NCBI GenBank assembly: GCA_964019165.1
Contig: OZ025276.1
Coordinates: forward strand, 3,471,840-3,535,839
Length of the DNA stretch: 64,000 nucleotides
Reading direction: 5' to 3'
DNA from: Mastigias papua
Taxonomy: Eukaryota > Cnidaria > Scyphozoa > Rhizostomeae > Mastigiidae
Under the pieces are notes generated by a model that did no database searches, was not told the DNA's origin, and saw only the letters and a list, made by a program, of their open reading frames with translations. A program made the position numbers and the translations under genes. Positions 1-64,000 of the stretch are shown in pieces (position 1 is the first letter of the stretch; every line of letters starts with the position of its first letter).

Positions 1-25
1 AAAACTTAAATATTGAGAGAGAAAG

Positions 26-349
26 GTGGGTGGAGAGACAGTGTTGTATCTGAAAAAGAAAGGAAGAATAGAGAGTGAGTTGAGGAGGGAAGAGATAGAT
101 TTGAGAAGAAATGAGTTAAAGCTTAGAAGTAAGGAATTAGAGTTCAATAGAGAAAGAGAATGTCAAGAAAAGGAGCTGAGATTTGTGCAGAGAAGAGAGA
201 GAGACAGCAGAGAGAACATGATAAGTCAGCAGCAACAGCAGATCATCATGCTATTGCAACAGCAAAAACAGCAGGCAGCAACAACAAATAATAAACATGA
301 TGCAGCAGCACAGCAGTGTCATTCTATCAATTTTAAGCAAAATGAATGA
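26..349 (+). CDS. Charged coiled-coil and polyQ ORF fragment, possibly a Harbinger accessory protein
   Basis: An open frame of 107 codons without an upstream boundary in the window. The first 60 residues are dense in Glu, Arg and Lys with heptad-like spacing, which suggests a coiled coil. Runs of Gln and Asn follow (residues about 68-90). I do not recognise a catalytic domain. Such Arg/Glu-rich tails with Gln runs are common at the C-terminus of the Myb/SANT-like DNA-binding proteins that accompany PIF/Harbinger transposases, and a Harbinger transposase lies convergently just to the right (899-1925). That link is inference; the Myb part, if it exists, would lie left of the window. Low-complexity composition alone could also produce an open frame this long. 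Confidence 0.3.
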   Translation: MGGETVLYLKKKGRIESELRREEIDLRRNELKLRSKELEFNRERECQEKELRFVQRRERDSRENMISQQQQQIIMLLQQQKQQAATTNNKHDAAAQQCHSINFKQNE

Positions 350-898
350 TAAATAGAAGATGTATTAAGTATCTAATGTTAAGGTTTCTATTTGTTGTTG
401 ATCATATACTATTGTACTTTTTGAATCAATCTTAAGATCATTGGTAGCTTAATACTTCTAAATTGAAAAGGAATGTCACAAGTTTTGGGCATTTACTAAG
501 AAAATGATGCATTTTATTTGCAAATCTACATCTCCTGAATCTAATCAAGTGTGGAAGCAAGTCTGAAATCTACCCAATAATAGTATGTTTCAAAGGCAAA
601 ATGTTTCGTTTGGTGAAAATATTTTGAAACCTGAAAGTGAAGCTGTATTGGTAATATAATAGATTTGATTTCATGCCTTTAGACTTGATTTGGTGATATG
701 CATTTGGGCAGAAAAGTTAAGTACAGTAGCCATTTTCTCAATTCATATGGGATAGCTTTAATACATTGGGCTTCATTAACTCATTATTTTGGATGGTTAT
801 GAAAAGAGCAATTTCTAATGTGAAGGCATATACTTTTACTGGCCATTGAAATAGAGCTCTAATTTTGGAGGTTCAATGCCATAGTATTGAGCAGTATG
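350..898. other. AT-rich spacer with no recognised feature
   Basis: No open frame with protein-like composition, RNA gene or repeat was recognised. If the two flanking ORFs belong to one Harbinger element this would be its intergenic segment. Confidence 0.4.
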
Positions 899-1925
899 TC
901 AAACATATAAACAAATTATTGCAGTCTGGAGCAGAGCACAATCAACATAGGTCTCTCCAACTGGCCTCAAACCAATTGTCAAATCTTTCTTAAAATCAAT
1001 GACATTGAAGTAGGTAACAATCTCTTTGAACACCCACTCCACAGACACTCTGACTTGGCTCATAGACTGATTAAAAGCCTGCTGTTCTGGTGTTACACCT
1101 CTGCCTCTGCTGAAATGGGCATTGAAGGTGTATGTGATGTGGGCATGCTGGATCCTCATAGATGCAAAGAGCCTCACCATCTGGTGCAAATAAATAGTGC
1201 TCTACTTCTCCCATGAGTCCAGACATAGCCAACATAGCAGCGTCATGCCTTCTACCCTCGATAGGCCCATACACATTGACAATCAGGCCATTTGGTGCAA
1301 CCACTGATTGAAACTTTAGGGCATGAACTCTCTTATGGCCATTGTAAACAATCCTTTGATTCCTGCTTGGATGACACAGTGGTCTAACAGTACCATCAAC
1401 AAAGCCCCAGCAATTAGTTAAGGCTGCACCTTTGGCATGGATAGCATCAGCAAAGCTCTTGAGATTTGCTCTAGATAGCCATGGCTGATCCAAAGACAAC
1501 AGGCGATTATCAAATCTCTCATAGATATCATCTGTTACCATATTGGTAATCATTGACAACTGGGGACCTGGCCTAGCAACACTAGGCACAAAATCCCCAT
1601 GTCTAGAAGGAAATCCCAGCCATCTTAGACAAACACAAGGCACCTCAACAGAATCTACAACAACCCCGTTATAGCATTTAAGCTGTTCTGGAAATCGAAG
1701 TGCTCTGTGCACTTCAAGAACATCATTTGTCAACAATCAGAATTCAGCCTTGCACTCATCTTCCTGTAAGAAGCCCAAATCAGATGTCTCATATGTCCAG
1801 TATGGAAAGTGAGGGTTCCTGCAATCTTAAATATCATGCAAAGGTAGAGCTTCATTACCATCTGTTACATCTGCATCATTGTAAGGAAGTATAAGGTCTT
1901 CAACTTCATCACAGTTTGTGGCCAT
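899..1925 (-). pseudogene. PIF/Harbinger DDE transposase, degenerate (Harbinger-1)
   Basis: Cut-and-paste transposase of the Harbinger nuclease (DDE_Tnp_4) type. Recognisable stretches are GFVDGTVRPLCHPSRNQR followed by YNGHKRVHALKFQSVV, then GPIEGRRHDAAMLAMSG and an EDPACP segment that corresponds to the usual GDPAYP. The family's catalytic Asp of DGT and Asp of RRHD are present. The likely start is ATG at 1925, because the frame upstream of the first long open stretch aligns with the N-terminus of the second Harbinger copy (19779). That N-terminal part contains two stops, one after LPLHDI and one after CKAEF. The C-terminal 96 codons (899-1189) are in another frame, so a frameshift lies between about 1071 and 1189. 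The protein is therefore not made as one chain. Related to, but clearly diverged from, the copy at 18850-19779. Confidence 0.88.
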
Positions 1926-2049
1926 ATCTTTGTGTTTAGGACTTTCATGCCACAAATAGGTAGTTGGCATTGCCTTGGATGTCTGTAACTCACACTTGGT
2001 GACTACGGAGCCCCTGCATGACTGAGTTAGTGCTTAGACCTCTACATAG
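1926..2049. other. Short spacer between Harbinger-1 and Gypsy-1
   Basis: Probably the 5' flank of the Harbinger-1 transposase. No TIR could be identified here. It ends at the CCGT target site of Gypsy-1. Confidence 0.4.
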
Positions 2050-2053
2050 CCGT

Positions 2054-2653
2054 TGTCACAGACCCAGAGAAATAAAGCAACAGACATTCACGATGTTTAT
2101 ATTGGTAACAACTTAAAACTGAAGATATATTCATGAGTACAACACTAGGTCTAGATCCAGCCTGAAGCTCTAACAATGCAAGTCTGATAGGGTTCCACAT
2201 GTACGTTACTGTCTCTAGTCTAACCGTAATTCCAATCTAACTCTACGCTACTTTACTACTCGTATAGATATATAAAATACAGAGCCAAAATTAGACATTA
2301 AAGTACGTAAATGCAAATTACTATTTTCAAACATTAGGAAGGGCTAGGCTGCATTATGATAGGGAATGCAAACATTACTACGTAAAAAAAGACTAAACCT
2401 AGGTATACAAGTTAACAATGATAGAAATATAAGATGAGTAACTATGATGATAGGCCTAACGATGCGTGGAAAATCCCGCACCTATAAAATAACAATGGAA
2501 GGGGATGTCACTGGCATGATACATTACGGTGATGCAAAGTCTATGACGTACACACAAGGGGTAAGTCATAGTAACAAGGGGAAGCTAAGAAACTCCTATG
2601 CAATGAATGAAGAATGTAAAGATACTACTGTAATAACTAAGAAAATTGTGGCA
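2054..2653 (-). repeat. Gypsy-1 3' LTR
   Basis: About 600 bp, matching 7346-7956 over its whole length with scattered substitutions and small indels. It starts TGTCACA and ends GGCA on the plus strand; read on the minus strand the ends are TG and CA. Confidence 0.93.
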
Positions 2654-2671
2654 TATCTCCCTCCTAAGATT
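2654..2671 (-). promoter_or_regulatory. Gypsy-1 polypurine tract
   Basis: Read on the minus strand the sequence directly upstream of the 3' LTR is a purine run, AGGAGGGAGATA. This is the position where plus-strand DNA synthesis is primed in LTR elements. Confidence 0.6.
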
Positions 2672-2750
2672 AATTATTTTAAAAGATAAAATACCCCATT
2701 AATCTTACTAATAAAATATTACATGAGACAATATGGAAATGATGTCCAGT

Positions 2751-4161
2751 TCACTGTGTAGCATTGAACTCTTCTAATAGACCATCGGGAATGACTTCAG
2801 GATCTATCCATTGAGTATGTCCATCATCAAATTCGACAAAATATTGTGCAACGAGTCTTTGACCAGGAAGTCTAGAACGTACTTTATCATGCACCTTAAC
2901 TATTTGCTCAGGGCTACCATCGATTTCTTTAGCCAACTTTATTTGTTCAGCGTTTACTATTTTAGTTTTTCTTGTCTTCCTCTTGGGCCTTAATATCTCG
3001 ACGTTATTTTTTCCGATTACTTTTGACACTTCGTATGGTCCAATCCAAGGCTGGTGAAATGTCTTGGAATTTCCCTTTTTGACACTGATATCATGCAACC
3101 ATACTTTATCTCCTATTTTAACCAATAAGTCTTTGATGCCTTTATCATGGTAACTCTTTTGTTGCTGCTGCTCTTTTCTTACTAGTTCTTTCACAAGGGT
3201 GTACGCTTGTTGTCGTTCATTTTGCATAGTCTTCAGGTAGTTCTCTGAATATAGACGAGTTGGGGGCTTCATATCCAGTGGTGAATTTACCTCTCTTCCG
3301 TACATTAAGAAAGCAGGTGTGTGCATTGTCACCGAATGAGGTGTGGTCCTGAAAGCAAATGTGACTACATCCAAGTATTCATCCCATGTCGATGGTTTCT
3401 GCGATGCATACATTCTAACTGCACTAAATAGCATCCCATTTAGATGTTCATTTAAACCATTCGAAGAGGGTCAAAAAGCACACGTATACATTTTCTTCCG
3501 ACATACATTGACTGCCTCGGTCTGAAAGTAGTTCTTCTGGACATCCATAGCAATGAACAAAGTCACGAAGCAAGCGGGCTACAGTCTCTGCCTCTGTATC
3601 TTCTACAGCATATACCACTGGCCATCTAGTGAAATGATCCACTAATACCAGTGCGTATTGATTTCCTCGATCTGATTTTGGTAGAGGTCCGACAAAATCC
3701 ATGGCAACAATTTGTAAAGGCCTCTCTACTTCAATTGGTTTCAAGGGAGTCTTTGTTGCTGGCTTCGTAGACTTAAAGCATACACAGTCTTTACACAGTC
3801 TAACATACCGTTAGATATCTGATTTCATTGTAGGCCAGAAATACCACATTTGTATCTTTCTATATGTCCTAAAAAATCCTGGATGAGTGGAAAGCGGATT
3901 GTTGTGGAGCTTACCTAATATCTTTCCAATCATATTCTTTGGAACGATAAACTGTTTCCGTATTTTCCCTGTTTTTTCTGTAAATTTGCTATAAACACAT
4001 CCATCTTCTGCTATGAAATGTAAGTCGTTTTCCTTTTCGAATGTTGCTAATAATCGTGTCTCCACGGGCTTTACGTTATCAGAAAGAAATTGTATCCATT
4101 GTCCTGCATATGTATCCTCCTTTTGCACTTGACAAAAGTTTTGTACCAAGATTTCTAGCAA
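2751..4161 (-). pseudogene. Gypsy-1 integrase region
   Basis: The C-terminal part of pol. The piece at 3811-4161 carries the linker and the zinc-binding start of integrase (HNNPLSTHPGFFRTYRKI then WYFWPTM). The piece at 3448-3744 carries the catalytic core with the first Asp in MDFVGPLP and the second in LSDRGSQ. The piece at 2751-3434 carries the rest of the core and the C-terminal domain, with the GPY-like motif WIGPYEVSKVIG and a final chromodomain-like stretch (VAQYFVEFDDGHTQWIDPEVI). The frame breaks near 3440 and between 3745 and 3811. Not functional. Confidence 0.85.
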
Positions 4162-5359
4162 ACTGTCTTCTCCCCCTGAGGGTACCTCGACAGGGTGTCT
4201 GCATTTGAGTGTAATCTCCCAGGACGATGTATAATGGTAGGGTCATATGACTGTATCTCGCTTATCCATCGAGTGAATAGATTGTTCGGTGTGTTCATTG
4301 TTTTTAACCACGTCAAAGGTCTATGATCTGTAATAATGGTAAAATGTCTTCCATAAAGATACTGATAAAGTGTTTTAAGCTCCATATGACATCCAAGGCT
4401 TCCTTTTGAAGTACAGCATACTTAAGGTCGGACGACTTTAGTAAGCCACTGGTGTATGCGACAACTACTTCACCATGAGGTGTGTCTTGAGCGAGAACTG
4501 CACCAATCCAATAATCACAAGCGTCTGTATAAAATTTAAACTGCAGATTGAAATCTGGGCACCTCAATACTGGTGCTGTTATCAGGCATGTCTGTAAATC
4601 CTCATAAGATTTTTGGGCCTCTTCAGTCCAATTGAAAATTCGTTTCTTCTTTGTCAGATCGGCAAGCTCTTTAGAACGACTAGCAAAATCTTCAATAAAT
4701 CGCCTGTAGTATGATGTCAAACCTAAAAAACTTCTTATGTCCGTCGCATTTTTAGGAATATGAAAGTTACTTACAGATGTAATCTTGGCAGGGTCCACCA
4801 TTATGCCTTTTCCAGAGATGACATGACCAAGGAATTTCACAGAACTCTTCATCCAGTGACATTTCAAAGGTTTCAGAGTCTAGCCAGCTTTACTGATTCT
4901 TCCCAGTACAAGGTCTAGTCTTCTCACATGTTCTTCTTTCGTCGGTGCAAAGACTATAATATTGTCTAAATATACCAGACAATGAGTCCAGTGTAGTCCG
5001 GAAAGTACTAAGTCCATTAATCTCTGAAAAGTAGCTGGAGCGTTAGCGAGGCCAAATGGCATTACTCGAAACTCCCAGTGTCTATTGTGTGTGGCAAATG
5101 CAGTCTTTTCTATGTCAGCGGCTCTCATCGGTATCTGCCAAAATCCAGACTAAAGGTTGAGAGTCGAAAACCAAGCTGCATTTCCTAAAGTATCTAGTGT
5201 TTCGTCAATGCGAGGGAGAGTATATGCATCTGTTTTCATCTTTTCATTCAGTCGCTGGTAGTCCACACAGACTCTAAAGTCACCATTAGGCTTCTCAAGC
5301 AATAGAACTGGACTGCTCCAAGGACTGGCTGATGCCTGTATGATGTTTGAAAGAAGCAT
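4155..5359 (-). pseudogene. Gypsy-1 reverse transcriptase and RNase H region
   Basis: RT motifs are visible as RVCVDYQRLNEKMKTDAY, the LPRIDETLD segment, then RVMPFGLANAPATFQRLMD and CLVYLDNIIVFAPT. The last is the catalytic box, normally YLDD; here the second Asp is Asn, which should abolish polymerase activity. RNase H follows at 4155-4867, starting with KFYTDACDYWIGAVLAQ and continuing through KEALDVIWSLKHF to ITDHRPLTWLK. Stops or shifts separate the pieces near 5145, 4870 and 4350. The order RT then RNase H then integrase is that of Ty3/Gypsy. Confidence 0.88.
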
Positions 5360-5879
5360 TTTCTATACCTCTTTCGCAATTTGTTGTCTCTTTGTCTCTG
5401 GTACATGGTATGGACGCTGTCTGACTGGCTGAGCCTCTTGCACATCTGAATGAATGTTCTACAAGATGAGTCGTTCCCAGTTGATTTGACATTGGCCATA
5501 CGTGATGTTTGTTCAGGACTTGGGGGAGATTCACTTGCTGTCCATTTGAAAGATGACAGAGTTCTAAGTCTTCAATGGGTACCGTGTATGCATCTTCGTC
5601 AGCTTGATCTTTGTTCAGAGAATTCACTTCAGACACAAATGCCTGCAGTTGTAACAAGCTTAGGACCAGGCTGTAGGGAAACTTTGCTACGAGTAGTGTT
5701 AACCAACTCGATTAGAACAGAATCATTTGAATCAGCTTCAGTAACACGTGGGGCAACCATAACACGTTCATTAGTCTTAACCAACTGCTGTTCCCTAAAC
5801 AAAGCTAAACCACAATGATTACCAATTAATTCTGCCCTAATACACACAGGTATCCCAACATTTACCTTAGTTACAGACT

Positions 5880-6296
5880 TTAAAACTGCAACACACTCAG
5901 AGGCAAATTCTCAAAACAAACCTCCATACAACCTAATCTCCATTTCTTACTTCCATAATCAATCACAACATTTTGCTTCCTCAAAAAGTCATCTCCTAAC
6001 AACAAATCGAATTTAAAGTGTTCTACAACAACAACAGGAAAGTGGACTTTAACATTTCCAATTCCAAGCCATATTCTACCTTCCCCAACAAAAGACAAAC
6101 TTTTACCTCCAACTCCAACAAGACATACTCTAGTACTAACAATATCTTGTCCTAAATTCACCTTCTTCCAGAAATCAAGATCGATTATCATATACCTAGC
6201 TCCAGTATCCACACAAATATCAGAATCCACACTATTTATAGCTCCTCTTACCCAGACACCTTCCTTTGCCAGCCTCGAACCCGTGGAACAATTCAT
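5880..6296 (-). pseudogene. Gypsy-1 retropepsin-like protease
   Basis: An aspartic protease of the retroviral type. The active-site triad is seen in DICVDTGARYMIIDLDFW near residue 30, and the second conserved region is LLLGDDFLRKQNVVIDYG near residue 95. It lies between the gag zinc knuckle and RT as expected. The stretch continues in other frames through 5295-5847, where a linker is broken by frameshifts. Confidence 0.8.
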
Positions 6297-6383
6297 ATCT
6301 ACAGGGACTTCATGAGTTTCTGGAACAAAGGGAATCCCCTTTTCAACCTCTGCATGGCTTTAGCGTCAAAACAGCTGATCGTC

Positions 6384-7273
6384 TCATGGGCTTGAACTTG
6401 CTCGAGTCTGTGGCTTGCTCATGCTCTGGTTTTGATTCTGGTTCTGATTTTTGGGGCAGTGTCTGATGTGACCTGGCTGGTTACATTTAAAACATCTTGT
6501 CCTTTGAGTACCTTCGTGCTGGGGTTGTTGATTTGATGGATTGACTCTCTGAGCTGCTAGGTTCTGCACTGCTGAAGTCAAGTTCTGTATAGCCTTCCAG
6601 ATTTCTTCGTTGCTGTTTACTCTTTCTTCATTGAATCGTTGGATGGTGGATAATATGTCCTCGGAAATATAATTCACCCGCGATCTCTTTCCCAATGAAC
6701 ATAGATAGACTTCTCACCTTTCAGCTGCCGTTATTGCTTCTTGAAAGGAACGTGGGCACTTCTCCCAGACAGTTTCTTTTATGTCAGGCCGCAAACCCTT
6801 GACAAAGTGCTCGCAGGCTATCCTATCTTTTCTCTCTTCATCGTCCAACCCATTGTGACCCTTACTTACCAGGCAGTCAATGCACTCTGCAAAATCCGTC
6901 ACAGTTTCCTGTGAAGATTGCTTAGTTTCTTGCAGCTTTTGCTGGGCCAGAAATTTCTTTTCCTTAGTGTTGAACTGTCTTCCAGGGTTTCTTTTAATGT
7001 CTCCACATCCTGTTTACTTTCCTCTGGAATCCTCCAAAATGACCTTGCCGCGCGGCCACTAAGGTATGCCGGTAATATCTGAAACTGGTGCTGGTCCGTC
7101 CAACCATTTGCTGCCGCTGCAATGTCCCTTTATATTAACCACTCTGTGATGTCTTCCATTTCTTTTCCAGAAAATGGTAGGATATCAACAATGGTTCTTC
7201 TGGGTCTAGGTGCTGGTACGGGTCTCTCAGGAGCCAGTTGAACTGAATCAGCTTCGTTGCCTCTAAGTGCCAT
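6384..7273 (-). pseudogene. Gypsy-1 gag
   Basis: The start is the ATG at 7273, the first after the primer-binding region, giving MALRGNEADSVQLAPERP. A TAA interrupts the frame at 7130-7132, after EDITEWLI, and further breaks lie near 6900 and 6705. The middle (6714-6902) has a capsid-like segment with FVKGLRPDIKETVW. The nucleocapsid end has one zinc knuckle, CFKCNQPGHIRHC, with three rather than four residues between the His and the last Cys, so one residue has been lost from CX2CX4HX4C. Asn/Gln-rich tail. Confidence 0.8.
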
Positions 7274-7325
7274 TCTTGAAGATTACTGGTTCATTGACAT
7301 GTTAGTATCAATGAAAATATCCCAC

Positions 7326-7345
7326 TCAGACTGTCACCAAAAAGT
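7326..7345 (-). promoter_or_regulatory. Gypsy-1 putative primer-binding site
   Basis: On the minus strand the sequence just inside the 5' LTR contains TGGTGACAGTCTGAG, which starts with the TGG that pairs to a tRNA CCA end. It begins 6 nt from the LTR edge. The same TGGTGACAG start is found in the short LTR element at 47112-48424. Confidence 0.55.
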
Positions 7346-7956
7346 TGTCACAGACCCAGAGAAATAAAGCAACAGAAATTCACTGTGTTTATATCTCTAT
7401 CAACTTAAAACTCAAGAAATATTCGCGAGTACAACACTAGGCCTAGATCTAGACTGAAGCTCTAATGATGCAAGTCTACTAGGCTTCCACGCATACGTTA
7501 CTGTCTCTAGTCTAACCTTAATGCCATAATTCCAATCTAATTCTACACTGCTTTACTACTCGTTTACATATATATAAATACAGAGTGAAAATTAGACATA
7601 AAAGTACGTAAATGCAAATTACAATTTTCAAACATTAGGAAGGGCTAGGCTGCATTATGATAGGGAATGCAACTATTACTACGTAAAAATAAGGCTAAAC
7701 CTATGTATACAAGTAAACAATGATAGAAATATAAGATGAGTAACTAGGATGATGGGCCTAATGATGCTGGGAAAATCCTGCACCTATAAAATAACAATGG
7801 AAGGGGATGCCACTGGCATGATACATTACGGTGATGCAAAGTCTATGATGTACACACAATGGGGTAAGTCATAGTAACAAAGGGAGGCTAAGAAACTCCT
7901 ATGCAATGAATGAAGAATGTAAAGATACTACTGTAATAACTAAGAAAATTGCGACA
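7346..7956 (-). repeat. Gypsy-1 5' LTR
   Basis: About 611 bp; pairs with 2054-2653. Ends TGTCACA and GCGACA, followed by target duplication CCGT. Confidence 0.93.
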
Positions 7957-8224
7957 CCGTAGTAACCTATGTAGAAAAATCGTAAGCTCTCAATTTACTA
8001 GATAAGGCAGTACACACAATGAGAAAATGTCCTTTTGTGCCTTGTAGTAACCTAAGAAAAGCCATGCGAAAGCTGGTAATGCATGTACACCAGACAGGAA
8101 ATATTATTTAGCCTATTGAACAAAACAATGAATTCCTTTGAAATAGGGTAAGATGCCAGTTCAATCAGTAAGAAACAAAACCAGCAATGATTCATGATAC
8201 TACTGCAGTATTATGGAGCTGGTA

Positions 8225-9032
8225 AATCTTTAATAAGATTTTCCATGAAATCTAAATGCATTCTCAGTTGTATAGGTCACCAAGGTATACTCATTTAAGG
8301 GTTCTGTGGCTTTAATCTCCCCCTTTCCACTGGAAAACATCAAATGCAATCTCCGAGTGCCAGAAATTGTCTGGGCCTTCTTCCAACACTCCCTAAGTAC
8401 CTCTTGATTGCAGGCAATCTCCTCTTTTGTGCTGTAGAAGATTCAAACATTTGAGTGGCAGGCTTGTGCTATACAGGCAACTTCTTTGGCTGTCTTTCAC
8501 TGAACCACCTGTACCATCCAACACGCCTTGTCCATGAGATGTTGCAAAATAATGCCAATGAATTTCTATGCTAAAGTCATCTTGCCAGTATTCCAGGTTA
8601 GAGAAAAGGTACTTCTGTTCAAATTGATAGGATGGGCCAACTGAGAAAAATGACACCCTCTTTTACACCATGAAAATGTCCCTGTACTTATGTCAGACTT
8701 GTACTGATATACTTATGCACAGACACTTTTCCATGACTTAGTTCATCAGATACAAACACCAAACCTTGAAATTAACTTTGGGTTACCAAAATGTACAGTG
8801 TGAAAATGGTTCATTGATTGCTTGTCCAGTGAGCAGATTGACATTTATTTTGATATTTTATAGCAAAGTTCTCGGAAAGATCTAGCTCTATCAAAACATG
8901 CTTTCTTTCTCTGAGATGCACCAAATGTGTTTGTTGCTTGCACTTCACAAAGCTGTGGATAAGAAAGGTGGGCAATTTTTCTGTCAACATGTCATAGATA
9001 TTGCTGTATGGCACACAATGCAAAACTGTCAC
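8225..9032 (-). pseudogene. Fragment of a large uncharacterised coding family (FATSHGQG motif)
   Basis: Three pieces on the minus strand read like one gene. At 8811-9032 there is LPTFLIHSFVKCKQQ followed by IELDLSENFAIKYQNKCQSAHW. At 8393-8656 there is DDFSIEIHWHYFATSHGQG, then DGTGGSVK. In a different frame at about 8480-8280 follow KEEIACNQEVLRECWKKAQ and TISGTRRLHL. I know these signatures (SENF...QSAHW, FATSHGKG..DG.GG.VK, A.TI.GT) from a repetitive uncharacterised protein family common in invertebrate and fish genomes, function unknown to me. A frameshift follows GGSVK. The copy is cut off on the right by the pogo element and on the left runs towards Gypsy-1, so only an internal part survives. 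It may come from a transposon or from a host gene. Confidence 0.55.
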
Positions 9033-9720
9033 TGTTTTGTGATCATTGTCTCTTTCCCACTAATAAAAACAAGCATCCTCCTCATCAATACCATCCATTA
9101 AATGTGTCAATGAATAGAGTAAAGTGGGGTAAGATGAGCCATTCTTCAGATTTTTCAACCTTTTGCTCTTGCTAGCTACACCAGTCTATCTCTCTCCATA
9201 TCAATTTCAATGTTAACTATGTACTTTCAACAGGCCTTGTCATGAGGAAAATACCATGCATGCTGTAATTAGCACACGCAAATTAATTTTCATGTGCAAT
9301 CACACTAGTAAGAAAATTTCTGCTTACAGATAAAGGGGATCAAGAAACAATGTAAAAGCATGTTTTATAGGAAAAGAAAGTAGTTTAGGTTTTAAACGTA
9401 AAACACTTCATCCTCATTGGGCTAGTCAAAGGGATCAAAATCATCATCATAACTATCACCTGAACCATCATAAGAATCATCCTCAAAATCTTCGCCACCG
9501 GCATCACTTGTGCCTTGTCATTGCCAGTTTGATTGACAATAAAACAATTTTGCAATGTGGTTTTAAGTAAAACACTAACACTGCTCTCGAAAGTCGGAAA
9601 TAAGTGATGATAATTGTGGTCAGCATGTTATCACGTAACGTACAGGGAAAAGATATAAGCCAAAAAGCTTTGAAAATGGAAAAAATGGATTTGGGGTTTC
9701 AATGACCTCTCAATAAATCT

Positions 9721-9737
9721 GTGTGTGTGTGTGTGTG
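9721..9737. repeat. (GT)n microsatellite
   Basis: About 17 bp of uninterrupted GT dinucleotides inside the non-coding 3' part of the pogo-like element. Confidence 0.8.
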
Positions 9738-11955
9738 ACCCATCGCACATTCAATTTGATTTGCGCATGTGTGGGCATCTGCACATGTGACCGCATGCGC
9801 AAAATGACAAGTCCTGCTTCAAACATGTGGAAAATCGATAATTTTTACATACACAATCAATATTTCCAGAGACCTTACAATATTTTTCAGAAGATTAATC
9901 TTACCCCTACATGTGGGGGTAAGATGAACTGCACCACAAGATCAAATGAAAGAAAGGAAGCATTCCTTAGAATCAGCAGATAGTTCAACAGTTTATCAGT
10001 ACTTTTACATGAATGGCCTCTTTTTCCAAAATGAACACTTAAATTAACAGTTGATGTCCAATAATGCCCATTACTAGAACTACGACAGATGAAATCTTTT
10101 TAAGTCACATGGGAAAATGAGCTGGTTTGATTTAAACAGACTTCAACACAGTTTTTTGGGGGTGGTAGAACCTTTAAAACAGCTTGCTTATCAAATGATG
10201 CCTCATGAGTGTGGTCAATAATGAAAGTCAGCTTCTCTTCTTGAACCCTATGTCCAGTCATTTTCTTTATGAAAACTCCCTCTAGTTCATCACCATCAAT
10301 AATATCGACTCTTGCAATATATCCCTGCGAGGTTCCCTTTGCACTATTGATGCTCACCACCACAAAATCACCCTCAATTTTCTCATCCTCAGATAAATTT
10401 TCATCAGAATCTTTTGCTACTGACTGCTCTATCATTTTGCACTCTTGCTCACTATCATCACTGGAGGTCACATCATATATGCAATCTTCTGAGACACTTG
10501 TCTCTTTACAACCAGATTCCTTTTTGAAACTGTTTTGCTTGACTTGCTAACCCTACCCCTCTTCCTTTTCTCTAGTGCCACTCCATCATGGATGGGTTTA
10601 TGCATCAGTATTCTGGTGGCTTTTTTCTTTCTTCCTCCTTTAGCCTGTCTTGGGTGAGCTTTAGGGAAAGGATATATCACTGATGGTGAGATATACAGCA
10701 CACCATTGCATGCTCTTTGCTGTGTATTGATACTATTTTCATTTGCACTTGTGACTGTCTTGTTGAACTGAGCACTGTCTTCTTTGTGACAATCATGGTC
10801 ATTGACCTCGTTCTGACCTGGTGTAGCATAAGTGCCTGCAGCTGCTTCAGATGTGGACGGTCAGTCACTTCCGGTACAGCAAAATCGGCATCTGTGAATA
10901 TATCTCTATTACAGGGATTGATGCTAGTCGCTGCAAAACTGGCTTTGATATTCTGAGGTGCCATGGCTTGGAGCTGAGCCTCTGCAACGATTGTAGAAAT
11001 GTCATATATCGTTACTGTTCTTCCAGGATGAGATTTACTCCATCCGTCCATTGCTGCATTATATGCCTTCTTAAAAGGGCCGTAAACAGGTCTTTCAAGA
11101 TGTTGCAATTGGTGGGAAGTATGGGGTGGAAACATCAGTAGAACAACTCCATTTTCACATGCTTGGTCGATCGATCTAATAGTGATATGAGATCAACATT
11201 ATCTAGGATAAGTAATACTTTTCTTTCTTTAGTGCAACAAGTGTGTTGTACAAATGGTGCATATAGTCAGACAAGATTTCTTCATTCATCCAACCATACC
11301 AAGATGCTCTTCCAATAACACTAGTAGGGGCACTGTTCAGAAAGTGATCATGATAATGCACCCTAGCACTTACAAACAATGGGACAATAAACCCACAGCA
11401 TTTACACAGTACTCTACTGTTACTAAATCTCCACGCTCTGCACTTCTCCATGATCCACCTTGTGTTTTGCCCCTCTTTGCAAGAACTTTCCCAGGGTTCT
11501 GTACAGTTGTGCAGCCGGTTTCATCCAAATACCATATGTCATTGGCAGAGAATGTGTATTTGTCCATAACAGCAGCAAGGTTGTTATAGCACTGGGTAAC
11601 ATTGTATCTGTTGAAGGCAGTTGCAGGAGCCAGAGAAGTTGATTCTGGGGCTCTAACAGCCAGTTTGTTCCTATCCTTAACTTAGAGGTACCAATCCTTC
11701 CCAGCTTTTTTCTTCCTTTCCCAGTTTTTGGGAATCAGAATACCATTTGATTGTGCAAACGTGTAGGCTAGTGCCTGACATTTTGCCACACTTAGGGAGC
11801 TGTCATAAAGTATGGAGCAGACGAGGGTGGAAGGGATTTAGCTGGGCCATCAAATTTTTTAAATGAAAAATGTTGGGCTAACACATTATTTTACATTGCA
11901 AAGATGGGCCATGAAACTTTAACTTGAAATATGCAAAAATATTTTCATGAAAATT

Positions 11956-13701
11956 TCAATCACAACTTTCTGAGCTACTTTCATTGCTTTCATCATTTTC
12001 TGTGATGTTACTGTCTTCAGTCATTTTCAGTCCTGCTGTCTGGAAACACTGTGCTATGGTGCCATATCTAGGCTTCTTCATTCTTCTTGCCTTGTGCAAT
12101 CTATTGGCTTCCATTGTTGATTCAAGCTGCTCCTGAAGGTGCTTGGAAAACGTTTTTGCAATATTGCTGCTGCCATCATTCACAAATACTCCTTTTTCAA
12201 TCAGATGTTTCAAGCCACGCAAGTGCATTTTTGGTTTGAGAGTATCTAAGGCATGTGGATTTATTGATGCATTATCAATATTAAATCCAAAATCCCCTCT
12301 AGCAGCAGCATCAGAGAATAACCCATGATATGTGATACTATTCAAAACTGATGCACAGCTTCGGTATAGTCTCATTTCTTTCCGCTTTTCACTTTTTCTG
12401 TCATTTTCCAGTCTCCTTTTTCTCTGCCTCTTATCCTTTTGCTTGTTTAACATGTTTTCTGGGAAATTGTGTTCATATTTTCTTATGAGTGACTGAATCT
12501 GGCTCTCAAGTTTCATTAGAAATGACTTAGTTTCATTCATTTTCTTTAGTGAAATGTCATAGTATTCCAACTCACTAGATTTCCAGCATGGAATTGTGTT
12601 ATTGCTGCAGAATAGTTGGCTCCTTCTTTTGGCTAACTTTTCTTCCTCTATTTCAATCTTACGGATTTCATTTGAAATAGCATCTTTAGTACCTACTGCC
12701 ATAACTAAGTCGTTTGCAGTGTGGCACTTGACATCTTCAGCACTTGTGAAGCGACGGCAATTGACCCATATACCATCTTTACTATCTCTGTACTTTACTA
12801 TGAGATTCTCAATGTTTTCAACAGCACATTTAATCTCCCACCGCAGCTGCCTCTGGGCTAAAACATAACTCTTAAAACTGTTGATATCCATCAAAGAAAC
12901 TGAGGAATTAAAGAGCTCTTCAACTGCTTCATTGTAGAACACATGCTTATCAATGAGTGGGTTGGGCACAAACAGCTCTTTTACTGGCTCTGGTTCTGAA
13001 AAAGAACAAATGATTATCTTCTCAATACTAAAAGTAAAGTATATTTGGCCAAGTAGGATAGGCAGACATTATTTGACTAACATATTGATTGCAAATGATA
13101 TCAATCATACAAGAAATCAAACAAATACGAAATTTAATATATACTTTCTTATTTATCTTTAGTATTTACTTGGCTAGTTGCCAGCTTCTGATTTGGTGAG
13201 ATTTCTGCTCTCCACAGGTTCCAGCTAAATTGTCTCTAAAAAATGGCTCATCATTTGAACTGGTAGAACTTGACAAAATTTGAACTGCATACTTATAATC
13301 TCACCAAGAACTTGGTAAACTACAATTAACGAGTACGTATAAAGCTTCGTGCTCACAAAAGAACCGGTAAGAGTCTCGAATGCAGCCTAGGATGCAACTA
13401 ACAATAGTCAACAATCAAACAACAACCAAAACTTAACTCACTTTTCTTCCTATTTAAATCTTTTTCTTCAAGATGCACCTTTTCAGCTTCTTTGCTTGTT
13501 GACAATATACTTCTGTGTATCTTCAAATTACTCTCCAGCTCTATGTCCTTGCTTATGAATACCCACAGTATCAAGCATCTCTGTGACATCTTTACTACCC
13601 AATGCTAAGATGAAATCCAGGTCATCATAGCCTTGTTCTTCAAACATGGGCCAGTAGTGACCAAGCTTGCTGTCCTCGAGAAAATCCTTGACACTAGCCA
13701 T
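11956..13701 (-). pseudogene. SAM-domain, coiled-coil protein gene of the nested element (two exons)
   Basis: ATG at 13701 opens a SAM-like domain: VKDFLEDSKLGHYWPMFEEQ, then GYDDLDFILAL, then TVGIHKQGHR, which has the spacing of sterile alpha motif domains (protein or RNA binding). A frameshift follows GHR; the frame then continues with a charged helix and reaches a good donor (GTGAGT at 13441). A pyrimidine-rich acceptor ending TTCTTTTTCAG lies at 12996-13006. The second exon (12995-11956) encodes about 345 residues: Glu/Lys-rich coiled coil (residues about 80-200), a basic patch KDKRQRKRRLEN, then a C-terminal part of unknown fold and a Ser/Asp/Glu tail. I do not recognise the second exon. 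No catalytic signature is seen. One frameshift makes this copy non-functional unless it is a sequencing error. Confidence 0.6.
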
Positions 13702-13754
13702 ACTAGTTTAAACACGAGCAAAAGTGTTAATAATCCAGATGACTAGCATAGATT

Positions 13755-14932
13755 ATGATTGCGCGCCAAAATATGCTGCAATCTTTAATCGGCCTCGTTG
13801 TCATATATCCCCTTAAGAGCAAGCTTTTTGGTCCTGGTGGTTTTATTAAAGCATACAGAGCAGTGAAGAAAAGAGACTTATTTTTCAAGGACAAAGAATT
13901 TCTTGATTCTTACCTATCTAGGAATAAAAAGGACCAGGCTGAGCTTCCTGGGGGATATTATTATTATTCAAAGATAGCAACTTTCATTAAGAATCATTGT
14001 TTACTTGGTGAAAAATACCTTGAATTCTTGACATTTGAATGTGAGAATAGAAGAGGTGGAAAGTGTGGTTATTGTAAAAGCCATGACTGGGTTGGCCCAC
14101 CTTGTGCAAAAGTTCCTAGGCCTTATCCTGATTATTCAAAGCTACCTGAGTATCATTACCACCATGTATCTAATTCACCTACATCTTTTAATGGTGCAGA
14201 AAGAGAAGTACTGTAGATGATTTTCAGCTAAGAAAAAGAATAAAGCACCTTTCTCAAAGTGAAGGAGCTGCTGCATTTGAAGGAGATAGGTTGCAAGAAT
14301 TCTGCAATAGATATATTGTTGAAATGAGCTTTGTGAGGAGGTATGTTGAGCACCTGCAGACTATAGAGCTGAGCAAAGAGAAAAGAAACATAAAAAGGCA
14401 TGAAAATATGTATGATGAGACAATGAAGAGCTACAAAGACATCAACTGGGTTTCTTATTATGAGAATAATAGTCTAGCACAACTTAAGGTGAAGACTCTT
14501 GACACATATTTAGAAGAAAATAACATGGTTGCTTACCTTTCACTGAAAAAGAAAGAGAAAGTCGTAGCAATATCCCACCACATTGCTTTTAAACAATTAC
14601 AAAGATCACTGGCAGTCAGTAAGTCTGATGCAATGGTAGTATCTGATGGTGAAAGTGAGAGCGAAGCTGATGAAGATGATATAATAAATATTGCTGTGAC
14701 AGAAGACAGCAGCAGTGCTTCCAGTGAAGAAGAAGACTGTCAAGAAGAGTCTCAGGAGACTTCAAGTGATGAAGAGTTTGAGGAGGACTTATCTCATCTT
14801 TTTTGTGTGACTAAGAGTGGGAGATTGACTCAAACGTGGGCCTGCTCCAGATATAGATGTAAGTTGCTACTTTTACCATTACACTTTGATAAGTACAATA
14901 GTAAGGCGTGGTATGCAAAGAAGATTACATAA
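13755..14932 (+). pseudogene. Transposon-associated ORF with SAP-like C-terminal domain
   Basis: Two open stretches in different frames, 13755-14216 and 14291-14932, with coding-like sequence across the join (a shift near 14205-14220). The first has a Cys/His cluster, CENRRGGKCGYCKSHDW. The second has a helical region RRYVEHLQTIELSKEK and a SAP-like motif (LAQLKVKTLDTYLEENNMV), then an acidic Asp/Glu/Ser region and a short basic end. I recognise this arrangement as the C-terminal part of a repeated uncharacterised protein family in invertebrate genomes; SAP motifs bind AT-rich DNA. No N-terminal catalytic part is present, so the ORF appears 5'-truncated. It is divergent from the SAM gene, with starts only some tens of bases apart. 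Confidence 0.5.
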
Positions 14933-16201
14933 CTGAAGCAGGTTGAGATGTGGATATGTCTATATGTAAAAATATGATGATTTTGTCACAGAAAAGTTAT
15001 GTATATCAAATGTAGCAATAGTTTTGATACATTGAAATGATAATTCTACTATCTTTTCTAGAAACCAACGCTGTTTCACCTCAGATCCTATAGAAAGTCA
15101 GGTATTTTCTAATGTTTGAGCTTGTTTTTGTAATAACTCTAATCATTAGTAAGTATGTTTCTTAATCAAAAAGTCGAAGGGGCTATCAAATTTTTGCTGG
15201 ATGTAAAGGGGGGCCAAGAAAATTTTCCTTGCTTTTGTGTTGGGCTACAAAAATTTTTGGGGAAATTTGAAATCCCTTCCGCCCCGGTCTGTTTCATACT
15301 TTATAACACCTCCCTTAGACCATGAAATTGATAAGATAAGTCCTTGATATGCTGTGCCAAGTCACTCTCCATTTGCAGTGGGAATATGCTTTTACATGCT
15401 GATAATCTGTTGTATCCAGTTTTGATGTCATTGTCTACTTTTCCTCTAGATTTCAGAATAAAATGACACAGTGTTGCTCTGTCAATATTGACATTGCGTG
15501 GTACTTCTCCTAAGCTGGCAACAGCAGTAAATGCATTAGACAGCTCGTTTCATAACATCAGGGGGCACAGAGGCCAGCTGTGTCTTTCTAGCATACTTTT
15601 GTGGCATCTGATATAGAATATCACATTGAATTCAACTAGGATATCTAAAATAATATAATAAACCTGCTGGGAAAAGATGAACCATCTGTTCACCTTACAC
15701 CAATTTTTGTAGGTTCATCTTACCCCTATGACATCCATTGTGAATAAATTAGTTTTGACAAGGCACTTTGAGGCATGGTGAAATGAAACATGGGCAAAAG
15801 AGTGATGAAACAAACCAGTAATAGATGAAATAGTAAGTAAACCATTAATAGTTTACAATGAAAAGAGCACAAACACATACCAGAGTAGGAACTGTGGAGT
15901 TCAATCTACAATATTTCACTTTTTGGTCCAAGAAAGAGACTTAATCACATAAAACATGACTGAGTGCAAGAATGAACGTGTAGCTCCTTCAGAGGCCTAT
16001 GGTGAGAGAAGACTTCATTTGGATGGCACCAAACATTTGTATGATCTGTAATGAGATATGGTTCATCTTACATGACTGGTCATCCTACCCCAGTTTACCC
16101 TACTGATACATATTATCCTGGCAATTGTTGCATAGTTGACTCATGCATTGCCTATTTTCTGATGAGCAAACAATGCTTGCTATAAAGCCTTCCTCACTTA
16201 C

Positions 16202-16337
16202 CAGGAGCTTGGCATACCAAGGATGAGAGTTTGCAGAAGTTCAAAACAGTATCATGAACAGCTGGCAGAAGTGAATGTTTAGTGGTTTGAGCTGTCTTTT
16301 TGGTGACTTCTGTCGTCGCACCAACTTTTTCTGCCAT
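16202..16337 (-). CDS. Possible first or internal exon, product unknown
   Basis: From ATG at 16337 an open frame reads MAEKVGATTEVTKKTAQTTK and ends exactly at a consensus splice donor CTG|GTAAGT (G of the donor at 16201). The frame stays open upstream to 16415. Downstream exons would lie to the left but the pogo-like element begins within 100 bp. I do not recognise the peptide. It may be a remnant of a host gene interrupted by transposons, or chance. Confidence 0.2.
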
Positions 16338-16408
16338 TGAAAGAAAGATGAAATGTTTCTTACCGGGAGAGTGGGGCAGAGCTCTCCATGCTCTCTTGGT
16401 TGCTTTTG

Positions 16409-16560
16409 GGGTCATTCATTTAGTACGTACACACAAAGGGGGGAGGGGGGTCAAGCAAATGCGTATGAATGCGTATAAGGGGGGAGGGGGGCTGACACAT
16501 AAAGTACATACGCAAAGCAAAAACTTATCAGCTTTTTACATACATACTGCAATATTTTCA
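16409..16560. repeat. G-rich dispersed repeat, copy 1
   Basis: Starts GGGGTCATTCATTTAGTACG and holds two GGGGGGAGGGGGG tracts about 50 bp apart, separated by GCGTATGAATGCGTATA. A related sequence lies inverted at 37368-37490. Probably a small non-autonomous element; boundaries uncertain. Each G tract could form a quadruplex. Confidence 0.45.
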
Positions 16561-16899
16561 TTTGCAAAGGTCCCTTAATAGACATTTAATTAATGTAGTA
16601 TGTATTCAGTTGGGATTACTTCTAGCACAGGGGTGCTAATCATACGGCCCGCAGGCGGAATCCGTCAATGTGGCCCCCTAGGAATTTTGACTTAACTGAA
16701 ACCCAGCGATATTGTTCCCATTGTTATAGTGGCATTTACTAGTGGCATTTACAAGGCTGAATACCCAGCTTTTCATCGTTATCTAGCATGCCAGATAGGA
16801 AACATGCATTGACTTATGTATATTTGAAAGCCCCTATTACCTAGCCCTCTCGGGTTCCGTCAACCTACCAGGTCATTGTGGCGCCAAGATATACCCTAT

Positions 16900-17009
16900 T
16901 GGAAAACCACTCCAATTTTAAAGGTAATAAAAAATAAAGAGGTACAACAAAGTGACAAATTAAAGGAAGTACATATAGTTATTAGTGTTCCAAGTTCATC
17001 CTACTTTAA
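16900..17009 (-). repeat. Left LTR of the short retroelement, first part
   Basis: Begins TGGAAAACCACTCC and matches 20830 onward (TGTAAAACCACTCC). It stops at TAA, the target site of Harbinger-2; the rest of this LTR resumes at 19914. Confidence 0.85.
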
Positions 17010-17426
17010 TAGAGTGTTTATGATTCGTGACGCGCTTGAAGTAGATGCAGCTGAGAGGTCTAGACACTAGCGCCACCGGGTGATCCCCCTTCCTACAAGA
17101 GCGTCCTCATGACTTTCAGAACATCAACAGAGACAGTCTCACGTTCAGTTAAACGAAGATAACATTGAGTAAGTATTGTCAGTAATTTTTGATTCATTAA
17201 CTCTTACCTGTTGTAGCTATTTCAAGAGATACATTATCTTTCACTTTATCGTCTTATTTATATGATACAACTCTATGGCTACAACATTCTGATTGTTTTT
17301 GCAGCAACAAGTTTTCGCAATGGCCAGCCAAGTAGACATTGGAAAGCCACAGAAAAAAGTCCAGATGTTCGTAACTTACCCTACTCGTATGCAGCAACAA
17401 CTGCTAGAGAAACTTACTGTGCTACT

Positions 17427-17507
17427 GTGTTATGAATAGTACCCCTTCTTAGAGTGTTATGAATAGTACACCTTCTTAGAGTGTTATGAATAGTACACCT
17501 TCTTAGA
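17427..17507. repeat. 27-bp tandem repeat, three copies
   Basis: Three consecutive units beginning GTGTTATGAATAGTA; units two and three are identical and unit one has a single C for A. Located inside Harbinger-2. Confidence 0.9.
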
Positions 17508-18109
17508 AGTTGTATGATTTTGCATGTCGTAGGTTACTATTGTAAGCTCCGTTTGCAATTTTAACTTCCGTGTTAGGCTACAAGAGATGGCAATCAAGTA
17601 GTATTACAAATAATTGAGTATTATTTTTCAATTTGTTCTGGTAGCACATTCATGTTAATTACCTACTTTCTCTCTTGGCAATTTGCGCTGTAAAGAATAA
17701 ATAGCCAACATTCAGCAAGATAGTTGAAACTTAAGCAGATCAAGCTTTAGACTTACATTGCCGGCATGTTTTTCTGCTTGGAGACAACAGTCAACTGTTA
17801 TGGAGGTGTCTAATCTGAGGTATCTTCTCTGTAAATCTGAGAATTAAACTGTTCCATAGGTCAAAAATGAACTGGACTGAAGATCACAACATCATGTTGT
17901 GTAGGGAGAAGATGGTGGTAGAGCCCTACCAATATAAAATTGGTTGTCGTGAACGCGGCCACTGTTAGGAGAGAATCGCGACAAATTTTATGTACAAAAA
18001 TCACCCCATCCCCCACAAACAGTTGCCTATGAATTGCAAGTGTTTAGCCCTTCCATATTTTTCTCAAATTATGCTCCATGCATGTTAATCATGGGTAAAA
18101 AATCTGACT

Positions 18110-18334
18110 TTACAACGTCAGGTTATCAGGAGTGTGCTGCTTCTTTAGTGTCTGCAAAAGTCTATCTCGAATTCTCATCATCTTCAGTATTCTATTATTT
18201 ATCCATGGCTTATCTCTGAGTTTCATGTCATTTCTACTGCAATTTTTGATTGGAGCATGCTTATTTGTTAAAGTATTAAAATCTTTCATAAATTTGTCAA
18301 ATTTAATATTCACATCAATGTCACCGTTTTCCAA
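18110..18334 (-). pseudogene. LINE (non-LTR retrotransposon) ORF2 fragment
   Basis: Reads KFMKDFNTLTNKHAPIKNC followed by KLRDKPWINNRILKMMRIRD. The pattern F...N...NKHAPIK...R....KPWI...I...M..RD is the hinge between the endonuclease and the reverse transcriptase of animal LINE ORF2 proteins. Only about 75 codons remain, within Harbinger-2, so it is a captured or inserted fragment with no mobility. Confidence 0.65.
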
Positions 18335-18849
18335 ATAAGCAAAATCAATGTGGCATCATGGTTGAATACCTATAGAAAGGTTGCACTTTATCTTATGACA
18401 TAAAAAAACATGTGAAACCTGTTTTGCTTATCAACATTTGTTATAAAACTGATAGTATCACATTTCAAGTGGGCAAGTTATACACTTCATTCTATTACAA
18501 GGCCTTATTTGCTGCTATTGTAGCTTCTTGATAATGTTTAGTTGATTTTGTGAAATGAGAAAGATTAAAAAACCAGTCCACAATCCCTACTTTTCATCAT
18601 GTGTGTATGAGCTTTGGTACAAATGGTGGCTTTTAAAAAAACCTTTTTGTGGAGCTGTACGTAGGTGAATGAGAAAGAAGTAGGGCCAGTCAACTTGAGA
18701 AAAGAATCAACCCTACTTGAAATATTCATTTATATCTGGTGGTTGTACATCAAAGTAGTTTGCTGTTGATGAACCATACAAGCAAGTCATGGCGTTTCTC
18801 AAAAGGGCACAGACTATGTAAATTTACCAACAGCACTCATTCCAATTTT

Positions 18850-19779
18850 CTAGTTTTTCTTAAAATCAACAAACTTAAAATAATTTATGACATCCCCAAA
18901 GACCCATTCCACTGCAACACGGACTTTGCTCATTGAGGAGTTAAAGGCAAGTTCCTCATCCGTCAAAGCCCCCCTTCTTATGATGGGACATTTTAGATGA
19001 ACTCTTTGTGGGTAAGCAGGGTCACCATAGATGCAGAGGGGATGTCTATCTTGGGAGAAAGAGTGCTGTTCAAGTTGATCTAACAGCCCTGACATTGCAA
19101 GCAACCCGCTGTCATGTCTGCGACCCTCAACTGGCCCAAAGAGGTGTGCAATTAAGCCATTCGGGGTGACAACGGATTGGAATTTAATGGCATGGACTCT
19201 TTTGTGACCATTGTAGACAAGGCGTTGATTCCTACTTGGTCTACAAATTGGTCTTACTGTTCCATCAATAAATCCCCAGCAGTTCTGAAGAGCTGCCCCT
19301 TTTGAATGTACAGCATCTGCATATTTTTCTAGATTTGCTGGGGACAGGTACGGTTGGTTCAAGTCCCTCAACAGATAACCAAACCTGGCATAAATCATGT
19401 CGATAACAGTGTTGGCTATCGTGCACAGCTGTGGAACTGGCCTGCCAACTCTTGGCACTAAATCACAGTATCGGCAAGGATAAGCCAGTCGTTTCAAACA
19501 GATGCAAAGAGCTTCAACTGCATCCACCTTCCTTCCATTATAGCAACGTATCGATTGAGGGATTCTCAGTGTGTTGACTAGGCCCTGTATATCTTTCTTG
19601 GCGAATCTAAAGTCTACCAGGCATTCACCTTCACTCATTTGCTCCAAATCATATTTATCATAATGCCAATACGGCAGATGTCAATGGAGGGTCACTTGAC
19701 GATTTAGATCATATAACATTATGAATTCCTCATTGTCAATGTCTCTCAAATGGTGCACTTCCAATAGTAGATCGTCCAT
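18850..19779 (-). pseudogene. PIF/Harbinger DDE transposase of Harbinger-2, one stop
   Basis: DDE_Tnp_4 nuclease. Conserved blocks: CWGFIDGTVRPICRPSRNQR, then YNGHKRVHAIKFQSVVTPNG, GPVEGRRHDSGLLAMSG, IYGDPAYPQRVHLKCP and SMSKVRVAVEWVFGDVINYF. The presumed catalytic acids (Asp of DGT, Asp of RRHD and Glu of VEWVFG) are all present. The open frame proper starts at 19647, but homology with Harbinger-1 and a clean ATG at 19779 (MDDLLLEVHHLRDIDNEEF) show the true start; one TGA near 19680 interrupts the frame just before HLPYWHYDKYDLEQ. About 310 codons, normal for the family. A single stop makes this a nearly intact copy. Confidence 0.92.
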
Positions 19780-19913
19780 TGTTTTTCTACCAATGCGTCT
19801 TCTTAAGCATGCACTAAATCATAATCGAAATATCTAGAGTAAAGGAGGATGCAGCAGCTTGTGACCCTCCGCAGCGTCTTCGTTAAGCACGTCACGATTC
19901 ATAAACACTCTAA

Positions 19914-20208
19914 TGTCTTCAATCAGCAACGGCAACGGCAACGTACAAGACTGTACTCAAACTCATGATGACTTTAACTTACAGACACACAGCACACCCA
20001 CATTTACATCAACGTGTTACACAAGACAAAGTGATGACAACAAGCAATGAGACAATACACCAAGAATAGACAAAACGCAATAGCTACTCACATGGGATGG
20101 GACAATGGGACAATGACGAGGCATGACGTATTACAAAAGGGAACTAATATGAACACATGAAGCATACATTATGAAATCAAACAAAAGTACAGAATTAGTA
20201 CTCTAACA
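19914..20208 (-). repeat. Left LTR of the short retroelement, second part
   Basis: Continues the match to the right LTR (20953-21268) from the TAA target site to its terminal CTCTAACA. Confidence 0.85.
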
Positions 20209-20829
20209 GTACTCCCTCCTTCAACAAAAAGCCTCCAGGCTTGACTTATCACAAGAGAGCAATGCTTAACAAAATTTACAAACAAGAGACAGCATAAAAC
20301 AACGTAAAAACAGTTTCTACGAATAATGTACGTTACATCGGGAGATCCTACAATACCCGACACGATATTCCTGCTGTTGTACATTGATAAGTGGTCAGCA
20401 TTATCAAAAGAGCATCTCCTCGGCCATTGGACACCATAGTTCATAATTGGTGATCCCTTTTCTAACCATTCCACCTGGTCCTTCTCATCAGTCACAACAC
20501 CTTCTGTGGTGGTTGGAAAATCTTCTCCTCGGAAGGGTTTTGTCCTTGAGAGCCCCAGCTCAACAGTTATCCCTTGGAGCTCTTTTAACAATGTATCCAC
20601 ATCCCTTCCGAGTGCTTGCACATCCACAAAATCACACTTAGGGGCTTGCTCTGGCTGCGATGCTTTCAAAACTGCAGCATGGGGAAAGGAATACTACCTG
20701 TCCCAACAATACTTTCCTACATGGCCGACCCTTAAGCATCAATAACAGATGGGCGCCCATCCTCGCATCCATAAATGTTCGTGCGATTGGCAAACAGACT
20801 CCTCATTCAATCCCGGCTCACGGCACCAA
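20209..20829 (-). other. Internal region of the short retroelement
   Basis: About 620 bp. On the minus strand it starts with the primer site and ends in the purine tract GAAGGAGGGAGTAC against the 3' LTR. An open frame of about 160 codons crosses into the LTR; its start MKASQPEQAPKCDF might be a gag N-terminus, but nothing recognisable follows. Confidence 0.5.
20806..20828 (-). promoter_or_regulatory. tRNA-type primer-binding site, 23 nt
   Basis: The plus strand reads TTCAATCC, then CGGCTCACGGCACCA, one base before the LTR. That is the layout of the 3' end of a tRNA (T-loop TTCRANYC, acceptor strand, CCA), so the minus-strand RNA would pair with such a tRNA over about 23 nt, longer than the usual 18. 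The tRNA identity cannot be named without a search. Confidence 0.75.
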
Positions 20830-21268
20830 TGTAAAACCACTCCAGTTTTACAGGTAATAAAGATATATAAATAACAATTAATAAATTAAAGAGGTACAAC
20901 AAAATGACAAATTAAAGCAAGTACATATACTTATTAGTGTTCCAAGTTCATCCTACTTTAATGTCTTCAATCAGCAACGGCAACGACAACTTACACGACT
21001 GTACTCAAACTCACGATGACTTTAACTTACAGACGCACAGCACACCCACATTTATATTCAATGTGTTGCACAAGACAAAGTGATGACAGCAAGCAATGAG
21101 ACAATACACCAAGAATAGACAAAATGCAATAGCTACTCACATGGGATGGGACAATGATGAGGCATGATGTAAACACTAAATGTGGACATATTACAAAAGG
21201 GAACTAATATGAACACATGAAGCACACATTATGAAATCAAAATAAAGTACAGAACTAGTACTCTAACA
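20830..21268 (-). repeat. Right LTR of the short retroelement
   Basis: 439 bp, TGTAAAACCACTCC to CTCTAACA. It is the uninterrupted copy that shows what the left LTR looked like before Harbinger-2 entered. Confidence 0.88.
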
Positions 21269-21315
21269 CTATGTGGCCCTTGGGCCAAATGAATTTGACA
21301 GCCCCTGCTCTAGTA

Positions 21316-21909
21316 TAATTGTAAAGATTTCCTGCTTTAAACCTTTACAGATAAAGTATAATTGGCAGAAATACGTCCAAATAAAATCACATAAATTGTC
21401 TGAATACTAGACTGTCTTCAGCTCAGCTAATACAGCAATACATTCGACTTGGCTAATATAACAATAACACACACTCGGTAGTTCAACAGACTCTGCTCGG
21501 CAACTCACCAGATTCGACATCTACTAACATGCACTCGACTAACATTGGCGACTTACTATTACGGCTGACGATGCACAACAACTGCCTAAACACAAAAAAA
21601 GCTTGATTATTATATGGAGACACATTACTCATACATTGTGCAAGGACACTAATGGTGGTGATGACATTTAATGACAACTGATAGAATGGATTACTCAAAA
21701 CAATGATTACACTACCAAAAATAAAAAGTATGCCAGGGACATGAGACAGTAAAATCTATGGTTTAACATAATGCTGATTTGTTTGAACAATAGTATAGAT
21801 TTTTTATGAAATATATGTGAAGCGATCATTTTAATTTCTCGTGAATGCTTAAAATGTCTTTCTCCGTGGTTTTGAATGTCTAGACACCTTCTGTTAGAGA
21901 TAAAGGGGG
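21316..21909. other. AT-rich spacer, no recognised feature
   Basis: No coding or RNA feature was recognised. It ends in a G run that is part of the target of Gypsy-2. Confidence 0.4.
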
Positions 21910-21914
21910 GGGTC

Positions 21915-22117
21915 TGTTATATGCTTGTTATATATCTATTACGCACTTGTTATCACTGTGGGTTCTCATACTATGCCATGACGATATTAGATTGTAAAAG
22001 AGACTATGCAAATGTTGTGTATGAATACTCAAAGCTAATCCTTGATAACTGGCCTACCACATGTGATATGTATCCTGGGGTCTGGTAACTAAGTGCATTA
22101 TGTAAATAATTAAATCA
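21915..22117 (-). repeat. Gypsy-2 3' LTR
   Basis: Matches 37169-37367 closely over the first 180 bp and less well at the outer end. TG and CA ends on the minus strand. Confidence 0.88.
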
Positions 22118-22184
22118 CTTCCCCTTTTTGAAATAAAACTATCAATAAATGTTAATATAGTAATATAGTAGCAAATGTAGCAAA

Positions 22185-24428
22185 TTAAGTAATCAAATTG
22201 GAGTCTATTGGTTCTCCATAACGTTCAGTTTGATATCTGTTTCTTGTTGATCTTCTTGGCAATTGTTTTTCGGGTGTTCCTTCATTATCTTTATGATTAT
22301 CATGTTCAATTGTTTGGTCATCAAACTTCGAATCATCATCAGCAATATGTCCATTAAACTGTTTAAAGAAAGATGCATTCTGTGTTATTTTGTGTCCATT
22401 ATACTCAGCAGTAAGTCTTGTTCCTCTAGCAGATGTAATGATATAAGGAGTTGTATTAAAATTGGTGCTTACTTTATTTCTCTTTTTCTGCTTACTTAAG
22501 ACTCTGTCTCCACCTTTTATTAATGACTCTTTTGCACCACGACGCTGATTAGCATAAACTCTTCCTTTTTCTTTCCTCAAGTCATGATTCTCTTTTGCCT
22601 CTTGATGTCTGTTAACTACTTTACACTTGCTTGGCAGTGTTGGTAAAACACCACGCATTTGACGATTGTAAAGAAGGTGTGATAGTGGTATGTTAGTTGT
22701 AGAATGAGGCGTAGATCTATAGTTCAATAGGAATTTAGATAACTCCTGTTGCCATGGTCGATTTTCAACGTGTGCTGCTTTGATTGCTTTAGAAAGGGGC
22801 TTATTGAAAGCTTCTACTTCGGAGTTGCCTTGGGGCCATAATGGAGTAGAATGATGATGCTCGATCCCAAGTTGTTGCATGTATCTTTTAAATTCGTCGC
22901 CTTGAAACGGTGAACCGTTATCAGATGTTACTTTGACTGGTACTCCATGACGAGCGAATATAGTGTCGAGTTTAGGAATCACTTTTACTGCAGATGTAGA
23001 TTTAAGAACTTCTATTTCTGGAAATCTGGAGTAGCAATCTATAACGACTAGAATGTGGTGACCAGAAGGAAAAGGGCCACAGAAGTCAACTTTTACATGT
23101 TCTCATGGATTGCTTGACATGGGTGGTGACAACAACGGTTCTGGTGGGTTGGGCTGCGCTACTGATTGACAGGCTAAACAACCCTCAATTTCTGATTTGA
23201 CTTTCTTACCAAGTTGTGGAAACCACACATGTTCTCTTACGAGTGCTGTTGTCTTGGAAAGTCCTTGGTGTCCTTGGTGTGCCAGTTTGATAACCTGGTC
23301 TTGCAAGGAGTCTGGAAGAATCAACTGTGTTCTATGAAGAAATACATGGTTTACATGATCAAATGTAATGTCATCTTTGATCTGCTTGTAAGGCTTTAAA
23401 CGATCACCATTCCAGAAACCGGTTTTTAATGCTGCATTTAATGCTCTAAGAGTGCGATTGTCTTTTGTAGCATTTTTGATTTCGTCTATTGTCAAGGAGG
23501 CTGGGACCGCAGACTTAGCAAGAAAATTAACGTATTCCTCTGCTATGTTGCTCTGCTCTTTTGATTCGATTTTCACAGGGTGATTTGAGAGATAATCTGC
23601 GGGATTATCTGCACCTGCTTTATACACCACTGTAAAGGCATATTGTTGCAGCCGTAACATCCAACGCTCGATTCGTGCTGGTGGTTTGGATATTTTATTG
23701 CCATAGATAAGGTCTAGTGGCTTATGATCCGTATATAATATGAATGGAGTGCCATATACATATATATGGAAATGTTCGATACCCCAGACAATGGCAAGAG
23801 CTTCTTTTTCTGTCTGTGAGTATCTACTCTCTGTGTCAGTCAATGCTCTGCTGGCATAAGCTACGATTTGTGACTTGTTTGTCTTGGGATTTCGCTGGGC
23901 AAGAAGTGCTGACAAACCTACGGGGCTTGCATCTACAAGACTTTGTGTCTGTTTTGTAATGTCAAAGTAACTCATCACCAGGCTGTTTGTTAAAGCTGTT
24001 TTTAGCTTTTCATAAGCTGCCTGATGTTCATTTGTCCACTGAAATGGCGTGTCCTTGCAAGTCAATGTACAAAGAGGCTCTGTAATTGTGGCAAAATCTT
24101 TACTGAACTGTGCACTATAGTTTGCCATTCCTAGAAGACTTCTTACTTCACTAGCTGTCTGAGGCTGTGCAGTGTTGACAAAAGCTGCACTTTTGTTGGG
24201 ATCTGGTTGTGATCCTTTTTCTGAAAACACAAATCCGAAAAACTCTAAATTCTTCTTTAAACATTCACATTTTGTGATATTTAACTTAAGATTGTGTTCT
24301 TGTAATCTTTGTAAACATGCTTTCAGTGCTCTATGATGTTCATCTCTTGTCGCAGCAAATATTATGATATCATCGGCCATATTTTTGACTCCTTCAAGTC
24401 CTTTGAGAACATCAGTTAGTGTGTGTTG
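22185..24428 (-). pseudogene. Gypsy-2 pol, distal part: RT end, RNase H, integrase
   Basis: The piece opens in the RT palm: LKGLEGVKNMADDIIIFAAT carries the ADD form of the YxDD box. RNase H follows, with SLVDASPVGLSALLAQ, then EKEALAIVWGIEHF and TDHKPLDLI. Integrase zinc domain: HQGHQGLSKTTALVREHVWF and GCLACQ. The core has VIDCYSRFPEIEVL in a different ORF, VTSDNGSPFQGDEF, and HHSTPLWPQGNSEVEAFNKP with the catalytic Glu. A single TGA near 23102, where the family has Trp (SSNP then EHVKVDF), is the only visible stop between RT and the end. The sequence resembles the K02A2.6-like Gypsy group. Confidence 0.92.
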
Positions 24429-24432
24429 ACAT

Positions 24433-24735
24433 TAGACAGGGCATACACGACAACAATCTAACAAAGTGGGTAACTTTTTGTTTTAACATTGATTTTGGTA
24501 CTTTAAGGCCTGGAGAACAAAAGTAGCCCATGGGCCTTTCCACATTTTTGGTATTTTGGGCGTGGCTGATGATGTCATCAACTAATCTTTTTTGCGCCAC
24601 TACAGTCTAACAAATTGAATAACTTCTTGTTTTAAAGTTTGCTTTGGCACTTTAAAGTACAGGGAACACAATTAGCTGATGGGTTTTTGAAAATTTTCGT
24701 ATTTTGGGTGTGGCTGATGACATCATTTCTACTTA
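24433..24735. repeat. Left TIR of the long-TIR transposon
   Basis: Pairs with 35098-35392. Two sub-repeats: CAATCTAACAAAGTGGG near 24456 and CAGTCTAACAAATTGAA near 24604, each followed by CTTTTTGTTTTAA or CTTCTTGTTTTAA and ending in TTTTGGGYGTGGCTGATGA. Confidence 0.9.
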
Positions 24736-24987
24736 CGATAGATTTTCTATCTTATTTGTACATTTTTCACTGTGGGCAGACCACAACAATAATATTTATA
24801 CAATGTAGAAGAATATTTGCAGTTGGTGCCACAGCTGCCAAGTATGGCTGACACAGCTGTTCTGTGTAAAACAAAACTATTCATGACACAGTTGCAGAAA
24901 GTTAATTGCTCAAGTTGATACTGAAATTCTTTGCCACACGTTTCAGTCATGAAAATAAGTGTGCAGCAAAGATGATACTTTTACAGG

Positions 24988-25280
24988 ATGGCTTTATCCA
25001 AGTCTGTTTTGAGTTTGGAATCTGACAACGAAAAGAAATGTATATTATGCGAGGGAAAAAGTACGCAAAAAGATAAGGCACATGCGTTGTCAAACAAAGG
25101 ATGGGATTATCTGAAAGAACTGGCACAAGTTTGGAAGCAGATCAACATTGATATTGAGGATACATTTTACTTTTTTCGAGATTTTCATCATAAAATTTTT
25201 AACAAGACAGAAGCATTTGGAAGTGTTCACAATAGTTGCAGATTACCTTTCAGAACAAAAGCTGAGGCATACTTGAAGAG
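24988..25280 (+). pseudogene. Exon 1 of the long-TIR transposon gene
   Basis: ATG at 24988 opens MALSKSVLSLESDNEKKCIL with a CxxC motif (CILC), then about 95 codons to RTKAEAYLKR. The frame ends at a consensus donor AAGAG|GTATGTAAG whose downstream half now lies at 30231, because Gypsy-3 landed across the junction. In family relatives known to me this region begins with a zinc-binding CxxC and an H-x-C further on; here HNSC is present. The product cannot be made normally from this copy. Confidence 0.7.
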
Positions 25281-25281
25281 G

Positions 25282-25429
25282 TGTTGGAAGAACCCCCGTG
25301 ACGTTAAATTCGTTGTTGCGCAATTCTTTATATATATATTTTATGTTGATTTATAATTATTCATTCAGCGATAGTTCTCATTCGAGTGACTATAAGAAGT
25401 ATTCTCATTGCGTTTCGACTACAGTTACA
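25282..25429 (+). repeat. Gypsy-3 5' LTR
   Basis: TGTTGGAAGAACC to CTACAGTTACA, 148 bp, identical by eye to the 3' copy. Very short for the group. TATA-like run at 25329-25343. Confidence 0.97.
25329..25375 (+). promoter_or_regulatory. Gypsy-3 core promoter and predicted RNA 5' end
   Basis: A TATATATATATTTTA box is followed after about 30 bp by ATTCAGCGATAGT (25363-25375). That distance is right for a Pol II start. The 13 nt are the exact reverse complement of the sequence just after the LTR, which suggests that the transcript begins here. The start itself is inferred. Confidence 0.6.
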
Positions 25430-25431
25430 TT

Positions 25432-25444
25432 ACTATCGCTGAAT
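25432..25444 (+). promoter_or_regulatory. Gypsy-3 putative self-priming site
   Basis: ACTATCGCTGAAT, two bases after the LTR, is where a primer-binding site should be. It has no TGG for a tRNA CCA end but pairs perfectly over 13 nt with 25363-25375 inside the LTR. In Tf1 and sushi elements the first nucleotides of the mRNA fold onto the primer site in the same way. Confidence 0.7.
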
Positions 25445-25450
25445 CTAAAA

Positions 25451-26371
25451 ATGGAGGTTAAAACTCTAGTATTCAACGGCGAAGGTGACGTCAGAGATTT
25501 TATAACAAAAGTCGAGTTATATTCCGCGTTAAAGGGTTATACTGAGGAGAAATGCGCTCAGAACCTAGCAAGCCGCTTAGAAGGGCCCGCTTTTGACGTT
25601 TATTTACGATTAAATCAAGAAGATAAGAAAAAGGTTAATAGGTTAAAAGAAGAACTGTTAAAGGAGTTCGAAAGAGGGCAGCTTAACCGTGTAGAAGCTA
25701 TTTGCACCCTAGCGACTCGAGTTAGAAAACCCGGAGAATCGGCGCATACGTATGCCTACAAGTTATTGGAGCTAATCAAGCTTGCATACCCGGACTTTAA
25801 TAGTCAGACACGTTCAACGATTGCAAAGGACTATTTCGTCCGTGGGCTTCACAGAGACATGCAAACGGCCTTGAAATCGATGGAAAAGTTTGAATCATGT
25901 GATATAAACGCTCTTGCCGATGAGGTAACACGCCTACAAATCGCTGGTATCAAATCTAATTTTCATGCTGCCCCCCTCGCAAGCTCGCATAGTGTCAACG
26001 CTACTGGCACTACCATGGCTGATGACATGTTAAATTCAATTGCAGAAAGAGTTGTTGAAAAATTAACAAATCTATCAATACATCAAGAAGACGGAGGTAA
26101 TGATCCCTATCATCCGACTGTCAATGCTGCAGCTAATGTCGTGGCAACTTTTCCATCGAATCCTCGAGGAGGTTACAGAAATTATTCAAGTCAACGTAGG
26201 GCCCGGGGAAATTCACGCGGACGATACCGGAATTATCCAGCCCAGCAGCTAAAATGCAGATGTTGTAAGAGTTCTGACCACTTAGTCCGAAATTGTCCCA
26301 CTCGCTTCTGTCAAGCTTGTGGGCAACGTGGGCATGATAGTAAAGATACAGCCTGTCCTAACTATCAATGA
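25451..26371 (+). CDS. gag: Gypsy-3 Gag
   Basis: 306 residues from ATG 25451 (MEVKTLVFNGEGDVRDFITK). This is the first ATG after the LTR, 22 bases downstream; the same frame is open further upstream but lies in the LTR. The first 200 residues have the capsid-like helical pattern of Ty3/Gypsy Gag, with a YAYKLLELIKLAYPDF segment near residue 105. An Arg/Gly-rich stretch (residues about 240-270) precedes two zinc knuckles: CRCCKSSDHLVRNC, which fits CX2CX4HX4C, and CQACGQRGHDSKDTAC, which has six residues before the last Cys and is atypical. The frame ends in CAA UGA CUA, and pol continues in the same frame. Expected to form cytoplasmic virus-like particles; that role is from family knowledge. 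Confidence 0.95.
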   Translation: MEVKTLVFNGEGDVRDFITKVELYSALKGYTEEKCAQNLASRLEGPAFDVYLRLNQEDKKKVNRLKEELLKEFERGQLNRVEAICTLATRVRKPGESAHTYAYKLLELIKLAYPDFNSQTRSTIAKDYFVRGLHRDMQTALKSMEKFESCDINALADEVTRLQIAGIKSNFHAAPLASSHSVNATGTTMADDMLNSIAERVVEKLTNLSIHQEDGGNDPYHPTVNAAANVVATFPSNPRGGYRNYSSQRRARGNSRGRYRNYPAQQLKCRCCKSSDHLVRNCPTRFCQACGQRGHDSKDTACPNYQ

Positions 26372-26377
26372 CTAACC
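26363..26377 (+). promoter_or_regulatory. Stop-codon readthrough site between gag and pol
   Basis: TAT CAA TGA CTA ACC. UGA followed by CUA is the best-known leaky stop context in animal cells, and a CAA codon before the stop also favours readthrough. The frame after UGA is open without a break for 1,231 codons and contains no early ATG, so readthrough is the simplest way to make Gag-Pol. Confidence 0.8.
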
Positions 26378-29300
26378 GTATTTGACAATATCAAACCAGG
26401 GGAAGAATCGCGTTCCGTTGTTATCGCCGCAAAGCTTCATAATTTTAATACTCACGTGATGTTGGACACAGGATCGGGAACATCCGTTATCGATTTAGGT
26501 ACGCTACGCAAAATAGGTCTAGACGAACATATAGACAAGTCATCGGCTAAAATGTTGATTAACGCTTCGGGAGATCATATGGAAATAATCGGCTCAGTTA
26601 CCATATCAGTAACCATTCCGGGGAGCCATCCACTCAACCAAGCTTTCCAGGTTCTTGATTCCCTTTCATATTCGAATATTTTACTTGGGAGGGACTTCAT
26701 GAGACAATTTGGTACTGTGAGCTTTGATTTCAACAAAAATAAAATTGAATTAGGGAATTTGTCTATAACAGGGCTGACAGCATCGAGTACTAAGGTTCGA
26801 TTATGTGAAAATTCCATCGTCCCAGCGCGATCCGAAAAGGTCCTTTTTGTGAAATGTTCAACCTTCAATTCGTTGCTTGAAGGAGACTTTGAACCACATA
26901 TGGTACCGTTTATTAGAGGTCTTTATGCTAACAGAACTCGTATCATACCGAATATTGAGGGAATATTTCCTGTAACCGTTCTTAATGTCACAGCGTCAGA
27001 CATCCATTTAAATTCTCGAAAAATAATGGGTTCCATACATGCGGCAAGCGAATCAGTAAAAAGTACTGTTGGAAGTTACAACGAGAGTATTGAATTGGGA
27101 AACGTTGCAATTAGTGACCAATTATTACCGGCTGAGAAAGACCGTTTACAGTCGTTACTAGGAGCATACAAGGAAGTTTTTGCCGAAAACCCGAAAAGTC
27201 CCAAACGAACCGACATTTTAGAACATAAAATCGTTACTAATGATGCATTACCTGTGTATCGTAAACCTCGACGAGTTCCAGTCGCCTGGGAAAAAGACAT
27301 AGATCTGCAAGTTACTGAAATGCTTGCTAATGGGATAATTCGCCCTTCGTATTCGCCTTGGAATGCTCCGGTTTTGTTAGTTAAAAAGAAAGATAACAGT
27401 ACTCGTTTTGTCTGCGATTTTCGTGGTGTTAACGACATTACAAAAAAAGATACGTACCCATTGCCTCATATCAAGGATGTAATTGACAAGATGGCGGGCT
27501 CTAAATACTGGTCCACTCTGGATGCTGCATCGGCTTATTGGTCGATTCCTTTATCTGAAGCGGATAAGGAGAAGACAGCATTTGCAGTCCCTCGAGGAAA
27601 ATTCGAGTTCAATGTTATGCCATTTGGTCTCTCCAACGCTGGCGCTACCTACCAGCGCATGATGGATATATGTTTGGCAGGTTTACGAACTGATAAAGTC
27701 CTTTCATATATGGATGATATAGTGATTTTTAGTAAAACATTTGACGAGCATATTCGAGACCTAACATCCGTGTTCGATTGTTTACTAACCGCCAATGTAT
27801 CACTCAAGGCATCAAAGTGCGTTTTTGCGGCCGAAAAAGTTGATTTCTTAGGTTTCGAACTTTCTATCGACGGAATCAAACCTCAATCACGTTTAACAAC
27901 AGCCATAAATAACCTACCGAGCCCAAGCTCTAAGAAGGAGTTAAGACGATTTTTGGGCATGGCTGGATTTTACAGAGCCTTTATTAAGGATTTCGCTACG
28001 ATTAGCCAATCACTAAATCGACTTACTGGAGACAATGTTCCATTTGAGTGGGATTCCAATAGTGAGGCAGCATTTAATAAAATCAAACAATATCTCATGT
28101 GTAAACCACTTCTTGCCTTCCCTCTCCTTCATCAACCATTTATCGTGGAAGTTGATGCGAGTGATTATGCTGCGGGAGGAGTATTGTCTCAGAAGGGTAT
28201 TGATAATGTCTTACATCCAATTGCATACTTTTCAACTTCTTTCACTGGCTCTCAACGTAACTGGGCCCCAATCGCTAAAGAAGCTTTTGCGTTAATACTA
28301 GCTGTTCGTCACTGGCATGTATATTTGCTGGGAACCGAATTTATACTGCGCTCGGACCACAATCCTCTCGTCCATCTCCGAAAACAAAAAGACCCCCGTG
28401 GGAAATTTAGCCGTTGGATTGCAGAATTAGAGGAATATAATTATACTGTCCAGTATATACCAGGTAAAGATAACGTTAAAGCCGATTTGTTGTCTCGTAA
28501 TCGTGCTGCAAATGAACAACAGCCGCAATCGTCGTTCGAGGACAAAATTTATACAATTGACCATGGTGCTTTTATTGAACAATTGAAATGCGAACAAGGT
28601 GTCGACCCAGTGATTAGTATTAACAAAAGGCTGGTGCAGAACGGAGAACCTATCATTCAAGGTAGATTAAAGCGTGTTCGAAATCAGCTTAGAGTAGAAA
28701 ATGATCTCCTGACCAAATCCGGCCGTCCGCTTGTCCCTGGCACAATGAGAAAGTTCGTAGTTAGTAAGATTCATAACTCGGCTCATCTTGGCACAGATAA
28801 GACTTATGCACAATTAAAAGAACGTTTTTTTTGGCCTAACATGTATGGGTATGTACGAAACTTTATCTCTCATTGTTCCATCTGTCAACAAACCAAATGT
28901 GATTCCTATCCACCAAAAGCTCCTCTTTCTCCAATGGCAATTCCAGAGGCCCCGATGCAATTTATTTCACTGGATATTGCATTTATGCCGAAGGACCATC
29001 AGGGCTTTCAATACTTTTTAATTATAGGGGACATATTTTCGAAGTACCTTACTGCGGTTCCACTTAAGGATCAGACGGCCCCTGTTATTGCGGATGCTTT
29101 GTTGTCATACTGGATTTACATTCACGGAGCTCCTTACTACCTTCTTAGTGATCAAGGTTCTAATGTCGATAGTGTCACCATTAAAGAAATATGTAATATA
29201 CTCGGTATCGAAAAACGTCGTTCATCGGCATACCACTCACAGGGCAACGGATTCGCTGAACGAAATATACGAAGCATTAAAGACATTTTACGATCAATTC

Positions 29301-30067
29301 TATTGGCGCGAAACCTTCCACAGCATAAGTGGCGAGCCCTGCTCCCAGAAATTGCCTTTGCTTTGAATACCTCCATCAGTAAAGCTACGAAACATATTCC
29401 ATACAACATCGTTTTTGGTAGGTCCGCACGTTTACCGATTGACGTGTTGTTTAACGATAATGCATCCCCAATCGCTGATCCTACCACTCCGACGGATTAT
29501 GCTCAAGAACGATATTTGATTCTTCGTGATACTTTCAATAGTGTCACCTCGAAGTTACACCTCAACCAACTACAAATGCAAGCTCAGTATAACAAACATA
29601 TTCATTTTCACGATTATAAGGAGGGGGAGAAAGTATGGTTAAAAGTCAAGTTCTACAAAACGGGAGAAAATCGAAAATTAGCTCCTAGACGCAAAGGTCC
29701 ATGGACAATATTACGGAAACTCCCTAATGGTGTGAACTTCGAAATTCTTAACGAAAAAACATCAGAAAAGAAGATTGTTCATCATGATAGACTTTGTCCG
29801 TGCAAATCGTTTTTAGATGGAGACCACAAAGTAGTTAGTTCTGATATTCGTATCAAAGACCCGCGGGCACACCACACTATTGTCTCCTTTGAGAGTTCTT
29901 CCTCAGAAGAAGATAACGATGCCAGTAGTGACATTTCCATCGAGTTGGCATCAGATGTAGAAGATTCAGATGTAGACAATCCTACACCTCCTAGACAATT
30001 CCCAAGAAGAGAGAGACGAGCTAGACAATTGCCTGATAACATCCCATGGGATGCTATCAGAATATAG
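26372..30067 (+). CDS. pol: Gypsy-3 Pol (protease, RT, RNase H, integrase)
   Basis: Open in one piece in the gag frame. Protease: MLDTGSGTSVIDL at about 26456-26500, with LLGRDFMRQFG downstream. RT: FVCDFRGVNDITKKDTYPLP, FNVMPFGLSNAGATYQRMMD, and YMDD at 27707-27718, the intact polymerase box. RNase H: VEVDASDYAAGGVLSQ near 28150 and RSDHNPLVHL near 28350. Integrase: zinc domain with His codons at 28772 and 28784 and the CSIC pair near 28875-28885; catalytic Asp at 28973, Asp at 29150 (SDQGSN) and Glu at 29258 (GFAERNIR). The C-terminal part has a GPW motif (RRKGPWTILRKLPNG) but no chromodomain, then an acidic Ser-rich region and a basic end. All catalytic residues are present. No separate ATG suits a pol-only protein, which supports translation by readthrough. 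Confidence 0.95.
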   Translation, partial: LTVFDNIKPGEESRSVVIAAKLHNFNTHVMLDTGSGTSVIDLGTLRKIGLDEHIDKSSAKMLINASGDHMEIIGSVTISVTIPGSHPLNQAFQVLDSLSYSNILLGRDFMRQFGTVSFDFNKNKIELGNLSITGLTASSTKVRLCENSIVPARSEKVLFVKCSTFNSLLEGDFEPHMVPFIRGLYANRTRIIPNIEGIFPVTVLNVTASDIHLNSRKIMGSIHAASESVKSTVGSYNESIELGNVAISDQLLPAEKDRLQSLLGAYKEVFAENPKSPKRTDILEHKIVTNDALPVYRKPRRVPVAWEKDIDLQVTEMLANGIIRPSYSPWNAPVLLVKKKDNSTRFVCDFRGVNDITKKDTYPLPHIKDVIDKMAGSKYWSTLDAASAYWSIPLSEADKEKTAFAVPRGKFEFNVMPFGLSNAGATYQRMMDICLAGLRTDKVLSYMDDIVIFSKTFDEHIRDLTSVFDCLLTANVSLKASKCVFAAEKVDFLGFELSIDGIKPQSRLTTAINNLPSPSSKKELRRFLGMAGFYRAFIKDFATISQSLNRLTGDNVPFEWDSNSEAAFNKIKQYLMCKPLLAFPLLHQPFIVEVDASDYAAGGVLSQKGIDNVLHPIAYFSTSFTGSQRNWAPIAKEAFALILAVRHWHVYLLGTEFILRSDHNPLVHLRKQKDPRGKFSRWIAELEEYNYTVQYIPGKDNVKADLLSRNRAANEQQPQSSFEDKIYTIDHGAFIEQLKCEQGVDPVISINKRLVQNGEPIIQGRLKRVRNQLRVENDLLTKSGRPLVPGTMRKFVVSKIHNSAHLGTDKTYAQLKERFFWPNMYGYVRNFISHCSICQQTKCDSYPPKAPLSPMAIPEAPMQFISLDIAFMPKDHQGFQYFLIIGDIFSKYLTAVPLKDQTAPVIADALLSYWIYIHGAPYYLLSDQGSNVDSVTIKEICNILGIEKRRSSAYHSQGNGFAERNIRSIKDILRSILLARNLPQHKWRALLPEIAFALNTSISKATKHIPYNIVFGRSARLPIDVLFNDNASPIADPTTPTDYAQERYLILRDTFNSVTSKLHLNQLQMQAQYNKHIHFHDYKEGEKVWLKVKFYKTGENRKLAPRRKGPWTILRKLPNGVNFEILNEKTSEKKIVHHDRLCPCKSFLDGDHKVVSSDIRIKDPRAHHTIVSFESSSSEEDNDASSDISIELASDVEDSDVDNPTPPRQFPRRERRARQLPDNIPWDAIRI

Positions 30068-30078
30068 GGAGGGGGAAA
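30067..30078 (+). promoter_or_regulatory. Gypsy-3 polypurine tract
   Basis: GGGAGGGGGAAA immediately before the 3' LTR, overlapping the last base of the pol stop codon. Confidence 0.85.
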
Positions 30079-30226
30079 TGTTGGAAGAACCCCCGTGACG
30101 TTAAATTCGTTGTTGCGCAATTCTTTATATATATATTTTATGTTGATTTATAATTATTCATTCAGCGATAGTTCTCATTCGAGTGACTATAAGAAGTATT
30201 CTCATTGCGTTTCGACTACAGTTACA
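30079..30226 (+). repeat. Gypsy-3 3' LTR
   Basis: Identical by eye to 25282-25429; followed by target duplication GAGG. Confidence 0.97.
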
Positions 30227-30370
30227 GAGGTATGTAAGAATCTTATTTGAATGCCAAAATTGTTTAATTGGTGCCAGCAGAGTTACTGGATCAGCTTCAC
30301 AAATTGATTATTAAGGAAACTAAATTCCAGGTTATTTACAATGTTCCTTTTACTTTTGAGAATTTTTCAG

Positions 30371-31640
30371 GTATGGAAAAGTACAAGAAATATTTCAGTA
30401 TATTGACCACGATAAGGAGCAATCTAATGATATTGTTGATTATCCCATGCATCCTAGAGCCAAGCGTGATCTGTCAAAACCCAAAGTAATATGCTTCATT
30501 TGTCAAGAAATACGTACAGTAGATTCAAATAGATATGAAGATGGTGGTTTGGCACGATGTTCTCACATCAAATCAAGAGATCGACTTGTTGAAAGAGCAG
30601 GGGTATTTTTGTCTATGCCAGATCATAAGTTCAATGCAGCAGCAAACCGCTTAAAGATATTGGAATCAGGCCAGTCTTTTGACATATTTTCCATTGATGT
30701 ATATTATCACCAGTCTTGTTACGTAAAATTTGCATTAAAACCTGTTTCCAAAGAAGAAGAATCTGCTGTAGAAGCATTGCAAAAGAGGGAAGAAATAATG
30801 ACAGATTTTTTTAGAGCAGTCTGAATAAAAATTTTGAGGAAGAAAGAGGCTGTTTTACTTCACGTGATGCTAGCTGATATTAAGAGCTTTAGTGAAGAAT
30901 ACAATCTGCCGCCAATAATGGAACACACTGTAGACCTTAAATGAAAACTGATTGCAGAGTTTGGTGATGAAATTAGTTTTTCCCATCTGGAAAAAATTTG
31001 ATCGTTCATGCATCCAGCATCAATCCATGTCAATACAGCGTTGCCATTTTACAAGGTCGTTGTTTGAGGGACGACAATTTTGTTAAATCATTTTCAAGTT
31101 TTATTAGACTGAAAGCAAAATGCATGGCAATGTCAATACAAGAAAAGAATAATGAATCTCCTCAACATTTAGTAGATATGCTTGATGGAGGTCCAATGCA
31201 GGAGCTTTACAACGTTATTTATGCATCACTCTATACTTCTGAATACCAGTTGAACGAGTCTGGCTATGCTGTTACAAGCTCGAACAACATGGCTACAAAG
31301 ATCTGGTCTCTTGCATCTGACTGGGAGTCTCTGATAGCAAAAGAAAATTCAGCCAAGCAGTTGATTTTGGGACAAACAGTACATCGAATTACAGCCAGCA
31401 AAGAAACTATAAAGAACCTCCATCGTTTAGGACATACAGCATCCTACAACGATATATTAAAACTGAACAAGCAGTGGTCCAAGATGGTATCATCGACGCC
31501 TTCAAGTTTTGCGAAAGGGTTCTTAAGAGGAATACCTGTGCACTCTTCAATTGATAATAATGACGGCCGTCAAGAGACCTTTACCAGAGCTGGGACTACT
31601 CACGACACCAATCGAACACTGTTCCAACCGATCATTTCAG
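30371..31640 (+). pseudogene. Exon 2 of the long-TIR transposon gene
   Basis: Acceptor TTTTTCAG ends at 30370, and exon 1 joins in frame to YGKVQEIFQYIDHDKEQ. A second CxxC (CFICQ) follows, then YYHQSCYVKF. TGA stops interrupt at 30822-30824 (after FFRAV) and after HTVDLK near 30943, and the frame shifts near 30995; coding-like sequence continues as VHASSINPCQYSVAILQG and YCLRDD-type signature RCLRDDNFVKSF. The exon ends at a GT (31641) after FQPIIS. Length about 420 codons. The conserved blocks match a large uncharacterised TE-like protein family known from many invertebrates. Confidence 0.65.
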
Positions 31641-31733
31641 GTTAGAATATCATAAAGATTCAAAATAATTTTTTTTGCATACAAATATGTCATTAAGTCA
31701 ATGTTATCTTTGACCTTTATATTTTGTAAACAG
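31641..31733 (+). other. Predicted 93-bp intron in the long-TIR transposon gene
   Basis: Starts GTTAGA and ends TTTGTAAACAG. Splicing keeps the frame (S then VHAPVITTYLDEP). Stops occur in the intron in the reading frame. Confidence 0.6.
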
Positions 31734-34700
31734 TTCATGCTCCAGTTATTACAACTTACCTTGATGAGCCGTGTGATGACGAACTGATAACTGCAATGCC
31801 AGAATATTTTATTGGACAGCGGAAACCACCCGGCAACTTCGAGAACCATAAGGATGCAGAGAGTGTCAATATTTTAAATGAAAGTTTAAACCAAGATTTT
31901 GCTTGGGCAATAGCCAATGGAGTCCCATCCGAAGAGGAATCACTGCCATTGCTGCGCTCGTGGACAGCTTTCAACGGAAAAACAACTAGTGTAGACCAAA
32001 ATGCATCAATCGTGAAATACATGCCCGTGATTCCCGAACCTCCTTCGTATGCCGTTTGCAAAGAATACTTGGAAACACTTAAACATATTGCCGAAGAGTT
32101 AAATCTTGACCATATATTTGCACACGCGGATGAACAAGTATATGCACAGCTTGCCCAAATTATCTGGAAACACGGAGAGTATTACAAAACTGTGATCATT
32201 TTAATGGGTGGTTTTCACCACTTGCGAGTGGCACAACGATTACTTTATAAGCGCTTTGGGTGTTTGGGCTACAAAGAGTGGTTTATTGATGCAGGAACGA
32301 TTGCATCTGGCTCAGCAGACAAAGCTTGCGAGGGCAACCACTACTACAGATCTATGAGATTACACAAAGAAGGGTTTGATGCACTGGTACAATATCGTAC
32401 AGAGCAGATTATGGAGAAATACACAAAGGTGGATACTGATTTGTTGAAGAACCTGAAAGAACTAAGACGCTAACCATCCACTGCAGCGTTGCAAGCAGTA
32501 ACGTGTATGGAATCTTTTAAAGTTTTGAAGAATGACATAATGGCAGTGACTGGGACACAAAGCAAAATGACTATCCAGTATTTGAAAGATGTCTCCAACC
32601 TATTAGCTTTGGTTTCAGCAGTAAGAGAAAACAACATCGAAAAACATCTTCAGGCAGAAAGACAGATGCTTAAACAAGTCTTTGCTTTTGATCACCACAA
32701 TTATGCTCGGTACCTTTCATATCAGCATGTTTTTCTCCGAGAGCTTCAAAAAAATGGTCACCCAGCATTTAAAGATCTTGTTAACTATGGCTATGGAGCT
32801 AACCTTTCTGGGCAGAAGTTTGCAAGTATTCACGACGATCTGGTTACAGAACTGTACAATCGTGAAACAAAGGGTACCGCTGGACCTTTTCGTTCAGGTT
32901 ATAGTACTGACATCCAGGCTACAAATACATGGGTTAAAACTACACATATTCATGTCAGACTTTGTGTTGCATTTAGAGAGAAGCTACGTCTAAAAACATC
33001 ATGGGTTCACAAAGAACTTACTGACTCTGGGAAGAAACGTCATAAACGCAACGTTGATAATCTCACAGTAAAGCTACATTCCTACCAAGTAAATCCATTT
33101 GAAGAAGGACATGCACGGACTATGACAACTGGAGTTGAAATAGATTGTAATGTAGTGAAAGGTCTTATTGATGCTACAGATAGAGGAAACCTTAGATACA
33201 CAGAGTTTATCGAAGAACGTCTTGTCAGTGGAAACAAAAGTATTTTTGATCCAATTAAGAAAGAGAAATTGTTAACTGGAATGGAGAAAAAGAAGAAAGT
33301 AGCAAAGGCTCTTTCATTACTAAAGGAGGATCGCCAAGCATTTGGGTTACTTGTAGCAAAAGCCATTAGCATTGAAGAAGCTTTTCGGTTTCCAGTGACA
33401 ACTTTGCCTCTCAGCTTAGCAACTCCTGAAGGACAACTATGCCAATCCGACAAGGCCGTTCTCCGAAACTTCTTGGCATGTGAGTCAAATGCACTTACCA
33501 CGGAATTTCCCACAGATGCAGTATGGCTAATTGATGGGATGGCTGCTTTTAGATCAATAAAACCAAAATCCACATACGCGGAATGGTTTCTTCACGTGTT
33601 AAAATCTGTTACTCCAAGCTGTGATGCAAGGCCTAAAAAAATAGCTCTCATAAATGACACCTATAGACCTGATAGCATAAAAGCAGGAACAAGAGAAACA
33701 AGAGGCGCATCTTCAAGAAGAGTTTATCTACAAGGTTTTAATCAAATGCAGCTCCAAGGTAGAGAATGGCAAGAGTTCTTTAATAATATCAAGAACACAG
33801 AAGATCTTATCCATTTGGCAGCAACATTTTTCAAATCTGAAGACGCAAAAGCCAAGCTGAAATTGCCTCTTGTTCTAACAGATTGAGAAAAGACATGGCT
33901 AATTGAAAATAATGTATCCAAACCAATGTTTGACTGTAATCACGAAGAAGCCGATACCAGGTTAGCTTTACACGCATCTTTGGAGGAATCAACTACTGTT
34001 GTTGTGGCAAAAGACACCGATGTACTCATTCTTCTCCTTTATGGTCACTTGAAAACAAACCCAAAACATCAATGGTTCATGAAAATTGATCATGAAAAAT
34101 TTATCAATATTGCAAAGGTTCGTCACTATATTGGAGATGAAATATGTGAGATACTGCCACAATTACACGCCATCACAGGATGCGACTCGACTTCATACAT
34201 GTTCAATGTGGGGAAAGTCAGGGTATTGAAACAAAGTATCAACAATCCAGACTTCATTGAAGTAATTAAAGGAATTGGTGAAAAAGCTACACTTTCAGAA
34301 GAGATGTTAGAAGACGCCAAAAAATTTATCCAAACAGTCATGTATGCAGGAAAAGTTAACGAAAGCTACGTGGATACAAGAGTGCGTTTATACAAAGGAA
34401 TGAAGCAAAAATCTTCAGTCAGTTTGCCACCTGATCCAGCATCAGTCAAACAAGCAATTTTACGAGTGCACTTGCAAGCTTATAGTTGGAAACAGTGCCA
34501 GAAACTGATAGTGTTGGAGCTTCCACTGACAGAATATGGATGGGTGCGTAGTGAAGATAATAATACTCATATTAGGCCATTGTGGTATGAAGGCAATCAG
34601 CTTCCTCCATCCTTGAGAAGACAGAAAAGAACAAGAAAAAAGAAACAAGTTTCAGACAGTGCAAATGATGAAAGTGATAGCATCGATAAAACAGAGCTGC

Positions 34701-34927
34701 CACCAACAAAAAAAGTGAAAATAACAAAGAGTAAAAAAAGTCCTGCTATTGACAGTGCGCATTACGACACAGGTTGCGAGCTTCCTGACATTGCCCACAA
34801 TGATTTGAAAGTAAGGGAGCAAGAGAGTGAATCAAGGTCTTCACAATGGGAAAGCGATTTTTCGTCATCTGGTGACCAGGACAGCTCGGACAGCGATTAT
34901 TTGCCATACTTGTATTATTTGTTTTGA
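31734..34927 (+). pseudogene. Exon 3 of the long-TIR transposon gene, two stops
   Basis: About 1,060 codons in one frame with only two stops: TAA at 32471-32473 (after LKELRR) and TGA at 33884-33886 (after LPLVLTD). Conserved-looking blocks: HIFAHADEQVYAQLAQIIW, then IILMGGFHHLRVAQRLLYKR, EGNHYYRSMRLHKEGFDAL, FDHHNYARYLSYQHVFL, NHEEADTRLALHASLEE, AKDTDVLILLLYGHL and HAITGCDSTSYMFNVGK. The HEEADTR and DTDV acidic clusters look like a metal-dependent nuclease core, which is inference from pattern only. A Lys-rich nuclear-localisation-like stretch and acidic Ser/Asp tail end the protein. This region is the bulk of the gene and the likely enzyme of the element. Confidence 0.7.
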
Positions 34928-35097
34928 TTGAACGGTTATTTATATTTCTGTTGATATTGTTGTTGTGGTAAAAAGTCCGGTGATTTCATCTGCATACTAC
35001 AGACTGCTAGTATACTAAAAATGTTCTTCTGATTTACACTTTCTTTAAAATTGTATGCAAGTGGAAAATTCATCGTAAACGTTAAACTATTAAACAT

Positions 35098-35392
35098 TGA
35101 TGACATCATCAGCCACGCCCAAAATACGAAAATTGTCAAAAACCCATCAGCTACTTTTGTTCCCCGTACTTTAAAGTGCCAAAGCAAACTTTAAAACAAG
35201 AAGTTATTCAAGTTGTTAGACTGTAGTGGCGCAAAAAAGATTATTTGATCACGTCATCAGCCACGCCCAAAATACCAAAAATGTGGAAGGGCCCATGGGC
35301 TACTTTTGTTCTCCAGGCCATAAAGTACCAAAATCACCTTTAAAACAAAAAGGTACCCACTTTGTTAGATTGTTGTCGTGTATACCCTGTCC
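35098..35392. repeat. Right TIR of the long-TIR transposon
   Basis: Inverted copy of 24433-24735, including both sub-repeats, with about one difference per ten to twenty bases. Confidence 0.9.
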
Positions 35393-35396
35393 ACAT

Positions 35397-36046
35397 ATCT
35401 CTGCTGCTGACTTCGTTCCATAAGTAAGTCGTTTATATCGGTACAGTCCAGCATGGGTAGTGAATGTTGTCACGCCCCGACTCTCTGGTGATAACTGTAA
35501 GTGATGGTAGGCTTGTGACATATCCAACTTTGAAAAGAACTTTGCACCAGTCAATTCCATGGATATATCTTTTACTGTTGGTATGGGATGGCGTATCTGT
35601 TTGATTGCAGTGTTTGCAGCTCTCATGTCCACACACATGCGTATTCTACCATCCTTTTTTGGTACCACGACTATTGGCGAAACCCAGTCCGTATGTTCCG
35701 TATCAGGTACTTTCTCAATAATATCTTGTTTCTCGAGCTTCTGTAACTCCAAGTCCACCTTGTCTCAAACATGAAAGGGAATTCTACGTGTCTGTTGATC
35801 AACTGGTTTCACTTCTTTGTCTATGCTGAGAGTGATTTGCTTATCTTTCAGTTTGCCAATACCATGAAATACTGTCTGATGTTGTCTTATGATTTCTTTT
35901 GTTTTTAAGTCGGGAATGTGATCCAGGTCCGGCAATTGACTGTTCTGCATTGTAGACACTTGAATTGTGTTCAAATTCAAGCTCACAAGTCCTAATTCTT
36001 GTGCAGTCTTTGAGCTCAGCAAGCAACCTCCGTTGTCTGCCGTCAC
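35397..36046 (-). pseudogene. Gypsy-2 pol, proximal part: linker and RT start
   Basis: The minus strand reads LGLVSLNLNTIQVS, then a break (TGA after RRIPFHV), then RT: PIVVVPKKDGRIRMCVDMRA, PIPTVKDISMELTGAKFFSK, LDMSQAYHHLQL with one catalytic-site Asp, and LTYGTKSAAEI. It is cut after AAEIC by the long-TIR transposon and continues at 24428 with the next residues, QHTLTDVLKG, once the duplicated ACAT is counted once. Confidence 0.9.
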
Positions 36047-36070
36047 GTAGATGGTAGCAACATTAATCTT

Positions 36071-37150
36071 TCACTTGGTTTCAAGTGTTGCAAGAAACTT
36101 TCCTTTTAGGTGCACGGGGGTCTTTGAAGTAAACGGCATCGCTTTGATATTGGTCTTTTGTAAAACAACACTTGTCAATGTCTGCATGTAGATTTTATTA
36201 CTGATTACATTGATTGAGGATCCCATATCAAGCAAGAAATTAATCATTTGACCGTTAACGCTAATGTCCATATGAGGCTTTGACGTATAACCCTTTGTTT
36301 CTACCATATAACAGTAATCAAAATCGCTGTCGGAATCGACGTTCTCTGCTGTGCTCACTGGACGTACGGCAGCGCTCTGCAGGGCTGTTTGAGAATGGAT
36401 TACTTTTGACCGACATACTTTAGCAAAGTGATTAAGCTTTTTGCAGTTTCGACATGGTTTACCCTTTGTGGGACAGTCAGAATGTCGATGGGGCCATACT
36501 CCACCACAAGTACAACAGGTTTTTCCTTGACTGTCTCTGGAACCACTGCATTGGGTTGGGTTTGGTTTCTTCTGAAAATAACTTATGTCTTCGGTCTCTT
36601 TACCCGCAATAGCTGCTGCTTGAAAAGTACTCATTTCCTCCTGACGCCCAAGAAGTAATAAAGTCTTTAATGTCATTTGATTGTCGCGCAATGCTAGCTT
36701 ACGAAGGCGACTTGACGTGCCATGCAAAACGATTTGCAACATGATTTCAAAATCTAGGTCATGAAAGTCACAGGTTTCCCCTAAGCCACGCAAGCAAGTG
36801 TGAAATGTATCAATGTTCTTGTTAGGCTCTTGTTTGGCTTGTCAAAATGTATATACCTCATAAACTCTATTCGTTTGGGGATCAAAATACTCGTTTAGTT
36901 TGGCCAGAGCTGTGTCAAAATCAGCATCGCCACCAGTGTCCGGTAATTGACGAAATATGTCTCGAACGCGGGGACCAGCGAGAAAAAGCAACATTGCACG
37001 CTTACGTTTTGCGGCAGTTATATCATTCGCAACTAAGAATGTGTTAAAATCACATACCCATAACTTCCACCTTGGAGCTACGCTTGCACTGATGTCCGTA
37101 TCAGGATCGAACGGCGGCATGTGTAACGTGAAAGTGGTAGCTATAGCCAT
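36071..37150 (-). pseudogene. Gypsy-2 gag and protease
   Basis: Start ATG at 37150 (MAIATTFTLHMPPFDPD), 18 nt after the primer site. Capsid region: WKLWVCDFNTFLVAND and FDTALAKLNEYFDPQTN. A TGA interrupts after VYEVYTF (near 36840). The nucleocapsid part has CCTCGGVWPHRHSDC and CRNCKKLNHFAKVC, two zinc knuckles. Protease follows with INFLLDMGSSINVIS, where the usual DTG or DSG is DMG, a likely inactivating change. A stop after FLATLETK separates this from the RT linker. Confidence 0.88.
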
Positions 37151-37151
37151 A

Positions 37152-37168
37152 GTAATTCTCGTCGCCAA
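37152..37168 (-). promoter_or_regulatory. Gypsy-2 primer-binding site
   Basis: On the minus strand TTGGCGACGAGAATTAC follows the 5' LTR directly. TGGCGACGAG is a familiar primer-site start in animal Gypsy elements. Confidence 0.7.
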
Positions 37169-37367
37169 TGTTATATGCTTGTTATATATCTATTACGCAC
37201 TTGTTATCACTGTGGGTTCTCATACTATGCCATGACGATATTAGATTGTAAAAGAGACTATGCAAATGTTGTGTATGAATACTCAAAGCTAATCCTTGAT
37301 AACTGGCCTACCACATTTGATATGTATCCTGGGGTCTGGTAACTAATTGCAGTATGTACTTACTACA
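37169..37367 (-). repeat. Gypsy-2 5' LTR
   Basis: 199 bp, TGTTATATGCTTG to TACTTACTACA on the plus strand; followed by GGGTC target duplication. Confidence 0.88.
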
Positions 37368-37490
37368 GGGTCAAACAACCAAGAGTACGTACGCATAAGG
37401 GGGTGAGTATCAAGCGTACGTGTGCATACGAGGGGGGAGGGGGGGTCAAATTTTAGTCAATTTAGAGTGTACATACTACTTGAATGACCC
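37368..37490. repeat. G-rich dispersed repeat, copy 2 (target of Gypsy-2)
   Basis: Holds AAGGGGGTGAG and GAGGGGGGAGGGGGGG tracts with CGTACGTGTGCATACG between them and ends, inverted, in GGGGTCATTCAAGTAGTATG, close to the start of copy 1 at 16409. Gypsy-2 landed in its G-rich edge, leaving some of the repeat left of 21915. Confidence 0.45.
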
Positions 37491-38826
37491 CTTTCTAAGA
37501 GATTGAGGAGTTTTGTAAGCTGAGTTACTATGTCCTTTATAACGTTCTCTGTGACATGATCACAGGATAATGAGCTCTGCTTCCTTCTTAGCAAAAAAAT
37601 CCTTACATTTTCTGTCATGTGATATTTCTGCCATTTTCTTGGATCATCCTTTGGGGCATTTATTTGAGCTTTTGTCCTTGTATGATCACACTCTTTTATA
37701 GCAGAAGCATTGCTTTTGCGCACTGGGCTTGTGTTTCTTTTGATGTCACTTTTGTTGTACCCATCTGAAACAGAACTCAAGGAATTTTGCGATACCAACA
37801 GCCTGACAACAAGTAAATTAAAGTTGGAGGTTTATTTCGAAACAGAAACTTGGTAATAACCAACAATAAAAATGTCATTAAATCACTTTAGTGAAAAGAA
37901 CACAACTAAAGTCCCCTCTACTGCGCAATGATAGCACAATGCAGCCACTATTGTTACCTGAGGAAATCACCATTTCGAGTAATGCATGTAACATAGAGCC
38001 ATTACCAGAACACAAGAAGAAGTATTGTTATGATCTTCATCTTCAAGTTAGGCCCATCACCCTGATAACAGACGTACAGAAGTTATCATGTTATTTTCAG
38101 CCCATGCAGTGCATACTTAATTATTGTCTGCCCATGCAGCGCATACTTACTTACCTTACAATTTTTCACGAGTCACCCAGTACCTTGTTTTAGAAAACCA
38201 GGAAAGATGTTATAGAAAGCTTGATTGAAAGTCTCATCAAAAACTTATTACTATAAATAGGTAGCAGATGTACACATAATGTCACATTTCAAATGTAGAT
38301 AGAAATAGTTTATGACCAAATATTGTAAGCTTGGAATAGAGTTCGAATGTACTTGAGCAAATTTTTTTTTACTTGCCACTAGTTATTTGGTGTTTACTTC
38401 ATTGATGCTCCGAACATAAGCTATGCAAAGTCAACTGGCAGTTTTGAGGTTGATGGTCATTCAAAGTTACTTAAATTATAATGCTATTTTCATCAGGTTC
38501 TATCGTGATATCAATTGCCAGGGTACCAATGCCAATGTAGTTTGTACAGTAGACCTCACATAAGTCTGGTCTAATGGGACTGCCTAATTTTGTCTGGATT
38601 AACTAAACTGCGGATTACGTTACAAATTTTTTCAGTGACCCCATTAAATGTATGTTGTTGTTTATCACTCTCAGCATCTTTCATATTTACATACAGTGTC
38701 ATAATTCAAGTCACTCCTGAATGCAACCATTCCTGGTAGTCCTGGAGAATATAAACAATTTATTAAACTATTTAACAATTTATCAACAAACAGTGCAATA
38801 TTTTTAAGACTTAGAGAATTAGTCAT
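37491..38826. other. Spacer with short unsupported ORFs
   Basis: An open frame of about 110 codons on the minus strand (37457-37798) is Ser/Lys-rich and matches nothing I recognise. Nothing else coding was recognised. Confidence 0.35.
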
Positions 38827-38929
38827 ACATACATGCATACATACATACATACATACATACATACATACATACATACATACATACATACATACATACATAC
38901 ATACATACATACATACATACATACATACG
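38827..38929. repeat. (CATA)n tetranucleotide microsatellite
   Basis: About 100 bp of CATA repeats with one CATG unit at the start and one CGTA unit at the end. The Met-Tyr-Val-Cys repeat that appears on the minus strand is a translation artefact. Confidence 0.97.
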
Positions 38930-38940
38930 TATTTCCAGTT

Positions 38941-39175
38941 ACTTAGCGGGACTTTGACGTCATGCAGCATTGGCGGGACTGAGTGCAATTGTCATTTCAT
39001 TAGTGTAAGCAGGTACTAATAGGACTGACATCACCTTACTATCGGTTGATATCGCGGTAACATGAAAAGTCTTCCAGTTAGAATGCCCCATGCCAAGTCC
39101 CGCTAAGTGCTCGTTCTGCTTATGTCATAGTGGATGCTTAACGGGACTCTGATGGAATGAAGCATTAACGGGACC
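38941..39175. repeat. Small repeat unit with GCGGGACT boxes
   Basis: ACTTAGCGGGACTT (38941-38954) has a perfect inverted copy, AAGTCCCGCTAAGT, at 39095-39108. A direct, diverged copy of the whole 40-bp edge (CTTAGCGGGACT ... GGCGGGACT) lies at 39137-39175 (CTTAACGGGACT ... AACGGGACC). Possibly a MITE or the remains of two; ends not resolved. Confidence 0.55.
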
Positions 39176-39179
39176 TATT

Positions 39180-42100
39180 AAACAACACATATATTTCTAA
39201 TTAGAACAGCTACATAGAAATTGATCAACCCATATAATGCAACGGGTAATGTCCTATTACACCTTTAAGGGTAGATATGACCAGGTTACAGCCCATCCAT
39301 GTCATGCATGATTTCATGTGTTAATTAGTTGCAGTATCTACATTAAGGAATAAGGAATTTGTTCTACTGATTTAAACTGCAAAATGCTTTTGACTAAATC
39401 TTGAATAACATGAAGAATATAATACTTGGCAGACAGTAAAGTTAGAATGCAAGCAATTATCATATATTTCATTCTATGCATTGTGATTTCTCATTGGAAT
39501 TCAAGGCAGTCATTTTGATATTTAGCTGGCTTTTAGCTCTTTTCACCTGTTTGTTCGCTTTTCATTGCATTTTTACTATTCCTTCCAGTTACGTTTTTTG
39601 TGTTCATTTATATTACTTTGTATAGACCATGGAGTATCAAGTGTTTAATTTACTCCCCTTGGAGTTCTTTCAGAAGTGTTTGCACAATAGCATGAGAATT
39701 GCAGAGTAGACCGTAAGATCATTATATTGTAAATGAATGATTAGAACAGAGAAATGGAAAGTAGCATGTCCCACAAATATCAAATTCACTTGTAAGTGCA
39801 GTCTTTGTGCACAACATATTCAGTCAGAAGAGCTACCTCATTGCCAGCATTATTGTCCATCGATTATTGAAGTAAAAGTCACTTAATATTCCATTACTCA
39901 ATATGTAATATAGATGTAAAACTATTATTTCAGTTTATGTTACCACCTTTAAGTTGCAAGTAGCAGAGGGAAAAGTAACATTTGATGAGTGAGTATTTAG
40001 TTTAGTACTTTTGTTTGCAATGCTAAATTGTTATTTTGTACTCTTTTTCTTTAATATTATGAGTAGAGAAAAAAAGAAAAATGAATAGACATGAAATGTT
40101 GTATGTTGTATTGCAAAAGAAGAATAACTCTGAATCTAAAAATCTTACGTTTAGACCATGAGGCATAAACTATTTAACTAATACAGCCAAAATCCTTCTA
40201 GAATCTCTAAGAACTCTATTCATAATCTGAGATCAAATATCTTTTAAAAATCAATGGTGGTTCATCTATGTAAAATGTCTAGAAATGTCTGCCTGTGCAA
40301 CTCGTGTTCCACAAGAAAGCTTCGCACTTGATGACTTATAGTTATGAAATCTAACTATAAAATGGTGTAATGAAGCTACCTACATATTACTTACCACAAC
40401 CTTTACAACCTAGTTAATATACTACTACTGTAAAATTGCCATTAAAAATAGCTACTTATCTTACACTCTTTATCAGAGACACTGTATCTAAAACTGCTAC
40501 ACTCTGAAATGACATTGCAACCCTGGCAACAGTATTCACCACATCGGAAGCAACTCTTTGCTACATCTAATTGATTTGTCGAGAGCTTCGCTCCCACTAT
40601 GCAATTCAATTTAACTCTCACTATTTACATATTCATTTATATATATTATGTACTTTTTGTCAGTATGGACAAAATATACTGTTATGAAAATACAGATTCC
40701 TTAAAGAATAATGAGAGAGTACAAAATCTTAAATATCAGGCAATTGGTTACCTATTTTAGGATAGAACTAAACCCGTCGTAGGATATTCATTGCTATCGA
40801 GCAAGCAATAAAGTGATGGTACTCTTGTCATTCTCGTTTTTAAAAGCCTCTTACCAACTTTTGAAAAATAAAGACAAAATGTCCATATATATTTTGTATA
40901 CATTTTAGTGTTACTTAATTCCTAAAAGGCTAATAGGAGGGATACAGAATGATATTCTTACAAGTGAGATTGGTTGGGAGCATTGATGTAGTGCACCTAT
41001 TGTGAAATAAAAGCTGGGTTTCTGTAATGTAGATTTTTGCACAGATTTCATATCTAATGCGACTATCTCATATGTGTGTAAACTACTAATTTAAATAAAA
41101 GAACTGGAAATTTCTCATTTTGTCCTATGAATGTGGACTCATGTAATTAGCCACCTCATGTGATCGAATAGCACTTAGTTTTAAATATTTTCTGTTAATG
41201 CTTCTTATCACCGACTGCAATTTTGCATACCTGTCAAGCCTGGCTGCTGTTACAATTCTCTGATATTTGCTTTACAGAGAAGCTTATTTTGATCATAAAT
41301 ATGGAGAAAAATTACTTCAAGCAGTTCCAAGATGACTTCAGAGTGTCATGAAACTAAATCTTGGTTGACTGAAAGGGTAAAACAAGACATTTTGGATCAT
41401 TCAATCAGTAATTCACCAAACAGATGCACATTGAACATAATCACTTACTAATACTATTCTTCGTTTGTATTAAATGTAAGTAATTTCCATTTAAATTTTT
41501 GTCATCACAAGTTTATATAGTAACCATTTAATGCTGGGACAATTCCCCTCAGATGTAAATTGCAAGTATTTTTTGTTGAGTTAGTAATACAGAGCTTTGT
41601 CATGAACTAACTGGGAATTATTAGCAGTCCCCAGAGTAGACAGCATATTGATATTAAGTCAAGCATATGAAAATCTACAATGAAGACGTGGCTACTTATG
41701 AAGCAGTGGCCACCATCATAGACTTACTAGCCTTAACGAGGCGTTTGCTGTCTGTCAATGGGCGTTAAGGCCAAAAGTGAGAAGAAAGAGCAATGAGCAA
41801 ATATGCAGTCGTTTAGTGCCCTGTAAACTCCTTTTTGAAGTTAATACCTACTGAAAAAGGGCAAAGGCCTCCTGACTGCAGTAAATTTTAACCCCCTAAC
41901 CCAAGAAAAGAGGGTTGTATTCCTGTTGCCCTGTCCAACTGATAAGTATCGTTAAGGGTCTAGAAGGTCTAGGGCCTTCTTTATTGTAACTGTGATCACC
42001 AGTAGTTGCATCAATAGATATGATTACTTCAGAACATGATATTTAAGCATTTAAGTTAACCTATAACATTTCTTTATGCAGCTATTATCATCGTAGAGTG

Positions 42101-44440
42101 CCTCCTGAGTGCCTAAGTCTTGCTTTGCAAGCAAAAAATAAAATTGCTGATGTTGCGTATGCTATTGTGTCCTCTAGTACAGTCTGAGTTGGAATCAGTT
42201 GCTAATCACAATGAAAACTAGCAATAACTGCACAGTAAGAAACTTCACTGCAGGTTTCCATGAACACTTTCAAATAAAGAAACTCCAAATTATACTTCTG
42301 AACATTTTCATTTTCAAAATGATTTACTATGCTTTTTCTTGGACACAGTCATAACAAAGTTCTAAGACCTGGTAGATATTGAATCATTCTTCTGGGTTGG
42401 ATTGGAATATAGTTCTTAATGGTAGACGAATTGCAGACAATTGTTTCTTGGCTCAGGAAGGTGTACACTACTTTATTCGTACATATGAAAATTTATATCA
42501 ACCTTTATTCACAGGACACAGATTGGAAACAGCGATGGTTCACTGAAGTGATGATACTCTTTAGAGATAATCCATTGATAGCTATTTTTACTATAATTTC
42601 TTATAGTATATTCAATAGGAGTACCAAAGATATGAATATATTTACATACGGAAACAGAAGCTACCTGATGATGAAGATTGGTCAATGCTAAGTATTGCAA
42701 TTAGAACTTTATATTACACTTTGTACAGATATACTACAAGGTCATAAAATCCCAAATTTAATTTCACTACTGTATCATATAATTTTATTTAAACCATATA
42801 ATCATTTGTAAATTATCTCTAATCAAGAGTGGCTTACCAAGTACTTCTACTATATTTGTGATGCAATGAAGCTTCCATCATATTTTTAAGGAAGCGTGTA
42901 TAGGATGATAATTTATAATTCATAATTAAACCTTTTCTCAACTTGTAGCTGAGCTTGCATACATAAAACGATATTAGTGCCTTACGTTTTTTTTAGAACA
43001 ATATGATGCATTTTAAGAATAAAGTTGCCTCATGTCATAATCGATGCCAAAACCTAGCATTTCTGACCTGAATCGCTAAAATCCTGTCCCCGAGAGCGTT
43101 TTTACTTTCCCCAGTCTCCAGCTCTATATTGAAAGTTACAAGAATGAATTACATAGGCTACCACTTAATTTTTGACAGTAAGGCCACCTTTATACTTTTT
43201 CAAACTTGATGGTTTTTTTGGAACACAAAATTCTGTTCAAATGAAAAAGATTCTACATTTTCTGTAATGATCTATAAAACAGTTGATAAAGTTCTGCTTC
43301 TCCCAATAATGCTATCTTAAAGCCACGCCCAAGATAGTTCATTCATGCAGTTGATTAGTAAAAAATAGATGTAGAGCTTATAATCAAAGTTACCCTTCGA
43401 TTTCTCACCAAAAGTTCTCTCATTGGGGTAAATGAGTCTCTGATTTATCCCCAATACCTCAAAACTTTTTGTCTGGCATAGTGGAGAAAGATCATATAGT
43501 AATTTAGATCATCAGGTAAAAGCCACTGTTAGCATACTGGCGGAGAAAAGGAATGTAAATGTTGCTGTTATGATTTTACACCTGGATTTGCCTGGGCCAG
43601 GTCTAAAGCAGTGACCCTAGGTCTTTAAGAAAATGTACTTAATTGACAGAAAATCAAGAGGTTATCCACCAAATAGCTACCAATTGATAGCAGACGATAA
43701 ATTCTATACTAAGTGAATTGTCCAGCAGTATTTGAATCATTCAAAAGCTGCAAGATTCAAATAAAAGGGAAATTGAGAGGTGAAATAACAAGACAGCAAT
43801 AATAGTAGATTTCATTGCCATCTTTCAAACCCTATTGAAATACAGTGCGTCATCGAACCGAACAAAGTGAACATATTCTTCAACTTAAAGACGTGAATTA
43901 TGAATAGATTTAAGGCCATAGCTACTAAAAGGGATGGGATGCCATTTTCAAGGGATATTATTAACTGTAGCGTACAAGGACCCAGTATGGCTTGGATTGA
44001 TTTAACAATTTTTAAGATAACTCTGCGCTTTTGTTAAATGTCCGACTTAACTTGCAGCAGTTCCAGCGCTTCCTTTCATCTAATCTGGATTCTATTGGGT
44101 TGAGGTGTGTGGATGGGATGGGTTGCATTGCAGTTGTTGGCTCTTGGTCGTGCAGGAACAAGACAATTCTTCATTGCCTTGGTGTTCGGCCTCTTCAACA
44201 ACTCAATCTTGGCATGGGGAAGAGACTATGGATCACTGACATTGCTGAGTGCCCGCTTCCCCTGGTTTCACGTTACGCCATAGCAGACGTTAATTCTTTT
44301 ATAGTATTTTTCATTTTTTTCAGAGGCTTATCTTCAGTAAGTGACTCTCGCAGTGGAAATGCGATGATCTCGAGCCTTTCTCAGCTGAGAGGGGCACAGT
44401 TGCAAAATAGATGAGTTTTGCTAATTAATTTAACCTTATA
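39180..44440. other. AT-rich, largely featureless DNA
   Basis: About 5.2 kb. Short open frames at 42419-42691 (plus) and 44031-44414 (plus) have no recognisable homology, codon pattern or splice context. No tRNA, rRNA or transposon ends were recognised. This is the best candidate for unique host sequence in the window, presumably intergenic or intronic. Confidence 0.5.
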
Positions 44441-44449
44441 GACAAAATT

Positions 44450-45530
44450 TGACAGGGATTAGCAAGGGGAAGGATGGATGTATATACTCACGTCAAAATG
44501 TTGCTTTCCGAAATATATCTTAGCTGCTTTCCTATGTTATTACGCAGCAAGCTTTTAAGCTATTGTGGCTTCAATACTTCAACAGCCAAGCAAGCAAACT
44601 CTTAAAATACAAAGTTCTTGCAAACACAGGATATACTCTGCTCAGTTACATAGCAAACTACACCTTCCACAATCTGTTCAAATTCATAGCTTGGCTGCCT
44701 CAATAAGAGCTAGAGGATTGGAAAACTTTCCACAAGTAATATGGGGGAGGGGACAGTAATTAGGTACCAAATAGTACAATATCAGACCTCAAATGCACTA
44801 GTCCAGAGAAAAGGAAGGAGACAAGGTTCCCTTCAGTTTGACCTCTTTGTTCACTTGGTGAAAAGGCACTTCCACAACAAATAATTTTTCTCACAATACT
44901 CTTTAGGGCACACCAGTGCATACAGAGTGCAACCATTAGACATGAAAGCCCGGTTATGGATTACTAAGGTAGCTTATAACTAACACAACATACAAACAGT
45001 ATTGAAGAATAAGCATAGAACGCTCCCATAAAATTCACAAAGGGACAAAGAATACAAAGTATCCTATCACGCCACCTGAATAGTAGCAATATAAGATATA
45101 ATAAATAAATGGTAGACCTACTCCAATTCAGCACGTTACATTATTTTCCATAGAATTGTCCAGAACCATTTATCCTGTTTACCCTCTTAACAATCAGAAT
45201 AAATTGGCAGTTGGAGTTAGTGAGGGACGGATGTATTTATACACTCATGTTTAAATATTACCTTCCAATATACTTCTAGGCTGGTTTGCTTGGTTTTTAC
45301 GCAGCAACCTCAGTTGCTATTATGCCTTCAATACCTCAACACCCAAGCAGGAAAACTCCTATTATAAGCGATCCTTGCCAACAGACATTATTCTTCGCTC
45401 ATTTATATAAGCAATACGTCCTCCACAATAGTTCAAATGTAATTGCTGGGCCGTCTCAATAAGAGCAACAGGGTTCGAAGACTTTCCAACATCACTTAGA
45501 GGTGAACATTGTTAAGTAGGTACCGCATTG
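44450..45530. repeat. Diverged copies related to the satellite border
   Basis: Sequence from about 44450 to 44890 matches about 45210 to 45630 with many differences (shared landmarks: GGATGTAT, ACGCAGCAA, CTTCAATACTTCAACA or CTTCAATACCTCAACA, TCACTTGGTGAAAAGGCACTT), an offset near 757 bp. The second copy merges into the first satellite unit. Confidence 0.7.
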
Positions 45531-46454
45531 TAAAAGCGCATATATCAGTTGCACCATTCCAGAGAGACAAAAGACAAAGAGGGTCTCTTCTGCATGACCT
45601 CCTCAATCACTTGGTGAAAAGGCACTTGGCCCACAGATCACTTTTGGTAATATAGTTTGGGGGTCTTTCCAAGTACACGTACTTTATTATACGGTGAACG
45701 ACGATTAGACAGTAAAGCTCCATTTGGATTATCGCAGTATCTGTACCTTACACAAAATATCGCAAATCTTGATGGATTACCGGGACATTCCGCAAGTATA
45801 CACAAAAACGCTTGTGTCACATTAAAAAAGGACAATCAAGACGAATTATCTTATGATGTTAAAGTACTATCAGCAATACACGATTTGGTAAATATACAGT
45901 GCAGATACATACTTTATATCGACCAGAACACGCACGCTATCTCACGCTCTACTTCTACGGGTGTTTTCCCAACCCCCAATTCATATGAGGACTAGCCAAG
46001 TTTTTAATATATTCTACAAAAATTTCTGACACAACCATGCAAAAGAGTTATGCTAGTGAGTCTGAATTTCCTCTATCACAATATGCAAGCAGAGATTTAT
46101 TTGTGCGATTATTGTGGCCATAACGAAATGATAAGGGAGCATCATTTTCAGAGATCCTCATTTGAGGTTTCTTATGAAAATACACTGATACTATATTAAA
46201 TCACTTTCCAAATCCCCTAATTTAGCCCAGTCCCCTATATTAGTTGTTCTCGAGAGGACGGACTCCAGCCCTCAGGCGTGTTATACACCCTCTCACTTTT
46301 TTGGGGGCTAAGACTATAATAGCAGTTGCTATCAACTCCATGAGTTAACTCTCGATTCAGAGATATAAAGCTAATATTAGATGATTTCCATACATTACTG
46401 GTCAAGTGAGGATTCAAGGCTTATATATAGGGCAATTGACCAAAATAACAATAA

Positions 46455-46705
46455 TCCATTATTTATAAGTTTTTGATATGGGCTCAGAACCTACAGTATT
46501 ATCCTCAAGGTAACAAGCAGTTTGATGACTTATCAGGACATTCATCTAAGTCATCCAATGGAACAATCTAGTAGCCGAGCTTGGATGTAGGGAACATTTT
46601 GACTTTAACATCCTGTCCAGCTCACCATGTCTCCAATAGAATGAGTATTTGCGCGCATAGAATATGTAGCCTACTCTTCTGTACCTGATTGCCATTGTAA
46701 GAGCG
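46455..46705. other. Non-satellite segment inside the array
   Basis: About 250 bp that matches no other unit, followed by a partial unit (46706-46825) joined out of register. It marks a rearranged, older edge of the array. Confidence 0.6.
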
Positions 46706-47111
46706 CATATATCAGAGATATAAAGCTAATATTAGATGGTTTCCATATATTACTAGTCAAGTGAGGAGTCAAGGCTTATATATAGGGCAATTGACCAAAA
46801 TAACAATAATCCATTAATGTAAATGTAAAAGCGCATATATCAGTTGCACCATTCCAGAGAGACAAAAGACAAAGAGGGTCTCTTCTGCATGACCTCCTCA
46901 ATCACTTGGTGAAAAGGCACTTGGCCCACAGATCACTTTTGGTAATATAGTTTGGGGGTCTTTCCAAGTACACGTACGTTATTATACGGTGAACGACGAT
47001 TAGACAGTAAAGCTCCATTTGGATTATCGCAGTATCTGTACCTTACACAAAATATCGCAAATCTTGATGGATTACCGGGACATTCCGCAAGTGTACACAA
47101 AAACGCTTGTG

Positions 47112-47440
47112 TGTAACGATTTGAGGTTCTTTTAATAGCGTTGAGGGGACACGCTTAGGCCCAAAGGCCTAAGCTCAGACAAGCGCAACAAAACACGACT
47201 TCTTTCTATGCGAGTATGTAATCTAACTAACTAATCATATGGATTCATTCGATAATATAATAAATCGTACGGTGACACAATACAGATAAAAATCACTTAA
47301 CACATTCGTAATTAAACATAGCACGACATTGCAAGGAGACTGTACGGTAACACCAACATGGAAACAGGAAACACAATTCACAATCACATATGACATCTAC
47401 ACAACTTGTACTGTACACGACTTCAACCCAGGACGTTACA
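47112..47440 (-). repeat. 3' LTR of the short element in the satellite
   Basis: Contains a perfect hairpin, GCTTAGGCC, CAAA, GGCCTAAGC, at 47153-47174, present in both LTRs. Confidence 0.92.
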
Positions 47441-48095
47441 CTCTCCCCCCCGTTAACGGAAAATTTTACTGTTTAAAATTGAAGTGTTCGAGCAGTCCTA
47501 AAAATAAAAAACAAAAAGTCCAAAGTCTGAGAAGGCCCTGAGGCAAAACTCGGCAGGCGAAGGTAGTGCCTACAACATCACCCGGTGTTATCCGACTTCT
47601 TCACAGCAAACCTTTGGAACTAAAAATCCATAACATCAACTTAGAAAAGTTCCCTCTAAACTGCAACACGTCTATTCGCAGTTTCCAACAGATGTCCATA
47701 ATCAAAGTAAACGACATACTCTAAACTTCAGCATTGAAACGTTGTAGTCCGAAAACGGTGTAGAGTGAAGATGTACCAGGATTTAAAATCGCAACTCGAA
47801 CAATAAAAAACAATCCATGTTTGCGTTCTAATCAATAACAGCATAAACAGCAAATGTTGTCCAGCAGTGCTGCACACGAAAAACAACTATCACAATCGCC
47901 TTTTTCTAGCATTTGTTTTCAGCCCCGGCAATGATATATACGAAACATGCGATACCAGAATCGCCTCTTTCCCCTCCAAAAAAAGACCAGAGTTCGTGTC
48001 GAATATGTCACCAAAGTCGCGGTTTCAACCTTGCAAAAACAACCAATCCAGCCATCCAAAGTCCCCTAAAACGCTATCCCAACTCTGTCACCAAT

Positions 48096-48424
48096 TGTAA
48101 CGATTTGAGGTTCTTTTAATAGCGTTGAGGGGACACGCTTAGGCCCAAAGGCCTAAGCTCAGACAAGCGCAACAAAACACGACTTCTTTCTATGCGAGTA
48201 TGTAATCTAACTAACTAATCATATGGATTCATTCGATAATATAATAAATCGTACGGTGACACAATACAGATAAAAATCACTTAACACATTCGTAATTAAA
48301 CATAGCACGACATTGCAAGGAGACTGTACGGTAACACCAACATGGAAACAGGAAACACAATTCACAATCACATATGACATCTACACAACTTGTACTGTAC
48401 ACGACTTCAACCCAGGACGTTACA
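48096..48424 (-). repeat. 5' LTR of the short element in the satellite
   Basis: Identical by eye to 47112-47440; the primer site CTGTCACCA (plus strand) lies just left of it. Confidence 0.92.
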
Positions 48425-50831
48425 TGTGTCACATTAAAACAGGACAATCAAGACGAATTATCCTATGATGTTAAAGTACTATCAGCAATACACGATGTGG
48501 TAAATATACAGTGCAGATACATACTGTATATCAACCAGAACATGCACGCTATCTCAAGCTCTACTTCTACGGGTGTTTTCCCAACCCCCAATTCATATGA
48601 GGACTAGCCAAGTTTTTAATATATTCTACAAAAATTTCTGACACAACCATGCAAAAGAGTTATGCTAGTGAGTCTGAATTTCCTCTATCACAATATGCAA
48701 GCAGAGATTTATTTGTGCGATTATTGTGGCCATAACGAAATGATAAGGGAGCATCATTTTCAGAGATCCTCATTTGAGGTTTCTTATGAAAATACACTGA
48801 TACTATATTAAATCACTTTCCAAATCCTCTAATTTAACCCAGTCCCTATATTAATTGGTCTTGAGAGGACGGACTCCAGCCCTCCGGCGTGTTTTACCCC
48901 TCCTTCACTTTTTTGGGGGCTAAGACTGTAATAGCAGGTGCTATCAACTCCATGAGTTAACTCTCGATTCAGAGATATAAAGCTAATTTTAGATGGTTTC
49001 CATACATTACTAGTCAAGTGAGGAGTCAAGGCTTATATATAGGGCAATTGACCAAAATAACAATAATCCATTAATGTAAATGTAAAAGCGCATATATCAG
49101 TTGCACCATTCCAGAGAGACAAAAGACAAAGAGGGTCTCTTCTGCATGACCTCCTCAATCACTTGGTGAAAAGGCACTTGGCCCACAGATCACTTTTGGT
49201 AATATAGTTTGGGGGTCTTTCCAAGTACACGTACGTTATTATACGGTGAACGACGATTAGACAGTAAAGCTCCATTTGGATTATCGTAGTATCTGTACCT
49301 TACACAAAATATCGCAAATCTTGATGGATTACCGGGACATTCCGCAAGTGTACACAAAAACGCTTGTGTCACATTAAAAAAGGACAATCAAAACGAATTA
49401 TCCTATGATGTTAAAGTACTATCAGCAATACACGATGTGGTAAATATACAGTGCAGATACATACTGTATATCAACCAGAACACGCACGCTATCTCAAGCT
49501 CTACTTCTACGGGTGTTTTCCCAACCCCCAATTCATATGAGGACTAGCCAAGTTTTTAATATATTCTACAAAAATTTCTGACACAACCATGCAAAAGAGT
49601 TATGCTAGTGAGTCTGAATTTCCTCTATCACAATATGCAAGCAGAGATTTATTTGTGCGATTATTGTGGCCATAACGAAATGATAAGGGAGCATCATTTT
49701 CAGAGATCCTCATTTGAGGTTTCTTATGAAAATACACTGATACTATATTAAATCACTTTCCAAATCCTCTAATTTAACCCAGTCCCTATATTAATTGGTC
49801 TTGAGAGGACGGACTCCAGCCCTCCGGCGTGTTTTACCCCTCCTTCACTTTTTTGGGGGCTAAGACTGTAATAGCAGGTGCTATCAACTCCATGAGTTAA
49901 CTCTCGATTCAGAGATATAAAGCTAATTTTAGATGGTTTCCATACATTACTAGTCAAGTGAGGATTCAAGGCTTATATATAGGGCAATTGACCAAAATAA
50001 CAATAATCCATTATTGTAAATGTAAAAGCGCATATATCAGTTGCACCATTCCAGAGAGACAAAAGACAAAGAGGGTCTCTTCTGCATGACCTCCTCAATC
50101 ACTTGGTGAAAAGGCACTTTGCCCACAGATCACTTTTGGTAATATAGTTTGGGGGTCTTTCCAAGTACACGTACTTTATTATACGGTGAACGACGATTAG
50201 ACAGTAAAGCTCCATTTGGATTATCGCAGTATCTGTACCTTACACAAAATATCGCAAATCTTGATGGATTACCGGGACATTCCGCAAGTATACACAAAAA
50301 CGCTTGTGTCACATTACAAAAGGACAATCAAGACGACTTATCCTATGATGTTAAAGTACTATCAGCAATACACGATGTGGTAAATATACAGTGCAGATAC
50401 ATACTGTATATCGACCAGAACACGCACGCTATCTCAAGCTCCACTTCTACGGGTGTTTTCCCAACCCCCAATTCATATGAAGAATCGCCAAGTTTGTAAT
50501 ATATTCTACAAAAATATCTGACACAACCATGCAAAAGAGTTATGCTAGTGAGTCTGAATTTCCTCTATCACAATATGCAAGCAGAGATTTATTTGTGCGA
50601 TTATTGTGGCCATAACGAAATGATAAGGGAGCATCATTTTCAGAGATCCTCATTTGAGGTTTCTTATGAAAATACACTGATACTATATTAAATCACTTTG
50701 CAAATCCCCTAATTTAACCCAGTCCCCTATATTAGTTGTTCTTGAGAGGACGGACTCCAGCCCTCCGGCGTCTTATACCCCCCCTCACTTTTTTGGGGGC
50801 TAAGACTATAATAGCAGTTGCTATCAACTCC

Positions 50832-52926
50832 GAGGGGCAAATCACTCAGAATAATCTCGTACACGTTACTGAAGAATCTTTAAAAATCTCTAAAAAATCT
50901 GAAAAATCTTTGAAAATCTTAAAAATCTCAAAAATCTTTGAAAATCTGCAAAATCTACAAAAAATCTCTAAATCTCTAAAAAAATCTCAAAATCTCTAAA
51001 AAAATCTCAAAATCTGTACAAAAATCTCAAAATCTTTAGAAAATTTTCAACCTTTGCCATGAGCACCGAGTCCAAGGATTAAATTATCTTTCTTTTATCG
51101 AGTGTTCGCAAGTAATTTAAGTTCCTCATGTTAGGATTCATACATATATGACGCCTTGAGCTTGAAGGTAGGGGTACGGTCGATGGTCGATATTTTCCAA
51201 CAAAGAGGAGGGTTTCCTCTTGCCGAATGCATTGCAAGGTTTTCTCCAAATCTCTCCAAATAAACTCTACAATCTTTGATATGATTCTCTTTTCATTTAT
51301 AACTATGAATGATACTAAGCAATAGAAAACTGACTGTAACTTGATGAACTTGGTTTCTGTTCACTTGAAACTTAGTTTGGTTCCTGTTCACTTACATAAT
51401 TAGTTCCAACACGCAGTGGGTGTAGATTAGAGTTGATGACGTCATTCATCACTAAAAAGGGACTATCATGGAGACAGCCTTTTTGATTTTGTGAAGGGAG
51501 GGGCCAAAATAGCTAAAATTTTGACGTTAATCCTCAAAAGTCCTCGAATTAGTTCCCTGGGGATTTACTTATTTTTTATGATTTTCGGGGCATATTCGCG
51601 GGGGGGGGAGCTTTTAATATTGCTTGACAAATGTCGCATAAAAAGTTCACTGTCCAAGCTCCTATTCGCCGTAATATTACAAAGACAGTCTAAATGTAAG
51701 AATTAGTTTTTGTTAAAAACTTCATTATGATCTAGGGTGGGGCTTATAAATAATTGGAAGTTCTAGCATGGGGGCTTATTGAAGGGTAGCATTTCTGAGG
51801 GGAGGGGCCAAATCAAGGATTTATGGTATCTATGATCCCAACCGTGTCAGTGAAAACAGTCGTGCCATACTAAAAAGTTAACAATGGGGGTTAAGCTGCA
51901 GGCCATTCTTCATACCACACCCATGACCACACCCATGACGTCACTAGGCTGTTCAAATTTGAATGCATACAAAGTTTTATAAAATGTACGCATAATTTAG
52001 GTAAAATATTCATAAAACCATAGTACAGGTTTGGTTCGTACTACCAAGCCAGAAGTTCACCAAACTAGTTTAAGATAACTGAAAGGGGGCTGAGCCTCCC
52101 AAACCTCTCTTCATTGTGCCAAAAGGGGCTAGCCTCCCAAGCCGGCTCCCTTCCACAACACCTCTGAGTGCAAGTAACACTGCACTGTTAGAGCCGATGA
52201 CCTTTGTGTGGCTTCAAACGAATTGAGGATGATAAAAGGTTCTTCTGAGAAGAGTATCTTTGTTTTCATACTTGAAAGGAAATATGTGGGAACTCCAATA
52301 CAATTTAGGAATTTTATTGACCTGACGAAAGGCGGCATAGGGAATATTGGTATCTTGTGCAACTGGGAAAAATGTGGCTCCTTTTTATCAAAGGAAGGTT
52401 TTTTTGAGTCATCGAGTATGCACACAGTTGCGATTAACCCTATTGAAAAATTACGCTACTGTACCCTAGCAATGTAGCCGATGCTGCTCTGTCTGTTCAT
52501 TGACGGTATTTAGTCGAGACATAAGAAACGTTCCTATTGTATCGGTAACTGAGCTCTACATCTCTACACCAGCTGTTGTTTAGGTTTCTAGTTATTAGAC
52601 TAGCTACTTTACTACATCTTACAACAAAATATATGAAAAAAGAGCCTTTACATGAGTTGACATGTACTTTATGTAACAAAGAAGTCTTTAACAAAATCTT
52701 CAAACAATATTAAAAATCTCAACAATCTTGCAAAAATCTTCAAAAAATGGAAAAATCTATAAAATACTCAAAAAATTCCTAAAAATCTTTAAAATCTTAA
52801 ACATCTTTGTGAAATCCAAAAAAATCTTAAAAATCTTCGTGAAATACAACAAACTCTTAAACATCTTTGAAAAATATGAACATCTCGAACATCTCGTACA
52901 CTTTTTCACGAGTGATTTGCCCCTCG
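50832..52926. mobile_element. 2.1-kb TIR element in the satellite, copy 1
   Basis: Perfect 16-bp inverted ends GAGGGGCAAATCACTC. Flanks ATCAACTCC (50823-50831) and ATAAACTTC (52927-52935) look like a 9-bp target duplication with two differences; other units have a single ATCAACTCC. Inside each end lies an AT-rich quasi-repeat of the form AAAATCT (50878-51050 and 52695-52890), in direct not inverted orientation. The middle has no recognisable transposase; one open frame (52208-52477, plus, no ATG) has protein-like sequence such as ERKYVGTPIQFRNFIDLTKG and may be a captured exon. A 9-bp duplication would suit Mutator-like elements. Confidence 0.75.
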
Positions 52927-55755
52927 ATAAACTTCATGAGTTAACTCTCGATTCAGAGATATAAAGCTAATATTAGATGGTGTCCATACATTACTAGTCA
53001 AGTGAGGATTCAAGGCTTATATATAGGGCAATTGACCAAAATAACAATAATCCATTATTGTAAATGTAAAAGCGCATATATCATTTGCACCATTCCAGAG
53101 AGACAAAAGACAAAGAGGGTCTCTTCTGCATGACCTCCTCAATCACTTGGTGAAAAGGCACTTGGCCCACAGATCACTTTTGGTAATATAGTTTGGGGGT
53201 CTTTCCAAGTACACGTACGTTATTATACGGTGAACGACGATTAGACAGTAAAGCTCCATTTGGATTATCGCAGTATCTGTACCTTACACAAAATATCGCA
53301 AATCTTGATGGATTACCGGGACATTCCGCAAGTGTACACAAAAACGCTTGTGTCACATTAAAACAGGACAATCAAGACGAATTATCCTATGATGTTAAAG
53401 TACTATCAGCAATACACGATGTGGTAAATATACAGTGCAGATACATACTGTCTATCGACCAGAACACGCACGCTATCTCAAGCTCCACTTCTACGGGTGT
53501 TTTCCCAACCCCCAATTCATATGAAGACTCGCCAAGTGTATAATATCTTCTACAAAAATATCTGACACAACCATGCAAAAGAGTTATGCTAGTGAGTCTG
53601 GATTTCCTCTATCACAATATGCAAGCAGAGATTTATTTGTGCGATTATTGTGGCCATAACGAAATGATAAGGGAGCATCATTTTCAGAGATCCTCATTTG
53701 AGGTTTCTTATGAAAATACACTGATACTATATTAAATCACCTTCTAAATCCCCTACTTTAACCCAGTCCCCTATCTTAGTTGTTCTTGAGAGGACGGACT
53801 CCAGCCCTCCGGCGTCTTATACCCCCCCTCGCTTATTTGGGGGCTACGACTATAATAGCAGTTGCTATCAACTCCATGAGTTAACTCTCGATTCAGAGAT
53901 ATAAAGCTAATATTAGATGGTGTCCATACATTACTAGTCAAGTGAGGATTCAAGGCTTATATATAGGGCAATTGACCAAAATAACAATAATCCATTATTG
54001 TAAATGTAAAAGCGCATATATCATTTGCACCATTCCAGAGAGACAAAAGACAAAGAGGGTCTCTTCTGCATGACCTCCTCAATCACTTGGTGAAAAGGCA
54101 CTTGGCCCACAGATCACTTTTGGTAATATAGTTTGGGGGTCTTTCCAAGTACACGTACGTTATTATACGGTGAACGACGATTAGACAGTAAAGCTCCATT
54201 TGGATTATCGCAGTATCTGTACCTTACACAAAATATCGCAAATCTTGATGGATTACCGGGACATTCCGCAAGTATACACAAAAACGCTTGTGTCACATTA
54301 CAAAAGGACAATCAAGACGACTTATCCTATGATGTTAAAGTACTATCAGCAATACACGATGTGGTAAATATACAGTGCAGATACATACTGTATATCGACC
54401 AGAACACGCACGCTATCTCAAGCTCCACTTCTACGGGTGTTTTCCCAACCCCCAATTCATATGAAGACTCGCCAAGTTTATAATATCTTCTACACAAATA
54501 TCTGACACAACCATGCAAAAGAGTTATGCTAGTGAGTCTGGATTTCCTCTATCACAATATGCAAGCAGAGATTTATTTGTGCGATTATTGTGGCCATAAC
54601 GAAATGATAAGGGAGCATCATTTTCAGAGATCCTCATTTGAGGTTTCTTATGAAAATACACTGATACTATATTAAATCACCTTCTAAATCCCCTACTTTA
54701 ACCCAGTCCCCTATCTTAGTTGTTCTTGAGAGGACGGACTCCAGCCCTCCGGCGTCTTATACCCCCCCTCGCTTATTTGGGGGCTACGACTATAATAGCA
54801 GTTGCTATCAACTCCATGAGTTAACTCTCGATTCAGAGATATAAAGCTAATATTAGATGGTGTCCATACATTACTAGTCAAGTGAGGATTCAAGGCTTAT
54901 ATATAGGGCAATTGACCAAAATAACAATAATCCATTATTGTAAATGTAAAAGCGCATATATCAGTTGCACCATTCCAGAGAGACAAAAGACAAAGAGGGT
55001 CTCTTCTGCATGACCTCCTCAATCACTTGGTGAAAAGGCACTTTGCCCACAGATCACTTTTGGTAATATAGTTTGGGGGTCTTTCCAAGTACACGTACTT
55101 TATTATACGGTGAACGACGATTAGACAGTAAAGCTCCATTTGGATTATCGCAGTATCTGTACCTTACACAAAATATCGCAAATCTTGATGGATTACCGGG
55201 ACATTCCGCAAGTATACACAAAAACGCTTGTGTCACATTACAAAAGGACAATCAAGACGACTTATCCTATGATGTTAAAGTACTATCAGCAATACACGAT
55301 GTGGTAAATATACAGTGCAGATACATACTGTATATCGACCAGAACACGCACGCTATCTCAAGCTCCACTTCTACGGGTGTTTTCCCAACCCCCAATTCAT
55401 ATGAAGAATCGCCAAGTTTGTAATATATTCTACAAAAATATCTGACACAACCATGCAAAAGAGTTATGCTAGTGAGTCTGAATTTCCTCTATCACAATAT
55501 GCAAGCAGAGATTTATTTGTGCGATTATTGTGGCCATAACGAAATGATAAGGGAGCATCATTTTCAGAGATCCTCATTTGAGGTTTCTTATGAAAATACA
55601 CTGATACTATATTAAATCACTTTGCAAATCCCCTAATTTAACCCAGTCCCCTATATTAGTTGTTCTTGAGAGGACGGACTCCAGCCCTCCGGCGTCTTAT
55701 ACCCCCCCTCACTTTTTTGGGGGCTAAGACTATAATAGCAGTTGCTATCAACTCC

Positions 55756-57850
55756 GAGGGGCAAATCACTCAGAATAATCTCGTACACGTTACTGAAGAA
55801 TCTTTAAAAATCTCTAAACAATCTGAAAAATCTTTGAAAATCTTAAAAATCTCAAAAATCTTTGAAAATCTGCAAAATCTACAAAAAATCTCTAAATCTC
55901 TAAAAAAATCTCAAAATCTCTAAAAAAATCTCAAAATCTGTACAAAAATCTCAAAATCTTTAGAAAATTTTCAACCTTTGCCATGAGCACCGAGTCCAAG
56001 GATTAAATTATCTTTCTTTTATCGAGTGTTCGCAAGTAATTTAAGTTCCTCATGTTAGGATTCATACATATATGACGCCTTGAGCTTGAAGGTAGGGGTA
56101 CGGTCGATGGTCGATATTTTCCAACAAAGAGGAGGGTTTCCTCTTGCCGAATGCATTGCAAGGTTTTCTCCAAATCTCTCCAAATAAACTCTACAATCTT
56201 TGATATGATTCTCTTTTCATTTATAACTATGAATGATACTAAGCAATAGAAAACTGACTGTAACTTGATGAACTTGGTTTCTGTTCACTTGAAACTTAGT
56301 TTGGTTCCTGTTCACTTACATAATTAGTTCCAACACGCAGTGGGTGTAGATTAGAGTTGATGACGTCATTCATCACTAAAAAGGGACTATCATGGAGACA
56401 GCCTTTTTGATTTTGTGAAGGGAGGGGCCAAAATAGCTAAAATTTTGACGTTAATCCTCAAAAGTCCTCGAATTAGTTCCCTGGGGATTTACTTATTTTT
56501 TATGATTTTCGGGGCATATTCGCGGGGGGGGGAGCTTTTAATATTGCTTGACAAATGTCGCATAAAAAGTTCACTGTCCAAGCTCCTATTCGCCGTAATA
56601 TTACAAAGACAGTCTAAATGTAAGAATTAGTTTTTGTTAAAAACTTCATTATGATCTAGGGTGGGGCTTATAAATAATTGGAAGTTCTAGCATGGGGGCT
56701 TATTGAAGGGTAGCATTTCTGAGGGGAGGGGCCAAATCAAGGATTTATGGTATCTATGATCCCAACCGTGTCAGTGAAAACAGTCGTGCCATACTAAAAA
56801 GTTAACAATGGGGGTTAAGCTGCAGGCCATTCTTCATACCACACCCATGACCACACCCATGACGTCACTAGGCTGTTCAAATTTGAATGCATACAAAGTT
56901 TTATAAAATGTACGCATAATTTAGGTAAAATATTCATAAAACCATAGTACAGGTTTGGTTCGTACTACCAAGCCAGAAGTTCACCAAACTAGTTTAAGAT
57001 AACTGAAAGGGGGCTGAGCCTCCCAAACCTCTCTTCATTGTGCCAAAAGGGGCTAGCCTCCCAAGCCGGCTCCCTTCCACAACACCTCTGAGTGCAAGTA
57101 ACACTGCACTGTTAGAGCCGATGACCTTTGTGTGGCTTCAAACGAATTGAGGATGATAAAAGGTTCTTCTGAGAAGAGTATCTTTGTTTTCATACTTGAA
57201 AGGAAATATGTGGGAACTCCAATACAATTTAGGAATTTTATTGACCTGACGAAAGGCGGCATAGGGAATATTGGTATCTTGTGCAACTGGGAAAAATGTG
57301 GCTCCTTTTTATCAAAGGAAGGTTTTTTTGAGTCATCGAGTATGCACACAGTTGCGATTAACCCTATTGAAAAATTACGCTACTGTACCCTAGCAATGTA
57401 GCCGATGCTGCTCTGTCTGTTCATTGACGGTATTTAGTCGAGACATAAGAAACGTTCCTATTGTATCGGTAACTGAGCTCTACATCTCTACACCAGCTGT
57501 TGTTTAGGTTTCTAGTTATTAGACTAGCTACTTTACTACATCTTACAACAAAATATATGAAAAAAGAGCCTTTACATGAGTTGACATGTACTTTATGTAA
57601 CAAAGAAGTCTTTAACAAAATCTTCAAACAATATTAAAAATCTCAACAATCTTGCAAAAATCTTCAAAAAATGGAAAAATCTATAAAATACTCAAAAAAT
57701 TCCTAAAAATCTTTAAAATCTTAAACATCTTTGTGAAATCCAAAAAAATCTTAAAAATCTTCGTGAAATACAACAAACTCTTAAACATCTTTGAAAAATA
57801 TGAACATCTCGAACATCTCGTACACTTTTTCACGAGTGATTTGCCCCTCG
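55756..57850. mobile_element. 2.1-kb TIR element in the satellite, copy 2
   Basis: Same length (2,095 bp) and same insertion point as copy 1; only one base difference was noticed (AAACAATC at about 55817 against AAAAAATC). It arose by duplication of the surrounding array, not by a new insertion. Confidence 0.85.
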
Positions 57851-60800
57851 ATAAACTTCATGAGTTAACTCTCGATTCAGAGATATAAAGCTAATATTAG
57901 ATGGTGTCCATACATTACTAGTCAAGTGAGGATTCAAGGCTTATATATAGGGCAATTGACCAAAATAACAATAATCCATTATTGTAAATGTAAAAGCGCA
58001 TATATCATTTGCACCATTCCAGAGAGACAAAAGACAAAGAGGGTCTCTTCTGCATGACCTCCTCAATCACTTGGTGAAAAGGCACTTGGCCCACAGATCA
58101 CTTTTGGTAATATAGTTTGGGGGTCTTTCCAAGTACACGTACTTTATTATACGGTGAACGACGATTAGACAGTAAAGCTCCATTTGGATTATCGCAGTAT
58201 CTGTACCTTACACAAAATATCGCAAATCTTGATGGATTACCGGGACATTCCGCAAGTATACACAAAAACGCTTGTGTCACATTAAAACAGGACAATCAAG
58301 ACGAATTATCCTATGATGTTAAAGTACTATCAGCAATACACGATGTGGTAAATATACAGTGCAGATACATACTGTATATCGACCAGAACACGCACGCTAT
58401 CTCAAGCTCCACTTCTACGGGTGTTTTCCCAACCCCCAATTCATATGAAGACTCGCCAAGTGTATAATATCTTCTACAAAAATATCTGACACAACCATGC
58501 AAAAGAGTTATGCTAGTGAGTCTGGATTTCCTCTATCACAATATGCAAGCAGAGATTTATTTGTGCGATTATTGTGGCCATAACGAAATGATAAGGGAGC
58601 ATCATTTTCAGAGATCCTCATTTGAGGTTTCTTATGAAAATACACTGATACTATATTAAATCACCTTCTAAATCCCCTACTTTAACCCAGTCCCCTATCT
58701 TAGTTGTTCTTGAGAGGACGGACTCCAGCCCTCCGGCGTCTTATACCCCCCCTCGCTTATTTGGGGGCTACGACTATAATAGCAGTTGCTATCAACTCCA
58801 TGAGTTAACTCTCGATTCAGAGATATAAAGCTAATATTAGATGGTGTCCATACATTACTAGTCAAGTGAGGATTCAAGGCTTATATATAGGGCAATTGAC
58901 CAAAATAACAATAATCCATTATTGTAAATGTAAAAGCGCATATATCAGTTGCACCATTCCAGAGAGACAAAAGACAAAGAGGGTCTCTTCTGCATGACCT
59001 CCTCAATCACTTGGTGAAAAGGCACTTGGCCCACAGATCACTTTTGGTAATATAGTTTGGGGGTCTTTCCAAGTACACGTACGTTATTATACGGTGAACG
59101 ACGATTAGACAGTAAAGCTCCATTTGGATTATCGCAGTATCTGTACCTTACACAAAATATCGCAAATCTTGATGGATTACCGGGACATTCCGCAAGTATA
59201 CACAAAAACGCTTGTGTCACATTACAAAAGGACAATCAAGACGACTTATCCTATGATGTTAAAGTACTATCAGCAATACACGATGTGGTAAATATACAGT
59301 GCAGATACATACTGTATATCAACCAGAACACGCACGCTATCTCAAGCTCTACTTCTACGGGTGTTTTCCCAACCCCCAATTCATATGAAGACTCGCCAAG
59401 TTTGTAATATATTCTACAAAAATTTCTGATACAACCATGCAAAAGAGTTATGCTAGTGAGTCTGAATTTCCTCTATCACAATATGCAAGCAGAGATTTAT
59501 TTGTGCGATTATTGTGGCCATAACGAAATGATAAGGGAGCATCATTTTCAGAGATCCTCATTTGAGGTTTCTTATGAAAATACACTGATACTATATTAAA
59601 TCACTTTCCAAATCCCCTAATTTAACCCAGTCCCCTATATTAGTTGTTCTTGAGAGGACGGACTCCAGCCCTCAGGCGTGTTATACCGCCCTCACTTTTT
59701 TGGGGGCTAAGACTATAATACCAGTTGCTATCAACTCCATGAGTTAACTCTCGATTCAGAGATATAAAGCTAATAGTAGATGGTGTCCATACATTACTAG
59801 TCAAGTGAGGATTCAAGGCTTATATATAGGGCAATTGACCAAAATAACAATAATCCATTATTGTAAATGTAAAAGCGCATATATCATTTGCACCATTCCA
59901 GAGAGACAAAAGACAAAGAGGGTCTCTTCTGCATGACCTCCTCAATCACTTGGTGAAAAGGCACTTGGCCCACAGATCACTTTTGGTAATATAGTTTGGG
60001 GGTCTTTCCAAGTACACGTACTTTATTATACGGTGAACGACGATTAGACAGTAAAGCTCCATTTGGATTATCGCAGTATCTGTACCTTACACAAAATATC
60101 GCAAATCTTGATGGATTACCGGGACATTCCGCAAGTATACACAAAAACGCTTGTGTCACATTAAAACAGGACAATCAAGACGAATTATCCTATGATGTTA
60201 AAGTACTATCAGCAATACACGATGTGGTAAATATACAGTGCAGATACATACTGTATATCAACCAGAACACGCACGCTATCTCAAGCTCTACTTCTACGGG
60301 TGTTTTCCCAACCCCCAATTCATATGAAGAATCGCCAAGTTTGTAATATATTCTACAAAAATTTCTGATACAACCATGCAAAAGAGTTATGCTAGTGAGT
60401 CTGAATTTCCTCTATCACAATATGCAAGCAGAGATTTATTTGTGCGATTATTGTGGCCATAACGAAATGATAAGGGAGCATCATTTTCAGAGATCCTCAT
60501 TTGAGGTTTCTTATGAAAATACACTGATACTATATTAAATCACTTTCCAAATCCCCTAATGTAACCCAGTCCCCTATATTAGTTGTTCTTGAGAGGACGG
60601 ACTCCAGCCCTCAGGCGTGTTATACCGCCCTCACTTTTTTGGGGGCTAAGACTATAATACCAGTTGCTATCAACTCCATGAGTTAACTCTCGATTCAGAG
60701 ATATAAAGCTAATATTAGATGGTGTCCATACATTACTAGTCAAGTGAGGATTCAAGGCTTATATATAGGGCAATTGACCAAAATAACAATAATCCATTAT

Positions 60801-63800
60801 TGTAAATGTAAAAGCGCATATATCATTTGCACCATTCCAGAGAGACAAAAGACAAAGAGGGTCTCTTCTGCATGACCTCCTCAATCACTTGGTGAAAAGG
60901 CACTTGGCCCACAGATCACTTTTGGTAATATAGTTTGGGGGTCTTTCCAAGTACACGTACGTTATTATACGGTGAACGACGATTAGACAGTAAAGCTCCA
61001 TTTGGATTATCGCAGTATCTGTACCTTACACAAAATATCGCAAATCTTGATGGATTACCGGGACATTCCGCAAGTGTACACAAAAACGCTTGTGTCACAT
61101 TAAAACAGGACAATCAAGACGAATTATCCTATGATGTTAAAGTACTATCAGCAATACACGATGTGGTAAATATACAGTGCAGATACATACTGTCTATCGA
61201 CCAGAACACGCACGCTATCTCAAGCTCCACTTCTACGGGTGTTTTCCCAACCCCCAATTCATATGAAGACTCGCCAAGTGTATAATATCTTCTACAAAAA
61301 TATCTGACACAACCATGCAAAAGAGTTATGCTAGTGAGTCTGGATTTCCTCTATCACAATATGCAAGCAGAGATTTATTTGTGCGATTATTGTGGCCATA
61401 ACGAAATGATAAGGGAGCATCATTTTCAGAGATCCTCATTTGAGGTTTCTTATGAAAATACACTGATACTATATTAAATCACCTTCTAAATCCCCTACTG
61501 TAACCCAGTCCCCTATCTTAGTTGTTCTTGAGAGGACGGACTCCAGCCCTCCGGCGTCTTATACCCCCCCTCGCTTATTTGGGGGCTACGACTATAATAG
61601 CAGTTGCTATCAACTCCATGAGTTAACTCTCGATTCAGAGATATAAAGCTAATATTAGATGGTGTCCATACATTACTAGTCAAGTGAGGATTCAAGGCTT
61701 ATATATAGGGCAATTGACCAAAATAACAATAATCCATTATTGTAAATGTAAAAGCGCATATATCATTTGCACCATTCCAGAGAGACAAAAGACAAAGAGG
61801 GTCTCTTCTGCATGACCTCCTCAATCACTTGGTGAAAAGGCACTTGGCCCACAGATCACTTTTGGTAATATAGTTTGGGGGTCTTTCCAAGTACACGTAC
61901 GTTATTATACGGTGAACGACGATTAGACAGTAAAGCTCCATTTGGATTATCGCAGTATCTGTACCTTACACAAAATATCGCAAATCTTGATGGATTACCG
62001 GGACATTCCGCAAGTATACACAAAAACGCTTGTGTCACATTACAAAAGGACAATCAAGACGACTTATCCTATGATGTTAAAGTACTATCAGCAATACACG
62101 ATGTGGTAAATATACAGTGCAGATACATACTGTATATCGACCAGAACACGCACGCTATCTCAAGCTCCACTTCTACGGGTGTTTTCCCAACCCCCAATTC
62201 ATATGAAGACTCGCCAAGTTTATAATATCTTCTACACAAATATCTGACACAACCATGCAAAAGAGTTATGCTAGTGAGTCTGGATTTCCTCTATCACAAT
62301 ATGCAAGCAGAGATTTATTTGTGCGATTATTGTGGCCATAACGAAATGATAAGGGAGCATCATTTTCAGAGATCCTCATTTGAGGTTTCTTATGAAAATA
62401 CACTGATACTATATTAAATCACCTTCTAAATCCCCTACTTTAACCCAGTCCCCTATCTTAGTTGTTCTTGAGAGGACGGACTCCAGCCCTCCGGCGTCTT
62501 ATACCCCCCCTCGCTTATTTGGGGGCTACGACTATAATAGCAGTTGCTATCAACTCCATGAGTTAACTCTCGATTCAGAGATATAAAGCTAATATTAGAT
62601 GGTGTCCATACATTACTAGTCAAGTGAGGATTCAAGGCTTATATATAGGGCAATTGACCAAAATAACAATAATCCATTATTGTAAATGTAAAAGCGCATA
62701 TATCAGTTGCACCATTCCAGAGAGACAAAAGACAAAGAGGGTCTCTTCTGCATGACCTCCTCAATCACTTGTTGAAAAGGCACTTGGCCCACAGATCACT
62801 TTTGGTAATATAGTTTGGGGGTCTTTCCAAGTACACGTACGTTATTATACGGTGAACGACGATTAGACAGTAAAGCTCCATTTGGATTATCGCAGTATCT
62901 GTACCTTACACAAAATATCGCAAATCTTGATGGATTACCGGGACATTCCGCAAGTATACACAAAAACGCTTGTGTCACATTACAAAAGGACAATCAAGAC
63001 GACTTATCCTATGATGTTAAAGTACTATCAGCAATACACGATGTGGTAAATATACAGTGCAGATACATACTGTATATCGACCAGAACACGCACGCTATCT
63101 CAAGCTCCACTTCTACGGGTGTTTTCCCAACCCCCAATTCAAATGAAGACTCGCCAAGTTTATAATATCTTCTACACAAATATCTGACACAACCATGCAA
63201 AAGAGTTATGCTAGTGAGTCTGGATTTCCTCTATCACAATATGCAAGCAGAGATTTATTTGTGCGATTATTGTGGCCATAACGAAATGATAAGGGAGCAT
63301 CATTTTCAGAGATCCTCATTTGAGGTTTCTTATGAAAATACACTGATACTATATTAAATCACTTTCCAAATCCCTACTTTACCCCAGTCCCCTATATTAT
63401 TTGTTCTTGAGAGGACGGACTCCAGCCCTCCGGCGTCTTATACCCCCCTCGCTTATTTGGGGGCTACGACTATAATAGCATTTGCTATCAACTCCATGAG
63501 TTAACTCTCGATTCAGAGATATAAAGCTAATATTAGATGGTGTCCATACATTACTAGTCAAGTGAGGATTCAAGGCTTATATATAGGGCAATTGACCAAA
63601 ATAACAATAATCCATTATTGTAAATGTAAAAGCGCATATATCAGTTGCACCATTCCAGAGAGACAAAAGACAAAGAGGGTCTCTTCTGCATGACCTCCTC
63701 AATCACTTGGTGAAAAGGCACTTGGCCCACAGATCACTTTTGGTAATATAGTTTGGGGGTCTTTCCAAGTACACGTACGTTATTATACGGTGAACGACGA

Positions 63801-64000
63801 TTAGACAGTAAAGCTCCATTTGGATTATCGCAGTATCTGTACCTTACACAAAATATCGCAAATCTTGATGGATTACCGGGACATTCCGCAAGTGTACACA
63901 AAAACGCTTGTGTCACATTAAAACAGGACAATCAAGACGAATTATCCTATGATGTTAAAGTACTATCAGCAATACACGATGTGGTAAATATACAGTGCAG

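Follow-up and report, generated by a model that had tools for sequence, protein, structure and literature searches.

A chromodomain-less Ty3/gypsy element that probably primes reverse transcription with the 5' end of its own RNA

The stretch of DNA analysed here (64 kb, referred to as the window) contains a Ty3/gypsy element that probably primes reverse transcription with the 5' end of its own RNA, judging from its sequence. The proposed primer-binding site (PBS), ACTATCGCTGAAT at 25432-25444, is the reverse complement of ATTCAGCGATAGT at 25363-25375 in the 5' LTR, the proposed self-primer, which would form the first 13 nt of the RNA. Both segments are read on the plus strand, as is the element itself. 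The most likely reading appears to be Tf1-like self-priming in a separate clade of Ty3/gypsy elements that have no chromodomain. The Tf1/sushi-type layout put forward in the original prediction is supported by the geometry of the two segments, the lack of a TGG-type site, the position of the promoter and indirect co-variation among relatives.

The element is probably an intact and young Ty3/gypsy insertion. In a base-by-base alignment the 5' LTR (25282-25429) and the 3' LTR (30079-30226), each 148 bp long and bounded by TG...CA, are identical, and GAGG is duplicated at both outer LTR ends as a target-site duplicate (25278-25281 and 30227-30230). The identical LTRs, together with the open reading frames, suggest that the insertion was recent. 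From one LTR end to the other the element measures 4,945 bp. A repeat reaching 25446 at 95% identity, seen in a first repeat scan, was ruled out, as identity in the alignment stops at 25429. The gag ORF (25451-26371; 306 aa and a stop) runs from an ATG at 25451 to a UGA at 26369-26371. This UGA is followed by CUA (26369-26374) and is a candidate for readthrough. The pol frame (26372-30067) follows on from gag with no shift, and two database proteins, P0001 and P0003, read through the UGA site as W or G. A domain search of the pol ORF identified protease, RT, RNase H and integrase, and found no chromodomain. A polypurine tract (30066-30078) adjoins the 3' LTR. Features typical of Ty3/gypsy elements are thus present in the LTRs, in the protease-RT-RNase H-integrase order and in a gag zinc knuckle, the match to the last being below the Pfam cut-off (16.1 versus 20.8 bits), and the best PDB relative of the element is Ty3 Gag-Pol.

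Direct sequence comparison confirms the predicted 13-nt reverse complementarity between 25432-25444 and 25363-25375, which is exact and stops at 13 nt on both sides. Within the window the PBS-side 13-mer occurs once on the plus strand, while the plus-strand occurrences of the LTR-side 13-mer are those in the two LTRs only. The PBS begins 2 nt after the end of the 5' LTR, following a TT spacer (25430-25431), and so occupies the primer-site position claimed for it and lies outside the LTR; there is no second PBS after the 3' LTR. The LTR segment had been described as lying about 30 bp past a TATA run, and the run (TATATATATAT, 25329-25339) is indeed found 24-34 nt before A25363, the proposed +1. 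The initiator-like motif TCATTC spans this position (25361-25366), and we take it to be an initiator with A25363 as +1. The register of the complementarity is not arbitrary: one arm lies 2 nt past the LTR and the other at A25363 within TCATTC.

The mechanism that we propose would run as follows. Transcription would start at A25363, as the TATA run and TCATTC suggest, and the first 13 nt of the RNA would fold back on 25432-25444, a pairing for which the complementarity is observed and the folding is predicted. RNase H would then cut after nt 13, by analogy with Tf1, where the cut falls after nt 11, and this would provide the 3' end of the primer. With the TT and U5 as template, RT would make the minus-strand strong stop and then continue via R to the 3' LTR, and the TT spacer may correspond to the 2 nt beyond CA that are left for integrase trimming.

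The lack of a TGG-type tRNA site, also part of the original prediction, holds for the 40 nt that follow the LTR, where the sole TGG is at offset 22, within the gag start ATGG. No tRNA gene was found in the 64-kb window. A minus-strand gypsy element in the same window (LTRs 21915-22104 and 37169-37358) has TGG 1 nt after its LTR, and another gypsy element (LTRs 2052-2648 and 7344-7951) has it 4 nt after. Among relatives of the element, the codons rule out TGG at LTR +0 to +3 in 13 of 13 cases, and at LTR +4 to +8 it is still allowed only in P0181 (+4) and P0188 (+6) of these 13.

The relatives were studied through their proteins. Searches of viral contigs, with pol and with a 29-row alignment of pol proteins, returned no DNA of relatives, and a search of genome contigs likewise returned no relative. 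The gag-type proteins (P0121-P0277) number at least 157 distinct sequences, including the window's own (P0121), and were drawn from the best 120 of 203 and the best 120 of 170 matches. In some relatives the predicted Gag starts upstream of the true start and so translates the LTR/PBS region, which allows the two arms to be sought among back-translated codons. Nine relatives, besides P0121, have an extension that covers both arms. The PBS was set after CATT, 2 nt past CA, and the primer was sought 55-90 nt upstream; where the codons allowed several CATT sites (P0121, P0181, P0190, P0233, P0256, P0257), the window-like place was chosen. At the alternative CATT sites a match of at least 13 nt arose only in the window's own row (a run of 17 at 79), which is an artefact of degeneracy because the DNA of that row is known. 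Outside the nine, the extensions of P0130 (shared by P0214 and P0218), P0122, P0195 and P0188 reach the PBS and fall short of the primer, and P0216, P0160 and P0148 have no usable extension.

A perfect 13-nt complement is allowed in six of the nine relatives, at separations of 63-78 (69 in the window). The joint solutions are ATTCTGCGATAGA in P0132 (separation 73), RTTRTGYGCNAGR in P0181 (72), ATYCTNAGRCART in P0198 (67), ATTCTGTTGAAGT in P0204 (78), AYTCNGCDATACA in P0256 (68) and ATTCKGTTATAGA in P0257 (63), all 13/13. Two more relatives reach 12/13, P0190 at separation 72 with an odd C-A pair and P0275 at separation 70 with an odd T-G pair that is a possible wobble. P0233 fails, at 10/13. 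CATT is compatible with its codons at the LTR end, with no TGG nearby and no self-complement at the expected distance, and its primer or its geometry may be a different one.

When each protein was shuffled, 13/13 was obtained in 0-6.8% of 400 trials across the nine relatives, and the probability of at least six of nine under these shuffles is 4.2e-9. The window's own row was left out of this count and gave 13/13 in 75 of 400 shuffles (18.8%). Primers and PBSs exchanged between relatives matched in 4 of 72 combinations versus 6 of 9 for own pairs (Fisher p = 4.7e-5); leaving out P0190, a near copy of P0181, the figures are 3 of 56 versus 6 of 8 (p = 2.9e-5), and with the window's own row included the swapped pairs matched in 7 of 90. 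Free placement of both sites has low power, and in nine of ten rows, the window's own among them, the best run was equalled in 21-270 of 300 shuffles. A 22-nt run in P0130 (0 of 300 shuffles) is given no weight, as its start-to-start distance of 40 does not fit the geometry. The test geometry was chosen after several matches had been spotted by eye and free placement was mostly unremarkable, and we therefore regard the evidence from the relatives as good but not blind.

The joint 13-mers of the six passing relatives differ from ATTCAGCGATAGT and from each other at several places, which means that, provided the pairing is real, the two arms have been altered jointly. A comparison of P0181 with its close relative P0190 allows one T-A pair to have become C-G, a change on both sides, and one PBS position in P0190 is altered relative to P0181 with no change in its partner, which counts against strict co-change. 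The co-variation of the two segments that had been predicted is therefore partly upheld by the back-translated sequences: six of the nine relatives pass and two come within one pair, set against the failure of P0233 and the one-sided change in P0190. CATT at the LTR-PBS junction is permitted by the codons in 13 of 13 relatives checked, a figure that is partly built in because the CATT motif was used to place the site. The primer start can read TCATTC in P0198, P0204, P0256 and P0257 and cannot do so in P0132 or P0181. The six share 43-56% gag identity with the window's Gag and fall three and three in the two halves of a 150-row gag tree with a midpoint root. Judged by their back-translated codons, relatives across the gag tree thus appear to retain the layout while their 13-mers differ and change jointly. 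These observations bear on the possibility that an unusual tRNA site, matching a half-tRNA or an internal tRNA segment, primes the element and that the complement in the LTR is incidental. Half-tRNA priming is known for Ty1/copia elements, according to the available parts of PMC6317226. We nevertheless consider a tRNA primer unlikely here: there is no TGG near the LTR, the match between LTR and PBS is exact and in register, and the back-translated letters of the PBS vary and yet six of nine relatives allow a complement in the LTR, a pattern not expected of a fixed tRNA.

Priming by the element's own RNA is also consistent with the predicted fold of the leader. In the 88-nt leader from A25363, a 13-bp panhandle encloses a 6-bp U5 stem, whose left arm is at 25386-25391 and whose right arm, at the LTR end, is at 25423-25428. 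The free energy of this fold is -21.3 kcal/mol (z = -2.5), and 3 of 200 shuffles were equally good. The panhandle is dominant in predicted folds up to 160 nt and again at 250 nt, and is mostly lost at 200, 300 and 400 nt (mean pair probability 0.07, 0.11 and 0.05). No convincing third duplex, of the "pretzel" kind, was predicted beyond the panhandle and the one U5 stem. A hairpin in the leader could also serve packaging, dimerisation or control of translation, with something else acting as the primer. Co-change in the two arms of such a stem would look identical to what is seen here, and a hairpin of unknown role is conserved near the LTR of fungal GalEa elements, according to the accessible text of PMC5445492. 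The placement of the arms makes this reading quite improbable, one being at the place expected of a PBS and the other at the predicted 5' end of the RNA, and no other PBS candidate was seen in the 21 nt that separate the LTR from the gag start.

Chance complementarity is the least credible explanation and very improbable. In its favour, random 168-nt stretches of the window reach a match of at least 13 nt in 8 of 50,000 cases; against it, the register fits exactly at the LTR end as well as at the predicted start, and the signal is seen in relatives too. When the LTR was shuffled by dinucleotides and compared with the 20 nt that follow it, a match of at least 13 nt was obtained in 5 of 50,000 shuffles (about 1 in 10,000). 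The chance of the match is 1.7e-8 for one fixed register, and 1.9e-5 if 136 LTR registers and 8 PBS starts are allowed.

Self-priming of the Tf1/sushi type had been predicted for an element with no chromodomain, and none was identified. A Chromo domain gave no match in the element's pol at E up to 1, and none was found at E up to 0.1 in any of 29 aligned pol proteins (the element and 28 relatives). Weak SH3_Tf2-1 matches occur in 24 of these 29, that of the element scoring 16.1 bits, below the cut-off of 30. The pol search returned 2,052 matches, of which the best 120 were examined. Among these 120, the named matches are from the pseudoscorpion Cordylochernes scorpioides (30-35% identity), and PF00385 is carried only by P0116 (32% identity). 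P0116 falls far outside the query clade in an RT-to-IN tree of 52 rows (54 less 2 dropped as too short), a tree with no named Tf1/sushi reference in it. The element works like Tf1/sushi elements in the reading that we prefer and is not assigned to the Tf1/sushi group. It may alternatively be a chromovirus that lost its chromodomain, which the tree allows because it included no named Tf1/sushi reference. We lean towards the view that a large and diverse chromodomain-less clade of Ty3/gypsy elements, found chiefly in genome and environmental assemblies, has exchanged tRNA priming for a 13-nt primer that is fused to the initiator and co-evolves with the PBS.

The closest parallels are Tf1 and Tf2 of Schizosaccharomyces pombe, in which the 5' end of the RNA also complements a PBS just past the 5' LTR. 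The complement is 11 nt in Tf1 (available text of PMC7175516) and 13 nt in this element. A U5 duplex with the PBS-adjacent LTR end is a further likeness, predicted in our case. As described in the available parts of PMC10085805, Tf1 and Tf2 differ in having a chromodomain and a three-duplex pretzel, and Tf1 requires the three duplexes; in our element no chromodomain was found, and no clear third duplex. The same source gives a chromodomain for Tf1, Tf2, Tosmo1-3, Tcry1 and Tj1, so that the latter elements of other fission yeasts also differ from ours in this respect. Tj1, Tosmo1-3 and Tcry1 resemble it in their proposed self-priming and in an in-frame UGA-CT between gag and pol (PMC4600332, PMC10085805, as far as available), a context that PMC10085805 calls readthrough-prone, and Tj1 is of similar length (5,003 bp versus 4,945 bp). 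Self-priming rather than tRNA priming is also predicted for Tcn1 chromoviruses and for plant TAR elements (available text of PMC6317226), a comparison made by description only; Tcn1 is grouped with the Tf1/sushi chromoviruses and TAR belongs to Ty1/copia. The fungal GalEa elements with their Conserved Hairpin Site likewise have an inverted repeat near the LTR and no tRNA-type PBS. They differ in being Ty1/copia elements, in having both arms past the LTR and in that the authors did not find a complement in the LTR, according to the accessible parts of PMC5445492.

The literature surveyed, in the portions available, links self-priming in Ty3/gypsy to chromoviruses of the Tf1/sushi type. That survey, from which subscription papers were mostly absent, did not yield a description of self-priming for any Ty3/gypsy clade that lacks a chromodomain, and a literature search for self-priming retrotransposons in arthropods gave no match. 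If the clade lies outside the chromoviruses, self-priming either arose independently of Tf1/sushi or was ancestral and lost elsewhere. A separate chromodomain-less clade would show either that the switch from a tRNA primer to the element's own RNA can happen repeatedly or that this kind of priming is more ancient than had been supposed; the available text of PMC3601003 suggests self-priming as a possible trait of the ancestral LTR element. Promoter, primer and PBS would form one coupled 13-nt unit, the co-change of which across relatives is directly testable. Annotation tools based on tRNAs would presumably score such elements, wrongly, as having no PBS.

The element is the innermost part of a three-level nest (21915-37358), in which the minus-strand gypsy element, with LTRs 98% alike, contains an element with inverted ends, which in turn contains the element described here. 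The inverted ends of the middle element are 292 nt long (24435-24726 and 35100-35391) and 94% alike. The empty site of the innermost element, reconstructed by eye from 25262-25281 and 30231-30250, reads GAAGAGG|TATGTAAG, and from these letters the insertion looks to sit at a 5' splice site of the host element's gene. Elsewhere in the window, two minus-strand open frames at 1071-1736 and 18850-19680 resemble each other and are reminiscent of Harbinger-type transposases. The 14 copies of a tandem-like array at 45391-63924 are for the most part spaced at about 940 bp and for the most part about 99% alike, and some are set further apart, by gaps of 1.3-3 kb.
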